A program made the translations under genes and the position numbers. This document shows, piece by piece, positions 1 through 43,353 of a stretch of 43,353 nucleotides of DNA. Origin of the DNA: a virus. The notes under the pieces were generated by a model, which saw only the letters and a list, made by a program, of their open reading frames with translations, did not search any database and was not told the origin of the DNA. How positions within the stretch are numbered: the stretch's first letter is position 1; every line of letters starts with the position of its first letter. The stretch is taken from positions 1 through 43,353 of IMG/VR virus record IMGVR_UViG_3300048833_000778. The stretch is one strand, 5' to 3'.

Positions 1-1770
1 GTCGGCGTTGCCGTTGATTGTGATGGGCGCGTTCACCGTGACGCTGTTGCCGTTCGCCGCGACCGGACGGTTCTCGTTCATGGCCTCGAGCATGGGGCGG
101 TACTTGGCTGCAGGTCCCTTCCTGACGACGAACTCCTGCTCGTGCACCCCTCCGACGACACCGGACCCCATGCCGGTCCAGCCGCCCGTCGAGAACAGCC
201 GCGGGCCCGTCACGCCGGGTACGAACCCTCCCGGGATGTAGGGTGTGCTCGCCCCATAGGTACCGAAGCCACCACCGAACAACGCCCCCTTGGCGGCACC
301 GAAGATCATGTCCCAGATGCCGTTCGCCGCCATCTCAAGGGCTTTGTCCGCAATGGACTGCAGCGCGTTCGCGCCAGCCGTGGCGAACGAACCCCAGAGC
401 GATGTGCCGCTCATCAGTTCGGACTTCAGGTCGGAGAAGAAGCTGCCCAGCGTCGACTTCCCGAACTCGTAAGCTTGGGTGAGCTGCCGGGTCCGCTCCT
501 CGACAGCGGCCATCGCGCCAGCCAACTGGTCGATCTGTGCCCGCTGAGCGGGTGACAGCGCGATGTTGTCGTTAGCGGCCTTGTTCAGCATCTCCTGCTG
601 GTACCGGAGCCGTGCTGCAGCCTCTGCCGTCATCCCGAGCGACTGGGCTTCGAGGTTCTTTTCGGCGATGAACTGCTGCGACGACCGGATGAGATCGGCA
701 TAGGCCTCGGCCTGCCGCTCGGCTTCCTTCGCGGCCTTCTCGGCGGCGTCCTTCGATGGGCGGTTGGCAACCTCCTGCGCCCGCTTGGACCATGCTGCGC
801 CGGCCGCGCCCATCCAGTCGGTCTGAAATGCTGCGGAGAACTCTTTTCCGGCGATGCCGAGGACTTCTAAGTCCTTGCCGCTCGGCTTGCCCATGAACTT
901 GGTGAGGTTCACTGTCGCAAGGCCTTCGAGGCCGGGAATCGTTCGAAGCGCTCCGATGATCCCGTTGATGCCGTCCTGCACGATCTTGATCGCGCCGTTC
1001 ATTGCCCTCACGAACAGGCTGGCGAAGGCGTCCGGGAGCATGTCCCAGGTCTTCACAACCGTGTTGTAGGCCCCCATCATGATCGCCACGATGCCGTTGC
1101 CCAGCATGTGCAGGAACGGTGCCATCCAATCCCACAAATCGGCGATCCACTGTCCGATCTGGGCGATCGCGGGGCCGAAGAACTTGGCGATCGCCTCGGC
1201 AACCAGCTCCCACCCGGCAATGGCGACGTCGAAGAACGAGACCTGCGTCTTGGCCGTCTTGTTGAACTCGTAGGTCAGGCCAGCGAGCACCGCCGAGATG
1301 GCCGCGATCACGGCAACCAGCGGCCACATCGCAACGACGGCGCCCACGGCGAACCCTGCGACAGCCCGCAGCGCCATAGCCACACTGCCGAAGATACCGA
1401 CGATCTGCGTTCCCTGCTGCGCCAAGACCATCAGCGGGTTCATTCCGCCGATAAGGCTTACGCCGATGTCCTGCAGCTGAAAGATGAGGTTGGTTCGCTG
1501 GTGCGAGGCCATGCGCATCGCGGCGGCGTTTGCCTGGTGGGCCGCTGTGTTTGCCTTCACCGCGGCCGTCGATGCCCCAAGCGCCGACGCCTCATGCGTC
1601 GCCGACGACGCCAACGCACGAACGTTCGAGTTCGCGGTTGCTGCCGCACCGGCCATGCTCCTCGTTGCGGTCTCGGCCTGCTTGGAAGCGCCGACGAGAC
1701 CAGTGAGCGCGGCCTTGGCCTTTTTCACCTCTTCATGGGGTGCGGCAATGTAGAGACCAGCAACTTCCAT
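1..1770 (-). CDS. Phage tail tape measure protein (3' end outside window)
   Basis: The frame is open from an ATG at 1770 to the window edge, giving 590 residues without a stop, so the C-terminus is missing. The protein would set tail length and sit in the tail lumen. The N-terminal 100 residues are Ala-rich and helical. Residues about 100-200 include hydrophobic stretches (around IQLQDIGVSLIGGMNPLMVL-type segments), as in lambda-H-like tape measures. The region near the edge is Gly-rich and ends with an EFVVRKGPAAKYRPMLEAMN segment typical of the C-terminal part of prophage tape measures. It lies downstream of the tail tube and G/GT genes, which is the standard place. Length and position support the call; no enzymatic domain is visible in the part seen. 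Confidence 0.85.
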   Translation of the reverse strand, partial: MEVAGLYIAAPHEEVKKAKAALTGLVGASKQAETATRSMAGAAATANSNVRALASSATHEASALGASTAAVKANTAAHQANAAAMRMASHQRTNLIFQLQDIGVSLIGGMNPLMVLAQQGTQIVGIFGSVAMALRAVAGFAVGAVVAMWPLVAVIAAISAVLAGLTYEFNKTAKTQVSFFDVAIAGWELVAEAIAKFFGPAIAQIGQWIADLWDWMAPFLHMLGNGIVAIMMGAYNTVVKTWDMLPDAFASLFVRAMNGAIKIVQDGINGIIGALRTIPGLEGLATVNLTKFMGKPSGKDLEVLGIAGKEFSAAFQTDWMGAAGAAWSKRAQEVANRPSKDAAEKAAKEAERQAEAYADLIRSSQQFIAEKNLEAQSLGMTAEAAARLRYQQEMLNKAANDNIALSPAQRAQIDQLAGAMAAVEERTRQLTQAYEFGKSTLGSFFSDLKSELMSGTSLWGSFATAGANALQSIADKALEMAANGIWDMIFGAAKGALFGGGFGTYGASTPYIPGGFVPGVTGPRLFSTGGWTGMGSGVVGGVHEQEFVVRKGPAAKYRPMLEAMNENRPVAANGNSVTVNAPITINGNAD

Positions 1771-1825
1771 TTACGGCCTCCTAGGCATGCGATAGCGTCC
1801 GCCCCTTCATTGAAGGGAGGCGCCT

Positions 1826-2227
1826 ATGCGTTGGTTGTTGGCGTTAGCGGTTCTTGTTTCGCCGGCTGCGGCAGCGGAGTGCTTCGAGGGGAGGCCCGAC
1901 GCCATCACCGTTAAGTCATGGGCACCGTCGGCGAAGGAATCGCTGATCGGCGAGCCCGTTTTAGTGCGCTACGTTCTGAACAATGCACTGGATAAGAGCA
2001 TTCGAATGATCGATGCATCGGTGTTTTTTGACGATGTGCTCGGAAAGCATATCGGCGGCTACGAGGTCGAGCCTGACGTTGCCGCCGTGGCTGGTGGCGA
2101 CTTTGAGGTCGAGGGCACCTATTTGGGAATGACGCGGCTTCTAGATGCAAATCCCGAAGACATCCTCGTGAGTATCTGCACCAAAGCCGTGGTATACGGG
2201 GATGGCACCACTGAGACATTTGAGTAG
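1826..2227 (+). CDS. Secreted hypothetical protein (moron)
   Basis: This 133-residue protein begins with a clear Sec signal peptide (MRWLLALAVLVSPAAAAE, predicted cleavage after an Ala-rich AAA). The mature part is acidic and beta-rich, with two Cys residues that could pair in the periplasm. A strong ribosome site (AGGGAGG, 5 bases before ATG) fixes the start. The gene faces the late operon from the gap between the tape measure and the GT gene, a common site for extra cargo genes. I do not recognise the family. A role in the lysogen's envelope is only an inference from the signal peptide and the position. Confidence 0.6.
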   Translation: MRWLLALAVLVSPAAAAECFEGRPDAITVKSWAPSAKESLIGEPVLVRYVLNNALDKSIRMIDASVFFDDVLGKHIGGYEVEPDVAAVAGGDFEVEGTYLGMTRLLDANPEDILVSICTKAVVYGDGTTETFE

Positions 2228-2236
2228 GTCGTTGCG

Positions 2237-2683
2237 GTGTCAGCCCTTAGTGACGTCGAGGCTCTGGCGCTGAGAATGTGGAACGCGGACCCCTTACCCT
2301 CTGTGGAGGCGGACCGTCTCAGGAGAGAGCACCTCGCATCCATCGCCGACGCGATGATGCAGGGGCAAACCTACGGGCAGGCGTCCGGTGGAGCCCTTGG
2401 GTTTTTGTCTCAACAAGACGGGCTGCAGGTACTGCGCTCTATCGAGCACGACTTGGACGCCCAGGTTGCGATCGTGTCGAGGTCGTTTGATGACTACTTG
2501 GCACGAGGGGAAGTACCAGCCCCTCACTACGCTATGCGCGTGGCGATCCTCCTATCGAAGAACGGGCACAAACGGCACGAAATGGCCTTCCTGGCTGCAT
2601 GGTGCAAGCATTTTGGGTCCGTTGGTGGTGCCACCTACGAGAAGCTAGCCGCCAGAGCTCGCAAACTTGGCATGACGCGCTAG
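2237..2683 (+). CDS. Hypothetical cytoplasmic protein, partner of the secreted protein
   Basis: This 148-residue helical protein has no signal peptide or membrane segment. The start is a GTG nine bases after the stop of the gene before it, so the two are almost surely one transcript. The ribosome site before it is weak, which suggests translational coupling. Its stop overlaps the stop of the convergent tail chaperone extension by 4 bases, showing how tightly this cargo pair is packed between structural genes. I do not recognise the family. Confidence 0.5.
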   Translation: MSALSDVEALALRMWNADPLPSVEADRLRREHLASIADAMMQGQTYGQASGGALGFLSQQDGLQVLRSIEHDLDAQVAIVSRSFDDYLARGEVPAPHYAMRVAILLSKNGHKRHEMAFLAAWCKHFGSVGGATYEKLAARARKLGMTR

Positions 2684-3057
2684 CGGCGCTTGCTCTCCGC
2701 CTCGCGGCGTCGGCTCTGATCTTCCGACTCCGCGGCCCATGCGGCGCGAAAGGCGTCATCCATATCCCGGATGATGGCCACTTCCTCCGGGCGAACGAAC
2801 GTATCGGTGAGCCGCGCCCAGAGATCGATACCGCGCAGACCGATTGGCTGTGGTCCGTTCATCCCCTGCTCGCGGTCCCGGTCCATGTCCCAGAACCACT
2901 CCCAGAGGTGCCGGCCAGCCTCGGGCACGACAATCTCCGGGGCCGGCTCATCGAAACGCTCGTACCGCTCCCGCCGCGTCTCCCCCCTCCAGTCCTTGGT
3001 ATCGAACTTGACGTGGAAGCCTACGGCGTCGCAGAGCCCCTGCCCGAGGTCGCGGTA
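2680..3057 (-). CDS. Tail assembly chaperone, GT frameshift extension (gpT-like)
   Basis: This frame codes the second part of a lambda gpGT-type fusion. It is closed upstream by a TGA at 3084-3082 and has no start codon before a Met at 2928, yet codon use and protein-like sequence begin at the frameshift site. It contributes 125 residues after the slip, so the fusion would be about 249 residues. The part is rich in charged and aromatic residues (LWEWFWDMDRDRE) and ends in a basic tail. It lies between the tail tube gene and the tape measure, as in lambda-like phages. If translated alone from the Met at 2928 it would give only 82 residues. Confidence 0.7.
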   Translation of the reverse strand, partial: YRDLGQGLCDAVGFHVKFDTKDWRGETRRERYERFDEPAPEIVVPEAGRHLWEWFWDMDRDREQGMNGPQPIGLRGIDLWARLTDTFVRPEEVAIIRDMDDAFRAAWAAESEDQSRRREAESKRR

Positions 3058-3428
3058 AAATTTGCGACCTCGGTGGCCGCCTCAACCACCTGGCCGAAAA
3101 TCCAGCCCTCTGCCTCGAGGATGGCGACCTTCGTCCTGAAGTCGTCGGCCGGCGCCTGCCCCTGCCAGGTGTTCTCGCCCCAGTTCCACGAGGCGATGTA
3201 CGAGGCAGCCTTCTCGATTTCCTGCCGCTCCAACGTCGAGCCGCGGATGACCTTTCGCTTCTGCGATCGCTCGAGGTTGTCGTCGGTGTGCTGTCGGATG
3301 ACCGCCTTCGCTTCCTTGCTACCGGCGGACCTGATCTGGCACGTGATGCCGATCGGCTTCTCGGTTGCCGGATGGACGAGCTCCAGCGTGAACAGGCGCT
3401 CGTACTCGATGAGGTTCGAGATTTCCAT
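3021..3428 (-). CDS. Tail assembly chaperone (gpG-like)
   Basis: This 135-residue protein starts at an ATG that overlaps the stop of the tail tube gene (TGATG at 3430-3426). The frame is open further upstream, but that part is the shadow of the tail tube gene. By position and by the frameshift at its end, it is the counterpart of lambda gpG. Such proteins coat the tape measure during tail assembly and are not in the finished particle. The N-terminal half is beta-rich with a conserved-looking LVHPATEKPIGI segment; the second half is helical. Confidence 0.7.
   Translation of the reverse strand: MEISNLIEYERLFTLELVHPATEKPIGITCQIRSAGSKEAKAVIRQHTDDNLERSQKRKVIRGSTLERQEIEKAASYIASWNWGENTWQGQAPADDFRTKVAILEAEGWIFGQVVEAATEVANFTATSGRGSATP
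3057..3063 (-). other. Programmed -1 ribosomal frameshift site (A_AAT_TTT)
   Basis: Reading the minus strand in the gpG frame, codons GCA AAT TTT place a heptamer A AAT TTT that fits the X_XXY_YYZ rule. A -1 slip moves the ribosome into the gpT frame at TAC (3057-3055). It sits 12 codons before the gpG stop. No other start for the full gpT frame is visible. Confidence 0.75.
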
Positions 3429-3907
3429 CAGGGGATCGCCTCCGGCGGAGCATCGACCGGGATCTGCTGAAGGCCGATCGTGTAGGTCTTGGTGCGGAAG
3501 TCGTCCGCCCCGCCGAAGCCATCGGTGGGCACGCCGACGACGCCGCGGTTGTACTGGATCGAGTTGGTCGTATCGTCGTCCGGAGCGTCCGCCTCCTCGA
3601 TCTTGAAAGCCCACGACTGCCTGGTGATCGATGCCGCAGCCAGCTGCGCCTGGCCGAGATCGCCAGTCTTGGGACGAAGCTCGATCGTCATGTCAGCGGG
3701 AGTGGTCAGGCCCTTCTGCTTATCCGCGACATCCTCGGCCAACAGGCCGTAGGTCGGAAAGTTCGTGGACGCGCCGCCCCCGGTGCCGGTTCCGACCTTG
3801 CCGATCAGCACATAGGTCAGGGCCTCGAAACCCGCCAGATTGAGGTTCGCATCCGGGACAGGCTCGTCCGAGATGTAATACTTGCGCCCAGCGCCGGTGC
3901 CAGCCAT
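3428..3907 (-). CDS. Major tail tube protein
   Basis: This 159-residue protein lies immediately before the G/GT chaperones and after the tail terminator gene, the position of the tail tube protein in siphoviruses. The sequence is rich in Gly, Thr and beta-prone stretches (YVLIGKVGTGTGGG, TYTIGLQQIP), as expected of a protein that stacks in rings. The start overlaps the stop of the preceding 49-codon gene by one base. The call rests mainly on gene order and composition. Confidence 0.7.
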   Translation of the reverse strand: MAGTGAGRKYYISDEPVPDANLNLAGFEALTYVLIGKVGTGTGGGASTNFPTYGLLAEDVADKQKGLTTPADMTIELRPKTGDLGQAQLAAASITRQSWAFKIEEADAPDDDTTNSIQYNRGVVGVPTDGFGGADDFRTKTYTIGLQQIPVDAPPEAIP

Positions 3908-4056
3908 CAGCTCTTCTCCTTCGTGGCCTTCTCGGCCTCGCGCTTCGCCGTAGTCTCGGCGACCTTCGTGTGAACCTTCGGATCGAACTCGCTTTCGCGA
4001 ATACGTTCCTTCGCGCCGCCGCGAGTGCGGACGACGATCGTGCCTTCCTTGGTCAT
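3907..4056 (-). CDS. Small basic phage protein, 49 residues
   Basis: This short gene between the tail terminator and the tail tube begins at an ATG at 4056-4054, and its TGA overlaps the ATG of the tail tube gene. The product is highly charged (Lys, Arg and Glu make up about half) with a long predicted C-terminal helix. It fits the small accessory proteins often seen at this spot in siphovirus operons. No function can be assigned. Its tight overlap with the next gene argues that it is translated. Confidence 0.55.
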   Translation of the reverse strand: MTKEGTIVVRTRGGAKERIRESEFDPKVHTKVAETTAKREAEKATKEKS

Positions 4057-4060
4057 TGGC

Positions 4061-4495
4061 TCAAGCCTCTGTGTGGTAGCGGATCGAAACGGGAGTGACC
4101 CAGCGCATGCGCTTCAGGTCGTGGAACCCGGAGCCAATGGCGGGCGCCTCGCTGACGCGCACGACGATCCCTTGGAACGTCATGCGAAGCCCCGACGGGA
4201 AATGCTCTGCGATGCGCCCTGCGATCTCGGTAGCGACCGAGAGGTGCTCAGGATTGCTCTGGGGCTTGGTCATCACCCCGGCCTGCAGGATGCCCTGCCG
4301 GTAGCTTGGGTCGGCGTCAGCTAGGTATCGGCGCTGGGGACGGTTCGGAAGGTGCGTGACTTCCACGGACGTGCCGTCCGGCAGCGGCGTGACGTCAGCC
4401 GGCCAGATGATGGTTGCCGCTGGCGTAAGCGACAGGCTTTCCATCCGGGCGCGTAAGGCCTTCCAGATGGCCGTCTCTATGGTGGGGTTGGGCAT
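4061..4495 (-). CDS. Tail terminator-like protein (DUF4128-type)
   Basis: This 144-residue protein has the pattern of the small tail terminator family. It has an N-terminal helix (TIETAIWKALRARMESL), a region that tests input values (IIWPADVTPLPDGTSVEVTHLP), a central GIVVRVSEAPAIGSGF strand and a C-terminal VTPVSIRYHT strand. Such proteins cap the growing tail and join it to the head. It lies between the gp10-like neck protein and the tail tube, which agrees. Confidence 0.65.
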   Translation of the reverse strand: MPNPTIETAIWKALRARMESLSLTPAATIIWPADVTPLPDGTSVEVTHLPNRPQRRYLADADPSYRQGILQAGVMTKPQSNPEHLSVATEIAGRIAEHFPSGLRMTFQGIVVRVSEAPAIGSGFHDLKRMRWVTPVSIRYHTEA

Positions 4496-4504
4496 GAAGC
4501 CTCA

Positions 4505-4948
4505 CTAGATGCCGAGGGCCGTGCGCACCTTGGCCGCGTTGCGGAACACGATCTCGCGCCAGTTCTGAGCAGCCAGCCGGACATGCCCGTCGCGGTACTC
4601 ACGAACGCCGGCATATGCGGCGACGTAACCGAAAAAGAGCGGATCGCTGACATCGGAGCCTGCGATCACCAGTTCGATCTGCTGCCCCTCGTACGAGAAC
4701 GAGTTCGGCGCTGCGCCATCTGGCGGCCGGGCCGCCGGATTGATGGTGGGCATTTGGCTTGTCGAAGCCAGCAGGGATGCGCGATGGAAGCCGGTATCGA
4801 CACGCATGCGCCCGCCGGCAGACACCGGCGTCTGCATTTCGCTCACAACGTCCTGCGCCGACATCTTGCGGATGGTGTCGAGGGCCTCGGGCACCTTGTG
4901 TGCCCAAGCCTCTACCGCGGCGCCAAATGACAGAGTTTGCTGCGCCAT
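4505..4948 (-). CDS. HK97 gp10-like neck/tail completion protein
   Basis: This 147-residue protein starts at ATG 4948-4946, overlapping the stop of the MuF-type gene (TGATG). It carries the typical head-to-tail joining features: a VDTGFHRASL segment following an Arg-rich turn, a Tyr/Gly-rich FGYVAAYAGVREYRDGHVRLA block, and a C-terminal helix (WREIVFRNAAKVRTALGI). Members of this group complete the neck between connector and tail. The frame is open further upstream in the shadow of the MuF gene, so the ATG at the overlap is preferred. Confidence 0.6.
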   Translation of the reverse strand: MAQQTLSFGAAVEAWAHKVPEALDTIRKMSAQDVVSEMQTPVSAGGRMRVDTGFHRASLLASTSQMPTINPAARPPDGAAPNSFSYEGQQIELVIAGSDVSDPLFFGYVAAYAGVREYRDGHVRLAAQNWREIVFRNAAKVRTALGI

Positions 4949-5997
4949 CAGTTCGCCCGTCGCCGCACGAGTTGCGCCAGGTAGTCGACCTTGTACTCGA
5001 CGCTGCACCGGCAGCCCGACGTCTCGCTGATCGGCGCCTCGGGATCGCCCGGAAACCTCAGCCGCGCTCCAGATGGACTGGTGAACTGCTCGCTGAACCC
5101 AACGCTGTCGCCGTTCAGCGCGCGATGGGTGTGCCTGACGCGGATGTCGCCGGCCGAGCGCCAGACCTTCGTCACCAGGTCGGCGGAAACCTTGCCCGAC
5201 GCGATCGCCTGCCGCATGGCTTCGTGGCGAGCCTGGCCCAGCGCCATCATCGTCTCGGTGCGGGCCAGCATTTCACCCCTGAGGGCCAAGAGCCGCTCGG
5301 AGTACCTGCTGACCATCCGGGTCACGTCTTCCGGCGCGACGGGCTTCCCTGCGGCAATCGCGCGCTTCACAATCGCGTCGAACCGCTTGTCCCTGCGCTC
5401 CCGCGTCAGGTAGTGGCGAAGTTGATCGGGATCACCGGACCCGAGTTCCAGTCGAGCGCTGGCAATGAAGCGCTCCTGGGGCGCGGTGAGCCCGATCACC
5501 CCACCCTCCCGACGGCCCGTCACCCGGTTCACGCGACCCACGATATCCAGTGCTGACGCGCGCGGGTTGTCGCCGCGAGCGAGGCCATCCGCCAGCGCTC
5601 CGCGAATGGCGGTCCGCTGATCCTCGACGATCCGCGTAACCATCTGCGCCGAGTGATCGCGTAGCCACTGCTCGGCTTCCGGGTTGCGGACGCCGAAGCG
5701 GAACACAACTCGGTGCCCTTCGGGATCCCGGAGGCGGAGGTCCTCCGCCATGGCGATGCCGCCACCTTCGTAGGCGCGGGCAACGGCGCTCTCCAGCGAG
5801 CCGAACGCCTCGCGCTCGATGTGCAGCACCTCAATGGCGCCGCCGATGTCACGCCGCTCCAGCCGCTCAATGAGCAGCCTCAGAGTGATCTTCGACCTGA
5901 TGTCGGCAATAGCTTCGAGGAAGGCCGCGCGGATGAGCGGCTCGAATTCCGAGAGCAGAAGCTGCAACCGCTCGTGCTGGGAAAGGCGCTTGAGCAT
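4948..5997 (-). CDS. Phage head morphogenesis protein, SPP1 gp7 / Mu F type
   Basis: This 349-residue protein has a helical N-terminus and, from about residue 230, the Mu-F-like minor head domain. That domain shows LARTETMMALGQARHEAM, KVWRSAGDIRVRHTHRALNG, then FTSPSGARLRFPGDP and a C-terminal SGCRCSVEYK with paired Cys. These motifs define the SPP1 gp7 family, minor head proteins that bind the portal and are ejected with DNA in some phages. It is unusual that the gene is separated from the portal gene by about 6.6 kb and lies after the connectors. Confidence 0.85.
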   Translation of the reverse strand: MLKRLSQHERLQLLLSEFEPLIRAAFLEAIADIRSKITLRLLIERLERRDIGGAIEVLHIEREAFGSLESAVARAYEGGGIAMAEDLRLRDPEGHRVVFRFGVRNPEAEQWLRDHSAQMVTRIVEDQRTAIRGALADGLARGDNPRASALDIVGRVNRVTGRREGGVIGLTAPQERFIASARLELGSGDPDQLRHYLTRERRDKRFDAIVKRAIAAGKPVAPEDVTRMVSRYSERLLALRGEMLARTETMMALGQARHEAMRQAIASGKVSADLVTKVWRSAGDIRVRHTHRALNGDSVGFSEQFTSPSGARLRFPGDPEAPISETSGCRCSVEYKVDYLAQLVRRRAN

Positions 5998-6028
5998 GTG
6001 CTAGATCGCATCCGACGGAGAAACTTGC

Positions 6029-6298
6029 ATGGACCCTTGGCGCACCCTGGTCGAAGACTTCGTAAACGGTAGGCTCGATGCTCCCACCTTCGAGCGCCGG
6101 TACATCGAGCTCTACCGCCTGGAAGCCGTCCGGGGAGCGTCGATCCGGTTTGCCGTCGATCAGCTGTTCTACGAAGTCGATGCGTACTGTGCCGACCCCG
6201 CGCTTCGAGGACCTCAAGACATTGACCAGGTCGAGCTCCAGAGAGCAGCCGAGAAAGCTCTTCGTGACTGGGACCTGCCGTGGCCCCCTATCCCCTAA
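6029..6298 (+). CDS. Colicin-type immunity domain protein (moron)
   Basis: This 89-residue acidic protein begins with DFVNGRLDAPTFERRYIELY and has a central LFYEVDAYCADPALR block. This is the pattern of small colicin-D-immunity-like (self-protective immunity) proteins, helical bundles that bind and block nuclease toxins. A GGAG site 8 bases before the ATG supports the start. It is the only plus-strand gene between the MuF gene and the head-closure gene, whose end it overlaps by 11 bases. It has no toxin partner in the window, so it may protect the lysogen against bacteriocins or contact-delivered toxins of rivals. The family call is by motif only. Confidence 0.5.
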   Translation: MDPWRTLVEDFVNGRLDAPTFERRYIELYRLEAVRGASIRFAVDQLFYEVDAYCADPALRGPQDIDQVELQRAAEKALRDWDLPWPPIP

Positions 6299-6656
6299 CG
6301 ATGAACTTCCATGCGACCAGCGTGCCGGCGGCAGGCACGCGCATGGTCTCGACGACCATTACAACCTGGCCATCGATCGCCAGTTGATCAGCGGGCTCAA
6401 GTTCGGCGCCGAACACTGCAGCGGTAACTTCAAGGTCAGTCGCGAGAACGGTCGTGCCGTCGACGAACTGCTTCGACACACCCTTCACCGTCGCGTCGAG
6501 GGTATAGACCACCGGATCGGACGTGACCGGCGGGTCCCACGCGTTCGGGCCGGGCGTTGAAGTGCCCGGCTTGGTGATGGTCACAACGCCTTGGCTGAAC
6601 CGCTCCAGCAACCGGCTGGCGGTCGCCTGCATGCGGGCGTAGTCGAAGCCGGGCAT
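6288..6656 (-). CDS. Head closure / stopper protein
   Basis: This 122-residue protein follows the connector gene and starts at its stop (6656). The N-terminal helix (YARMQATASRLLERFSQGV) leads into a beta-rich body with VVYTLDATVKGV and QLAIDGQVVMVVETMRVP. This is the usual shape of small head-completion proteins that plug the portal channel and receive the tail. The position in the operon is the main support. Confidence 0.55.
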   Translation of the reverse strand: MPGFDYARMQATASRLLERFSQGVVTITKPGTSTPGPNAWDPPVTSDPVVYTLDATVKGVSKQFVDGTTVLATDLEVTAAVFGAELEPADQLAIDGQVVMVVETMRVPAAGTLVAWKFIVRG

Positions 6657-7147
6657 CAGACCACCAACGGATAGGGCACGTTCGTCGCCCCGAGCAGCGG
6701 GGCCAGCAGCCCCTCCACCGTAGTGATGATCGGTGTCAGGTCATCGTTCAGCGTCTTCGATCCGAACGTGGACTGGTACTCGACCTCAACCGCTCCCTCG
6801 ACCTTCTCACGCTTCACGCGGGCCGCCGTGGAACCGGACGCGGACAGCGAGCCCGGCGAGGATGCCTCGACCCATGCTGCCTCGAAGCTGGCCTCGACCA
6901 CACGGGTCGGGACCGTGTTCGGATCGAGGGCATTGCCCCAGCGATCCGTCGCACCGGTGCGGGGCCACGCCCGCTCCTGCGCTGCCCCGCCGGTAGGAGT
7001 GCCGGGGAACCGCATGCCGTAGGTAGCGTCGATGTAGGTTGAGCCGCGCTGGCGGAGTACGGCAGCCGACGGCGACCCTTCGGGCAGGGTATAGCCGCTG
7101 GCGGCCAGCCATGCGCTAAACGCCTCGTCGCTTCCGTACCCAGCCAT
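6656..7147 (-). CDS. Head-tail connector protein (DnaT-like phage family)
   Basis: This 163-residue protein starts MAGYGSDEAFSAWLAASGYTLP and contains RQRGSTYIDATYGMRFPG and RAWPRTGATDRWGN blocks, then helices and an EVEYQSTFG strand. The family is common in alphaproteobacterial prophages at the first connector position, and databases sometimes name it DnaT-like. Its place, between capsid and head-closure genes, suggests it forms the adaptor ring on the portal. Confidence 0.6.
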   Translation of the reverse strand: MAGYGSDEAFSAWLAASGYTLPEGSPSAAVLRQRGSTYIDATYGMRFPGTPTGGAAQERAWPRTGATDRWGNALDPNTVPTRVVEASFEAAWVEASSPGSLSASGSTAARVKREKVEGAVEVEYQSTFGSKTLNDDLTPIITTVEGLLAPLLGATNVPYPLVV

Positions 7148-7211
7148 TCGTCATCCTCCGGGAACTTGCCCCATGCCCAGCCATTGTCGCAGCCAGAACA
7201 GGAGTTCCCTC

Positions 7212-7406
7212 ATGCTGCAGTCATCCAGTCCCGAAGCCGCTTCCCCGGTCGAACTCGTTGCGCTGGCCCGTTTGGCAGTCGATCCGAAGATCGCTCCACC
7301 GCCGCACCTGCGGCCGGACCTCGAGGCGAAGGGCTGGGTGATGAAGTCCTCGACCGGCGATCATCTGCTTACCGGTCGAGGTCGTGAGCTGGTCGATCGC
7401 AGCTAG
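7212..7406 (+). CDS. Small winged-helix-like protein (moron)
   Basis: This 64-residue protein begins at ATG 7212, with AGGAG 7 bases upstream; longer readings from 7166 or 7173 lack such a site. The body (LVALARLAVDPKIAP, then LEAKGWVMKSSTGDHLLTGRGRELV split over a turn) looks like a helix followed by a GW...T..G..L wing, as in small winged-helix domains. It lies on the plus strand inside the minus-strand late operon and overlaps the end of the next gene by 4 bases. A DNA-binding role is a guess from shape. Confidence 0.45.
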   Translation: MLQSSSPEAASPVELVALARLAVDPKIAPPPHLRPDLEAKGWVMKSSTGDHLLTGRGRELVDRS

Positions 7407-7942
7407 GCGGCAGACGCCCTCGCGAGCGTGACCAGGTCTTCCTTCTTGTCCTTCTTGGAATCGAAGGCGATGTCGCGGTAGGCGAGGTGCGCCCGTAACT
7501 CGGCCACCGTCATCTTGTCGATGTCGGTCTCCGGTAGTTGCTTCTTCAGGTCGGAGATCTCGCCGTCCTTCTTCTTGGCGTCGGTTTCAAGCTCGGCGAT
7601 GCGGCGGTTGGCGGCTTCGAGCTTGGTACCACGGTCGGCCAATTCGCCATCGGCGGCCGTCAGCTTGTCGCCCTGAATGCGGTATGCGTGATCGAACCGC
7701 GACCGCATCTCGGCCATCTCGGCGGTGTCGCCGTTCTCGTCGCGCTTATCAGTCGCTTCGGGCGGCGTAGCCCCTGGATCCAGAGCGTAGTCGCCCTTGA
7801 TTTCGAACCAGCCCGAAGCTTCGAGATGCTGGCGCTCACGGGCATACACCTCGCCCTCCCAGGTCTGGCCGGGCTCAATCAGGACTGGTCCGTTCACGGC
7901 GTTGACGCCGCGGGGACCGCTCTGGGTGTTTGTGATCTTCAT
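7403..7942 (-). CDS. Virion-associated protein with coiled coil and SAP/HeH-like C-terminus
   Basis: This 179-residue protein has three parts: residues 1-50 a beta-rich module (GPVLIEPGQTWEGEVY), residues about 75-140 a charged coiled coil (GTKLEAANRRIAELETDAKK), and residues 142-175 a helix-turn-helix of the HeH/SAP/LEM kind (KMTVAELRAHLAYRDIAF). It follows the major capsid gene, so it may be a minor head protein or a protein that fixes DNA. HeH modules of this type occur at this position in many phages. The exact role is not known. Confidence 0.5.
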   Translation of the reverse strand: MKITNTQSGPRGVNAVNGPVLIEPGQTWEGEVYARERQHLEASGWFEIKGDYALDPGATPPEATDKRDENGDTAEMAEMRSRFDHAYRIQGDKLTAADGELADRGTKLEAANRRIAELETDAKKKDGEISDLKKQLPETDIDKMTVAELRAHLAYRDIAFDSKKDKKEDLVTLARASAA

Positions 7943-8011
7943 TTCGATGTCCTTTCCGGAACCAACCGGCTTGAAACAGGTCTTTCCTAGGCGCTCCTGG
8001 ATTGGCGCGAT

Positions 8012-8049
8012 GACCGGAGGCGATGAGTTGGACGCTCCCGCCTCCGGTC
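8012..8049. terminator. 11-bp perfect stem-loop after the major capsid gene
   Basis: The arms gaccggaggcg (8012-8022) and cgcctccggtc (8039-8049) are perfect complements with a 16-base loop, starting 8 bases after the capsid stop on the minus strand. On the plus strand a short T run follows; on the minus strand it does not. It may therefore act as a partial attenuator or an RNA end stabiliser that lowers expression after the abundant capsid message, or as a terminator for plus-strand transcripts. Confidence 0.5.
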
Positions 8050-8056
8050 GTTTTGG

Positions 8057-9010
8057 TCAGATGCCGTCGAGGTAACGCACCGCCTTGGTGCGGCGGATGT
8101 CGACGCCGCCGACGCGGAAGATCCCCGGGACATCGAACTTCAGCGGTCCCGTCTGCCACGCCGGCAGGAAGCGGAAGGGCATGGGCAGGTGCATCTTCAC
8201 CACCTCGGGCGAGCGGCGGTACGCCACCATGCGCTTGGTCGACGAGGCGCCGGCGGTATCGAGGTAGCCGAAGACGCCGCGGATGGTCAGCTGCTGGCCG
8301 GTGGTGCGGGTGTAGATGTTGTTCCGCTCGATCCACTCGAGGATCGTGGTCTGGTTGACCGAGTCGATCCGGCGCGTGGAGAGGTCGAGCAGCACCGAAT
8401 ACGGCAGCAGCAGGGTGTCCGCGATTTCCGCACCGAGCGTGCCGGTGAAGATGCCGGTCAGCTGGCCGTTGACGTCGCGCAGCACCTGATCGGGCGTCTT
8501 GCTCGCGAAGGTGGTGGCCGAGCCGGTGCCGTCGGCCGGCGCCGTTGTGGCTGTCGGGCCCGAGGAGTTCACGAGGCCGGTGAAGCCCTTCGACGCGTCG
8601 CCGACAAAGGCGACCTGGTCGATCTTCTCCTCGGCAACACGGCGCGCCAGCGTGGCCTTGTCAGCGGTCAGGTTCATCCCGAGCAGCTGAGCGGTGCCCA
8701 GTTCCTCGAGATTGTACCCATAGCCGATGGCCGCCAGGCTGACGCCCGTCTCGAACTTCTCGCGGGTCAGCTCGACCTTGGGAGCGTCGTGCGCGTTGCC
8801 GTTGAACCACTGGGCGGCGCCGACGCCGTCCATCGAGAAGTAGGTGACGGACTGAATCCACTCCGGCGCCGACGTGTCGACCGGGATCAGGTTCTGGTAC
8901 TGAATGTCCTGATACCGGATCGCGTAGACGGTGGGCTCGATGAGCGCCGCCTGACGGATCAGGAAGCTCATCGCAACCTGCTGAGCGTCCTGTGTGATAT
9001 GCATGTTCAT
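8057..9010 (-). CDS. Major capsid protein (DUF2184-type)
   Basis: This 317-residue protein lies just after the cement gene. The sequence shows the pattern of the DUF2184/encapsulin-like capsid family: an early FLIRQAALIEPTVYAIRYQD segment, YLIP-type strand, GVSLAAIGYGYNLEELGTAQ, the VAFVGDASKGFTGLVNSS block, and a C-terminal VAYRRSPEVVKMHLPMPFRF followed by GPLKFDVPGIFRVGGVDIR. Such proteins have the HK97 fold and build the shell. Its place after the scaffold and cement genes agrees. Confidence 0.85.
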   Translation of the reverse strand: MNMHITQDAQQVAMSFLIRQAALIEPTVYAIRYQDIQYQNLIPVDTSAPEWIQSVTYFSMDGVGAAQWFNGNAHDAPKVELTREKFETGVSLAAIGYGYNLEELGTAQLLGMNLTADKATLARRVAEEKIDQVAFVGDASKGFTGLVNSSGPTATTAPADGTGSATTFASKTPDQVLRDVNGQLTGIFTGTLGAEIADTLLLPYSVLLDLSTRRIDSVNQTTILEWIERNNIYTRTTGQQLTIRGVFGYLDTAGASSTKRMVAYRRSPEVVKMHLPMPFRFLPAWQTGPLKFDVPGIFRVGGVDIRRTKAVRYLDGI

Positions 9011-9025
9011 GGGAGAACGCTCCGG

Positions 9026-9463
9026 TTAGCCGAGACGCAGCGCGGCGAGGTTCGCCGCATCGCGGCTGGTCTCCCACGTGGCGTTGGCGATGAGGGTGTT
9101 GGAGGTCGAGGTCTTCGACAGCACGCCGGTGGCGGGCGTGAAGTAGACCGGATCACCGGGAGCGACGGCTTCCGACGCCGCGACGACGATGACCCCCTTC
9201 TTCATGATGGCGGCCGTCGCATACTGCTCGTACTTGCCGGTGGGCTGAGTGGTGTCCAGTACGGCGATGCCGACGAACTTGGCCGTCGCCTCGCTGTCCA
9301 CGACCTGGCGGTCGAGCGTGCCCTGCACCGCCACCTTGCCGAAGCCGATACCCTCGGCGTCCTCGCATTCGCGCGAGACGACGTCGGAGGGCTCCATGTT
9401 GAGGACCATGCCCTCGATCCACCGCGCGTGGGTAGCGCTGTAGGTGCTCTGGATGTTGGCCAT
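9026..9463 (-). CDS. Capsid cement / decoration protein
   Basis: This 145-residue beta-rich protein has the plan of phage structural cement proteins: a MANIQSTYSATHARWIEGMV start, a GIAVLDTTQPTGKYEQY central part, then MKKGVIVVAASEAVAPGDPV and a YFTPATGVLSKTS hairpin. It would sit on the outside of the capsid and stabilise it. It lies between the protease/scaffold and the major capsid genes, as in many siphoviruses with DUF2184 capsids. Confidence 0.7.
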   Translation of the reverse strand: MANIQSTYSATHARWIEGMVLNMEPSDVVSRECEDAEGIGFGKVAVQGTLDRQVVDSEATAKFVGIAVLDTTQPTGKYEQYATAAIMKKGVIVVAASEAVAPGDPVYFTPATGVLSKTSTSNTLIANATWETSRDAANLAALRLG

Positions 9464-9466
9464 GGC

Positions 9467-10612
9467 TTAGGCCGCCTTTCCGTTGGGGTTCTGCCATGCG
9501 GCCGAGAGATGGTCCGTCATGGCCTTGTGCGCCGCGGCCACGGGAGCGGCGTCGCTGGTGTTCTGCAGCCCGTTCTGCATAGCGGTGCGGAACGGATCGG
9601 TGGAGCCGCCCTTGCCGGCATCCTCGGCGAGGATGTCGAAGCGCGCGTCGATGTAGGCCTGCGGCTTGTCCTTCACCGCGGCGTCGCCAAGCCGGGCGGT
9701 AACGACCGCCTTGCGGATGTCGGCATCGCTGAGGCCGTCGGTCTTGACGTCCTTGGCGATCGTGCCGGCAAGGGAGACGAGGCCGGCGCGGTCCGCGACG
9801 AGCTTGTCGATGGCCGCCTGGTCGAGGACCTTCTTGTTCAGGTCGTCGATCTGAGCGTCCTTCTTGGCCAGCTCGGCGTCCTTGGCGGCGATCGCTGCGA
9901 TGTGGGAGGTCTCGGTCTGCGAGGCCTTGGTTGCCGCATCAGCAAGGCGCTGCTGCAGCGTGGCGATGACGGTGGCGCCCTGGTCGGTCACTTCGACCGG
10001 GATGCCATCGACAGTTACCGTCTTCAGGGTCATTGGAGGGTCCTTTTCAGGGGTTGCTTCGTCCATGGGCTTGGCGCCCCACGCACCGTCACCGATGCGA
10101 GCCTTGGAACCAGCCCGGGCCCGATCGACGAGTGCGAGATGGTTGATCTTGATGCCCGTCTGGATGGCGTCGTAGGCCTCGCCAGCGGGCGTGGTGCCGG
10201 GCGTCCAGTCGAGGGTGCAGGTGTAGCCGGCCGACAGTTCACGCTTGCCGCCTTCCACCGACTGGATGGCTGCCGCGTCCTTGAGGATGAGCGGGAGCAT
10301 GACCCACTCGCCGTCGCGCTTGGCCGCTGTGCTGACCTCGCCGACTGCCAGGTCTTTCCAGTTGTCGGAGGTCACTAGCTCTGCGGGATGGTCAACGGTC
10401 ACCGGCGCGTGCGTGAAGCTCTGCAGCGACGCGTCCGCGAACACCTCGGTCTCGGGCCGGTAGACCCGGACCATGGGCATTTCTGGCTTGCCGACCTCGT
10501 CGCCGGCATACAGCTGGATCCCGGTGCGGACGCAGCGGGCTTCGGCAACAAGGTAGCCGTCAGCGGTCCGGCGCGGCTTACCCGCGACGGCTACGGCGTC
10601 GGTGAACTGCAT
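9467..10612 (-). CDS. Prohead protease-scaffold fusion (DUF2213-type)
   Basis: This 381-residue protein has an N-terminal DUF2213-type domain (residues 1-185), with PVTVDHPAELVTSDNWKDLAVG and KRELSAGYTCTLDW blocks and a NHLALVDRARAGSKARIGDG end, the pattern of a capsid maturation protease with a His/Ser active site. The second half (from about residue 194) is Ala/Lys/Asp-rich and helical like a scaffold. Residue 194 is a Met preceded by AAGGA with a 7-base gap, so the scaffold part may also be made alone from 10033. It precedes the cement and capsid genes. Confidence 0.75.
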   Translation of the reverse strand: MQFTDAVAVAGKPRRTADGYLVAEARCVRTGIQLYAGDEVGKPEMPMVRVYRPETEVFADASLQSFTHAPVTVDHPAELVTSDNWKDLAVGEVSTAAKRDGEWVMLPLILKDAAAIQSVEGGKRELSAGYTCTLDWTPGTTPAGEAYDAIQTGIKINHLALVDRARAGSKARIGDGAWGAKPMDEATPEKDPPMTLKTVTVDGIPVEVTDQGATVIATLQQRLADAATKASQTETSHIAAIAAKDAELAKKDAQIDDLNKKVLDQAAIDKLVADRAGLVSLAGTIAKDVKTDGLSDADIRKAVVTARLGDAAVKDKPQAYIDARFDILAEDAGKGGSTDPFRTAMQNGLQNTSDAAPVAAAHKAMTDHLSAAWQNPNGKAA

Positions 10613-10664
10613 GGATGCCTCGGCTGTCAGGTGTTCGTCAGGTTCGCGGACCTACGATTCCGCG

Positions 10665-10751
10665 ATGGATATTCTCGCAAAGCTCGGACTGATTGCTTTG
10701 GTCGGTGTCGCGGTGCTCACCGCCGTGGCGGGCGTCGGTGGCCTGCTGTAA
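10665..10751 (+). CDS. Tiny membrane peptide, 28 residues
   Basis: The frame MDILAKLGLIALVGVAVL... is almost entirely hydrophobic and forms one transmembrane helix. There is no good ribosome site, but a -10-like TACGAT (10653-10658) ends 6 bases before the ATG, which would suit a leaderless message. It heads a plus-strand group with a second peptide and the acyltransferase. It is too short to assign; it may be chance. Confidence 0.35.
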   Translation: MDILAKLGLIALVGVAVLTAVAGVGGLL

Positions 10752-10808
10752 AGGCGCTTCAGGCCGGTTTCAGCGGTTTGTCAGCCATGCCTTGCTACGG
10801 TCTGCGGC

Positions 10809-10910
10809 ATGAACGAATGGCAGCTCTACACGCTCGGCTTCGCCGTGATAGTCGCCGCCGCCTGGCTGGGCGCCGCCATCGGTTTCCTCCTCATCGCGCC
10901 CCACCTCTGA
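10809..10910 (+). CDS. Tiny membrane peptide, 33 residues
   Basis: MNEWQLYTLGFAVIVAAAWL and the following residues make a short polar head and one transmembrane helix. A -10-like TACGGT (10796-10801) ends 7 bases before the ATG, again with no ribosome site. The layout mirrors the peptide at 10665, and both ATGs are preceded by a similar CTACGRT block. A perfect 12-bp inverted repeat overlaps the stop codon, which supports a real short transcript. Confidence 0.4.
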   Translation: MNEWQLYTLGFAVIVAAAWLGAAIGFLLIAPHL

Positions 10911-10943
10911 CCCCCACAATCGATGATGGGGTGTGGGGGTCAG
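10906..10943. terminator. 12-bp perfect inverted repeat after the tiny membrane peptides
   Basis: The arms ctgacccccaca (10906-10917) and tgtgggggtcag (10932-10943) flank a 14-base loop. There is no T run after it, so it may be a weak or factor-dependent terminator, or an RNA stabiliser for the transcript of the small peptides. Confidence 0.45.
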
Positions 10944-11014
10944 ACTCGTTGGCGGTCGGGTTGACATCCAATAGCATCGTCGCGAGGCTGTCCGCCTCCA
11001 ACGAGGGCGGCAAG

Positions 11015-12106
11015 ATGGCGACCGACAAGAAGGCCCGGCTGGTCGGGATAGACCTGCTCCGAGTATTCGCCGCCGTTTCAGTGATGTTCTTTCACCTGGC
11101 GTTCCACTCTTCGGCCTCGACCTACCCAGAGCTGGCGGCCTGGAGTTCGTGGGGCTGGGTGGGAGTTCAGATATTCTTCGTGATCTCGGGCTTCGTCATT
11201 GCCTATTCGGCGGCAAAAGCATCCTGGAAAACGTTCGCCGTGGGCCGCTTCCTGAGAATTGCGCCCGCTCTTTGGATTTGCGCCACTGTTACGCTATTGG
11301 CGTTGTTGACCGCCGCGCCGCTGTCAGAACTGCTACCCGACTATCTCCGGGCTCTCACCCTGTGGCCCACCGGTCCATGGATCGACCCTGTGTACTGGAC
11401 GCTCACGGTCGAAGTCAGCTTCTACCTCGTGGTTTTCGCTCTTTTGCTCGTGAACCGCTTTGCATGGCTGGAACCGGTAATGGCGGCTATCGCCATGCTG
11501 AGCATCGCGAACTACGCCGCGGTCCGCTTGCTCAGCCGGCTCGATGTGATCGCAGCCCATCCGCTGCCCCAAGTCACTCAACAGCTACTGCTTCTTCAAA
11601 ACGGCATGCACTTCGGCCTGGGCGTCTTCCTTTGGGCTGGGTTTACCAAGGGCTGGACGGCGTTCCGCCTCGCCATGGTCGGCCTCTGCATGGCCGGTGG
11701 GCTCCTGCCTATCCTCGCCATTTCACTGGGGAAGCATGGCGAAGGATCAATCCCTTTGGTCCTTGTACCCTTGCCACTATTGATCTGGCTGGTAGCGGTC
11801 GCGGCGCTGATTGCAGTGGTGTTCGGTGACAAACACCTAAGTGCCGGCCTTTCGCCTACTGTCATCCGAGTCATAAAGGTTTTCGGGCTAGCGACTTACC
11901 CGCTGTACCTGGTGCACAACGTTGCGGGGGTCATGCTGCTTCGCCTTCTGAGCAACGCGGGAGTGGACCGGTGGGCGGCCTTGAGCTGTTCCATGGCAGC
12001 AATGGTTGGGCTTGCGGTCGCCATCACGTTGTCGCTGGAACCGCCGGTCCGCAGGGGGCTGGAAGGCGTATTCAAACGCCCCTCATCCGCCCCACCGCCT
12101 CTGTGA
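11015..12106 (+). CDS. Membrane acyltransferase, acyltransferase-3 family (moron)
   Basis: This 363-residue protein has about ten transmembrane helices and the acyltransferase-3 opening (LVGIDLLRVFAAVSVMFFHL, with the conserved His27), followed by GWVGVQIFFVISGFVIAYSA and FLRIAPALW. Family members such as OafA transfer acetyl groups to O-antigen or other sugars. The start at 11015 has GAGG 8 bases upstream; an open frame continues further left but is only a shadow of the scaffold gene. In prophages, such enzymes change the receptor and block superinfection. It lies on the plus strand between the portal-linked gene and the scaffold gene. Confidence 0.85.
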   Translation: MATDKKARLVGIDLLRVFAAVSVMFFHLAFHSSASTYPELAAWSSWGWVGVQIFFVISGFVIAYSAAKASWKTFAVGRFLRIAPALWICATVTLLALLTAAPLSELLPDYLRALTLWPTGPWIDPVYWTLTVEVSFYLVVFALLLVNRFAWLEPVMAAIAMLSIANYAAVRLLSRLDVIAAHPLPQVTQQLLLLQNGMHFGLGVFLWAGFTKGWTAFRLAMVGLCMAGGLLPILAISLGKHGEGSIPLVLVPLPLLIWLVAVAALIAVVFGDKHLSAGLSPTVIRVIKVFGLATYPLYLVHNVAGVMLLRLLSNAGVDRWAALSCSMAAMVGLAVAITLSLEPPVRRGLEGVFKRPSSAPPPL

Positions 12107-12593
12107 TCGTCACAACGTCGATATTGGCCCGCTCCGCATCAAGATAAGCCAGCAAGGCTTCAAACTCGGCTATCGCAACGGCCGTCCCGGCGCCGGTTGT
12201 CAGTACGTCATGGAAGGTAAACACCTGCCAGTTCTGACGTGTGATCGTCGCGTCTACCTTCGCGATCATATTGGCGCCTGTGTTGTTGTCTCCACCGTAG
12301 GCTGGCAGAGCACGCCAGTGGCCAACTGCGTTACACACGCCGACTGTCTCACGCGGCATTGCCGGGAACGCATTCAAACCAAAGATGTAGGCTGCAAAAT
12401 ATCGAGCTGCGATGCCCGCTTCCCGGCTAGTGATTTTGTTGAGCGGCGGGATCATCACGTAAGGCGCAACGTCGCCCGCCTCCAACTCATCGATAAGGTG
12501 ATACCGATCCTCGGTCGGCAGCACAGGCAGCGCTTCGACTACCTGCCCCGCCGAGTTCGTCGTCAGGGGCGTGTCGACGATCTTGACGCGCAT
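12072..12593 (-). CDS. Hypothetical protein, possible remnant of a NodB-like deacetylase
   Basis: This 173-residue protein starts at the stop of the portal gene (TGATG at 12595-12591) and ends 35 bases inside the convergent acyltransferase gene. Its C-terminal half has a WQVFTFHDVL strand and IDVVTITEAVGRMRG end, like the last strands of polysaccharide deacetylases of the NodB fold. The metal-binding Asp and His motifs expected before it are not visible. It may be a truncated deacetylase or an unrelated phage protein that only resembles one. Confidence 0.4.
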   Translation of the reverse strand: MRVKIVDTPLTTNSAGQVVEALPVLPTEDRYHLIDELEAGDVAPYVMIPPLNKITSREAGIAARYFAAYIFGLNAFPAMPRETVGVCNAVGHWRALPAYGGDNNTGANMIAKVDATITRQNWQVFTFHDVLTTGAGTAVAIAEFEALLAYLDAERANIDVVTITEAVGRMRGV

Positions 12594-14428
12594 CAGTCTT
12601 CTCGCAGTTCCTCGAAGACTTCCGGACCGAGGACGATGCGCCCCTGGTATGCCTTCACCTTCGACAGGTCGATCTCGCCACCGATTTGAATGGAGATGTG
12701 CGGCTGATAGTCGGGCCACGACCACGAGGCACCCGCCTCGATGATCTCCCGGTGACGCCACACCAGTTCGCTGGCCGTAATCAGCAGCGCGGCATACTCG
12801 CCCTTCGGGCCAAGGGCCTCCATCTGGCGCGGCCCACCGGCGGCGATTTCAATCTTGTCGGACCAAGAGGTTCCGACCTTGAACCAGTCCACCGGGGTCT
12901 CGCTGTAGGCAATCGTCACGTGCAGGTCGGGGACGATATCGGTGAACCCCTGCTCCTTCGCCCACCGTACGATGTCGGCGACGTTCACGACGTCGCGGCG
13001 CACATACAGCGTGCGAGGGGCCGCGTCCTTGGCGGCGACCCTCTGAGCTTCACGCTCGGCGGGATCGTTCTGGTTGGCCGCCTGCGGCGCCCCTGCGGCC
13101 GCCACGTCGTCCTCGTCCTCTTCCTGCTCGGACAGCTTGCCGTACTCTTCGATGGCCGCCTCGAGGCCACTCAGCGAGCCGTCCTCGATCAGTTCGTTGA
13201 CCAAGGCATCTGACAGCGCCTCGATCGGCACCAGCGGCGGGCTGGTCCCAGTCCCTGCAATTGCTCGAGCGCCATCGGCCTTGGTCTTGAAGACGTCGGC
13301 CTTCTCCTTCTCGGACATGCCCCAGAGCGGCGACCAGTTGTAGTGGATGTCCTCGTCCCGGCTGCCGAGCGCCGAGCGGATCAGGCACTCGTCGAGGCGC
13401 GCCATAGCTGGTGTCATCTCCAGCTCCTGCATGGCACTCAGGCGATCGTAGTAGTTCCGCAGGTCGCTCTCGCCCGTGGCGTTCATGCCGGCCGGGGACT
13501 GGCTCAGCAGGCGGGTCGCCGGAATGTCAGCCGCTCCGGACACGATCTGCAGGAAGCGGTCGAGCACGTCGGGCAACGTCGAGAAGTTCGCCGACTTGCT
13601 CTGGTACTCCTCCTCTGCGTCCAGCAGCAGCGTGCCGTTGATGCCCTTGGCCATGGCCGCGAGCGTCGCACGCTCCACCACCTTGGCCCGGTACCGCTCG
13701 TCGCCGAGGTTCGCCATGAAGTTCGGAAGGCGGATCACGTCCACCTTCGCCTCGAAGATGAGCGATGCGATGTTCGCGGCGGTACCGTCCGCTTGCTTGA
13801 TGGCGTCGAAGACCGAGAGCAGGACCGGATCACCCCAGCCGCGGTACTGCGCCGCGTCGAGATCATCGTCAGGCTGCTGATTGCCGCAGAACACCACCAG
13901 GCGGGACGGATGGATGTCCAGTTGCCCATTGTCCTGCGACTGCAGCTGATACGCCTTCGGCCGGAGATACCACTCCGATGCGGGGTCCCGCTCAGGCTCG
14001 CCACCGGTGAGCTGCCGGCGCGTCAGCACCGTGAGGTACTTCAGGCCACCCTGCTGAACACGCTCGACCTCGAGCGGCTCGGCCAGGTTGCTCTCCCCGG
14101 TCCCGATGAGGATGGCAGCGCCACCCCATAGCCGGGCCCGAATACGCGCCTGCAGCACCTTGGCCGCTACGCCGAGGCGCTTCTCCTCGGCTTCGATCGT
14201 TTCTATCTGGTCGCCATCGGCCTGCCAGTCGCGCCAGGCGCGAACGGAGTCGAACGCCGGGATGTCGACGATCTTCCGCGGCAGCCAGGCACTGCGATAG
14301 GCGGCCAGCAGTTGCTGGTCGTCGAGGACGGTCTGGACGTAGGTCGAGGCCGCTGCCTTGTCCCGGTCCGTCCCGAGGCGGCTGACGAGGTTCGTCAGGC
14401 TGTCGCCGATGCGGTGCAGCAGGTTCAT
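12593..14428 (-). CDS. Portal protein fused to an Acb1-like 2H phosphoesterase
   Basis: This 611-residue protein has a DUF1073-type portal body in residues about 30-400 (WLPRKIVDIPAFDSVRAWRD, RLWGGAAILIG, YRGWGDPVLL, LLSQSPAGMNATGESDLRNY) followed by an acidic linker (EEDEDD). Residues about 480-600 form a separate domain with two H-x-[ST] motifs, HVTIAY (His503) and HISIQI (His577), the pattern of 2H phosphoesterases. DUF1073-linked 2H domains belong to the anti-CBASS Acb1 family, which cleaves cyclic nucleotide signals. So the protein may both form the DNA gate and carry an anti-defence enzyme. It follows the terminase genes as expected. The portal call is firm; enzyme activity is inferred. 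Confidence 0.8.
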   Translation of the reverse strand: MNLLHRIGDSLTNLVSRLGTDRDKAAASTYVQTVLDDQQLLAAYRSAWLPRKIVDIPAFDSVRAWRDWQADGDQIETIEAEEKRLGVAAKVLQARIRARLWGGAAILIGTGESNLAEPLEVERVQQGGLKYLTVLTRRQLTGGEPERDPASEWYLRPKAYQLQSQDNGQLDIHPSRLVVFCGNQQPDDDLDAAQYRGWGDPVLLSVFDAIKQADGTAANIASLIFEAKVDVIRLPNFMANLGDERYRAKVVERATLAAMAKGINGTLLLDAEEEYQSKSANFSTLPDVLDRFLQIVSGAADIPATRLLSQSPAGMNATGESDLRNYYDRLSAMQELEMTPAMARLDECLIRSALGSRDEDIHYNWSPLWGMSEKEKADVFKTKADGARAIAGTGTSPPLVPIEALSDALVNELIEDGSLSGLEAAIEEYGKLSEQEEDEDDVAAAGAPQAANQNDPAEREAQRVAAKDAAPRTLYVRRDVVNVADIVRWAKEQGFTDIVPDLHVTIAYSETPVDWFKVGTSWSDKIEIAAGGPRQMEALGPKGEYAALLITASELVWRHREIIEAGASWSWPDYQPHISIQIGGEIDLSKVKAYQGRIVLGPEVFEELRED

Positions 14429-14492
14429 TGGCTTCTGGACCTATCTTGCCAATCGGCACGAAGATGGCAGGCTGACGCTCGAGGAGAACGCC

Positions 14493-14897
14493 ATGACAGT
14501 TTCAACCGTCGAAATACGCAATGTCGCCGGCACGCAGGCCGCCTTGGGTTGGGCCGATGGCCATACGGTCATTATCGACCGACCAGTCGGCAGGGCCGGA
14601 GGTATGGGTCTCGGCTTCAACGGCGCCCAGCTCCTCGCACTAACCATCGGCGGATGCTTTGCGAACGATCTTCGCTACGTGGCGGCAGGTCTCGATCGTC
14701 CAGTCGGCGACATCACCATCTCTGTGTCGGTAACTTTGGAGGGAGACCCCATTCGAGCGACAGCGGCGGATATGACGGTCGCCGTATCGATGGTCGACGG
14801 GTCGGACCCGACCGAGTTGATCGAACGAGCGAAGGCCGTATCGATGGCGATGAACTCCATTTCCCGCGGACTGCCAGTATCGGCGAGGGCAGTCTAG
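14493..14897 (+). CDS. OsmC-like protein lacking the second cysteine (moron)
   Basis: This 134-residue protein has the OsmC/Ohr pattern: VIIDRPVGRAGGMGLGFNGA, the first-Cys helix QLLALTIGGCFANDLRYVA, then VTLEGDP strands and a final helix. OsmC proteins reduce organic peroxides with two Cys residues. Here the second Cys, expected in the ...CPVS... turn near the end, is replaced (SRGLPVSARAV), so it may not be a normal peroxidase. GAGGAG 6 bases before the ATG supports the start. It lies on the plus strand between portal and large terminase, overlapping the terminase end by 4 bases. Confidence 0.75.
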   Translation: MTVSTVEIRNVAGTQAALGWADGHTVIIDRPVGRAGGMGLGFNGAQLLALTIGGCFANDLRYVAAGLDRPVGDITISVSVTLEGDPIRATAADMTVAVSMVDGSDPTELIERAKAVSMAMNSISRGLPVSARAV

Positions 14898-16336
14898 ACG
14901 TTGTCCAGCGTGTAGGTGCCGACGATGAAGATGTTGTCCGCCGCGATGAGCGCGTCGGCAAGGTTATGCGACTTCACGCCCAGATCCTTCTTCAGCTTAG
15001 CCTTCGGCACCACGCGCTTCTTGCCCTCGCTCTCGACCCACCAAGGCACGCAAAGCTCGGTGAACAGGGCATCGAGCTTCTCGGTGCCATTCTTCGACGA
15101 GAACGACAGGACGTCCTCAGGTCTGATGGACTGGCCGCGGACTACTGCGTTGAAGGTCAGCATCGCGCGGCGAGCCGTGCCTGCCCAAGCCTGGGCCTTC
15201 AGGTTCAGGTACTCGACCCGATTGAGCGGGCTGTTGGCGTTGAACGGGTCGCTCGGGTCATCGGGGTCCATCACCGCCCCGCCGGCGTGGAACGCATAGT
15301 GCGAGACCTTTGCGCCGTTCAGCTCGTTCTGCTCGTCAATGTAGCCGCCGACGAAGGCTCCGACGCCGATGGTGTCGTAGGAAACGCTTGCTCCCGCTTG
15401 TTTGGCGCGGGCCCAGACGCTCTTGGCGTTCTGGACCAGCTCATCCTTGCCGGATGCCCAATCGCTGGCGTCGGTAAATACCCCACCGATCTTGTCGACA
15501 GTGGCACACTTGTCCTCGCCGTCGTCCGCCGGATCGAACCCGATGACGTTGCGACCGACGAGGACCAGGCCAAGCTTCTCATGGGCATCGACGCATGCAT
15601 CGAGCCATCGACGCTTGAAGATCGAAAGCTCGCTGTCGCCGAGGGGTACGCCAACGTAGACGTGTTCGAACGTCTCAGGATCGCGCTCCTTCATCGCGGC
15701 GATGTCACGAAGCGCCTTCTGCGACAGGAACGGGTTTTCGGTGTAGTCGATCTTGTGGACCACCGTATGCGGCGGCGTGTTCACCACGAAGTTCTTCCAA
15801 ACGTAGTCGGTCACGAACTTGGGGTTGAACAGCAGGATCGCGAGGCTGTCCTCCTTGCGGATCGTCGGACCGATGATCACCCACTGGTCCTCGGTCAGCT
15901 TCTCCGCCTCCTCGACCCAGAGAATGTCGACGTCCGAGGTGCCCTTGATGTCCTCGATATTGCGCTCGATGCCGTAGAAGATGAACTCCGACCCGGTTGC
16001 CCGGTGGATGATCGTTGTCTTCTGCACTTCGTACTCGGAGGTCAGACCGAGGTGAGCGATCGCCCACTTGAGCTCGGTATAGACCGAGTCCTGAATGCGG
16101 TTCTGGAAGCGTCGGATGCACAGGACCCGCATGCGGACCCTGACGTGATTGACCAGCCGGACCAGCTGGCATGCCGTGTCTCTGGTCTTCGAGCTGGACC
16201 GGCCGCCGTGCAGCACCGCTGTGTCGGCGCCACCAATGAAGACCTTGTCCCAGAAGTCCCAGAGCGCCGGGTTGGTCAGCGCCGTCGAGCCATTCACTCC
16301 TCGTCCGACCGCTCCTGCCGCAGCACTTCTCGCCAT
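14894..16336 (-). CDS. terL: Terminase large subunit (PBSX/Terminase_3 type)
   Basis: This 480-residue protein is the DNA packaging motor. The N-terminal ATPase shows a Walker A variant GGRSSSKT (residues 44-51), a Walker B VDILWVEEAEKL (136-147) and an ILLFNPK coupling motif. The C-terminal nuclease half includes VIGFDPADDGEDKCA with the first acidic residues and a C-terminal SHNLADALIAADNIF acidic motif. The start overlaps the small terminase gene by 43 bases, a common arrangement. Length is normal. Confidence 0.95.
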   Translation of the reverse strand: MARSAAAGAVGRGVNGSTALTNPALWDFWDKVFIGGADTAVLHGGRSSSKTRDTACQLVRLVNHVRVRMRVLCIRRFQNRIQDSVYTELKWAIAHLGLTSEYEVQKTTIIHRATGSEFIFYGIERNIEDIKGTSDVDILWVEEAEKLTEDQWVIIGPTIRKEDSLAILLFNPKFVTDYVWKNFVVNTPPHTVVHKIDYTENPFLSQKALRDIAAMKERDPETFEHVYVGVPLGDSELSIFKRRWLDACVDAHEKLGLVLVGRNVIGFDPADDGEDKCATVDKIGGVFTDASDWASGKDELVQNAKSVWARAKQAGASVSYDTIGVGAFVGGYIDEQNELNGAKVSHYAFHAGGAVMDPDDPSDPFNANSPLNRVEYLNLKAQAWAGTARRAMLTFNAVVRGQSIRPEDVLSFSSKNGTEKLDALFTELCVPWWVESEGKKRVVPKAKLKKDLGVKSHNLADALIAADNIFIVGTYTLDNV

Positions 16337-16896
16337 GTGCGGGTTTCCGTCTTGATCGGGCCGCCGTTCGGACCAGAGTGCTCGTGCTTGTCGACGAACA
16401 TGCCGAGGTGCTTCCCGATGTCGACGAGCGCCGCCCGCTTGTCGTGCAGCTTGACCTTCAACCCGCCCTTGTCGGTCTGGCTGATCTCGGAAATTGCCGC
16501 CGCGGTCTCGTCGTCGATCTCATCGGACGCGACGACCTGGACCTGATTGGTAACGGCCATCTTGGCCTCACCGGTTTCCTCGTCGACTTCGATCTCGGTG
16601 ATGAACGGCTTCCAGGCAACGGCCTTGCGAATGTCGGAAAAGCCGATCTTGGCCAACTCCCGCAGCACGCGGTCAGCGGTGATCCCAGTTCGATGGGCTC
16701 GCCTCGCCTGCGCCTCGGCGATGGCAGCGGCGACATGTGGCATCGCCAGCAACTGCGATGCCTTGGTCTTGGCAGTGCGGGGGCTGTAGCCGGCGCGGAC
16801 AGCCGACTGGGTGGCGTTCAGATCGAGCAGGTACTCGTCGACGAAACGAGCCTGCTTTGGCGTCAGCGCCGGACCGGCGCCATCGCGCTCGGTCAT
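16294..16896 (-). CDS. terS: Terminase small subunit (Terminase_2 type)
   Basis: This 200-residue protein opens with the family signature LTPKQARFVDEYLLDLNATQ, SAVRAGYSPRTAKTKASQLL and an AQARRAHRTGI helix, which binds the packaging site. The middle holds acidic beta segments and the C-terminal LHDKRAALVDIGKHLGMF that contacts the large subunit. GGAG lies 7 bases before the ATG. It is the first gene of the late packaging and head operon. Confidence 0.95.
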   Translation of the reverse strand: MTERDGAGPALTPKQARFVDEYLLDLNATQSAVRAGYSPRTAKTKASQLLAMPHVAAAIAEAQARRAHRTGITADRVLRELAKIGFSDIRKAVAWKPFITEIEVDEETGEAKMAVTNQVQVVASDEIDDETAAAISEISQTDKGGLKVKLHDKRAALVDIGKHLGMFVDKHEHSGPNGGPIKTETRTWREVLRQERSDEE

Positions 16897-16934
16897 GGCT
16901 TGGCTCCAACTGTGTTTTACCTTCTCGTCGAACT

Positions 16935-16951
16935 ATCCGGAACTTCCGGAT
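16935..16951. promoter_or_regulatory. 17-bp palindrome upstream of the terminase operon
   Basis: ATCCGGAACTTCCGGAT is a perfect palindrome around a central C. It lies 38 bases before the small terminase ATG and just after the terminator-like stem of the previous gene. It could bind a dimeric regulator, or form part of a pac/cos or antitermination site. No function is shown by the sequence. Confidence 0.35.
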
Positions 16952-16966
16952 GGTTGGAGAAGAAGG

Positions 16967-16992
16967 CCGGAGCGCCGCTGAAGGCGCTCCGG
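16967..16992 (-). terminator. Rho-independent-like terminator before the terminase genes
   Basis: The 10-bp arms ccggagcgcc (16967-16976) and ggcgctccgg (16983-16992) enclose a 6-base loop. On the minus strand the stem is followed by a pyrimidine-rich CCTTCTTCTCC stretch. It lies 18 bases after the stop of the secreted protein gene and before the late genes, so transcription must pass it to reach the terminase operon, a natural target for the NusG-like protein. Confidence 0.5.
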
Positions 16993-17010
16993 ATCGTCTC
17001 AGCTAACTGA

Positions 17011-17331
17011 TTAGGTTCGGCACCAGCCCACGTCGTCATCGCGCAGCATGTGGCCGAAGGCGTCGAGCATCAGCGGCGCGGTGATCGGACAGAGTGCCGC
17101 GATAGGCTGGTCGTCGCCATCACCTTCACCGGAGCCGGGCAGGTCAGCGACGATGGGTACGGCGAGGTCGATAGCCTGATCGATGGTCACGACGGCGAAG
17201 TCGGCCGGCGCGACCAGGTCGATGGTCATGGGCTCGTCGAGAACGAGGCCGACACCGGCATGGGCGACAGGAGCGGCGAGGCACATGGTGGCGAGCACAA
17301 GCGCGCCAACCGCAATCAGCTTGCGGAGCAT
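17011..17331 (-). CDS. Secreted hypothetical protein
   Basis: This 106-residue protein has a clear Sec signal peptide (MLRKLIAVGALVLATMCLAA, cleavage near AHA-G at residues 24-26). The mature part is short, acidic and has two Cys residues (ALCPIT and GWCRT) that could form a disulfide. AAGGA lies 6 bases before the ATG. It sits between the NusG-like gene and a terminator-like hairpin, so it is probably cotranscribed with the NusG-like gene. I do not recognise the family. Confidence 0.6.
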   Translation of the reverse strand: MLRKLIAVGALVLATMCLAAPVAHAGVGLVLDEPMTIDLVAPADFAVVTIDQAIDLAVPIVADLPGSGEGDGDDQPIAALCPITAPLMLDAFGHMLRDDDVGWCRT

Positions 17332-17478
17332 GGGCAGTCCTTTCGATGGAGGGATTTACACGGGCATGGCTGCGCCGACGCGCGGAGTGCCTTTGCTCCG
17401 CGGGCCCGGCCGGAGGACACAAAGGAACCCGCCAGACAGCCCGAATGCGAAATAGGTGAAGTAGGTCGGGTCGACTCG

Positions 17479-18213
17479 TCAAGCGGCAAGGCGCGTCGCC
17501 CTGCTGGGCTGGTTTGCCGGGTTCTGCAGCTCGACCTGCCCCGGCTCCATCCAGATCGGCGTCAAGCGGCCGAAGATTTCGACCAGCACCTTCAGGCGGT
17601 CGAGGCTGTCGACCTCGTCAACGATGCCCGGGAAGCTGGCGAACGGCCCATCGTTGACCATCACTTCCTCGCCCTCCATCAGGCGCCGAAGATCGGCGAG
17701 TGCCCCCTCTTTTGTCTGGCCCCGCCGACGCTGCGCCTCGCGGGTGTTGTCGAACTCGAGGCTGGCTTGGGCGAACACCAGGCCCTCGACCAGTCTGGTC
17801 GGCAGCGCGAACGGCACGATCTCGCCGAAGTGGTTCAGATCGCCAAGCGGCGCAACGACGCCCTCGCAACGCCTCAGTGCTCCCCATGTCGGGCGGGCAC
17901 CGCGATCGAACCACTCACGATCCGGGATTTGCGGGAACTCGATGAGCACGTAGCCAGGCATCACCAGCTCGACGCGCTCCTGCCACTGCTTGGTGCGCCG
18001 ATGCTGGGTCTCGACCCGCCGCTCGGGCAGAAACGTACCGAAGCCCGCAGCGCTCAAGGCAGCCCGCGCCCGACGCTCGGCGTGCGAACGGGTGACCACG
18101 ACGTACCAGTTGGATGAGTTAACTTTTGGCAACTTGCGGCTCCATGGGCAAACGGAGCCGAGCAGGTCATTCAGGGCATGCGGATGGTGACGTGAGTTGG
18201 GTGGGGTTGGCAA
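17479..18213 (-). CDS. NusG-like transcription elongation factor, probable late antiterminator
   Basis: The product has an N-terminal NGN domain (residues 36-140, [40 protein letters not shown]) and a C-terminal KOW domain (about 181-225, [20 protein letters not shown]). That is the full NusG plan, close to specialised paralogs such as RfaH. Such factors bind RNA polymerase and suppress pauses and termination. It sits between the early control region and the late operon. The ATG at 18213 gives 244 residues with a 35-residue unrelated leader. A TTG at 18132-18130, with GGAG 7 bases upstream, gives a protein that starts right before the NGN domain and may be the true start. Confidence 0.8.
18137..18160 (-). 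promoter_or_regulatory. Hairpin covering a candidate ribosome site of the NusG-like gene
   Basis: CGGCTCC (18160-18154 on the minus strand) pairs with GGAGCCG (18143-18137) over a 10-base loop. The GGAG of the second arm is the ribosome site that would serve the TTG start at 18132, so the hairpin could hide it. If translation begins at the upstream ATG this stem is simply coding. Confidence 0.35.
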
Positions 18214-18231
18214 GGGCAGGACTTGCGATGA

Positions 18232-18461
18232 GGTTTCATCGGTTTCGTCTGAACCACCAATACATTCGTGTTCAAAGGCTCCAAATGAAACACTCCATAC
18301 CGATGAAACCGACGAAACCTAGATAACTATCTCTCTATATTGATTTCTCTCTATTTTTGCCCTTAGGTTTCGTCGGGGAGACTAGGGGGTTATGTCGGGT
18401 TTCGTAGGGTGGATTTGAGGCGCTCAGCGCCCTTACGGTGTTTTGTAGGACCGACGAAACT
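18232..18461. repeat. Cluster of seven GGTTTCRTC 9-mers
   Basis: Copies lie at 18232-18240 and 18241-18249 (head to tail, plus strand), 18302-18310 and 18311-18319 (head to tail, minus strand), 18366-18374 (plus), 18398-18406 (plus, last base A) and 18453-18461 (minus, one mismatch). The region is non-coding, AT-rich in its middle, and separates the NusG-like gene from the toxin-antitoxin genes. The repeats look like binding sites of one protein: a regulator of late transcription or a replication initiator. Confidence 0.6.
18309..18376. promoter_or_regulatory. 13-bp inverted repeat flanking a 42-base AT-rich core
   Basis: The arms ccgacgaaaccta (18309-18321) and taggtttcgtcgg (18364-18376) are perfect complements. 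The core between them is AT-rich and holds a direct repeat TCTCTCTAT at 18330-18338 and 18346-18354, spaced 16 bases. This looks like a promoter core under control of the flanking repeats, or a DNA-unwinding element. In the 384 bases without a gene (18214-18597) this is the main visible structure, together with the 9-mers and the toxin-antitoxin promoter. Confidence 0.5.
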
Positions 18462-18544
18462 CCGCTCTTCCGACGCTACCCCCTACGATACCCTGCCGAC
18501 CAACCGTTGCCCACTTGCATCGCGCTACGAGAGCCATTAACTAG

Positions 18545-18587
18545 CAACTAGATTTTAGTTGCAGGTGGGCGGACCGATAATTAGGTT
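18545..18587 (+). promoter_or_regulatory. Candidate promoter and operator of the hicAB-chaperone operon
   Basis: TTGCAG (18559-18564) and TAGGTT (18582-18587) are spaced by 17 bases and end 10 bases before the hicA ATG. An inverted repeat CAACTA (18545-18550) / TAGTTG (18556-18561) overlaps the -35 region. HicB antitoxins with ribbon-helix-helix domains repress their own promoter at such repeats. The -10 match is weak. Confidence 0.4.
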
Positions 18588-18597
18588 ATGAGGGGCC

Positions 18598-18849
18598 ATG
18601 GGCCGAACGGATAAGCTCGCCGAAGCGTTCAAAGAATGTTCAGGTCCATTCCCATACCGCGACTTGAAACGGCTCCTTGAGGCGCTTGGATATGCCGACA
18701 TTACAAAGAATGCGGGCAGCTCGAGGCGCTTCTACAACAAGGGCATCGACGACCTAATCCTTTGCCATGAGCCCCATCCCGGCAAAGAGATACACCTATA
18801 TCTGGTAAAACAGATCAGAGACCAACTAAAGGAAAAGGGACTGATATGA
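18598..18849 (+). CDS. hicA: HicA-family toxin (mRNA interferase)
   Basis: This 83-residue protein has the small double-stranded-RNA-binding fold of HicA toxins: FPYRDLKRLLEALGYADI, a GSSRRFYN turn (residues 40-47), then LILCHEPHPGKEIHLYLVKQ and a C-terminal helix. HicA cuts mRNA to stop growth until HicB neutralises it. The catalytic His usually found in the GSH turn is a Ser here (position 42), as in some family branches that rely on the HEPHP region. It overlaps hicB by 4 bases (ATGA). Confidence 0.8.
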   Translation: MGRTDKLAEAFKECSGPFPYRDLKRLLEALGYADITKNAGSSRRFYNKGIDDLILCHEPHPGKEIHLYLVKQIRDQLKEKGLI

Positions 18850-19358
18850 AGACGGTGACGTACAAGGGATTTCAGGCCTCGGTTGAGTTCGAGGATGATG
18901 CCCTGTTTGTGCGAGTGCTTCACATTCCTGATCTCTTGGTTGCTCAGTGTGAGAGCGCAAAAGACGTTCAGGAGACGCTGAAGCGTCTCGTCGATGAGTA
19001 TTTAGAAACCTGCAATGAACTCGGCAGGGAGCCCAACAAACCATTCAGCGGCACTCTCAACGTGCGCATTGGGGCTGACCTGCATCGGCGAGCCGCAATG
19101 GCGGCCGCCGAACGCAAAGAGAGCATTAACGCGTGGATCGCAGAGGCCATCTCGCAACGAGTGGAATGCGATGACCTCACGGCTAGAATTGGCGGCAAGC
19201 TAGAGGACATTCAGCGAGATGCTGAAGTCGTACACATCGCTCGCGGGCATGTCTCTGAGGCGGTGGTAGTAGAGCGCCGCGTCGAGGTCGCGCAGGTCAA
19301 AAGCTTGCTGTATCCAGCAGATGACGAAAAGGCGTCGAGCTGGGGGAGATTCCACTGA
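18846..19358 (+). CDS. hicB: HicB-family antitoxin with long C-terminal extension
   Basis: Residues 1-62 form the degraded-RNase-H HicB domain (VTYKGFQASVEFEDDALFVR, EYLETCNELGREP). Residues 67-106 are a ribbon-helix-helix DNA-binding domain (FSGTLNVRIGADLHRRAAMA, SINAWIAEAI). A further 64 residues follow, ending in SSWGRFH, which usual HicB proteins of about 110 residues lack. The antitoxin blocks HicA and represses the operon. Since a SecB-like gene follows directly, the extension may be a chaperone-addiction tail that makes the antitoxin depend on that chaperone. Confidence 0.85.
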   Translation: MKTVTYKGFQASVEFEDDALFVRVLHIPDLLVAQCESAKDVQETLKRLVDEYLETCNELGREPNKPFSGTLNVRIGADLHRRAAMAAAERKESINAWIAEAISQRVECDDLTARIGGKLEDIQRDAEVVHIARGHVSEAVVVERRVEVAQVKSLLYPADDEKASSWGRFH

Positions 19359-19843
19359 TGGCGAAAGCCACGCAAGCATCTGCGAAAATGCGGGCTGGCT
19401 ACGAAGTCGACACAATATTACTTCTCGACATCGCCGGCCAGCTTACACCACGTTCTGCCCCAGGAGAGACCGTCGAGGAGACCGAGGAGGATCTGCGCGC
19501 AAACGGCGACATCTCTGGCATCGACTCGCAGGGAGATGATGGAAAGCACTTCTTTACGGCAACCTTTCGTTGCAGCCGTAGGGGCGGAAGCGCCACGACC
19601 ACACAGGTCAGGTTTTCTGCGACTTACGGCATCCTCTTTTCGTACAAAGGGAAGGCAGTGAAAGAGACCGCGCGTGAGATTGCTCGTTCCTTGGCCTGGA
19701 GCAGATTCATTGATCTCTTCTCGATAACCAATGGGCAGATGCGAGCAAGAATGCCGCCTCTGCCAATCCAGCTCGACGAAATCGACGATCAGGAAAGCGT
19801 AATAGAGGGCGAAACGGTCTCACCCCCGAAGGAAGCGGAATAG
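19358..19843 (+). CDS. SecB-like chaperone of a toxin-antitoxin-chaperone cassette
   Basis: This 161-residue protein starts on the stop of hicB (TGATG). The order of strands and the C-terminal pattern resemble SecB: an LLLDIAGQLTPR strand, HFFTATFRCSRRGGSATTTQ hairpin, the YGILFSYKG strand, then a helix and RFIDLFSITNGQMRARMPPL, which matches the F-x-Y-x-R...PPL region of SecB and of the Rv1957-type chaperones. The tail is acidic. Known toxin-antitoxin-chaperone systems place a SecB-like gene after the antitoxin, as here. The fold call is by eye and needs a profile search; identity to true SecB is low. Confidence 0.6.
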   Translation: MAKATQASAKMRAGYEVDTILLLDIAGQLTPRSAPGETVEETEEDLRANGDISGIDSQGDDGKHFFTATFRCSRRGGSATTTQVRFSATYGILFSYKGKAVKETAREIARSLAWSRFIDLFSITNGQMRARMPPLPIQLDEIDDQESVIEGETVSPPKEAE

Positions 19844-22126
19844 CTCCTTTGGACGGCCTCCTTTCGGCCCAGGCTCAACCCTGAAGGCTAGAACGTTGTC
19901 GCCGGCGACGAGAGTCTTGATCAGTTCCTCGACGTCACGCCCCTTGATGCGACCGTCGATACGCCGGATCAGCTCGTTCCGACTGATCTCGCCGGCGGCG
20001 CGGATGATGCCCAGCACCAGCTTGTGCTGCGCCTGCACCCAGCTCTCCACCATGTCTCGCCGGACCGTCGTTACGAACTGGTCGACGCTGTAGCGCACCA
20101 GGTTGGTCGCGAACGCCATATCAGCCTCACACAACTCGACCGAGGCGAGATCCTGCGGCGTGCGCCCGCAGGCGATAATGGTGGCGACCCGCTTGGCCTG
20201 CTCCGCGAAGCGGCCGTAGAGCATCAGCGCATCGTCATGGTCGGACGCGCGCAGCATATCCTGCTGCAGCGCCTTGTTCGCTTCGTTAATTGCCTCAGCC
20301 TCAGAAGAGAACGGCACCAAGATCGGCGTAGGGTAGCCGTCGCCACGCTGCGCCAGCGTCAACTGCATGGGAGGCAGGCAGGCGTGTAGCCATTGCAACC
20401 GCTGCTTCAGCGTCTCGGGCAATGCCATCACGCCGTCCCGTTCCTGCCCCTTGGCGACCTCGCCGAAGCGGGGCAGCAACAGGAACCTGTTGAACAGGCC
20501 GTTGGTCACGTCCTTGCTCACCAGCGAGCGGGCGAAGTCCTTGATCGTCGATGCGCCGTAGAAAGACAGCGCCGGCCGCATGATCTTGTTGTCGCCCCGG
20601 TTGAGGCTGACGTCCGGCGAATAGGTGCCCGTGTTGGTGCCCCAGAGCGACCGCAGGCCCTCGCTGATGGCCGACTGGCTGGTCGAGGCGTTCTTCGACC
20701 GCAGCCCGATCAGCTTGTCGGCGAACTCATCGGCCACCATCACCTTGCTGGCCTGGTGCTGCAGCGCGACCACGATCGCCGGCAGCGATACGTTCCAGCC
20801 CATGTGCATCGAACCGTTGCCGCAGACCTCGTCGAGGGCGAGGCGGATGCAGTCCATGGGGTGCTGCTTACCCATGCCGGACGGCGCGATAGCTCCGACA
20901 TAGAGCGCCGTGCAGCTGGGCCGCGTCCGGGTGTAGACCTTCCGGCCGAGCAGCGTGCCGACGATGACGAGCGCGGCGCCGAGGGCATGAATGCGGATCG
21001 GCTCGGCCGACCAGTCGCAGATCCAATCGACCAGCTCGCCGACCACGCCGGGCGGCCGAAGCGCCGAGTCGGGTAAGTCGAACTGATCGACGGCGCCGCC
21101 GATGGGGTCGGATGAGGTGATTTCTTCTGCACCGGTTTCGGCGCTGAAACCGGCAGGGACACTGGGCTTTAGGTTGATTTCCTTCGACATACCCGCGAGC
21201 AACTTGGCGCTGGCGGCATAGTCCTCAGCCGTGATCGTCTGGTACTCGCTCTCGGGCATCTGCCGAGGATCGCGCGCTCCCGACCTCAGCCCCGAAGCGA
21301 TCGTCTTTCTCACCGCAATAGGACCATCGTCGTGGGCCAGTTCCGCCGCGGCGTTCTCCAACATGGCAGAGACCTGCGCTCCGGTGATCCACCCTGCCCC
21401 GACCAGTTGGCCCAAGGCGAAGGCGGACCGGTTCAGCTGATGGTTGCGCTGTCCTTTGGGTGCGGAGCGAACGGCATCAAGTTCCTGCTCGAGCGCGGCG
21501 CCGACATAGGCCGCCACCCGCTCATCGCTCGGGCGGTCGCCGGCAGGCACGAGAACGGGCACGGGCGCCGACTTCACCGGACTGGATATCAGGTCAACGA
21601 GCCATCCGGGCAGTACCGGCGCGTCGGCCAGTGAGCCAAATATCTCGTAGCGCCGCCCATCGGCCATGACCGTGCCGGCGGCGATGACGTATCCGCCGGC
21701 GCCGCGCACATCGATGCCAGCAGGCAGGCCGCCGCGCCCATTTCCGAGCTCGCGACCTGGCGGCTGACGGAAGACGAAGTGGGTCCCTGCATTCGGCGTT
21801 CCGACGACGGGGGCATCGTTCGGATCGAACTGGTTCTGGTGCATCAGCTCGGCGATAGCAGCGACGCCATCGTCCTCGCCGTGCCGATCGGCGTCGATGA
21901 CGATCAGCCCCGACTTGGCCAGGTCGAGGCCGATCGCGGCGTCAGGCCAGCGCTTCCACCACCCCGCGACCTTCGTACGATCGGACGTGGATTGGCTGCG
22001 CCAGAACACGCCCGGCATGGGCCGCTTCGCCTGCTCGCCGCCCGCGTGGCAGGGGAACACCGAGAAGCCCGCAGCAGCGAGGTCAGCGGCGACGCGCGCG
22101 TTTCCGACCGGTTCGGCGTCGGTCAT
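19820..22126 (-). CDS. Prim-pol/helicase replication protein
   Basis: This 768-residue protein joins an N-terminal bifunctional primase-polymerase domain (residues 10-180) to a helicase-like DUF3987-type ATPase (about 350-700). The first shows AAGFSVFPC, the acidic motif GLIVIDADRH (IDAD at 77-80), GTPNAGTHFVFR and GYVIAAGTV. The second has the P-loop APSGMGKQHPMD (SGMGKQ at 416-421) and LSFYGASTIKDFARSLVS. It probably primes and unwinds phage DNA. The start at ATG 22126 overlaps the previous stop (TGATG). The end overlaps the convergent SecB-like gene by 24 bases. It is the last gene of the early operon. Confidence 0.85.
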   Translation of the reverse strand: MTDAEPVGNARVAADLAAAGFSVFPCHAGGEQAKRPMPGVFWRSQSTSDRTKVAGWWKRWPDAAIGLDLAKSGLIVIDADRHGEDDGVAAIAELMHQNQFDPNDAPVVGTPNAGTHFVFRQPPGRELGNGRGGLPAGIDVRGAGGYVIAAGTVMADGRRYEIFGSLADAPVLPGWLVDLISSPVKSAPVPVLVPAGDRPSDERVAAYVGAALEQELDAVRSAPKGQRNHQLNRSAFALGQLVGAGWITGAQVSAMLENAAAELAHDDGPIAVRKTIASGLRSGARDPRQMPESEYQTITAEDYAASAKLLAGMSKEINLKPSVPAGFSAETGAEEITSSDPIGGAVDQFDLPDSALRPPGVVGELVDWICDWSAEPIRIHALGAALVIVGTLLGRKVYTRTRPSCTALYVGAIAPSGMGKQHPMDCIRLALDEVCGNGSMHMGWNVSLPAIVVALQHQASKVMVADEFADKLIGLRSKNASTSQSAISEGLRSLWGTNTGTYSPDVSLNRGDNKIMRPALSFYGASTIKDFARSLVSKDVTNGLFNRFLLLPRFGEVAKGQERDGVMALPETLKQRLQWLHACLPPMQLTLAQRGDGYPTPILVPFSSEAEAINEANKALQQDMLRASDHDDALMLYGRFAEQAKRVATIIACGRTPQDLASVELCEADMAFATNLVRYSVDQFVTTVRRDMVESWVQAQHKLVLGIIRAAGEISRNELIRRIDGRIKGRDVEELIKTLVAGDNVLAFRVEPGPKGGRPKELFRFLRG

Positions 22127-22485
22127 CAGAAAGGCGCCTCGTCGCGCAGGCGGCCCTTGAGGGCCGCGCGGTAGCCGGCAATCACCTGCTCGAGGAAGGT
22201 GTGCCACTCGGTAGCGGTGAGGGTCGCGAGGTCGGTCTTGCCGATCTCGTCGAGATAGGCCCCCGCCTTATCGCCGGCATCGCCGGTCGCCAGCTGCTCG
22301 ATGCGGCCGAATTCAAGCTGCTTCATCATGTACGTGCTCTTCGCGATTTGGAGGCACTCCGGATCGTCGCAACAGAAGGCGATCTCGGAAGCCGATTTGA
22401 TGCGGGGAGGCGCATATCCGTAGCCGACAGCAGGGCGGGCGCAGACAAAACACACGCGGTCAGAGATCCGAGGGTTGGTCATCAT
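22126..22485 (-). CDS. DUF6511-type phage protein with Cys pairs
   Basis: This 119-residue protein begins at ATG 22485 (ATGA overlap), or at the adjacent ATG 22482. It has VCFVCARPAVGYGYAPPR and FCCDDPECLQIAK, which together form a probable zinc site, then a KAGAYLDEIGKTDLATLTAT region and a C-terminal GYRAALKGRLRDEAPF. This pattern is common next to replication genes of Hyphomicrobiales phages, but no function is known. It lies between a zinc-ribbon protein and the prim-pol gene. Confidence 0.65.
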   Translation of the reverse strand: MMTNPRISDRVCFVCARPAVGYGYAPPRIKSASEIAFCCDDPECLQIAKSTYMMKQLEFGRIEQLATGDAGDKAGAYLDEIGKTDLATLTATEWHTFLEQVIAGYRAALKGRLRDEAPF

Positions 22486-22784
22486 GAGCACCCTGTGGAG
22501 GTGCCACACTCGGTGCAGACTTGGCAGTGACCTGCGATCTGCATTTTCATGCTGCCACAGTGGGTGCATGCGTCGCCGGTGAAGCCTTGGGACTTGGCGG
22601 CCTCACGCGTCATGGCTGGCTGTTCCGATATCGCTTCGGCGACGGCAGCGATTGAGCCATCCTCCCAAGCCTCAAGTAACTGCAGAGCTAAGACGCTTTC
22701 GCCCCGCCGATTGAGATAGGCGAGGATGACGTTGGCCGCGGCGATTGACCCTTGCTCGAAGCCCTTGTCGAAGTCGGTGCTCAT
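22482..22784 (-). CDS. Small phage protein with C-terminal zinc ribbon
   Basis: This 100-residue protein has a helical front and a C-terminal double C-x-x-C module (CTHCGSMKMQIAGHCQVCTE and CGTSTGCS), which resembles the zinc ribbon at the end of B12-dependent ribonucleotide reductases. It may bind a nucleic acid or another protein. The start overlaps the helicase stop by 4 bases (ATGA) and its stop overlaps the next start, so it is translated with its neighbours. Confidence 0.6.
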   Translation of the reverse strand: MSTDFDKGFEQGSIAAANVILAYLNRRGESVLALQLLEAWEDGSIAAVAEAISEQPAMTREAAKSQGFTGDACTHCGSMKMQIAGHCQVCTECGTSTGCS

Positions 22785-24403
22785 TCCGCCGCCTCCGCCC
22801 GCTCGAAGGTCCTGTTGACGATGTCAAAGTACTTGCCGTTCGGCTTGACCGAGATCGTCGCCGGCATGATCAGCTCGCCCCTGCGCTCGATCGCTTCGGC
22901 GGCCGTCTTTGGGAACGGGTTGCTGCCACCATGCAGAGACCACCACTGGCATGCGCGCTGCCGCGGCTGTCCCGTGTAGCCGAACGCCAACCACTCCCTG
23001 TATTCGGAGATCCCGGCGTAGTAGGTCACCCGAACGCTGTCAGGGCTGCCCAGCTTGCTCCAGGCGCCGAGGCTCCAGTCGACGACCGGCAGCATCTTCG
23101 GCGGCACGACTTCCGTCGACAGGATGCCGAGGTCGCCGTCGGCGCGCGCCTCATGCTTGGGCTTGTTCTCGACTGGCCACTCGTGCCCGCAGTCGGGGCA
23201 GACGTGGACATTGAGCGCCACCAGGTCATGGCAGTCCGGGCACTCCTTCGCCCGCACGCTATCGACTGCGACCTTGCCATCGTCGCCCTCGCCCTTATCC
23301 TTCTTGCCGCCAACAGCGACGGAGTCGACGGGACCATGCCGGGCAACGTTGCGCGCGAAGTCGAGGACGAGGCAGTTCTCCTTGCCCTCGCTCTTGCGCG
23401 TCCCGCGACCGACCATCTGAACGTAGAGCGAAGTCGAAAGCGTGGGCCGCAACATCGCGATCAGGTCGACGAGTGGCGCATCAAAACCGGTCGTGAAGAC
23501 GTTGGCGCCGGTCAGCACCTTGATCTGACCTGCCCGGTAGGCCCGAAAGATGCGGTCGCGTTCCGGGCCGGGCGTGTCCCCGGTCACGGTCTCTGCCGAG
23601 ATGCCACGGGCGCGGAAGGCGGATCGCACGGCGTGGGCATGATCTACGCCGGAGCAGAAGGCGAGCCAGGCGCGGCGGTTCTCGCCGAAGCGAATGATCT
23701 CGTCGACGGCCTCGACGGTGATCTGGTCGGCCGCAGTTTCGAGTTGCCCGGCATTGAACTCGCCGCGAGAGCGGGCTACCGCCGACACGTCGATCTGGGC
23801 GGCCGTGGCCTTGCTGATCAACGGCGACAGGTAGCCGCCGTCGATCCCGTCGCGGATGCCGAACGAGAACACCGTCTCATCGAACAGACGGCCGTCGCCA
23901 TCATCGAGGCGGCCGGTGCCCAGCCGGTATGGTGTGGCGGTGAACCCGACGACCCGTAGGTCGGGCACCGTGCGGCGCAGGCCTTCCAGCAGCTGCAGGT
24001 ACATCCCCTCGCCGGCGGACGGCACGAGGTGTGCCTCGTCTACCAGTACCAGGTGGCGCGGGCCGAGCGCGGCCGCCTTTCGGTAGACCGACTGCACTGA
24101 GGCGAATGTGATCGAGTGGTGGCTGTCGCGGCGACCGAGTCCGGCCGAATAGATGCCCATTGAGCCGCCGGGGTAGAGGTTCAGCAGAGCCTTGAAGTTC
24201 TGCTCGACCAGTTCCTTCACATGCACCAGCATCAGCACCCGCATGGTGGGAAAGTCAGTGCGGATGCGGCGCACTAGTTCGGCGATCACCATCGACTTGC
24301 CGGTGCCGGTCGCCATCTCGACGAGCGGGTTACCGCCGCCCTGCTCCCAGTAGGCATAGACGGCGTCGATGGCCGCCTGCTGATAGTCGCGAAGCTGAAT
24401 CAT
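22781..24403 (-). CDS. DEAH-box superfamily 2 helicase with zinc ribbon
   Basis: This 540-residue helicase starts MIQLRDYQQAAIDAVYAYWE, a Q-motif-like opening. It has Walker A ATGTGKS (residues 31-37), DEAH (122-125), VGFTATPYR (motif III) and the C-terminal LTGANVFTTGFDAP and QMVGRGTRKSEG motifs. A CPDC...CPDCGHEWP zinc ribbon follows at about residue 400. Such helicases in phages act in replication restart or strand opening. The true start is the ATG overlapping the gcrA stop (24403); an upstream frame exists but is a shadow. Confidence 0.9.
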   Translation of the reverse strand: MIQLRDYQQAAIDAVYAYWEQGGGNPLVEMATGTGKSMVIAELVRRIRTDFPTMRVLMLVHVKELVEQNFKALLNLYPGGSMGIYSAGLGRRDSHHSITFASVQSVYRKAAALGPRHLVLVDEAHLVPSAGEGMYLQLLEGLRRTVPDLRVVGFTATPYRLGTGRLDDGDGRLFDETVFSFGIRDGIDGGYLSPLISKATAAQIDVSAVARSRGEFNAGQLETAADQITVEAVDEIIRFGENRRAWLAFCSGVDHAHAVRSAFRARGISAETVTGDTPGPERDRIFRAYRAGQIKVLTGANVFTTGFDAPLVDLIAMLRPTLSTSLYVQMVGRGTRKSEGKENCLVLDFARNVARHGPVDSVAVGGKKDKGEGDDGKVAVDSVRAKECPDCHDLVALNVHVCPDCGHEWPVENKPKHEARADGDLGILSTEVVPPKMLPVVDWSLGAWSKLGSPDSVRVTYYAGISEYREWLAFGYTGQPRQRACQWWSLHGGSNPFPKTAAEAIERRGELIMPATISVKPNGKYFDIVNRTFERAEAAE

Positions 24404-25002
24404 GCTGTCGCCCTCGCAGTCGCGAGCTGGCGATGCTGCTCGCAATAGGGTGATCTGGCATCGGAGTGCAGGCCGCAGAACAGGATGGGCGCATCGCCGA
24501 TCGGCCACTTGCAGGTGTGCTCGTTGGTCTGCATCAACGTGATCGGCGTGGCGCCGACGATAGGCTCCCACGCCTGACTGCGCAGCAACTTCTGCCCTAC
24601 GGGATCGTCGACTCGGAGTGCGTTGAGAGCATCGACCGTGCTAGTGGCCTCCGGACGTTCCTTCCGAACGCGAGCGATCTTTAAGGCGAGCCCACCCCCG
24701 TTTGACGTACGAGCCTTCCGCGCCGCGTCGGCCACGCCCCGATGTTTGCCGGCGGCGCCGCGCCCACCAGTGGCCTTTGCGGCGCGGATAGCCGTCTCCT
24801 TGCGCCGGACCAGCTTGAGGCGCGCGACCTTGCCGATGACTGCGTTCCGGGTGACGTCCTCGCCGAGTGCGAGGGCGATCTCGGACGCCGATGAGCCTTC
24901 GAGCCACATCTTCTTGAGGGTCTCGGTCCGCGCTTCGGTCCAGTCGGCGTGATGGGGCGGGTTGGGCGCCTTGAGGCGCGCTGCTTCTGCTGCCCCGGTC
25001 AT
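24400..25002 (-). CDS. gcrA: GcrA-family cell-cycle regulator
   Basis: This 200-residue protein has the GcrA N-terminal helix-turn-helix (residues 20-62, WTEARTETLKKMWLEGSSAS, DVTRNAVIGKVARLKL) and the C-terminal Cys/His module (TCKWPIGDAP, ILFCGL, SPYCEQH) that contacts sigma70. Host GcrA recruits RNA polymerase to promoters with methylated GANTC sites. The middle is basic and disordered. It starts on the stop of the methyltransferase gene (TGATG), so the pair is translated together. A phage copy may redirect the host cell-cycle programme or activate phage promoters. Confidence 0.9.
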   Translation of the reverse strand: MTGAAEAARLKAPNPPHHADWTEARTETLKKMWLEGSSASEIALALGEDVTRNAVIGKVARLKLVRRKETAIRAAKATGGRGAAGKHRGVADAARKARTSNGGGLALKIARVRKERPEATSTVDALNALRVDDPVGQKLLRSQAWEPIVGATPITLMQTNEHTCKWPIGDAPILFCGLHSDARSPYCEQHRQLATARATA

Positions 25003-25901
25003 CACGCTGCCACTCCCTGCACGAGGTCAGTGCCGACGCGATCGGTCTCGGCAACCTTCAGGTTGCGCACGGCCTCCCTGAAATACTTCGGGCTTAGCTC
25101 GGTACCGAGGAAACGGCGACCGTGGCGAATGGCCTCGTAGCCTTCCGAACCGATGCCAGTGAATGGCGAATAGATGGTCTCGCCCGGATTAGACCAGAGC
25201 AGGATGCAGCGCCGGATGAGGTCCAGCGGCATCGGGCAGAGATGCTTTTCCTCGTCGGTCTTGCCGACATTGAGGACGTCGGTCTCGCGGGTGTTCATCC
25301 ACACCGGCGACGCCCACTCCTGCCATACCTCGAGCGGGAACTGCTCCGGGTTGTGGACGATCGGACTGGTATCCTCGATGCCGTCGGCCCATTTGCGAAA
25401 CACCACGATGTACTCGGGCATGCCGCCGCCACTGCGCGCGGCGTCCTCGCGAAAGTGCTTGTAGAGCAACCGGTCGGCCTTGGTCTTCTGCATCTCCTTT
25501 ACCGGGTCGCGCCACACCGTGATCAGCCGATGGAAGGTCCAGCCCTCCTCGACGTGGACGCGGATGCACTCCCCGGTGAAGTGGAACAGGCCGCGGTCCC
25601 CCTTCTCGGAAGAGTTGGAGTAGTAGACGAGGTCCTTGACGTGGATGCAGGTATTCCGGCCGGGCCGGGTGATGCGCAGCTTCTCCCGCACCAGGTGGCG
25701 GTAGGACGCGAAGAACTCGTCATGCGAGCCGACATTGCCCATGTCGCGCTCGCTCTCCGAGTAGATGTAGAGGGACGAGAACGGCGGGCTGTAGACGCTG
25801 AGGTCGACGCAGTTATCGGGCATCTGCGCGGTGAACTCGACGGTATCGGCGTTGAGGATGGTCCAGTCTTCACCGGACGCCTGATCGAGAACGTTGGTCA
25901 T
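25002..25901 (-). CDS. Beta-class DNA methyltransferase (N6-adenine or N4-cytosine)
   Basis: This 299-residue protein has motif IV VYSPPFSS (SPPF at 38-41) near the N-terminus and the AdoMet site YSPFTGIGSEGYEAIRHGRR plus LGTELSPKYF near the C-terminus (244-275). This order (IV first, I last) defines the beta class, which includes CcrM. SPPF is more usual in N4-cytosine enzymes, so the target base is open. The ATG overlaps the stop of the SNF2-type helicase gene (ATGA) and the gene is followed directly by gcrA. It may protect phage DNA or set methylation marks read by GcrA. Confidence 0.85.
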   Translation of the reverse strand: MTNVLDQASGEDWTILNADTVEFTAQMPDNCVDLSVYSPPFSSLYIYSESERDMGNVGSHDEFFASYRHLVREKLRITRPGRNTCIHVKDLVYYSNSSEKGDRGLFHFTGECIRVHVEEGWTFHRLITVWRDPVKEMQKTKADRLLYKHFREDAARSGGGMPEYIVVFRKWADGIEDTSPIVHNPEQFPLEVWQEWASPVWMNTRETDVLNVGKTDEEKHLCPMPLDLIRRCILLWSNPGETIYSPFTGIGSEGYEAIRHGRRFLGTELSPKYFREAVRNLKVAETDRVGTDLVQGVAA

Positions 25902-27301
25902 GCGAGCCACGCGGGAAGCCGCGCCTCCTTGGTCGGGGAATAGGTCTGCAGGATCTTCGAGGACTGGGCGGCGCGGGCCATCGCGGCTGCCATCTCGGAC
26001 TTCATGGCATCGTGGTCCCCGGCCTTGCGGTTGATCACGTGCCAGATCGCTTCCTCGGTATCGGCGCACACGACGTGCACGCGGACCGGCCGTTCCTGCC
26101 GGAAGCGCCAACTCCGGCGCACGGCCTGATAGAAGCTCTCATAGGAGAAGCTCAGGCCCATGAATGCCTGGCGGGCGCAGTGCTGCCAGTTGAGGCCAAA
26201 GCCTGCGATCGAGGGCTTGGTCAGCAGCACCTTGAACTGGCCAGTGGAGAAGCCCTGAAGGCGGTCCTCCTTCTTCTCGATCTGCATCGAGCCGCGGACC
26301 TCGATCGCCTGTGGCAGCACCGCCGCCACGGCGTCGGCCTCGTAGTCGGTCTCGACCCAGATCACCCAAGGCTCATTCGGCTCGGCCGAGACGATCTCGG
26401 CGAGTTTCGCGGCCCGCGCGGCCGTGGTCAGGCGCTTTTCCTTGTGCACCGAGGTGGCGGACAGGTCGGGCATGCGGAACAGGTGGATTTGCCCATCGGC
26501 CTCCTCGCCGGCGTCGACGGCACGATCGGCGGAGACGAGGTGGCGCTGCAGTTCGAGCGGCGGCATGGCAAAGCCGTCGTCGCTGAAGCCCAGGTCGGAC
26601 GGCTTCGAGACGCACCGCGCCCAGCTGGCCACCCAATCCCAGAACGGGCGGATCGCCGGCCGCTTCAGCCGGTACCGGCCCATCTGGCTCAGGTCAGCGA
26701 TGAACCAGCGAGAGAGCATTTCCGGCGCTTCCATCACGCCGAGGAAAGCCGAGTGTTGGCCCAGCTCGGTGTGATCGTTCGGCGCCGGCGTCGCGGTAGC
26801 GGCGAGCCGATACGGGGTGCGAGCGAAGGCCTCGATCAGTCGGCGCGTCGTCTTGCCGGTGAAGCTTTTGAGGATCGAGCTCTCGTCGAGGATGACACCA
26901 CCCCACAGGCCCGGGTTGACCTGCTCGAGTCGCTCGTAGTTCGTCACCACGATGCGCGGATCGACGGGCGCCGAGCCTGTTCGGCTCTGGCTCGCCTCGA
27001 TGCCGAACTTTTCGGCCTCGGCGATGTGCTGAGCGCCGACGGCGAGGGGAGCCAGCATCAGCACCGGCTTGTTGGTGCGGCGCACGACCTCGTCACCCCA
27101 GGCGAGAGCCATCCCGGTTTTGCCGAGGCCGGTGTCATAGAACAGGCCAGCCGAACCGGCGCGTAGCGCGAACGCAGTGCCGTGCCGCTGGTGATCGAAC
27201 ATCCAGCCCGGTAGCTTGCCTTCGTCGACATCGGCGAAGCCGTTCGGTTCGAACGCGACGCGCTTTTCAGCGATCAGTGAGCGGTAGCTCTGGAGGGTCA
27301 T
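25898..27301 (-). CDS. SNF2-type helicase/translocase
   Basis: This 467-residue protein is an SF2 ATPase: FDHQRHGTAFALRAGSAGLF, Walker A DTGLGKT (56-62), VILDESSILKS (DESS at 139-142), TATPAPNDHTE, and the C-terminal VLLTKPSIAGFGLNWQHC and AVRRSWRFRQERPV motifs. It has neither nuclease nor methylase domain. It lies directly before the methyltransferase gene with an ATGA overlap, so the two may act together. Related helicases are common in phage replication modules. Confidence 0.85.
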   Translation of the reverse strand: MTLQSYRSLIAEKRVAFEPNGFADVDEGKLPGWMFDHQRHGTAFALRAGSAGLFYDTGLGKTGMALAWGDEVVRRTNKPVLMLAPLAVGAQHIAEAEKFGIEASQSRTGSAPVDPRIVVTNYERLEQVNPGLWGGVILDESSILKSFTGKTTRRLIEAFARTPYRLAATATPAPNDHTELGQHSAFLGVMEAPEMLSRWFIADLSQMGRYRLKRPAIRPFWDWVASWARCVSKPSDLGFSDDGFAMPPLELQRHLVSADRAVDAGEEADGQIHLFRMPDLSATSVHKEKRLTTAARAAKLAEIVSAEPNEPWVIWVETDYEADAVAAVLPQAIEVRGSMQIEKKEDRLQGFSTGQFKVLLTKPSIAGFGLNWQHCARQAFMGLSFSYESFYQAVRRSWRFRQERPVRVHVVCADTEEAIWHVINRKAGDHDAMKSEMAAAMARAAQSSKILQTYSPTKEARLPAWLA

Positions 27302-28452
27302 GCCGCCCTCCCGATGGTCACTGGCGACGCTTCACGGAGCGATTTCAGCGCAAATGCCTTGTCGGCGCCGCGCATCGGCATGAGCACCGCCCACGACTTC
27401 TGACCGGCCACACTCAGCTTTATCGGCGCTCCATCCGAACTGAATGCGAGGCGTAGATTCTCCGCGCCCATGCGGGTGAGCAGGCTCCGCATTTTTTTGG
27501 TGTTGAAGCTGATCATCCGAGCGGCGCCGGCATTGGTCGTCGCCACTTCCCCGAGTGTCTCGTGGATGAGGGCGTCGCCATCGGTGCCGGTCAGCACGGC
27601 GGCCGAAGCGCTGAAGGTCAGCGTGGCGCACGGTCCGCTTTGAGCCGACAAGGCCTCGGCGCGCTTCATCGCCATCAACAGCCGCGACTTGTCCAACGTG
27701 ATGCCGGCGCTGCTGTCGTCGAGTTTTGGAGTGACGCGCTTCCAGTCAGGAAACGTGCCCTCGATCAGCTTCGTCGTCAGCGTGACAGAGGGCCAGTTGA
27801 AGCGAACTTTCTCCACGTCGAAGAGGGTGACGCTGTCGGCCTCCGGCATGGCCAAGAGAGCTTTGATGGCGTCGCGCGGAAGGATCTTGCCCTGCAACGC
27901 CTCGACGCCGGCAGCGAAGGGAGCCACCGACATTTGGTGACCGTTTGTGGCCACAAGGCACGGCTGATCTTCGAAGTCCTTCGAAATGCAGATGCCGTTA
28001 AGGTAGTAGCGCGTTTCTTCGGTCGAGATGGAGGGCGCAACGAACTTCACTGCCGTTCCGAAGCCCGAGTCCACAAGAGGAATGATCCCCGCCTCGGTCG
28101 CCTTCGCTCCAAGCAGACTTGGCCAGCCATCAGGGTCGGTCACGGGCAGGTCGGCCGCTCCGCCCGGATAGGCGATCTTCGCCCACTCCTTGCCCGCGGT
28201 GATGGTGACGGTGGCATCACCGTCGATCAGGTCGACGAGCCGCTGAAGACGACGGTAGTCGACGGTGGTCTTGCCTGTCGCCGCCGTAGCGGCCAGGCGG
28301 ACGGCAATCTCCTGATCGAGATTGGTGCCCTTGAGCGTGGCGCCATCGATCAGAACGCAGGCTAGCACCGGATAGGTGTTCCGGCGTTCAATGACGTGGC
28401 CGACGAGGCGCAGGGCGCTTCGCAACTGGCGGGCAGTGGTTTCGAGCTTCAT
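27298..28452 (-). CDS. DNA polymerase III beta-subunit-like sliding clamp
   Basis: This 384-residue protein has the clamp pattern over three repeats: N-terminal HVIERRNTYPVLACVLIDG, the middle TEETRYYLNGICISKD with LVATNGHQMSVAPF, the PDWKRVTPKL turn, and the C-terminal VLMPMR end. The length agrees with bacterial DnaN (about 370). It would ring DNA and hold a polymerase. No replicative polymerase is visible in the window, so this clamp must work with the host Pol III or another enzyme, and could hold it on phage DNA. Translation is coupled to both neighbours by 4-base overlaps. Confidence 0.85.
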   Translation of the reverse strand: MKLETTARQLRSALRLVGHVIERRNTYPVLACVLIDGATLKGTNLDQEIAVRLAATAATGKTTVDYRRLQRLVDLIDGDATVTITAGKEWAKIAYPGGAADLPVTDPDGWPSLLGAKATEAGIIPLVDSGFGTAVKFVAPSISTEETRYYLNGICISKDFEDQPCLVATNGHQMSVAPFAAGVEALQGKILPRDAIKALLAMPEADSVTLFDVEKVRFNWPSVTLTTKLIEGTFPDWKRVTPKLDDSSAGITLDKSRLLMAMKRAEALSAQSGPCATLTFSASAAVLTGTDGDALIHETLGEVATTNAGAARMISFNTKKMRSLLTRMGAENLRLAFSSDGAPIKLSVAGQKSWAVLMPMRGADKAFALKSLREASPVTIGRAA

Positions 28453-29396
28453 GGCGAAACGCTCCGTTCAGCGCCGTCGACCCAGGCGCCGCCGCGGGCG
28501 AGCTCATAGGTCACGGTTTCATTGGCGGGGTCGGCGTCGACCTGCTCACCGGGCACGAGGCCAGGCAGGAACAGGTGTTGCGGGCAGCCCAAGGCCTGCT
28601 CGTCGATGCCGATGGGGCGGTTGTGCCGGACGCACTGCCAGCCGCCACCCGCGACGGGCGACGAGTGGAGGCAGGTCCGGCAGTTGCGCAGCGCGAACTC
28701 GCCGGCGTGGCAGAGATCGAAGGCAGGACAGAACTTGCACTCGAACCAGTTCGGATCGTCGCTGACCCGCGCGGCCGGCTGGTTGGCGTCGCGGATACGC
28801 TCGGCCTTGGCGAGCAGCGTCATGGCGTGCACCGCGTCGTGCTCAATGCGCTCGGAATGGAGCTCGTCGGTGTCCTTGTTCCGCACGAGGTAGTAGGATC
28901 GCGTCAGGCCGAGCAAGTGCATGCCGATCTGCAGCGCCGGGATGCGGTCGGGCTTGCCGATGGCGAGGCCATGCTTGACGATCTGCGCAAAAGCCTTTGC
29001 CGGCTGCTGGTCGGCATAGAGTAAGTGCACCGTCTTCGGCGCCTCGAGCAGCCCCTCGACGGTGCCGGTGATCTTCTGCCGGTAGTGGCCATCAGCCGCG
29101 ATGACGTCGATGGCCATGAAGGTCTTGGGGTCGACGCGCTGCACCTTGACGCCGGCGTCGGACAGGCTGGCGACCAGCTCATCCATGTTCTGCTGGCGAG
29201 CGAGGTTCGATCGGACGATGCTGCCCGGGAACCGCTTCGGGTCGCGCGCCCAGCGGAACGCGTACCATCCCTGGCGCTCGCAGTTCGAGGCGAGCAGTCG
29301 AGCAGTCAGCCGCTGCGGCAGACGCACATCCTGGTGCTTCTCGTAGTGCGCGTTGATCGCGTCGATGGTGGGGTGAGGAACGGAGAGCTCGACCAT
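28449..29396 (-). CDS. Cas4-like PD-(D/E)XK nuclease
   Basis: This 315-residue protein has four Cys that could hold an Fe-S cluster: one near residue 39 (LLASNCERQGWYAFRWARD) and three in NWFECKFCPAFDLCH (about 230-240). Between them lie nuclease core strands (FMAIDVIAADGHYRQKITGT, VEGLLEAPKTVHLLYAD). This is the layout of Cas4/AddB-type exonucleases of phages. The C-terminal 75 residues add CRTCLHSS and WQCVRH, a further metal site. The start overlaps the stop of the CtrA-like gene (TGATG). A role in recombination or host DNA degradation is likely. Confidence 0.7.
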   Translation of the reverse strand: MVELSVPHPTIDAINAHYEKHQDVRLPQRLTARLLASNCERQGWYAFRWARDPKRFPGSIVRSNLARQQNMDELVASLSDAGVKVQRVDPKTFMAIDVIAADGHYRQKITGTVEGLLEAPKTVHLLYADQQPAKAFAQIVKHGLAIGKPDRIPALQIGMHLLGLTRSYYLVRNKDTDELHSERIEHDAVHAMTLLAKAERIRDANQPAARVSDDPNWFECKFCPAFDLCHAGEFALRNCRTCLHSSPVAGGGWQCVRHNRPIGIDEQALGCPQHLFLPGLVPGEQVDADPANETVTYELARGGAWVDGAERSVSP

Positions 29397-29833
29397 CACG
29401 CCGCCTCTGCATCCCAGATGCGCCGGTGCTCGTCCTCGACGAGCTTGGCGATGACCTGTTCGGGCGTACCGCCGCGGACCATGATGATCTCGTCGAGCAG
29501 CTTGGTATCGACGCCGACGGTGATGCCAGTGTGCTCCGGCGCCATGGCGTAGAGCGGATTGCGGCAATAGCCCCTGCCCCAGACCGTCTCGATGGCGACG
29601 CGATGCACCCCGAGCTTCGCCCGCAGCTTGGTAACGAAAACGTCGAGGATCTTGATGTCCGGCTCGTCGCGGCCGCCGTAAGCCGCGCTGAGCAGAAATT
29701 CTCGGGTGGCAACGCGTTCGTGAGACAGGATCGTCCGCAGGATAATGTGCTCCTGCTTGGTGACATGCGCGTTGAGCGGCTCGCCATCGACGAACAGCAT
29801 GTTGCGGAAGTCGACGCTGATGAGGATGGTCAT
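29396..29833 (-). CDS. CtrA-like DNA-binding domain protein without receiver
   Basis: This 145-residue protein has an OmpR/PhoB winged helix (residues about 13-92) whose core DEPDIKILDVFVTKLRAKL and IETVWGRGY is almost that of CtrA, the master regulator of the alphaproteobacterial cell cycle. The CtrA receiver domain with its phosphorylated Asp is absent, so it cannot be switched off by dephosphorylation. The last 50 residues (TKLLDEIIMVRGGTPEQVIA) are helical and unlike CtrA. It could bind CtrA sites at the origin and promoters without control. The start is ATG 29833, overlapping the stop of the zinc-finger gene; a GTG one codon earlier is also possible. Confidence 0.8.
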   Translation of the reverse strand: MTILISVDFRNMLFVDGEPLNAHVTKQEHIILRTILSHERVATREFLLSAAYGGRDEPDIKILDVFVTKLRAKLGVHRVAIETVWGRGYCRNPLYAMAPEHTGITVGVDTKLLDEIIMVRGGTPEQVIAKLVEDEHRRIWDAEAA

Positions 29834-29988
29834 CACGCACCGCCATGCACGTCAGCGACGTGCTTCTTCAGCCCTTTGGCACCGCGCAGCTTCTTCTGGC
29901 AGTGCGGGCACTCTTCCTGAGCGCCGGACCGGGACCGCTTGTTGGTGCGAGGTTGGTTGCCTCGTCGCTCCTTCACGATCTCCAGCAT
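29833..29988 (-). CDS. Small C2H2 zinc-finger protein, 51 residues
   Basis: This short gene has a basic N-terminus (RRGNQPRTNKRSRS) and a single finger CPHC-x12-HVADVH (residues 27-48: C-x2-C, 12 residues, H-x4-H). It starts on the stop of the previous gene (TGATG) and ends on the start of the CtrA-like gene. Prokaryotic C2H2 fingers such as Ros/MucR in alphaproteobacteria bind DNA, but those have a larger fold. It may be a small DNA- or RNA-binding helper. Confidence 0.6.
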   Translation of the reverse strand: MLEIVKERRGNQPRTNKRSRSGAQEECPHCQKKLRGAKGLKKHVADVHGGA

Positions 29989-30299
29989 CACGCCGCCTCC
30001 CGCTCGCGCTGCTCGACCTTGATGACGACGAAGGTCGCGGACGGCTTCCGGAAGGCTTCGACGTCGATGCCGGCCTTGATCATCGCTGCCTCATCGAGAC
30101 CGCCCTTGCGCTCCTGGAGCTTCTGGCTGGCGATACATTCGTCGCCGCCGAGACTGTCGGCGCGGCCCATCTCGACGCTGATCTTGGCCTTGAGGTCGGT
30201 CTCCTCCTCGGTCAGCGCCTTGATCTGCTGGCGGACGTCGAAGAGGCGGTCGACGGGATGACGGTTGGCCCGCTTGCCGGGCAAAGAGGTATCGGTCAT
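29988..30299 (-). CDS. Hypothetical early protein
   Basis: This 103-residue protein has a helical front (DRLFDVRQQIKALTEEETDL), a central SLGGDECIASQKLQERKGGL segment and a beta C-terminus. AAGGA lies 8 bases before ATG 30299, which is preferred over a GTG at 30305. It begins a new coupled block after a gap of about 90 bases (30300-30391), where a short palindrome GGCCAGTGGCC is the only structure seen. Proteins of this kind often sit next to Cas4-like nucleases in phages. No function is known. Confidence 0.5.
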   Translation of the reverse strand: MTDTSLPGKRANRHPVDRLFDVRQQIKALTEEETDLKAKISVEMGRADSLGGDECIASQKLQERKGGLDEAAMIKAGIDVEAFRKPSATFVVIKVEQREREAA

Positions 30300-30391
30300 C
30301 GTCACGGTCCTTTCGTGCGACGGTTTCGTTTGCTGCGATGGGAGTGCCGGGCGGCGCGGTTTACGAGGCCAGTGGCCGCCCGGCCGCTACA

Positions 30392-30913
30392 TCAACCTGC
30401 CTTGCGCCAGGGTGCCGAGCCGGAGGCCGCCGGGCGGCCCTGCTGCTGCGCGGGCGCGGACTGCCGATGCTGGCCGCCGCCGGTGGCGGTCTGGCGTGCA
30501 GGAGTACCGCCAGCCGCCTTGACCGACTTGACCTCGGAATACTGCGGGTTCTTCTTCTGCGGCCCGTAGGTCACGAGACACGGGATGTTGTGCAGCTCGG
30601 CGCTGTCGCTGGGGAACTGGACGCCGGTGGCGTCGCGCAGATCCTTGAACTGGCCGTTGGCGATCTTCACCACCTGACCTGGCGTCTTCTCGTTGCCGGT
30701 CCACCAGAGGTTGAGGCGCTGCCAGAACAGACGGCCCTCAAGCTCGCCGGAAATCACCTTCCAGCACAGGTTGAGGCATTCGCCGAGATCCTGCTCTTTC
30801 GAGATCGGCTCGCGGCCGCTCTCTACGATCTCTGCCTCGTAGGTGCCGGGCGGCAGATCGTCGAAGCTGTTGGCCTCGGCATCGGGATCATACTGCTGAA
30901 CGAGATCGACCAT
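30392..30913 (-). CDS. DUF669-type ssDNA-binding-like protein
   Basis: This 173-residue protein has the DUF669 plan: an acidic start with NSFDDLPPGTYEAEIVESGR, a beta-barrel part (LNLCWKVISGELEGRLFWQR, LNLWWTGNEKTP), VTYGPQKKNPQYSEVKSVK, and a Gln/Gly/Ala-rich flexible tail. DUF669 proteins accompany RecA-fold ATPases in phage recombination modules and are thought to bind single-stranded DNA. Here the ATPase gene is directly upstream. Confidence 0.8.
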   Translation of the reverse strand: MVDLVQQYDPDAEANSFDDLPPGTYEAEIVESGREPISKEQDLGECLNLCWKVISGELEGRLFWQRLNLWWTGNEKTPGQVVKIANGQFKDLRDATGVQFPSDSAELHNIPCLVTYGPQKKNPQYSEVKSVKAAGGTPARQTATGGGQHRQSAPAQQQGRPAASGSAPWRKAG

Positions 30914-30916
30914 GGC

Positions 30917-31753
30917 TTAGGCTGCCTTCTTGTGCTGGGCCGCAATCGGCGCGGAGACCTTGGTCTCTTCGGCCGGCGGTTCGTATCCGGGGAAATAGGG
31001 AGCGAGCGCGGCAAAGCCCTTGCCGCGGTCGAAGCGCACTGTCGCCGGCATGTTGTACCGGTTCTTGGCGATGAAGGCCGGGCGCCCGATGGCGTGGATC
31101 AGGACCACGGAACTGCCATCGGCGATGGCACGCTCCTTATTAAAGCCCTGCTCCTCCTTCTTCACGTTGACCGGCGACTTGAGCAGGAAGATCGCATCCA
31201 TCTCGCGCTCGATCGCGCCGACGGAGTGCTTGTGGAGGTCGATCTCGTAGCGATCGTAGCTGACCGTCTCGGGATCATCGAAACGCTCGACTGTCGAGTG
31301 CGCGATCAGGATGATCGTCAGGCCACGATCCTTGCGGAGCGCGTTCAGCCCGTCGATGATCTCCTGCCAGATACGCTTGGCGTAGACGTAGCCCTTGCCA
31401 TAGCCGAAGTCTTCGATATTGGCCTTGGCATTGCCCTTGTCGTCGCCGCGGGCGCATGTCTCGGCGAACACCAGGCGTTCGAGTTCGGTCACCGAGTCGA
31501 CCACGACGGTCTTGAACGCATGGTCCTCGGTGTAGAGGACGCCAAGCGCCTCCATGAGCTGGCCGAAGCTCTCGATCTTGCCGAAGCTGTCGAGTTCAAG
31601 ATCGCCGGGCGTGCCCTCCTCGATCTGCAGGAACACCGCGTCCGGGAATTCGGCCGCGAGGGAAGTCTTCCCGATGCCGGGAGGGCCGTACATCAGGATG
31701 CGGGGCGGCTGGTCGGCGCGCACACGCTTGAGGTCAGACAGCGACAGGGCCAT
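30917..31753 (-). CDS. RecA-fold phage ATPase (AAA_24 type)
   Basis: This 278-residue protein has Walker A MYGPPGIGKTSLAAEF (GPPGIGKT at 23-30), Walker B KTVVVDSVTELERL and LTIILIAHSTVERF. The C-terminus is disordered (PPAEETKVSAPIAAQHKKAA). GGAG lies 6 bases before ATG 31753, while the frame runs open beyond it as a shadow of rusA. The partner of the DUF669 protein, it probably loads on DNA for annealing or recombination. It overlaps the rusA end by 20 bases. Confidence 0.8.
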   Translation of the reverse strand: MALSLSDLKRVRADQPPRILMYGPPGIGKTSLAAEFPDAVFLQIEEGTPGDLELDSFGKIESFGQLMEALGVLYTEDHAFKTVVVDSVTELERLVFAETCARGDDKGNAKANIEDFGYGKGYVYAKRIWQEIIDGLNALRKDRGLTIILIAHSTVERFDDPETVSYDRYEIDLHKHSVGAIEREMDAIFLLKSPVNVKKEEQGFNKERAIADGSSVVLIHAIGRPAFIAKNRYNMPATVRFDRGKGFAALAPYFPGYEPPAEETKVSAPIAAQHKKAA

Positions 31754-32264
31754 CGTCTTCTCCGTTGGGTTGGGGTGCCGTGAGATACCAGCCGCCGCGG
31801 GCACCATCGTGCGAGGGCCGGAAGTCCACCGTCACGGGCGAGGCCGGACGGATTTCGATGTGAGCCAGTCCGTTGACGGGAGGCAGCTTGCCGACGAGGA
31901 AGCCCGTTACCAGGCTGTCGTCGCAAATGAGTTTGGCGTCGACGATGGCGTCGAAGATCGCCTTCACGCGGTTGTCGAGATCGGCGCGGTCGCCGGACAT
32001 CTCGATGTTGAGCCGGATCAGTACATGACCGGCGATCGGCGCGAGTTGCTGCAGGCGGATCGAAGTCAGCGCATGCGCGCGCCAGTCGTCGTAGACCCGG
32101 GTCTTGACCCGGCCCTTGCCCGGCACGTTGCGGAACAGTTCATTGACCGAAGGCGGCACCGGCAGTTGGAAGGTGACGGCGACCGGTGCATCAGCACCGA
32201 TCGCAGCCCCCTGCCCTGAACGCCTTGCCCGGCTTTCAGATATCCGTGCCGCCGTCGCGGTCAT
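31734..32264 (-). CDS. rusA: RusA-family Holliday junction resolvase
   Basis: This 176-residue protein has the RusA pattern: FQLPVPPSVNELFRN, then the metal-binding GDRADLDNRVKAIFDAIVDA (Asp92, 95, 97) and KLICDDSLVTGF with Asp115-116. RusA cuts Holliday junctions and resolves branched phage DNA before packaging. About 25 residues before the domain are extra and disordered. The start overlaps the stop of the previous gene (ATGA). Confidence 0.85.
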   Translation of the reverse strand: MTATAARISESRARRSGQGAAIGADAPVAVTFQLPVPPSVNELFRNVPGKGRVKTRVYDDWRAHALTSIRLQQLAPIAGHVLIRLNIEMSGDRADLDNRVKAIFDAIVDAKLICDDSLVTGFLVGKLPPVNGLAHIEIRPASPVTVDFRPSHDGARGGWYLTAPQPNGEDDGPVAV

Positions 32265-32704
32265 TTTCCCGCTCCGCCGCGAACCACTCCGGGCAAATCC
32301 ACTCCGCGAGCGAAGGCCCCCATTCGCTCAACTTCATCGCAATGAAAGTCCGGGTCCTGAGCGGCAAGAAACGCCGCCATCCGCGCCGCGCGGTCGCGGG
32401 ACCTGCTGAATTCATGTCGGGCCTCTGAGATTTTGACCTGCTCGAGGTCTGAGATTTCGTAGGCATCGATCCGCCGGGCCTCGAGGTCGACGATCGACCG
32501 CACGCGCCGCTCGGTCCACTGCCTGCCGCGCTGGCGCAGCACTGCCGGATCGAGTGCGCGCTCGACGCGCTTGAGGGCGGCGATCGTGAGGCCGATGACG
32601 ACAGACCTACGTCCAGCCGTCAGGCCGAATGTGTCGTCGATGATGCCCCTAGCGACGGCGACGTCATGCATTTCCGAGACCTTGGGAGATTTCTCCGAGT
32701 TCAT
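32261..32704 (-). CDS. Hypothetical early protein
   Basis: This 147-residue protein begins at ATG 32704, with AGGA 9 bases upstream; longer readings enter a non-coding region. It is helical and basic: HDVAVARGIIDDTFGLTAGR, ALKRVERALDPAVLRQRGRQ, SIVDLEARRIDAYEISDLEQ. A helix-turn-helix-like region may lie at the front, but no family is recognised. It overlaps rusA by 4 bases, so it is the second gene of the early operon after the Cro-like gene. Confidence 0.5.
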   Translation of the reverse strand: MNSEKSPKVSEMHDVAVARGIIDDTFGLTAGRRSVVIGLTIAALKRVERALDPAVLRQRGRQWTERRVRSIVDLEARRIDAYEISDLEQVKISEARHEFSRSRDRAARMAAFLAAQDPDFHCDEVERMGAFARGVDLPGVVRGGAGK

Positions 32705-32828
32705 GGGCGGCTTTCCTGTGATGGTGTTGACCATCGAAGGCGCCCCACGAACTGGAGGGTTTGGGTTGACGGACGGAAGCTGCATCGGGGCTTTGGACGG
32801 CGAGGCGAGGCAGCGACGGGATAGGAAG

Positions 32829-32850
32829 GCCGGTGCGCGAACGCACCGGC
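32829..32850 (-). promoter_or_regulatory. 9-bp hairpin with TTCG tetraloop in the early leader
   Basis: The arms gccggtgcg (32829-32837) and cgcaccggc (32842-32850) enclose four bases that read TTCG on the minus strand. It lies between the Cro-like gene and the next early gene, with no T run after it. It could be a pause or antitermination element, or an RNA stabiliser. Confidence 0.45.
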
Positions 32851-32871
32851 AGTAGGCCGGGGGAGGAACCG

Positions 32872-32946
32872 GCAAATGAAGGGACATGGGCAATCTGAGC
32901 CCCATCGGAGCGCATTGCCCGGCGCAGTCCATGTCCCGTCATTTGC
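32872..32946 (-). promoter_or_regulatory. Long inverted repeat after the Cro-like gene
   Basis: The 18-base arms at 32872-32889 and 32929-32946 pair at 17 of 18 positions. An inner pair GGGCAAT (32888-32894) / ATTGCCC (32914-32920) can extend it. It starts 17 bases after the Cro-like stop codon. With the TTCG hairpin it fills the 258 bases to the next gene (32705-32962), which hold no convincing coding frame. It looks like a terminator or attenuator, a folded leader or a small RNA. Confidence 0.5.
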
Positions 32947-32962
32947 TGGCTGGTGAACATGA

Positions 32963-33187
32963 TCAGGCCGCCGTTCGCTCGACGCGAGCGGCGAGATTGG
33001 CTTCATAGAGAAGCTGTGGCGTGAGTTCGAACCCATCGACCGCGCAAAGCTCGATCAGGATCGGCCAATGGCGGTCGGGGATGCCGATCGACTTCCACTT
33101 GTAGACGGCATCACGGCCAAGGCCGTCTGTCGCTGCAGCGACTACATTCACGCCTCCTGCTCTATGGATGATGTCTTCGACGGTCAT
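32963..33187 (-). CDS. Cro-like small HTH regulator (carph-isopro type)
   Basis: This 74-residue protein has a compact helix-turn-helix: MTVEDIIHRAGGVNVVAAAT, DGLGRDAVYKWKSIGIPDRH, WPILIELCAVDG. The pattern is that of the small phage regulators placed opposite the CI repressor. GGAG lies 6 bases before ATG 33187, whereas the ATG at 33211 lies within the promoter, so the short form is chosen. It is the first gene of the leftward early operon and would repress CI or its own promoter. Confidence 0.75.
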   Translation of the reverse strand: MTVEDIIHRAGGVNVVAAATDGLGRDAVYKWKSIGIPDRHWPILIELCAVDGFELTPQLLYEANLAARVERTAA

Positions 33188-33210
33188 CTCAATCTCCGTT
33201 TCACAGCCCA

Positions 33211-33239
33211 TACGTACTGGACTTAAATTCCAGTTTCAA
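33211..33239 (-). promoter_or_regulatory. Early leftward promoter with operator in its spacer
   Basis: On the minus strand TTGAAA (33239-33234) is followed by exactly 17 bases and then TACGTA (33216-33211). The 17-base spacer (33217-33233) is the palindrome CTGGACTTAAATTCCAG, which contains TGGA-N7-TCCA. A repressor bound there would block polymerase. The -10 match is weak. Confidence 0.6.
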
Positions 33240-33289
33240 GGGGGCGAAATTCCAGATCGGAAAAAAACTCCGACCTTATGCTCAATTGC

Positions 33290-34003
33290 ATGAAGCAGTG
33301 GTGGGAACGGCTGCAGGAAGCGATCGACGACGCGGGCTGGAACAAGGCCGAGCTAGCGCGTCGCAGTCACCTGAGCTACGACAGCATCAACAAGTACCTG
33401 CGCGGCGAAGTCGACCAACCTCGCGGCAAGGTCATGGGCACTCTCGCTGCCACCATAGGGCGCAGCGTTCTATGGCTGCGCGATGGCATCGACGACGGCG
33501 CTGCCGCGGCGGAGATCACGAGTTCGGCCGGCGGCCTGGTACCTGCAACCGTCATCGGGCGCGTCCAGGCCGGCGCATGGCTCGAGGTTGACGAGTTCGA
33601 CCAATCCGAGTTGGAGCACATCGCCCTTCCCCCAGATCCTCGCTTCCCGAACGCCCAGTTGCTCGTGTTCGACGTCTCTGGCGACTCGATGAACGATCTC
33701 AAGCCGCACCCCATCCTGCCCGGGTCGCGGGTTGTCGGCGTTTCGTATGAGGATGTGGCCAGCCAGGTGCCTTTGCGGGATGGGCTGGTAGTCGTGGTAG
33801 AGCGCTCCCGCGATGGCGGACACTCCCGGGAGCTATCGGTTAAGCAGGTCGAGTTTTACGGCGACCGGATCGAGTTTCACCCGCGGAGCACGAACCCGAA
33901 GCATAAGCCGATCATCGTTGAACACGACGCCTGGGCAGATGGCGGCGTCACGGTCCGGGTCGCCGCCCTGGTTCGTCAGACAATCAACGACATGCCGTTC
34001 TAG
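33290..34003 (+). CDS. CI-type phage repressor, HTH plus S24 peptidase
   Basis: The 237-residue form from ATG 33290 has an N-terminal helix-turn-helix (WNKAELARRSHLSYDSINKY) and a LexA-like S24 peptidase domain with SGDSMND (Ser133) and LSVKQVEF (Lys185). The self-cleavage site is probably Ala94-Gly95 in VQAGAW. After DNA damage RecA would trigger cleavage and induce the phage. An ATG at 33278 is four codons earlier. No ribosome site is seen for either, but a -10-like TATGCT (33277-33282) ends 7 bases before ATG 33290, so the message may be leaderless as for lambda cI. Confidence 0.9.
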   Translation: MKQWWERLQEAIDDAGWNKAELARRSHLSYDSINKYLRGEVDQPRGKVMGTLAATIGRSVLWLRDGIDDGAAAAEITSSAGGLVPATVIGRVQAGAWLEVDEFDQSELEHIALPPDPRFPNAQLLVFDVSGDSMNDLKPHPILPGSRVVGVSYEDVASQVPLRDGLVVVVERSRDGGHSRELSVKQVEFYGDRIEFHPRSTNPKHKPIIVEHDAWADGGVTVRVAALVRQTINDMPF

Positions 34004-34221
34004 GCCGCTTGCTGCTGAGCAGCGACAACCTTGAACGCGACGATCTCGCCGTACGGGGTTTCGTCCTTCGGGCAAACGAACTTCATTTCGCGAATGAAGG
34101 CGCTCTCGATTAGCTCGTCATCGTCGAGCGCAGCCGCTTGCGCCGGTACCGGCACGGTTTGTTGAAATAGCTTTAGGCAGTGCGGGCATCGCACATGCAG
34201 CAAAACTGATCGCGCCATCAT
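34000..34221 (-). CDS. Small protein with CPHC metal site
   Basis: This protein of about 73 residues has a CPHC pair near the start (LLHVRCPHCLKLFQQTVPVP) and a later single FVCPKDETPYG that could complete a zinc site. GGAG lies 5 bases before ATG 34221 and 8 before the adjacent ATG 34218. It lies opposite the CI repressor and overlaps its stop by 4 bases. It diverges from the rightward early genes, so the operators at 34292-34346 may also control it. No family is recognised. Confidence 0.5.
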   Translation of the reverse strand: MMARSVLLHVRCPHCLKLFQQTVPVPAQAAALDDDELIESAFIREMKFVCPKDETPYGEIVAFKVVAAQQQAA

Positions 34222-34291
34222 CTCCACTCCGTTCGCGTTATGTTCTCATTAACACCTGACAGCCGACCGGAGTCGAGTCGAATCAGCGATA

Positions 34292-34346
34292 TGGAAATAA
34301 AATCCATTTCGCTGTTGACGTCTCACGTATCTGGATTTAATTTCCA
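34292..34346 (+). promoter_or_regulatory. Second CI-controlled promoter with two operators
   Basis: TTGACG (34315-34320), 17 bases, TAATTT (34338-34343) make a good promoter for the rightward genes. Two 15-base palindromes of the form TGGA-N7-TCCA flank it: 34292-34306 (N7 = AATAAAA) and 34332-34346 (N7 = TTTAATT), the second covering the -10. They match the operator at 33218-33232, so one repressor probably controls both promoters. Confidence 0.7.
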
Positions 34347-34375
34347 ACTCATCGAACGCACCGATGGGGATCGAA

Positions 34376-34837
34376 ATGCACAATCCGATGGCAGCAGCTT
34401 GGAAGGCCTACCGCACCGCCCGCCAGTGCCGTTGGCACGCCGCGGACACCGAAACCCGCAAGGTCTTCCTCCCGAAGCTGTTCTCCAACTGCCTTGCCAC
34501 CGCGTGGGCCGATGTCCGCAAAGAGCAGTTCGCCGCCGCCTCTCGTGAGGCCGATCGCATCGCCGCCCAGCTGCGCGACAGCATCCGCGCGTCGAAGATT
34601 GACCTGGCCAAGCGCATGGACCCCGCCGCCCGAGCCGAGCGCATCCGCGCCATGCTGACCGAGCTTTCGTTCGAGGGCGGCTTCGCCAGCGGCTGGACGT
34701 ATGAACGCGCCCTCACCCGCAACGCCGAGCTTCGTGACGAACTGGCAATCCTGCAGGCCGCCGAAGATCGCCCGTCGATGCTGGCGAACATTCGCACTGC
34801 CGGCGCCCTCGCCATCGCGCTCGCACAGGTGGCGTGA
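34376..34837 (+). CDS. Hypothetical early rightward protein
   Basis: This 153-residue protein begins at ATG 34376, with GGGGA about 5 bases upstream; an ATG at 34364 in the same frame is less likely. It is almost wholly helical and Ala/Arg-rich (AWKAYRTARQCRWHAADTET, FEGGFASGWTYERALTRNAE). It is the first gene after the CI-controlled promoter at 34315. The sequence type is common in prophages of this group, but no function is known. Confidence 0.55.
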   Translation: MHNPMAAAWKAYRTARQCRWHAADTETRKVFLPKLFSNCLATAWADVRKEQFAAASREADRIAAQLRDSIRASKIDLAKRMDPAARAERIRAMLTELSFEGGFASGWTYERALTRNAELRDELAILQAAEDRPSMLANIRTAGALAIALAQVA

Positions 34838-35070
34838 TGCTGATGGATCGCACCAAGAGCCTCACCGAGCGGCGCGCCGAAGCGATGGCCAATCGCGCCG
34901 GATACGCCGCCGCGGACCAGTACCGGCCCTTCTACCTGATCGGCGTCATGGGCGCCGAGGCCGAGAACCTGGAGCGGGTGCTCGATCAGATCGCGTCCGG
35001 GAAGCTGAGCGCCGCCAATGCGCGCCGGTTGGCCAAGGACACCCTCGATAGCCTGAAGGGCGGTGCGTGA
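34837..35070 (+). CDS. Hypothetical small protein
   Basis: This 77-residue protein starts on the stop of the previous gene (TGATG), with a second ATG at 34843. It has helical segments (DRTKSLTERRAEAMANRAGY, LERVLDQIASGKLSAANARR) and no Cys, signal or membrane segment. Position and coupling suggest a shared early role. No family is recognised. Confidence 0.5.
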   Translation: MLMDRTKSLTERRAEAMANRAGYAAADQYRPFYLIGVMGAEAENLERVLDQIASGKLSAANARRLAKDTLDSLKGGA

Positions 35071-35411
35071 TGGCTGAGGTCAAGCACACTCCCGGCCCAT
35101 GGTCGGTCGAAGACCCGATGGGTGCCGATGTTGGCCTTTGGATCGTCCAGAGCGGGCTTGAACCGCGTCAGTGGTCCTGCATCGCGATAGTCACTGACGA
35201 CGAGAACGGGCAGGCCCGCGACGAGGGCGGGCGGTTCATTGGTCGCCTGGAGCAGGAGGCCAACGCCCGTTTGATAGCCGCCGCACCCGCCATGCTCGAA
35301 ATGCTGCGGGAATGCCGCGCAACCTTCGCTTTCGCGGCAGGCGAGGGGGATGATCCCGCCAACGACCTTGTCGCTGAGATCGATGCCGTGCTGGCGAAGG
35401 CGGTGGCGTGA
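35070..35411 (+). CDS. Phage protein of the HTPGPW...ANARLIAAAP family
   Basis: This 113-residue protein starts on the stop of the previous gene (TGATG). It opens with the phrase HTPGPWSVEDP and has EANARLIAAAPAMLEMLREC, two blocks that mark a widespread family of small phage proteins of unknown function. Its C-terminus is acidic and helical. No catalytic residues can be named. Confidence 0.6.
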   Translation: MAEVKHTPGPWSVEDPMGADVGLWIVQSGLEPRQWSCIAIVTDDENGQARDEGGRFIGRLEQEANARLIAAAPAMLEMLRECRATFAFAAGEGDDPANDLVAEIDAVLAKAVA

Positions 35412-35635
35412 TGAACGCCGCCCTACTCCGCCAAACGCACGCTGCCCTGCTGCTTGCGACCGGCGCACTCGTCGCCGTCGTGGAATCTGGCCGCGCCAAG
35501 GAAACCGACAAGGTCACGTTCACTGGCGCGTTCGCGCAGCTCGGCGAGGTGACGATCAAGGATGCGCTCGACGCTGCCGATCACGCCATCGGCCTCGGCA
35601 ATTCTGCTCTCAGCGGTACGTCGGAGGATCTGTGA
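35411..35635 (+). CDS. Hypothetical small protein
   Basis: This 74-residue protein starts on the stop of the previous gene and ends on the start of the methyltransferase gene (TGATG on both sides). The first part is a hydrophobic helix (THAALLLATGALVAVVESGR), perhaps amphipathic rather than membrane-bound. A short acidic C-terminus follows. No family is recognised. Confidence 0.5.
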   Translation: MNAALLRQTHAALLLATGALVAVVESGRAKETDKVTFTGAFAQLGEVTIKDALDAADHAIGLGNSALSGTSEDL

Positions 35636-37623
35636 TGAACAAGCACTTCCCGCAGCTCTGGGCAGCCGATGAGCCGTCCATCGACACCGATGAAATCATC
35701 GTCGACAGCTTTGCGGGTGGCGGCGGTGCTTCTACAGGCATCGAGCTTGCCCTCGGCCGCTCGCCGGACTTCGCGATCAATCACGACCCGGAAGCGCTGG
35801 CGCTGCATGCGGCGAACCATCCGCAGACGGTCCACCTCGCAAACAACATCTACAAGGTCGATCCGGATGACGTCGGCCGGGGCCGCCCCGTCGGACTGCT
35901 CTGGGCTTCCCCCGATTGCAAGCACTTCTCCAAGGCCAAGGGCGGAACGCCGGTGAAGCGCGAAATTCGCGACCTCGCCTGGGTCGTGGTCATGTGGGCG
36001 GAACGTCGCCGGCCGCGCGTGATCATCCTCGAGAACGTCGAGGAGTTTCAGACCTGGGGCCCGCTCATCGAGACCGCTAAGGGCCTGATGCCCGATCCGG
36101 AGCGGAAGGGCGAGACCTTCAACCAGTGGATAGCTGCGCTCAAGAAGCTCGGCTACAAGGTCGAGTGGAAGGAATTGCGGGCCTGCGATTACGGCGCACC
36201 GACGACGCGCAAGCGCCTGTTCCTGATCGCCCGCTGCGACGGCAAGAAGATTGCATGGCCAGAGCCGACGCATGGATCGCCAACCGATGCCGACGTGATC
36301 GCTGGGCGCAAGCTGCCGTGGGTCACTGCCGCCGAGATCATCGACTGGTCGGAGCCCTGCCCCTCGATCTTCGACACGTCCGAAGAGATCATGGAAAAGT
36401 TCGGCGTTCGCGCTGTCCGTCCGCTCGCAGAGAACACGCTGGCTCGCATCCACAAGGGGATCGATCGGTACGTCATCAAGGCGGCGAAGCCCTTCGTGGT
36501 TCGCACGGACCACTCGTCAGCCAAGACGGCAGGCGTTCACGATATTGATGCGCCAACGCGAACAGTCACCGGCGCTGGCGGCCTCGCCGTCGTCGCTCCG
36601 CACCTGACCAAGTTCCGAAACGGTGCAGTCGGCTCGGCTCTAGACGAGCCCACGCCTACCGTCACCGCCAACAGCTTCATCCAGCGACCAGGCGGCGCCG
36701 CACCGCTTGGAATCGTGGCAGCTCACCTCTCGGCAGCGCAACATGGCGGTAGCCATCGCTCTGCCGACGAACCACACCGGACCATCGCCGCAAGCGACAA
36801 GGATCAGAACCAGGTCGTTGCCGCGCACCTGATGACGATGCGGAATGCAGGTAAGCCGTTCAACGACGCGGATAAGCCGACGCATACCGTCACCGCTGGC
36901 GGTGCTGGCTTATCGCTGGTAGCGGCCTCGATGGTGCAGACCGGCTACGGCGAGCGCGAGGGGCAGGAGCCGCGCGCACTAGACCCGGGCGCGCCACTGG
37001 GCACGGTCGTCGCTGGCGGGGTGAAGCATGCTGCCGTCGCGGCCTTCCTCGCCCAGCACAACAACGACCAGAAGCCGTCAGGTGGGAGCTACCCGAAGCC
37101 CGGCCGTCCCGTCACCGATCCGCTATCCACCGTGACCGCAACAGGAAGTCAGCAGGCCGTAATATCTGCCGGGCTGATGAACATGAAGGGCGAAGATCGC
37201 GCGACCTGGCCCATCGACGGAGGTACACCAACCCAGACCGCTGGCGGGACGCATATCGCCGAGGTCCGCGCCTTCCTGCTGAAGTACTACGGCAACGAGG
37301 AGGACGGCCATAGGCTCGACAAACCGGCCGGCACCGTGACCACACGCGATCGCTTCGGCCTCGTGACCATCGAGGGTGAGGAGTATCAGATCACCGACAT
37401 CGGGATGCGGATGCTGACACCTCGCGAGCTGTTCCGGGCGCAGGGCTTCCCGGCCGGGTATCAGATCGAGGTCGGGCGCGGCCCGGATGGCCAATCCGTG
37501 GCGCTCACCAAGACGGCTCAGGTTCGGATGTGCGGGAACTCCGTTTGTCCGCCGATTGCTGCTGCACTCGTTGCGGCCAACTGCTCAGACCTGGCGCTGA
37601 CGCCGAGGATGGCTGCGGAATGA
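35635..37623 (+). CDS. C5-cytosine DNA methyltransferase with eight tandem repeats
   Basis: This 662-residue protein has the C5-methylase motifs: I VDSFAGGGGAS (23-33), IV SPDCKHFS with the catalytic Cys95, VI ILENVEEF (131-138), VIII TTRKRLFLIAR (190-200), IX MRMLTPRELFRAQGFP (591-606) and X QVRMCGNSVCPP (629-640). Between VIII and IX, where the target-recognition domain lies, residues 286-579 hold eight imperfect repeats of 34-42 residues with a core like AHL...D.PT.TVTA......VVA. The protein is longer than usual (about 330-450) because of them. It likely protects phage DNA from restriction, perhaps at several sites. It is the last gene of the rightward early operon. Confidence 0.9.
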   Translation: MNKHFPQLWAADEPSIDTDEIIVDSFAGGGGASTGIELALGRSPDFAINHDPEALALHAANHPQTVHLANNIYKVDPDDVGRGRPVGLLWASPDCKHFSKAKGGTPVKREIRDLAWVVVMWAERRRPRVIILENVEEFQTWGPLIETAKGLMPDPERKGETFNQWIAALKKLGYKVEWKELRACDYGAPTTRKRLFLIARCDGKKIAWPEPTHGSPTDADVIAGRKLPWVTAAEIIDWSEPCPSIFDTSEEIMEKFGVRAVRPLAENTLARIHKGIDRYVIKAAKPFVVRTDHSSAKTAGVHDIDAPTRTVTGAGGLAVVAPHLTKFRNGAVGSALDEPTPTVTANSFIQRPGGAAPLGIVAAHLSAAQHGGSHRSADEPHRTIAASDKDQNQVVAAHLMTMRNAGKPFNDADKPTHTVTAGGAGLSLVAASMVQTGYGEREGQEPRALDPGAPLGTVVAGGVKHAAVAAFLAQHNNDQKPSGGSYPKPGRPVTDPLSTVTATGSQQAVISAGLMNMKGEDRATWPIDGGTPTQTAGGTHIAEVRAFLLKYYGNEEDGHRLDKPAGTVTTRDRFGLVTIEGEEYQITDIGMRMLTPRELFRAQGFPAGYQIEVGRGPDGQSVALTKTAQVRMCGNSVCPPIAAALVAANCSDLALTPRMAAE

Positions 37624-37628
37624 TGGAG

Positions 37629-37862
37629 CTAGTTCGTCATCGCCTTCAGGCTGTCCCGAAGTACGCGGTACCGCTCGACCAGACCGTCGACCGTAGCGGT
37701 CTTCTCGGGGTGGTCCTCGGCGATCTCGAGCAGCGCATCGACCTCCTGGCCGATCATCCGCAGCAGGTCCTCAATTTGCCCTACCGGCCGGCCCATCGTT
37801 TCCCAGCCCGCCAGAACCCGTCGGGAGTGCACGATGCGGAGGTTCGTCTTCTGGTCGGCCAT
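37629..37862 (-). CDS. Hypothetical small protein beside the integrase
   Basis: This 77-residue protein is helical (VGQIEDLLRMIGQEVDALLE, TVDGLVERYRVLRDSLKAMT). It lies on the minus strand between the convergent methyltransferase and the divergent integrase leader gene, sharing a 20-base intergenic gap with the latter. Position would allow a recombination directionality factor or an integrase regulator, but nothing in the sequence proves it. Confidence 0.45.
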   Translation of the reverse strand: MADQKTNLRIVHSRRVLAGWETMGRPVGQIEDLLRMIGQEVDALLEIAEDHPEKTATVDGLVERYRVLRDSLKAMTN

Positions 37863-37882
37863 TCTGAAATGGTTACCGGCAA

Positions 37883-38026
37883 ATGAGCACCGCCCGCAAG
37901 GTCGCGCCCGCTGCTCCGCTTGAGCCCGAACTCGAGGCGATCATCGTCGCCCTTGCCAAGGAGGCGGCCCGGCGCGACCATGCCCGGCAAATCACCCAGC
38001 CAAGCGCCACAGCCACAACGCAATGA
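37883..38026 (+). CDS. Small protein upstream of the serine recombinase
   Basis: This 47-residue protein (MSTARKVAPAAPLEPELEAI, then a short helix LAKEAARRDHARQ) overlaps the recombinase start by 4 bases (ATGA). Similar short genes precede serine recombinases in several alphaproteobacterial elements, so it may be a partner or only a translational leader. No DNA-binding fold is evident. Confidence 0.5.
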   Translation: MSTARKVAPAAPLEPELEAIIVALAKEAARRDHARQITQPSATATTQ

Positions 38027-39705
38027 CGCGCGCCGCCATCTACGCCCGGTTCAGCTCCGACCTGCAGCGGGACCGTTCGATCGAAGATCAGATCGAGGTC
38101 TGCCGCAGCTATGCGGAGCGGATGCATTTCGACGTGGTCGAGGTGTACGCCGACCGGGCAAAGTCGGGCGCCAGCATGCACGGCCGGGATGGCATCCAAC
38201 GCATGATCGCCGAGGGGCGCGAGCGGGTCTTCGACGTCGTCATCGCCGAAACGCTGAGCCGCCTCGGCCGCGACGAAGGAGATCGGGCCGAGATCCGAAA
38301 GCGCCTGACCTTCGCTGGCGTGAAGATCATGACGCCCTCGGATGGCGAGGTCACCCGCCTCACTGACGGCATCAAGGCCATCATCGACGCCCAGTACCTC
38401 GAAGACCTTAAGCTCATGATCCGCCGCGGCATGGCGGGCGTAACGCGTGACGGACGGCACGCGGGCGGCCGGGCGTATGGCTATCGTCCTGTACCCGGAA
38501 AGCCTGGGGAGCTGGAAATCGTCGAGGCCGAGGCGGATATCATCCGCCGTATCTTCCGCGAGTTCGCGGCCGGCGAATCCGCGCGCGCGATCTGCATCCG
38601 GCTGAACGCCGAGCGCCTTTCGGCGCCGCGTGGCGACCACTGGTCAGACAATGCCCTGAACGGAAACCGCTCGCGCGGCCACGGCATCCTGATCAACCCG
38701 ATCTATGGCGGGACGCTGGTCTGGAACCGGACACGCTTCATCAAAGACCCGGACACCGGCCGCCGGGTTTCGAGGCTGAACCCGGAGCGTGAATGGCAGA
38801 GCGCCCCTGCCCCGCACCTGGCTATTGTCGACGCTGACACGATCGCGGCCGTTCAGGCTCGCTTGCGCCCCTATACACGGCAAACGGCGCACCAGGCGCG
38901 ACGGCCGAAGACGCTTCTATCGGGACTGCTCAAATGCGGTTGCTGCGGAGCCGGGCTGTCGATCAAGGATCGTCGTGGCGGCCGGGTGCGCCTGCACTGC
39001 GCCGCGGCACGTCAAGGCGCCTGCGCAAACGCCACGCCGGTTTATCTCGATACAATCGAACCTGTGGTGCTGGAGGGCCTCAAGGCACGGCTACGCGACA
39101 AGCGCGCTATCTCGCTCTACCTCTCAACCTACAATGCCGAGCGCAGGGCGGTTGCTGCTGACGCCGTGAACCGTCGCGCCGGCATTGAGCGCAGACTGTC
39201 CGCCGCGCAACGCGAGCTTGATCGCGTGATCAACCTCACCGTGAAGGGGATCATCTCGGAAGGTGAAGCAGCCGGCCAACTGCCAGCGTTGCGAAACGAA
39301 AAAGCCACTCTTGAGGCGGAGCTGTCCACCATCGCCGAAACGCCGAAGGTGGTGGAGCTTCACCCAACCGCGATATCGTCCTACCTGCGCACCGTCGACG
39401 AACTCGAAACGGCGCTGGCCGCCGGTGGGGATGCAACTGAGCACCCTGCCTCGACGCCGATCCGGTCGCTCATTGATCGTGTTGTTGTAACCCCCGCAGG
39501 TCTCGAACCGGCGTTCATCAAGGTCCAAGGGAGGCTCGCCGCGCTTGTCGGCGAGGGGGTGTTTCAGGCTCGAATGGGGGTAATCTCGGGTAGCGCTCCT
39601 CCGCTACCACCTTACCCCCCGACGAAGTTCCGGAAGGTGCCAGGAAGCGCGCGAGATCGCCGACGATCTCTATGCGTGGCGTTGTCCGCTGTGGGTCCGG
39701 GGTGA
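38023..39705 (+). CDS. Large serine recombinase, phage integrase
   Basis: This 560-residue protein has the resolvase catalytic domain: YARFSSDLQ with Ser11, SIEDQIEVC, RDGIQRMIAEG, VIAETLSRLGRDEGD. The recombinase domain follows (GGRAYGYRPVPG, GHGILINPIYGGTLVWNRTR), then a zinc ribbon (LKCGCCGAGLSIKDR...C...C) and a coiled coil (about 390-450). It would integrate and excise the phage. The last 40 or so residues (after GRLAALVGEGVF) look unlike normal C-termini and run through the reverse of the next recombinase gene, so the end may be altered by the junction with foreign DNA. Confidence 0.9.
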   Translation: MTRAAIYARFSSDLQRDRSIEDQIEVCRSYAERMHFDVVEVYADRAKSGASMHGRDGIQRMIAEGRERVFDVVIAETLSRLGRDEGDRAEIRKRLTFAGVKIMTPSDGEVTRLTDGIKAIIDAQYLEDLKLMIRRGMAGVTRDGRHAGGRAYGYRPVPGKPGELEIVEAEADIIRRIFREFAAGESARAICIRLNAERLSAPRGDHWSDNALNGNRSRGHGILINPIYGGTLVWNRTRFIKDPDTGRRVSRLNPEREWQSAPAPHLAIVDADTIAAVQARLRPYTRQTAHQARRPKTLLSGLLKCGCCGAGLSIKDRRGGRVRLHCAAARQGACANATPVYLDTIEPVVLEGLKARLRDKRAISLYLSTYNAERRAVAADAVNRRAGIERRLSAAQRELDRVINLTVKGIISEGEAAGQLPALRNEKATLEAELSTIAETPKVVELHPTAISSYLRTVDELETALAAGGDATEHPASTPIRSLIDRVVVTPAGLEPAFIKVQGRLAALVGEGVFQARMGVISGSAPPLPPYPPTKFRKVPGSARDRRRSLCVALSAVGPG

Positions 39706-40654
39706 CCGTGATGCTCTCGACAAGGGCGCGCACCGCGGAGAACTCCTCTGCTTCCAATGGTCCCGCGGGTCCCCTTAAGGCTGCTTCGATATTGCCCAGC
39801 GAGGCGAGGTAGGTATCTACGATCGCGGGATGCACCCTCAGGTCAGGAGCGGTCTCGACAGTAGCTTCGCGTTCGACAAGCAACGCTGTCCTTTCTACCT
39901 TAAGCTCTCGAATACGAGCGGCCCCTCTTTCTTCATCGAGGACGCCTCGAATGAGCAGATCCGTCGCCCGAGTCAGATCGCCTTCGACCGCTGCCAGTCG
40001 ACGGTCCAGCTTCCCAAGCGCCGCGGTCTGATCGCTCATCAGACGACGTCGTTCGTCGGTGTAGACCGCAACATAACGATCCACCGCAGCGCGAGTGCCG
40101 AGCCGCTGTCGCAGGCCTCGGGATACACGCCGTTCGATCTCGTCCAGATAGAAGTTCCGGCGATTGGCGCAAATCCCACCTTCCCTAGACCTGGTGCAGA
40201 TCAGCCTTACTCGACCGTGGTCACGGTCCTTTACCGACAAACCACCCCCGCAGCAGCCGCACTTGAGCAGGCCCGAGAATAGGTGCTTAGCCTTCCGGCG
40301 TAGGGGTGGAGAGGCACGAGACTGCTCAGCTTTCCGCTGTTGGGCCGCGTCGAAAAGATCTTGGCTGACGATCGCCAGCTCAGGGGCGGGCGACGTGACC
40401 CACAGCGACCGGTCATTGTTGCGCGAGACTCTCTTCCCGGTGTCCGGGTCCTTTACCATTCGAACGCGGTTCCAGACGATGGTGCCTGCGTAGATTGGAT
40501 TTACGAGTATCCCGTGGCCACGGGAGGCATTGCCGTTCAAAGCCGACCCCAGCCATATGCTGCCACGTGGCGCCGGCACATTGTCGGCATTCAGTCCAAC
40601 GGCGATTTCCCTCGGCGACATACCGGACACGAACTCTCGGAAGATCCGCCGAAC
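39518..40654 (-). pseudogene. Second serine recombinase, 5' part lost at the IS end
   Basis: The frame carries the recombinase domain (VRRIFREF, GHGILVNPIYAGTIVWNRVR, KDPDTGKRVSRNND), the zinc ribbon (LKCGCCGGGLSVKDRDHGRV) and the coiled coil, but not the catalytic N-terminus. It is homologous to the integrase at 38023 and similar over its whole length. Coding stops exactly at base 40654, the edge of the IS3-family element. The remaining internal GTG at 40630 is not a real start. Its 3' end overlaps the 3' end of the integrase by 188 bases on the opposite strand. The missing 5' part is not found on the other side of the IS. Confidence 0.8.
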
Positions 40655-40670
40655 TGAGCTGCTGCCGGTT
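40655..40670 (+). repeat. Left inverted repeat of the IS3 element
   Basis: TGAGCTGCTGCCGGTT matches the complement of 41877-41892 over 16 bases; weaker similarity continues inward (a shared GGACAC). It begins with TGA, as IS3-family ends usually do. Confidence 0.8.
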
Positions 40671-40684
40671 CGGTGGACACGCGG

Positions 40685-41545
40685 TTAGGCTCGCTTAGCT
40701 TGCTCTTCGTAGTCCACGGGGCTGAGATAGCCCAGTGTCGAGTGTCGGCGCCTCGGGTTGTAGAAGCGCTCGATATAGTCGAACACATCGGCCTTGGCAT
40801 CGTCCCTGGTGCGATAGACCTTGCGGGCGGTGCGTTCGGTCTTGAGCGAGGAGAAGAAGCTCTCCATCGCCGCGTTGTCCCAGACATTGCCGGAACGGCT
40901 CATCGAGCAGGTGATGCCATGATCGACCATCAGCCGCTGGAACTGCTCGGATGTATATTGGCTGCCCTGATCAGAGTGGTGCAGCAGGCTGTCGGGTTTG
41001 CCGCGACGCCAGATCGCCATGATCAGCGCATCGGTCACCAGTTGAGCGGCCATCGATGCGCTCATCGACCAGCCCACTACCCGGCGGGAGTAGAGGTCGA
41101 CCACCGCCGCCACATAGAGCCAGCCCTGGGCCGTCCAGATGTAGGTGAAGTCGGCGATCCACTTCTGGTTCGGCGCCGACGCCACGAACGCCCGGTCCAG
41201 GATGTTAGGTGAGACCGCATGGCGCTGACCGGCGTCCTTAGGCAGGCCCCGCCGTCGCGGCCGCGCCCGCAGGCCTTCCTGGCGCATCAGCCGCTCGATG
41301 CGATGCAGACCCGCGTCCAGCCCTCCGGCCAACACGTCGTGCCAGACCCGCCGGGCACCATAGGTGCGATCACTTCCGGCAAAGCTGGATCGGATCCCGG
41401 CGATGAGCATTTCATCATACTGAGCCCGTCTACTCGGCGAGCGGTTGAGCCAGGCATGGAAGCCCGAGCGAGACACACCGAGCGCCTCGCAGATCCACGA
41501 GACCGGCCAGATCACTCGGTGCTTCGCCACAAACGAGAACCTCAT
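40685..41545 (-). CDS. IS3-family transposase OrfB (DDE integrase)
   Basis: This 286-residue protein has the HTH_21 helix (ICEALGVSRSGFHAWLNR) and the rve integrase core with WIADFTYIWTAQGWLYVAAV (first Asp), LLHHSDQGSQYTSEQF (second Asp) and NAAMESFFSSLKTER (Glu). It is the catalytic part of the transposase. Its ATG overlaps the OrfA stop (ATGA), but the active form is expected to be an OrfAB fusion by a -1 slip on the A7 run at 41575-41581; the -1 frame after the run is open straight into OrfB. Confidence 0.9.
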   Translation of the reverse strand: MRFSFVAKHRVIWPVSWICEALGVSRSGFHAWLNRSPSRRAQYDEMLIAGIRSSFAGSDRTYGARRVWHDVLAGGLDAGLHRIERLMRQEGLRARPRRRGLPKDAGQRHAVSPNILDRAFVASAPNQKWIADFTYIWTAQGWLYVAAVVDLYSRRVVGWSMSASMAAQLVTDALIMAIWRRGKPDSLLHHSDQGSQYTSEQFQRLMVDHGITCSMSRSGNVWDNAAMESFFSSLKTERTARKVYRTRDDAKADVFDYIERFYNPRRRHSTLGYLSPVDYEEQAKRA

Positions 41546-41832
41546 ATCGAGTCCCTGGCGAAGTAGGCCGCGGCTTTTTTTAGGATATCACGCTCCGCCT
41601 TGAGCTTGGCGACCTCGCGCCGCAGCTTCTCGATCTCGAGCTGCTCGGGCTTCATCTGCCCATGGCCGGGAAAAGCCTGCTGCGGATCGGCAGACTGCTC
41701 GCGCACCCATTTGCGCAACACGTTCACATGCAGGTCCAGATCACGGGCCGCCTGCGCCATCGCGACGCCCCGTTCCCTGACCAACTTAACAGCCTCGAGC
41801 TTGAAATCCCGGCTGAACTTGCGTCTCTCCAT
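41542..41832 (-). CDS. IS3-family transposase OrfA
   Basis: This 96-residue protein has a helix-turn-helix of the HTH_8 type (RRKFSRDFKLEAVKLVRERG, VAMAQAARDLDLHVNVLRKW) that binds the IS ends, and a C-terminal leucine-zipper-like helix (QLEIEKLRREVAKLKAERDI). The start is ATG 41832; a TTG codon precedes it. The frame ends after a slippery A7 run, where ribosomes slip by -1 to make the full transposase. Confidence 0.9.
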   Translation of the reverse strand: MERRKFSRDFKLEAVKLVRERGVAMAQAARDLDLHVNVLRKWVREQSADPQQAFPGHGQMKPEQLEIEKLRREVAKLKAERDILKKAAAYFARDSI

Positions 41833-41876
41833 CAAAACTCTCCAGTTCCAAAAACACCTTAACTCGGTGTCCTCAA

Positions 41877-41892
41877 AACCGGCAGCAGCTCA
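41877..41892 (-). repeat. Right inverted repeat of the IS3 element
   Basis: This 16-base sequence ends in CAGCTCA on the plus strand and is the complement of the left repeat. The flanking base pairs do not repeat those at the left end, so there is no target duplication. Confidence 0.8.
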
Positions 41893-41952
41893 GATAGAGC
41901 GCCGGAGGCTGGTGGACACCCGACGCATCCCCATGATGCTCACGCGGTTTCT

Positions 41953-42789
41953 CTAGGACTTCACTGTTCCCCTGGGGATCTCGCCATTCCCGACCACCGA
42001 TACGAGTCGGATCCGGACCGACCTCGAGTCTATCGAGAGCTCGAGGCTGTCCAGGGCGTCCAGAAGCTCGAGCAGGCGGTGTCGGCGATAGATCCGAGGG
42101 TCGAAGTCCGGTGACGCCCGCCGGAGTTCGACGTCGAGATCTTCCACGGCGACCCACTTGCGAGCGCCGCCGAGACGCACGAGAGCGCCGAGGATCAGCT
42201 CCTCTGCCTCCATCGGCTGGAGTGACCATCGCAAGGGCTGTGCCGCGGGTGCCGTGGGACGCACGCCCTGTCCGAGCTGGTCGAAGGTCACAAAGACGTC
42301 GCAGCTCTCCCGGAACGTCACCGCGGCATCGGAACTGCCCAAGCCATACACCACAGCTCCAGACTGGCGGAGCTTGTGCGCCAGGGCGCTGAAGTCGCTA
42401 TCGGCGGCGACGATGACATAGAAGTCGGCTTCATCCCTGTGCAGGAGCTCCAGGGCTCCAACGACGAGCGCGATGTCAGCCCCGTTGCGCCCCCTCTTAC
42501 CCTTGAAGTGCTGGACTGCCGTGATGCCGTGCGTCCTGATCGGCACCGACCATGCCCTGGGGGCGAGCGCGGCGAAGTTGGCGTGCAGCTGGGCGCTCGA
42601 GATATGTCCCAGCGATCGGGCGTAGGAGAACACGAGATCGGCGTGATGAGGGCTGATCCCGTCGCCGTCGATCAGCACCGCGACGCGGTGGGAACAACGG
42701 GACCCGCCGTGGAGGGCGGTCTTGAGCCGCTGCAGCAGCCCAGCGAGCCATTCCTTAGGGCCGGGCATCGTCGGCCTCGTCGTGCTCAT
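41953..42789 (-). CDS. NYN-domain nuclease with probable LOTUS-like C-terminus
   Basis: This 278-residue protein has the NYN (PIN-like) core: VAVLIDGDGISPHHADLVFS (first Asp), KRGRNGADIALVVGALELLH, and DFYVIVAADSDFSALAHKLR (last acidic pair). These residues bind metal in LabA/NYN RNases. The C-terminal 80 residues (EELILGALVRLGGARKWVAV, RHRLLELLDALDSLELSIDS) form a winged-helix of the OST-HTH/LOTUS type, which binds RNA. The start is ATG 42789, 35 bases inside the small gene before it. The operon is shared with an XRE regulator. A role in RNA decay is likely, a role in defence is possible. Confidence 0.8.
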   Translation of the reverse strand: MSTTRPTMPGPKEWLAGLLQRLKTALHGGSRCSHRVAVLIDGDGISPHHADLVFSYARSLGHISSAQLHANFAALAPRAWSVPIRTHGITAVQHFKGKRGRNGADIALVVGALELLHRDEADFYVIVAADSDFSALAHKLRQSGAVVYGLGSSDAAVTFRESCDVFVTFDQLGQGVRPTAPAAQPLRWSLQPMEAEELILGALVRLGGARKWVAVEDLDVELRRASPDFDPRIYRRHRLLELLDALDSLELSIDSRSVRIRLVSVVGNGEIPRGTVKS

Positions 42790-42952
42790 GGAGGGGCACC
42801 GGCAATATGAACAGCCGGCGCAGCGCCTGTGCACGGGCGAGGGTCGGAGCGGGGACACCCTTGGGGCAGGCCGCCCTGAGGCAATCGAGCCAGAAGCTCT
42901 CGTGCTCGTCGAGGAGCACGAGCCGGCTGGGGGAGCACAGGCCGGACCTCAC
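42755..42952 (-). CDS. Small hypothetical protein between XRE and NYN genes
   Basis: This 65-residue protein starts at a GTG that overlaps the stop of the XRE gene (GTGA) and ends inside the start of the NYN gene. It is helical, with a LVLLDEHESFWLDCLRAACP segment. The overlaps on both sides suggest that it is real, but a GTG start and the short length leave doubt. No family is recognised. Confidence 0.45.
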   Translation of the reverse strand: MRSGLCSPSRLVLLDEHESFWLDCLRAACPKGVPAPTLARAQALRRLFILPVPLHEHDEADDARP

Positions 42953-43353
42953 TTGCCGAACACCCCGAAGATCGCCGTGCGGCCGCGCCGGGTCAGCGAC
43001 GGATTGGTGCCGTCCGAGGCTTCCCGCAGTGCCCGCACCCAGTCGAGCTCGTTCTCGGTGACCACCGTGCCGAAGATCTTCTGGAATGCCATAGCCGTAG
43101 TGTCACCGGCGAGCTGCTCGATGGCGAGGAGGAACAGATGCACCGGGTCAGTCTCGAGCGCGAGCGCCAGTGCAGGAACCCGATCCAGCGGCAGCCGGAC
43201 ACTGCCAGCCTTGAGCATCGACATCATGTTGGCGTTGCCGAACCCGGCCGCGGTCGCGATCTCGGCCTGGGACTTCCTGGGCCTGAGTTCGAGGACGCGA
43301 CTGGTGAGAAAGGCGGTGAGCCTGGTTCCGGCGAAGGGGCGTGCGGCGTTCAT
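42949..43353 (-). CDS. XRE-type helix-turn-helix regulator
   Basis: This 134-residue protein begins with the last base of the window (ATG at 43353-43351), so a longer 5' end cannot be excluded. It has a helix-turn-helix in residues about 15-60 (RKSQAEIATAAGFGNANMMS, LPLDRVPALALALETDPVHL), followed by a helical C-terminus (NELDWVRALREASDGTNPSL). This type is common in alphaproteobacteria. As first gene of the operon it probably controls the small gene and the NYN gene. Confidence 0.75.
   Translation of the reverse strand: MNAARPFAGTRLTAFLTSRVLELRPRKSQAEIATAAGFGNANMMSMLKAGSVRLPLDRVPALALALETDPVHLFLLAIEQLAGDTTAMAFQKIFGTVVTENELDWVRALREASDGTNPSLTRRGRTAIFGVFGK

Follow-up and report, generated by a model that had tools for sequence, protein, structure and literature searches.

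The window analysed here, the whole stretch of 43,353 nucleotides that makes up the IMG/VR virus record IMGVR_UViG_3300048833_000778 (positions 1-43,353), encodes both a receiver-less CtrA-type DNA-binding protein and a GcrA-family protein within one early operon, and this pair recurs across several unrelated viruses. GcrA, 'CtrA' and GANTC methylases of phages had been described before, one at a time; the pairing is newly recognised. Judging from the sequences, we give a probability of about 0.5 to the reading that the early operon has taken in two proteins that mimic transcription factors of the host cell cycle and would impose a phage-chosen transcription state. The terminase is 83% identical to that of Sinorhizobium phage phiLM21, and the phage is temperate and alphaproteobacterial, probably with a rhizobial host.

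The CtrA-type and GcrA proteins

The gene at 29396-29833 (minus strand, open frame to 29836) encodes a protein of 145 amino acids with an OmpR/PhoB-type winged helix at about residues 5-91 (Pfam Trans_reg_C, E-value of 1e-12). The best NCBIfam model is CtrA, with a score of 57.6 bits compared with 28 bits for the runner-up; the protein contains the signature YGGxDEPxxKIxDVF...IETVWGRGY, and 16 of the 24 residues around the recognition helix are identical to those of a true CtrA. In a phylogenetic tree, it is placed on the CtrA side, apart from 28 other OmpR-type regulators of Alphaproteobacteria (support of 82/89), although the AU test does not reject a forced grouping with these regulators (p of 0.135); the true CtrA domain closest to it in the tree is about 51% identical. 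Like host CtrA of Caulobacter or Sinorhizobium, the protein has the winged helix, recognition helix and wing but, unlike host CtrA, it lacks the receiver domain and hence the phosphorylation at Asp51; the winged helix begins at residue 5. The original prediction of a CtrA-like DNA-binding domain without a receiver is supported. The winged helix is followed by a C-terminal extension with two predicted helices (residues 110-120 and 124-144) that resembles a dimerisation module of the ribbon-helix-helix type, given these helices and a weak match to CcdA in one relative (E-value of 0.11), which is the only Pfam hit for the extension; Pfam does not recognise it as ribbon-helix-helix. The TTAA-N7-TTAA CtrA box is absent from the whole phage, so that any CtrA-like action would have to involve sites in the host or a different motif.

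The 'CtrA' proteins of the Roseobacter phages RDJL Phi1, RDJL Phi2 and RDJL6 are also receiver-less CtrA-type winged helix proteins, of about 150 amino acids, with a homologous C-terminal extension, and are encoded, as here, inside a replication/exonuclease cluster. However, they are 31-35% identical to the protein from the window and have different neighbours; no GcrA match was found in the records of RDJL Phi1 and Phi2. A genome scan detected only full-length CtrA-like proteins from Acetobacter.

The protein of 201 amino acids encoded at 24400-25005 (minus strand) matches PF07750 with 106.7 bits (cut-off of 26.9, E-value of 1.9e-30), in agreement with its earlier designation as GcrA, and misses the cut-off of the NCBIfam GcrA equivalog (88 vs 280 bits); by these profile matches, it is a member of the GcrA family, not a cellular orthologue. 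It consists of an N-terminal DNA-binding domain (residues 21-72) with the DNA-binding helix TRNAVIGKVxRL, a linker, and a C-terminal sigma70-interacting domain (residues 155-195) with the motif CKWPIGD...FCG...YC..H, and the solved structures of the two domains (7ye1/5yiu/5yix) align with both. Proteins of this family are also encoded by other alphaproteobacterial phages, namely phiCbK-like phages (gp222) and phiLM21-like prophages (PMC3556154, PMC12429752), but are reported there without a receiver-less CtrA alongside and in another genomic position.

GcrA binds sigma70, and its binding to DNA is enhanced by m6A marks at GANTC (PMC3667746, PMC7403470). In the phage, GANTC is the most depleted of the 16 palindromic pentamers (0.22 of expectation); because the same depletion is found in CcrM-bearing alphaproteobacteria (PMC3973325), the host is likely to possess CcrM. 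Three head-to-tail GANTC sites, GAGTCGAGTCGAATC, at 34270-34284 in the divergent intergenic region 34228-34363 form a candidate GcrA/CcrM-responsive site; an equally tight triplet arises in 29 of 20,000 random placements.

The operon and its methyltransferase

The genes for the CtrA-type protein, the methyltransferase and GcrA are all located on one strand of an early replication/recombination operon, in which at least nine genes in series, from 30305 down to 22781, are joined by ATGA/TGATG overlaps, two helicases and the Cas4-type exonuclease among them. The translational coupling noted in the original prediction is therefore real but is a general feature of the operon, not a mark of the three regulators, and coupling as a sign of a device is rejected. 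The CtrA-type and GcrA genes are 4.4 kb apart and separated by four genes, all on the minus strand: a Cas4-domain exonuclease (28449-29396, phrog_1990), the DnaN-like sliding clamp (27298-28452, phrog_947), whose presence between the regulators is confirmed, a Snf2-type helicase (25898-27301) and the methyltransferase (25002-25901). The gene for a DEAD/ResIII helicase (22781-24403, minus strand) comes directly after the GcrA gene, with an overlapping start, and a Sak4-like AAA ATPase (30917-31807, minus strand) is a further member of the operon. A CI-type repressor with an S24 peptidase domain (33278-34003, plus strand) is divergent from the operon and, together with a Cro-like gene (32963-33211, minus strand), makes up a temperate switch.

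The methyltransferase (299 amino acids) contains the catalytic motif SPPF at residues 38-41 followed by the SAM motif SPFTGIGSE at residues 245-253, which is the beta-class motif order of CcrM. To this extent, the CcrM layout ascribed to it earlier stands; identity with CcrM is rejected. The CcrM model yields a score of 37.4 bits, with a cut-off of 830, and covers profile residues 181-249 only; a DPPY-type N6-adenine motif is not found, its place being taken by SPPF, which is invariant in six homologues; and the DNA-binding domain at the C-terminus of CcrM (around residues 271-358; for the domain layout and the role of this domain, see PMC6787082) is missing. From its SPPF motif, the enzyme is predicted to produce N4-methylcytosine and to leave GANTC unprotected. 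Furthermore, relatives are present in 403 phage records, most of them with hosts outside Alphaproteobacteria, including phages of Mycobacterium, Flavobacterium and cyanobacteria. The enzyme adjoins the Snf2 helicase in the window, and the same methyltransferase is fused to such a helicase in four other loci (L079, L104, L221 and L227); by this gene pairing and the wide distribution in phages, it is a member of a family of phage Snf2-methyltransferase pairs. In the related phages phiLM21, phi2LM21 and phi3LM21, a methylase is likewise encoded near replication genes, but these GANTC-specific enzymes have NPPY/F/W motifs (PMC5537653), and no relative of the phiLM21 enzyme p027 was found in the window. 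The profile searches proposed with the original prediction thus uphold the CtrA and GcrA identities and fail to uphold that of CcrM.

Recurrence of the pair in other viruses

As single-protein queries, the CtrA-type, GcrA and clamp proteins of the window retrieved nothing from viral records, so that alignment queries were needed in these scans. A CtrA-type domain is encoded by at least 214 viral contigs, mostly as short receiver-less frames. An OmpR-type domain over the Pfam cut-off is present in 14 of 80 phage GcrA records (in one case, a full CtrA) and in one of 50 clamp-bearing control records, which also encodes GcrA; the control set is dominated by related rhizobial phages, and the count excludes nine control records with weak Trans_reg_C matches (16-19 bits), the inclusion of which changes the comparison to 10/50 control records against 15/80. 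At the level of loci, the corresponding counts are 12/80 vs 1/80. The reverse count, that of GcrA in CtrA-type records, is 13/80 vs 4/50, which is not significant (p of 0.2). In five contigs from four lineages (L043, L062, L064, L080 and L110), the stop codon of the CtrA-type gene overlaps the start of the GcrA gene. In both directions, about 83% of the phages with one regulator are devoid of the other. Thus, the part of the original prediction that placed a receiver-less CtrA and GcrA in one phage operon holds and extends to other viruses; the CcrM member, with its SPPF motif, does not belong to the set.

Across 68 non-redundant CtrA-type loci, TTAA-N7-TTAA boxes show no clear excess (3 vs 1.7 expected). 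GANTC triplets number 7 in CtrA-type loci, compared with 1.7 by random placement, and 1 vs 1.7 in clamp loci.

Possible roles of the pair

Under the preferred reading, the CtrA-type protein would retain the winged helix of CtrA and, because it has no receiver, could not be governed by the CckA-ChpT phosphorelay. The role of the receiver in dimerisation was probably taken over by the C-terminal helical pair or, in many relatives, by an N-terminal coiled coil, the outcome being a phosphorylation-independent DNA-binder. Given that the DNA-binding and sigma70-binding domains are both kept, the GcrA protein should recruit the host RNA polymerase to GANTC promoters methylated by the host's own CcrM, either in the host genome or at the triple site at 34270. 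Jointly, the two mimics would set the transcription state regardless of the host cell-cycle phase. The methyltransferase would be separate and, with the adjacent Snf2 helicase, may act on phage DNA, in modification or anti-restriction. Several observations count against the preferred reading: the CtrA box is missing from the phage and not clearly in excess in CtrA-type loci, most phages with one regulator have no copy of the other, the two genes are well separated in the window, the reverse count is not significant, and the clamp control consists largely of related rhizobial phages. Generalised to alphaproteobacterial phages, the reading becomes one in which two phage proteins repeatedly serve to override the cell cycle of the host: a phosphorylation-independent CtrA-type DNA-binder, dimerised through a swapped-in module, and, translationally coupled to it, a GcrA sigma70 cofactor that reads the CcrM marks of the host. 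The window would be a dispersed example; this wider version we propose tentatively, at clearly less than even odds.

A rather unlikely alternative is that both proteins act on phage promoters only, in early/late timing or lysogeny, with host-derived recognition domains that have been retuned. The triple GANTC site in the divergent intergenic region and the excess of such triplets in CtrA-type but not clamp loci are compatible with this possibility, and host CtrA is known to work on phage promoters in lytic deferment (PMC9437464), which also ties phage life to the CtrA circuit. In that case, however, host CtrA finds its sites in the phage DNA, whereas here the phage encodes the DNA-binder and the box is absent; moreover, the recognition helix stays close to that of host CtrA, which suggests host-type sites, and a single GANTC triplet in the window is thin evidence. 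Independent acquisition of the two genes as cargo of a loose early operon, without joint action, is somewhat less probable again: the many phages with only one regulator, the operon-wide coupling and the four intervening genes in the window all fit such a scenario, but the stop/start overlap in four separate lineages and the enrichment at the locus level argue against it.

We assign a similarly low likelihood to a decoy role, whereby the receiver-less domain would compete for host CtrA sites without activating or repressing as CtrA-P does. The origin and the genes that CtrA represses would thereby be released, and GcrA would meanwhile drive the transcription of S phase. The loss of the receiver, the promotion of S-phase genes by GcrA (PMC3667746), the proposal that phiCbK GcrA raises the expression of host replication genes (PMC3556154) and the presence of phage replication genes in the same operon agree with this idea; nevertheless, the predicted dimerisation modules favour a competent DNA-binder that could equally well block the origin. 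By far the least probable is the original proposal of a coupled three-part device, in which the methylase lays the marks that GcrA reads. All three genes do share one operon, and relatives of this phage carry GANTC-specific methylases (PMC5537653), but the enzyme in the window has neither the CcrM C-terminal domain nor a DPPY/NPPY-type motif, belongs to an SPPF family spread over phages with hosts outside Alphaproteobacteria, pairs with Snf2, and is not accompanied by a relative of the GANTC-specific phiLM21 enzyme; the claim of one coupled device is not supported on this count, nor by the coupling, which runs through the whole operon.

Because it recurs in several unrelated viruses, the CtrA-type/GcrA pair is worth testing as a host takeover tool. 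Since each of the two proteins is small and can be expressed, simple expression in Caulobacter or Sinorhizobium would suffice to test the idea. A receiver-less CtrA, if it functions as proposed, would also offer phosphorylation-free probes of CtrA sites. If the reading is correct, this recurrent and sometimes directly coupled pair would mean that many phages seize the cell-cycle circuit of Alphaproteobacteria at its two ends, bypassing the phosphorelay.

Gene content of the window and its replication operon

The window (43,353 bases) is a linear virus record from IMG/VR. It encodes a terminase with 83% identity to that of Sinorhizobium phage phiLM21, with which it also has part of the structural module in common, and its host is probably rhizobial. 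The GANTC pentamer is found 37 times, which is 0.22 of the expectation under a second-order model and the lowest ratio among the 16 palindromic pentamers; this avoidance marks the host because CcrM-bearing alphaproteobacteria display it as well (PMC3973325). The phage is temperate, given the presence of a CI-type S24 repressor (33278-34003, + strand), a Cro-like gene (32963-33211, - strand) and a large serine recombinase (38023-39705, + strand). The last belongs to a pair of such recombinases on opposite strands adjoining an IS3-type transposase (38023-41545). Other genes include an acyltransferase-3 (10388-12106, +), likely surface-modification cargo, which interrupts the structural module and is read from the other strand; a HicB-like antitoxin (18846-19358) preceded by a small HicA-looking frame, a probable toxin-antitoxin pair (18600-19358, +); and, in the rightward operon, a second, C5-cytosine-type methylase of 757 aa (35350-37623, +; phrog_116).

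Leftward from the Cro-like gene, the replication/recombination operon encodes RusA, a Sak4-like ATPase, a presumably DUF669-like protein (judging by the look of its sequence), a 105-aa protein, a short zinc-finger-like frame, the CtrA-type protein (29396-29833), a Cas4-type exonuclease, a sliding clamp (27298-28452), an Snf2 helicase (25898-27301), a methyltransferase (25002-25901), GcrA (24400-25005) and a second helicase. ATGA or TGATG overlaps join at least nine consecutive genes of this operon alike, so that translational coupling, originally taken as the sign of a single device, does not single out the cell-cycle-related genes.

CtrA-type, GcrA and methyltransferase proteins

The CtrA-type protein contains a single OmpR-type winged helix (Trans_reg_C, E 1e-12), and its 145 residues include no candidate receiver. 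The best NCBIfam model is CtrA, with 57.6 bits against 28 bits for the second-best model. When placed in a tree alongside 28 further OmpR-type regulators, almost all of them taken from six alphaproteobacterial genomes, the protein groups with CtrA and other phage proteins (support 82/89); an AU test on 73 columns does not formally reject an alternative grouping (p 0.135). The AlphaFold2 model shows a high-confidence winged helix that matches OmpR/PhoB effector domains, followed by a disordered linker and helices 110-120 and 124-144. This C-terminal extension is common to the window protein and RDJL phage proteins; a strand and two helices of such lengths would fit the layout of a ribbon-helix-helix dimer.

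The GcrA protein matches PF07750 with 106.7 bits; its DNA-binding domain aligns to 7ye1/5yiu and its sigma-interacting domain to 5yix, with CKWPIGD, FCG and YC..H retained. It scores far under the NCBIfam cut-off for cellular orthologues (88 vs 280 bits). GcrA is common in phages: it is present in 263 viral contigs and known from phiCbK (PMC3556154) and phiLM21-like prophages (PMC12429752).

Of the three cell-cycle parts originally proposed for this operon, two hold, the CtrA-type and GcrA proteins; the identification of the methyltransferase as CcrM was rejected. This protein belongs to a family spread across phages whose hosts include Mycobacterium, Flavobacterium, Gordonia and Synechococcus, among others; these hosts are not known to possess the CcrM/GcrA circuit. 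An Snf2 helicase adjoins the methyltransferase in five other loci (L043, L052, L075, L106 and L116), and in four (L079, L104, L221 and L227) a single frame encodes the two as a fusion. The methyltransferase carries SPPF, the usual motif of the N4-cytosine methylation class. In sinorhizobial phages, by contrast, the GANTC-specific enzymes have NPPY/F/W motifs (PMC5537653). Because the latter enzymes are not relatives of CcrM either, descent is no guide to specificity.

The CtrA-type family in viruses and its association with GcrA

An alignment scan identifies the CtrA-type domain in at least 214 viral contigs. In the 80 contigs kept, most frames span 120-220 codons and end in a short C-tail; where the whole frame was read, a coiled-coil-like N-terminal stretch is frequent. 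Judging from these lengths and terminal modules, loss of the receiver and its substitution by another N- or C-terminal module are general in phage CtrA-type proteins rather than peculiar to that of the window. Several contigs contain tandem CtrA-type genes (e.g., L209, L211, L213, L215, L221 and L222), with one strong and one diverged copy in overlapping frames. In seven loci (L186, L198, L200, L204, L205, L212 and L220; at roughly 10.0-11.0 kb, except in L186, where the position is 1-1.8 kb), a beta-class methylase directly follows the CtrA-type gene; the FDPPY motif was read in five of the seven, and all three scanned are far under the CcrM cut-off. Among cellular sequences, the Acetobacter locus L003 (9608-10393), to which L004-L022 are similar, encodes a CtrA-like protein that has a receiver but, on visual inspection, not the aspartate of the phosphorylation site, which is replaced (AILHLQQPD vs LLDLNLPD); it is possibly a phosphorylation-independent CtrA paralogue.

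An OmpR-type domain exceeds the Pfam cut-off in 14 of 80 phage GcrA records (10/50 and 4/30), one of these proteins being a full CtrA with a receiver, and in one of 50 control records chosen by the sliding clamp, which also has GcrA; weak matches in this control were not counted. At the locus level, a profile with the window protein as its sole GcrA-linked member finds CtrA-type genes in 12 of 80 GcrA loci (64 non-redundant once short ones are dropped) vs one of 80 clamp loci. The clamp control is phylogenetically narrow. Conversely, GcrA exceeds the cut-off in 13 of 80 CtrA-type records, and this reverse comparison with the control is not significant (p 0.2). The CtrA-type stop overlaps the gcrA start as ATGA in L043, L062, L064 (judged by a gap identical to that of L062) and L080, and as GTGA in L110; since L062 and L064 are related and L043, L080 and L110 are unrelated to one another, the overlap is found in four lineages. 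Contig L043 has the same gene set as the window, with the Snf2 helicase and methyltransferase downstream. The frame right after its gcrA starts NWPFAPLEPHAYRVIIADPPW (10558-10620), resembling MT-A70-type adenine methylases, so that a row of CtrA-type, GcrA and adenine methylase genes is possible. In viral contig L069, a full-length CtrA with a receiver (6121-7092) lies 3.3 kb from gcrA and may be host sequence at the border of a prophage.

Possible mode of action

Sequence comparison shows that the window encodes, alongside replication proteins, two DNA-binding proteins derived from host cell-cycle factors, and that the CtrA-type one is freed of the phosphorylation switch. This protein would dimerise by itself and sit on CtrA-type sites whatever the cell-cycle phase; no TTAA-N7-TTAA box was found in the window. 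Once bound, it may act like CtrA-P and block the origin, or it may displace CtrA but exert none of the effects of CtrA. GcrA would bring sigma70 polymerase to promoters marked by the host CcrM, and perhaps also to the phage site at 34270: three of the 37 GANTC sites follow one another head to tail (34270-34284) between divergent genes, upstream of the C5-cytosine methylase gene, a triplet equalled in tightness in 29 of 20,000 random placements. These observations replace the three-part device with a widespread family of receiver-less CtrA proteins in phages, repeatedly paired with GcrA, of which a search of the accessible literature found no description.
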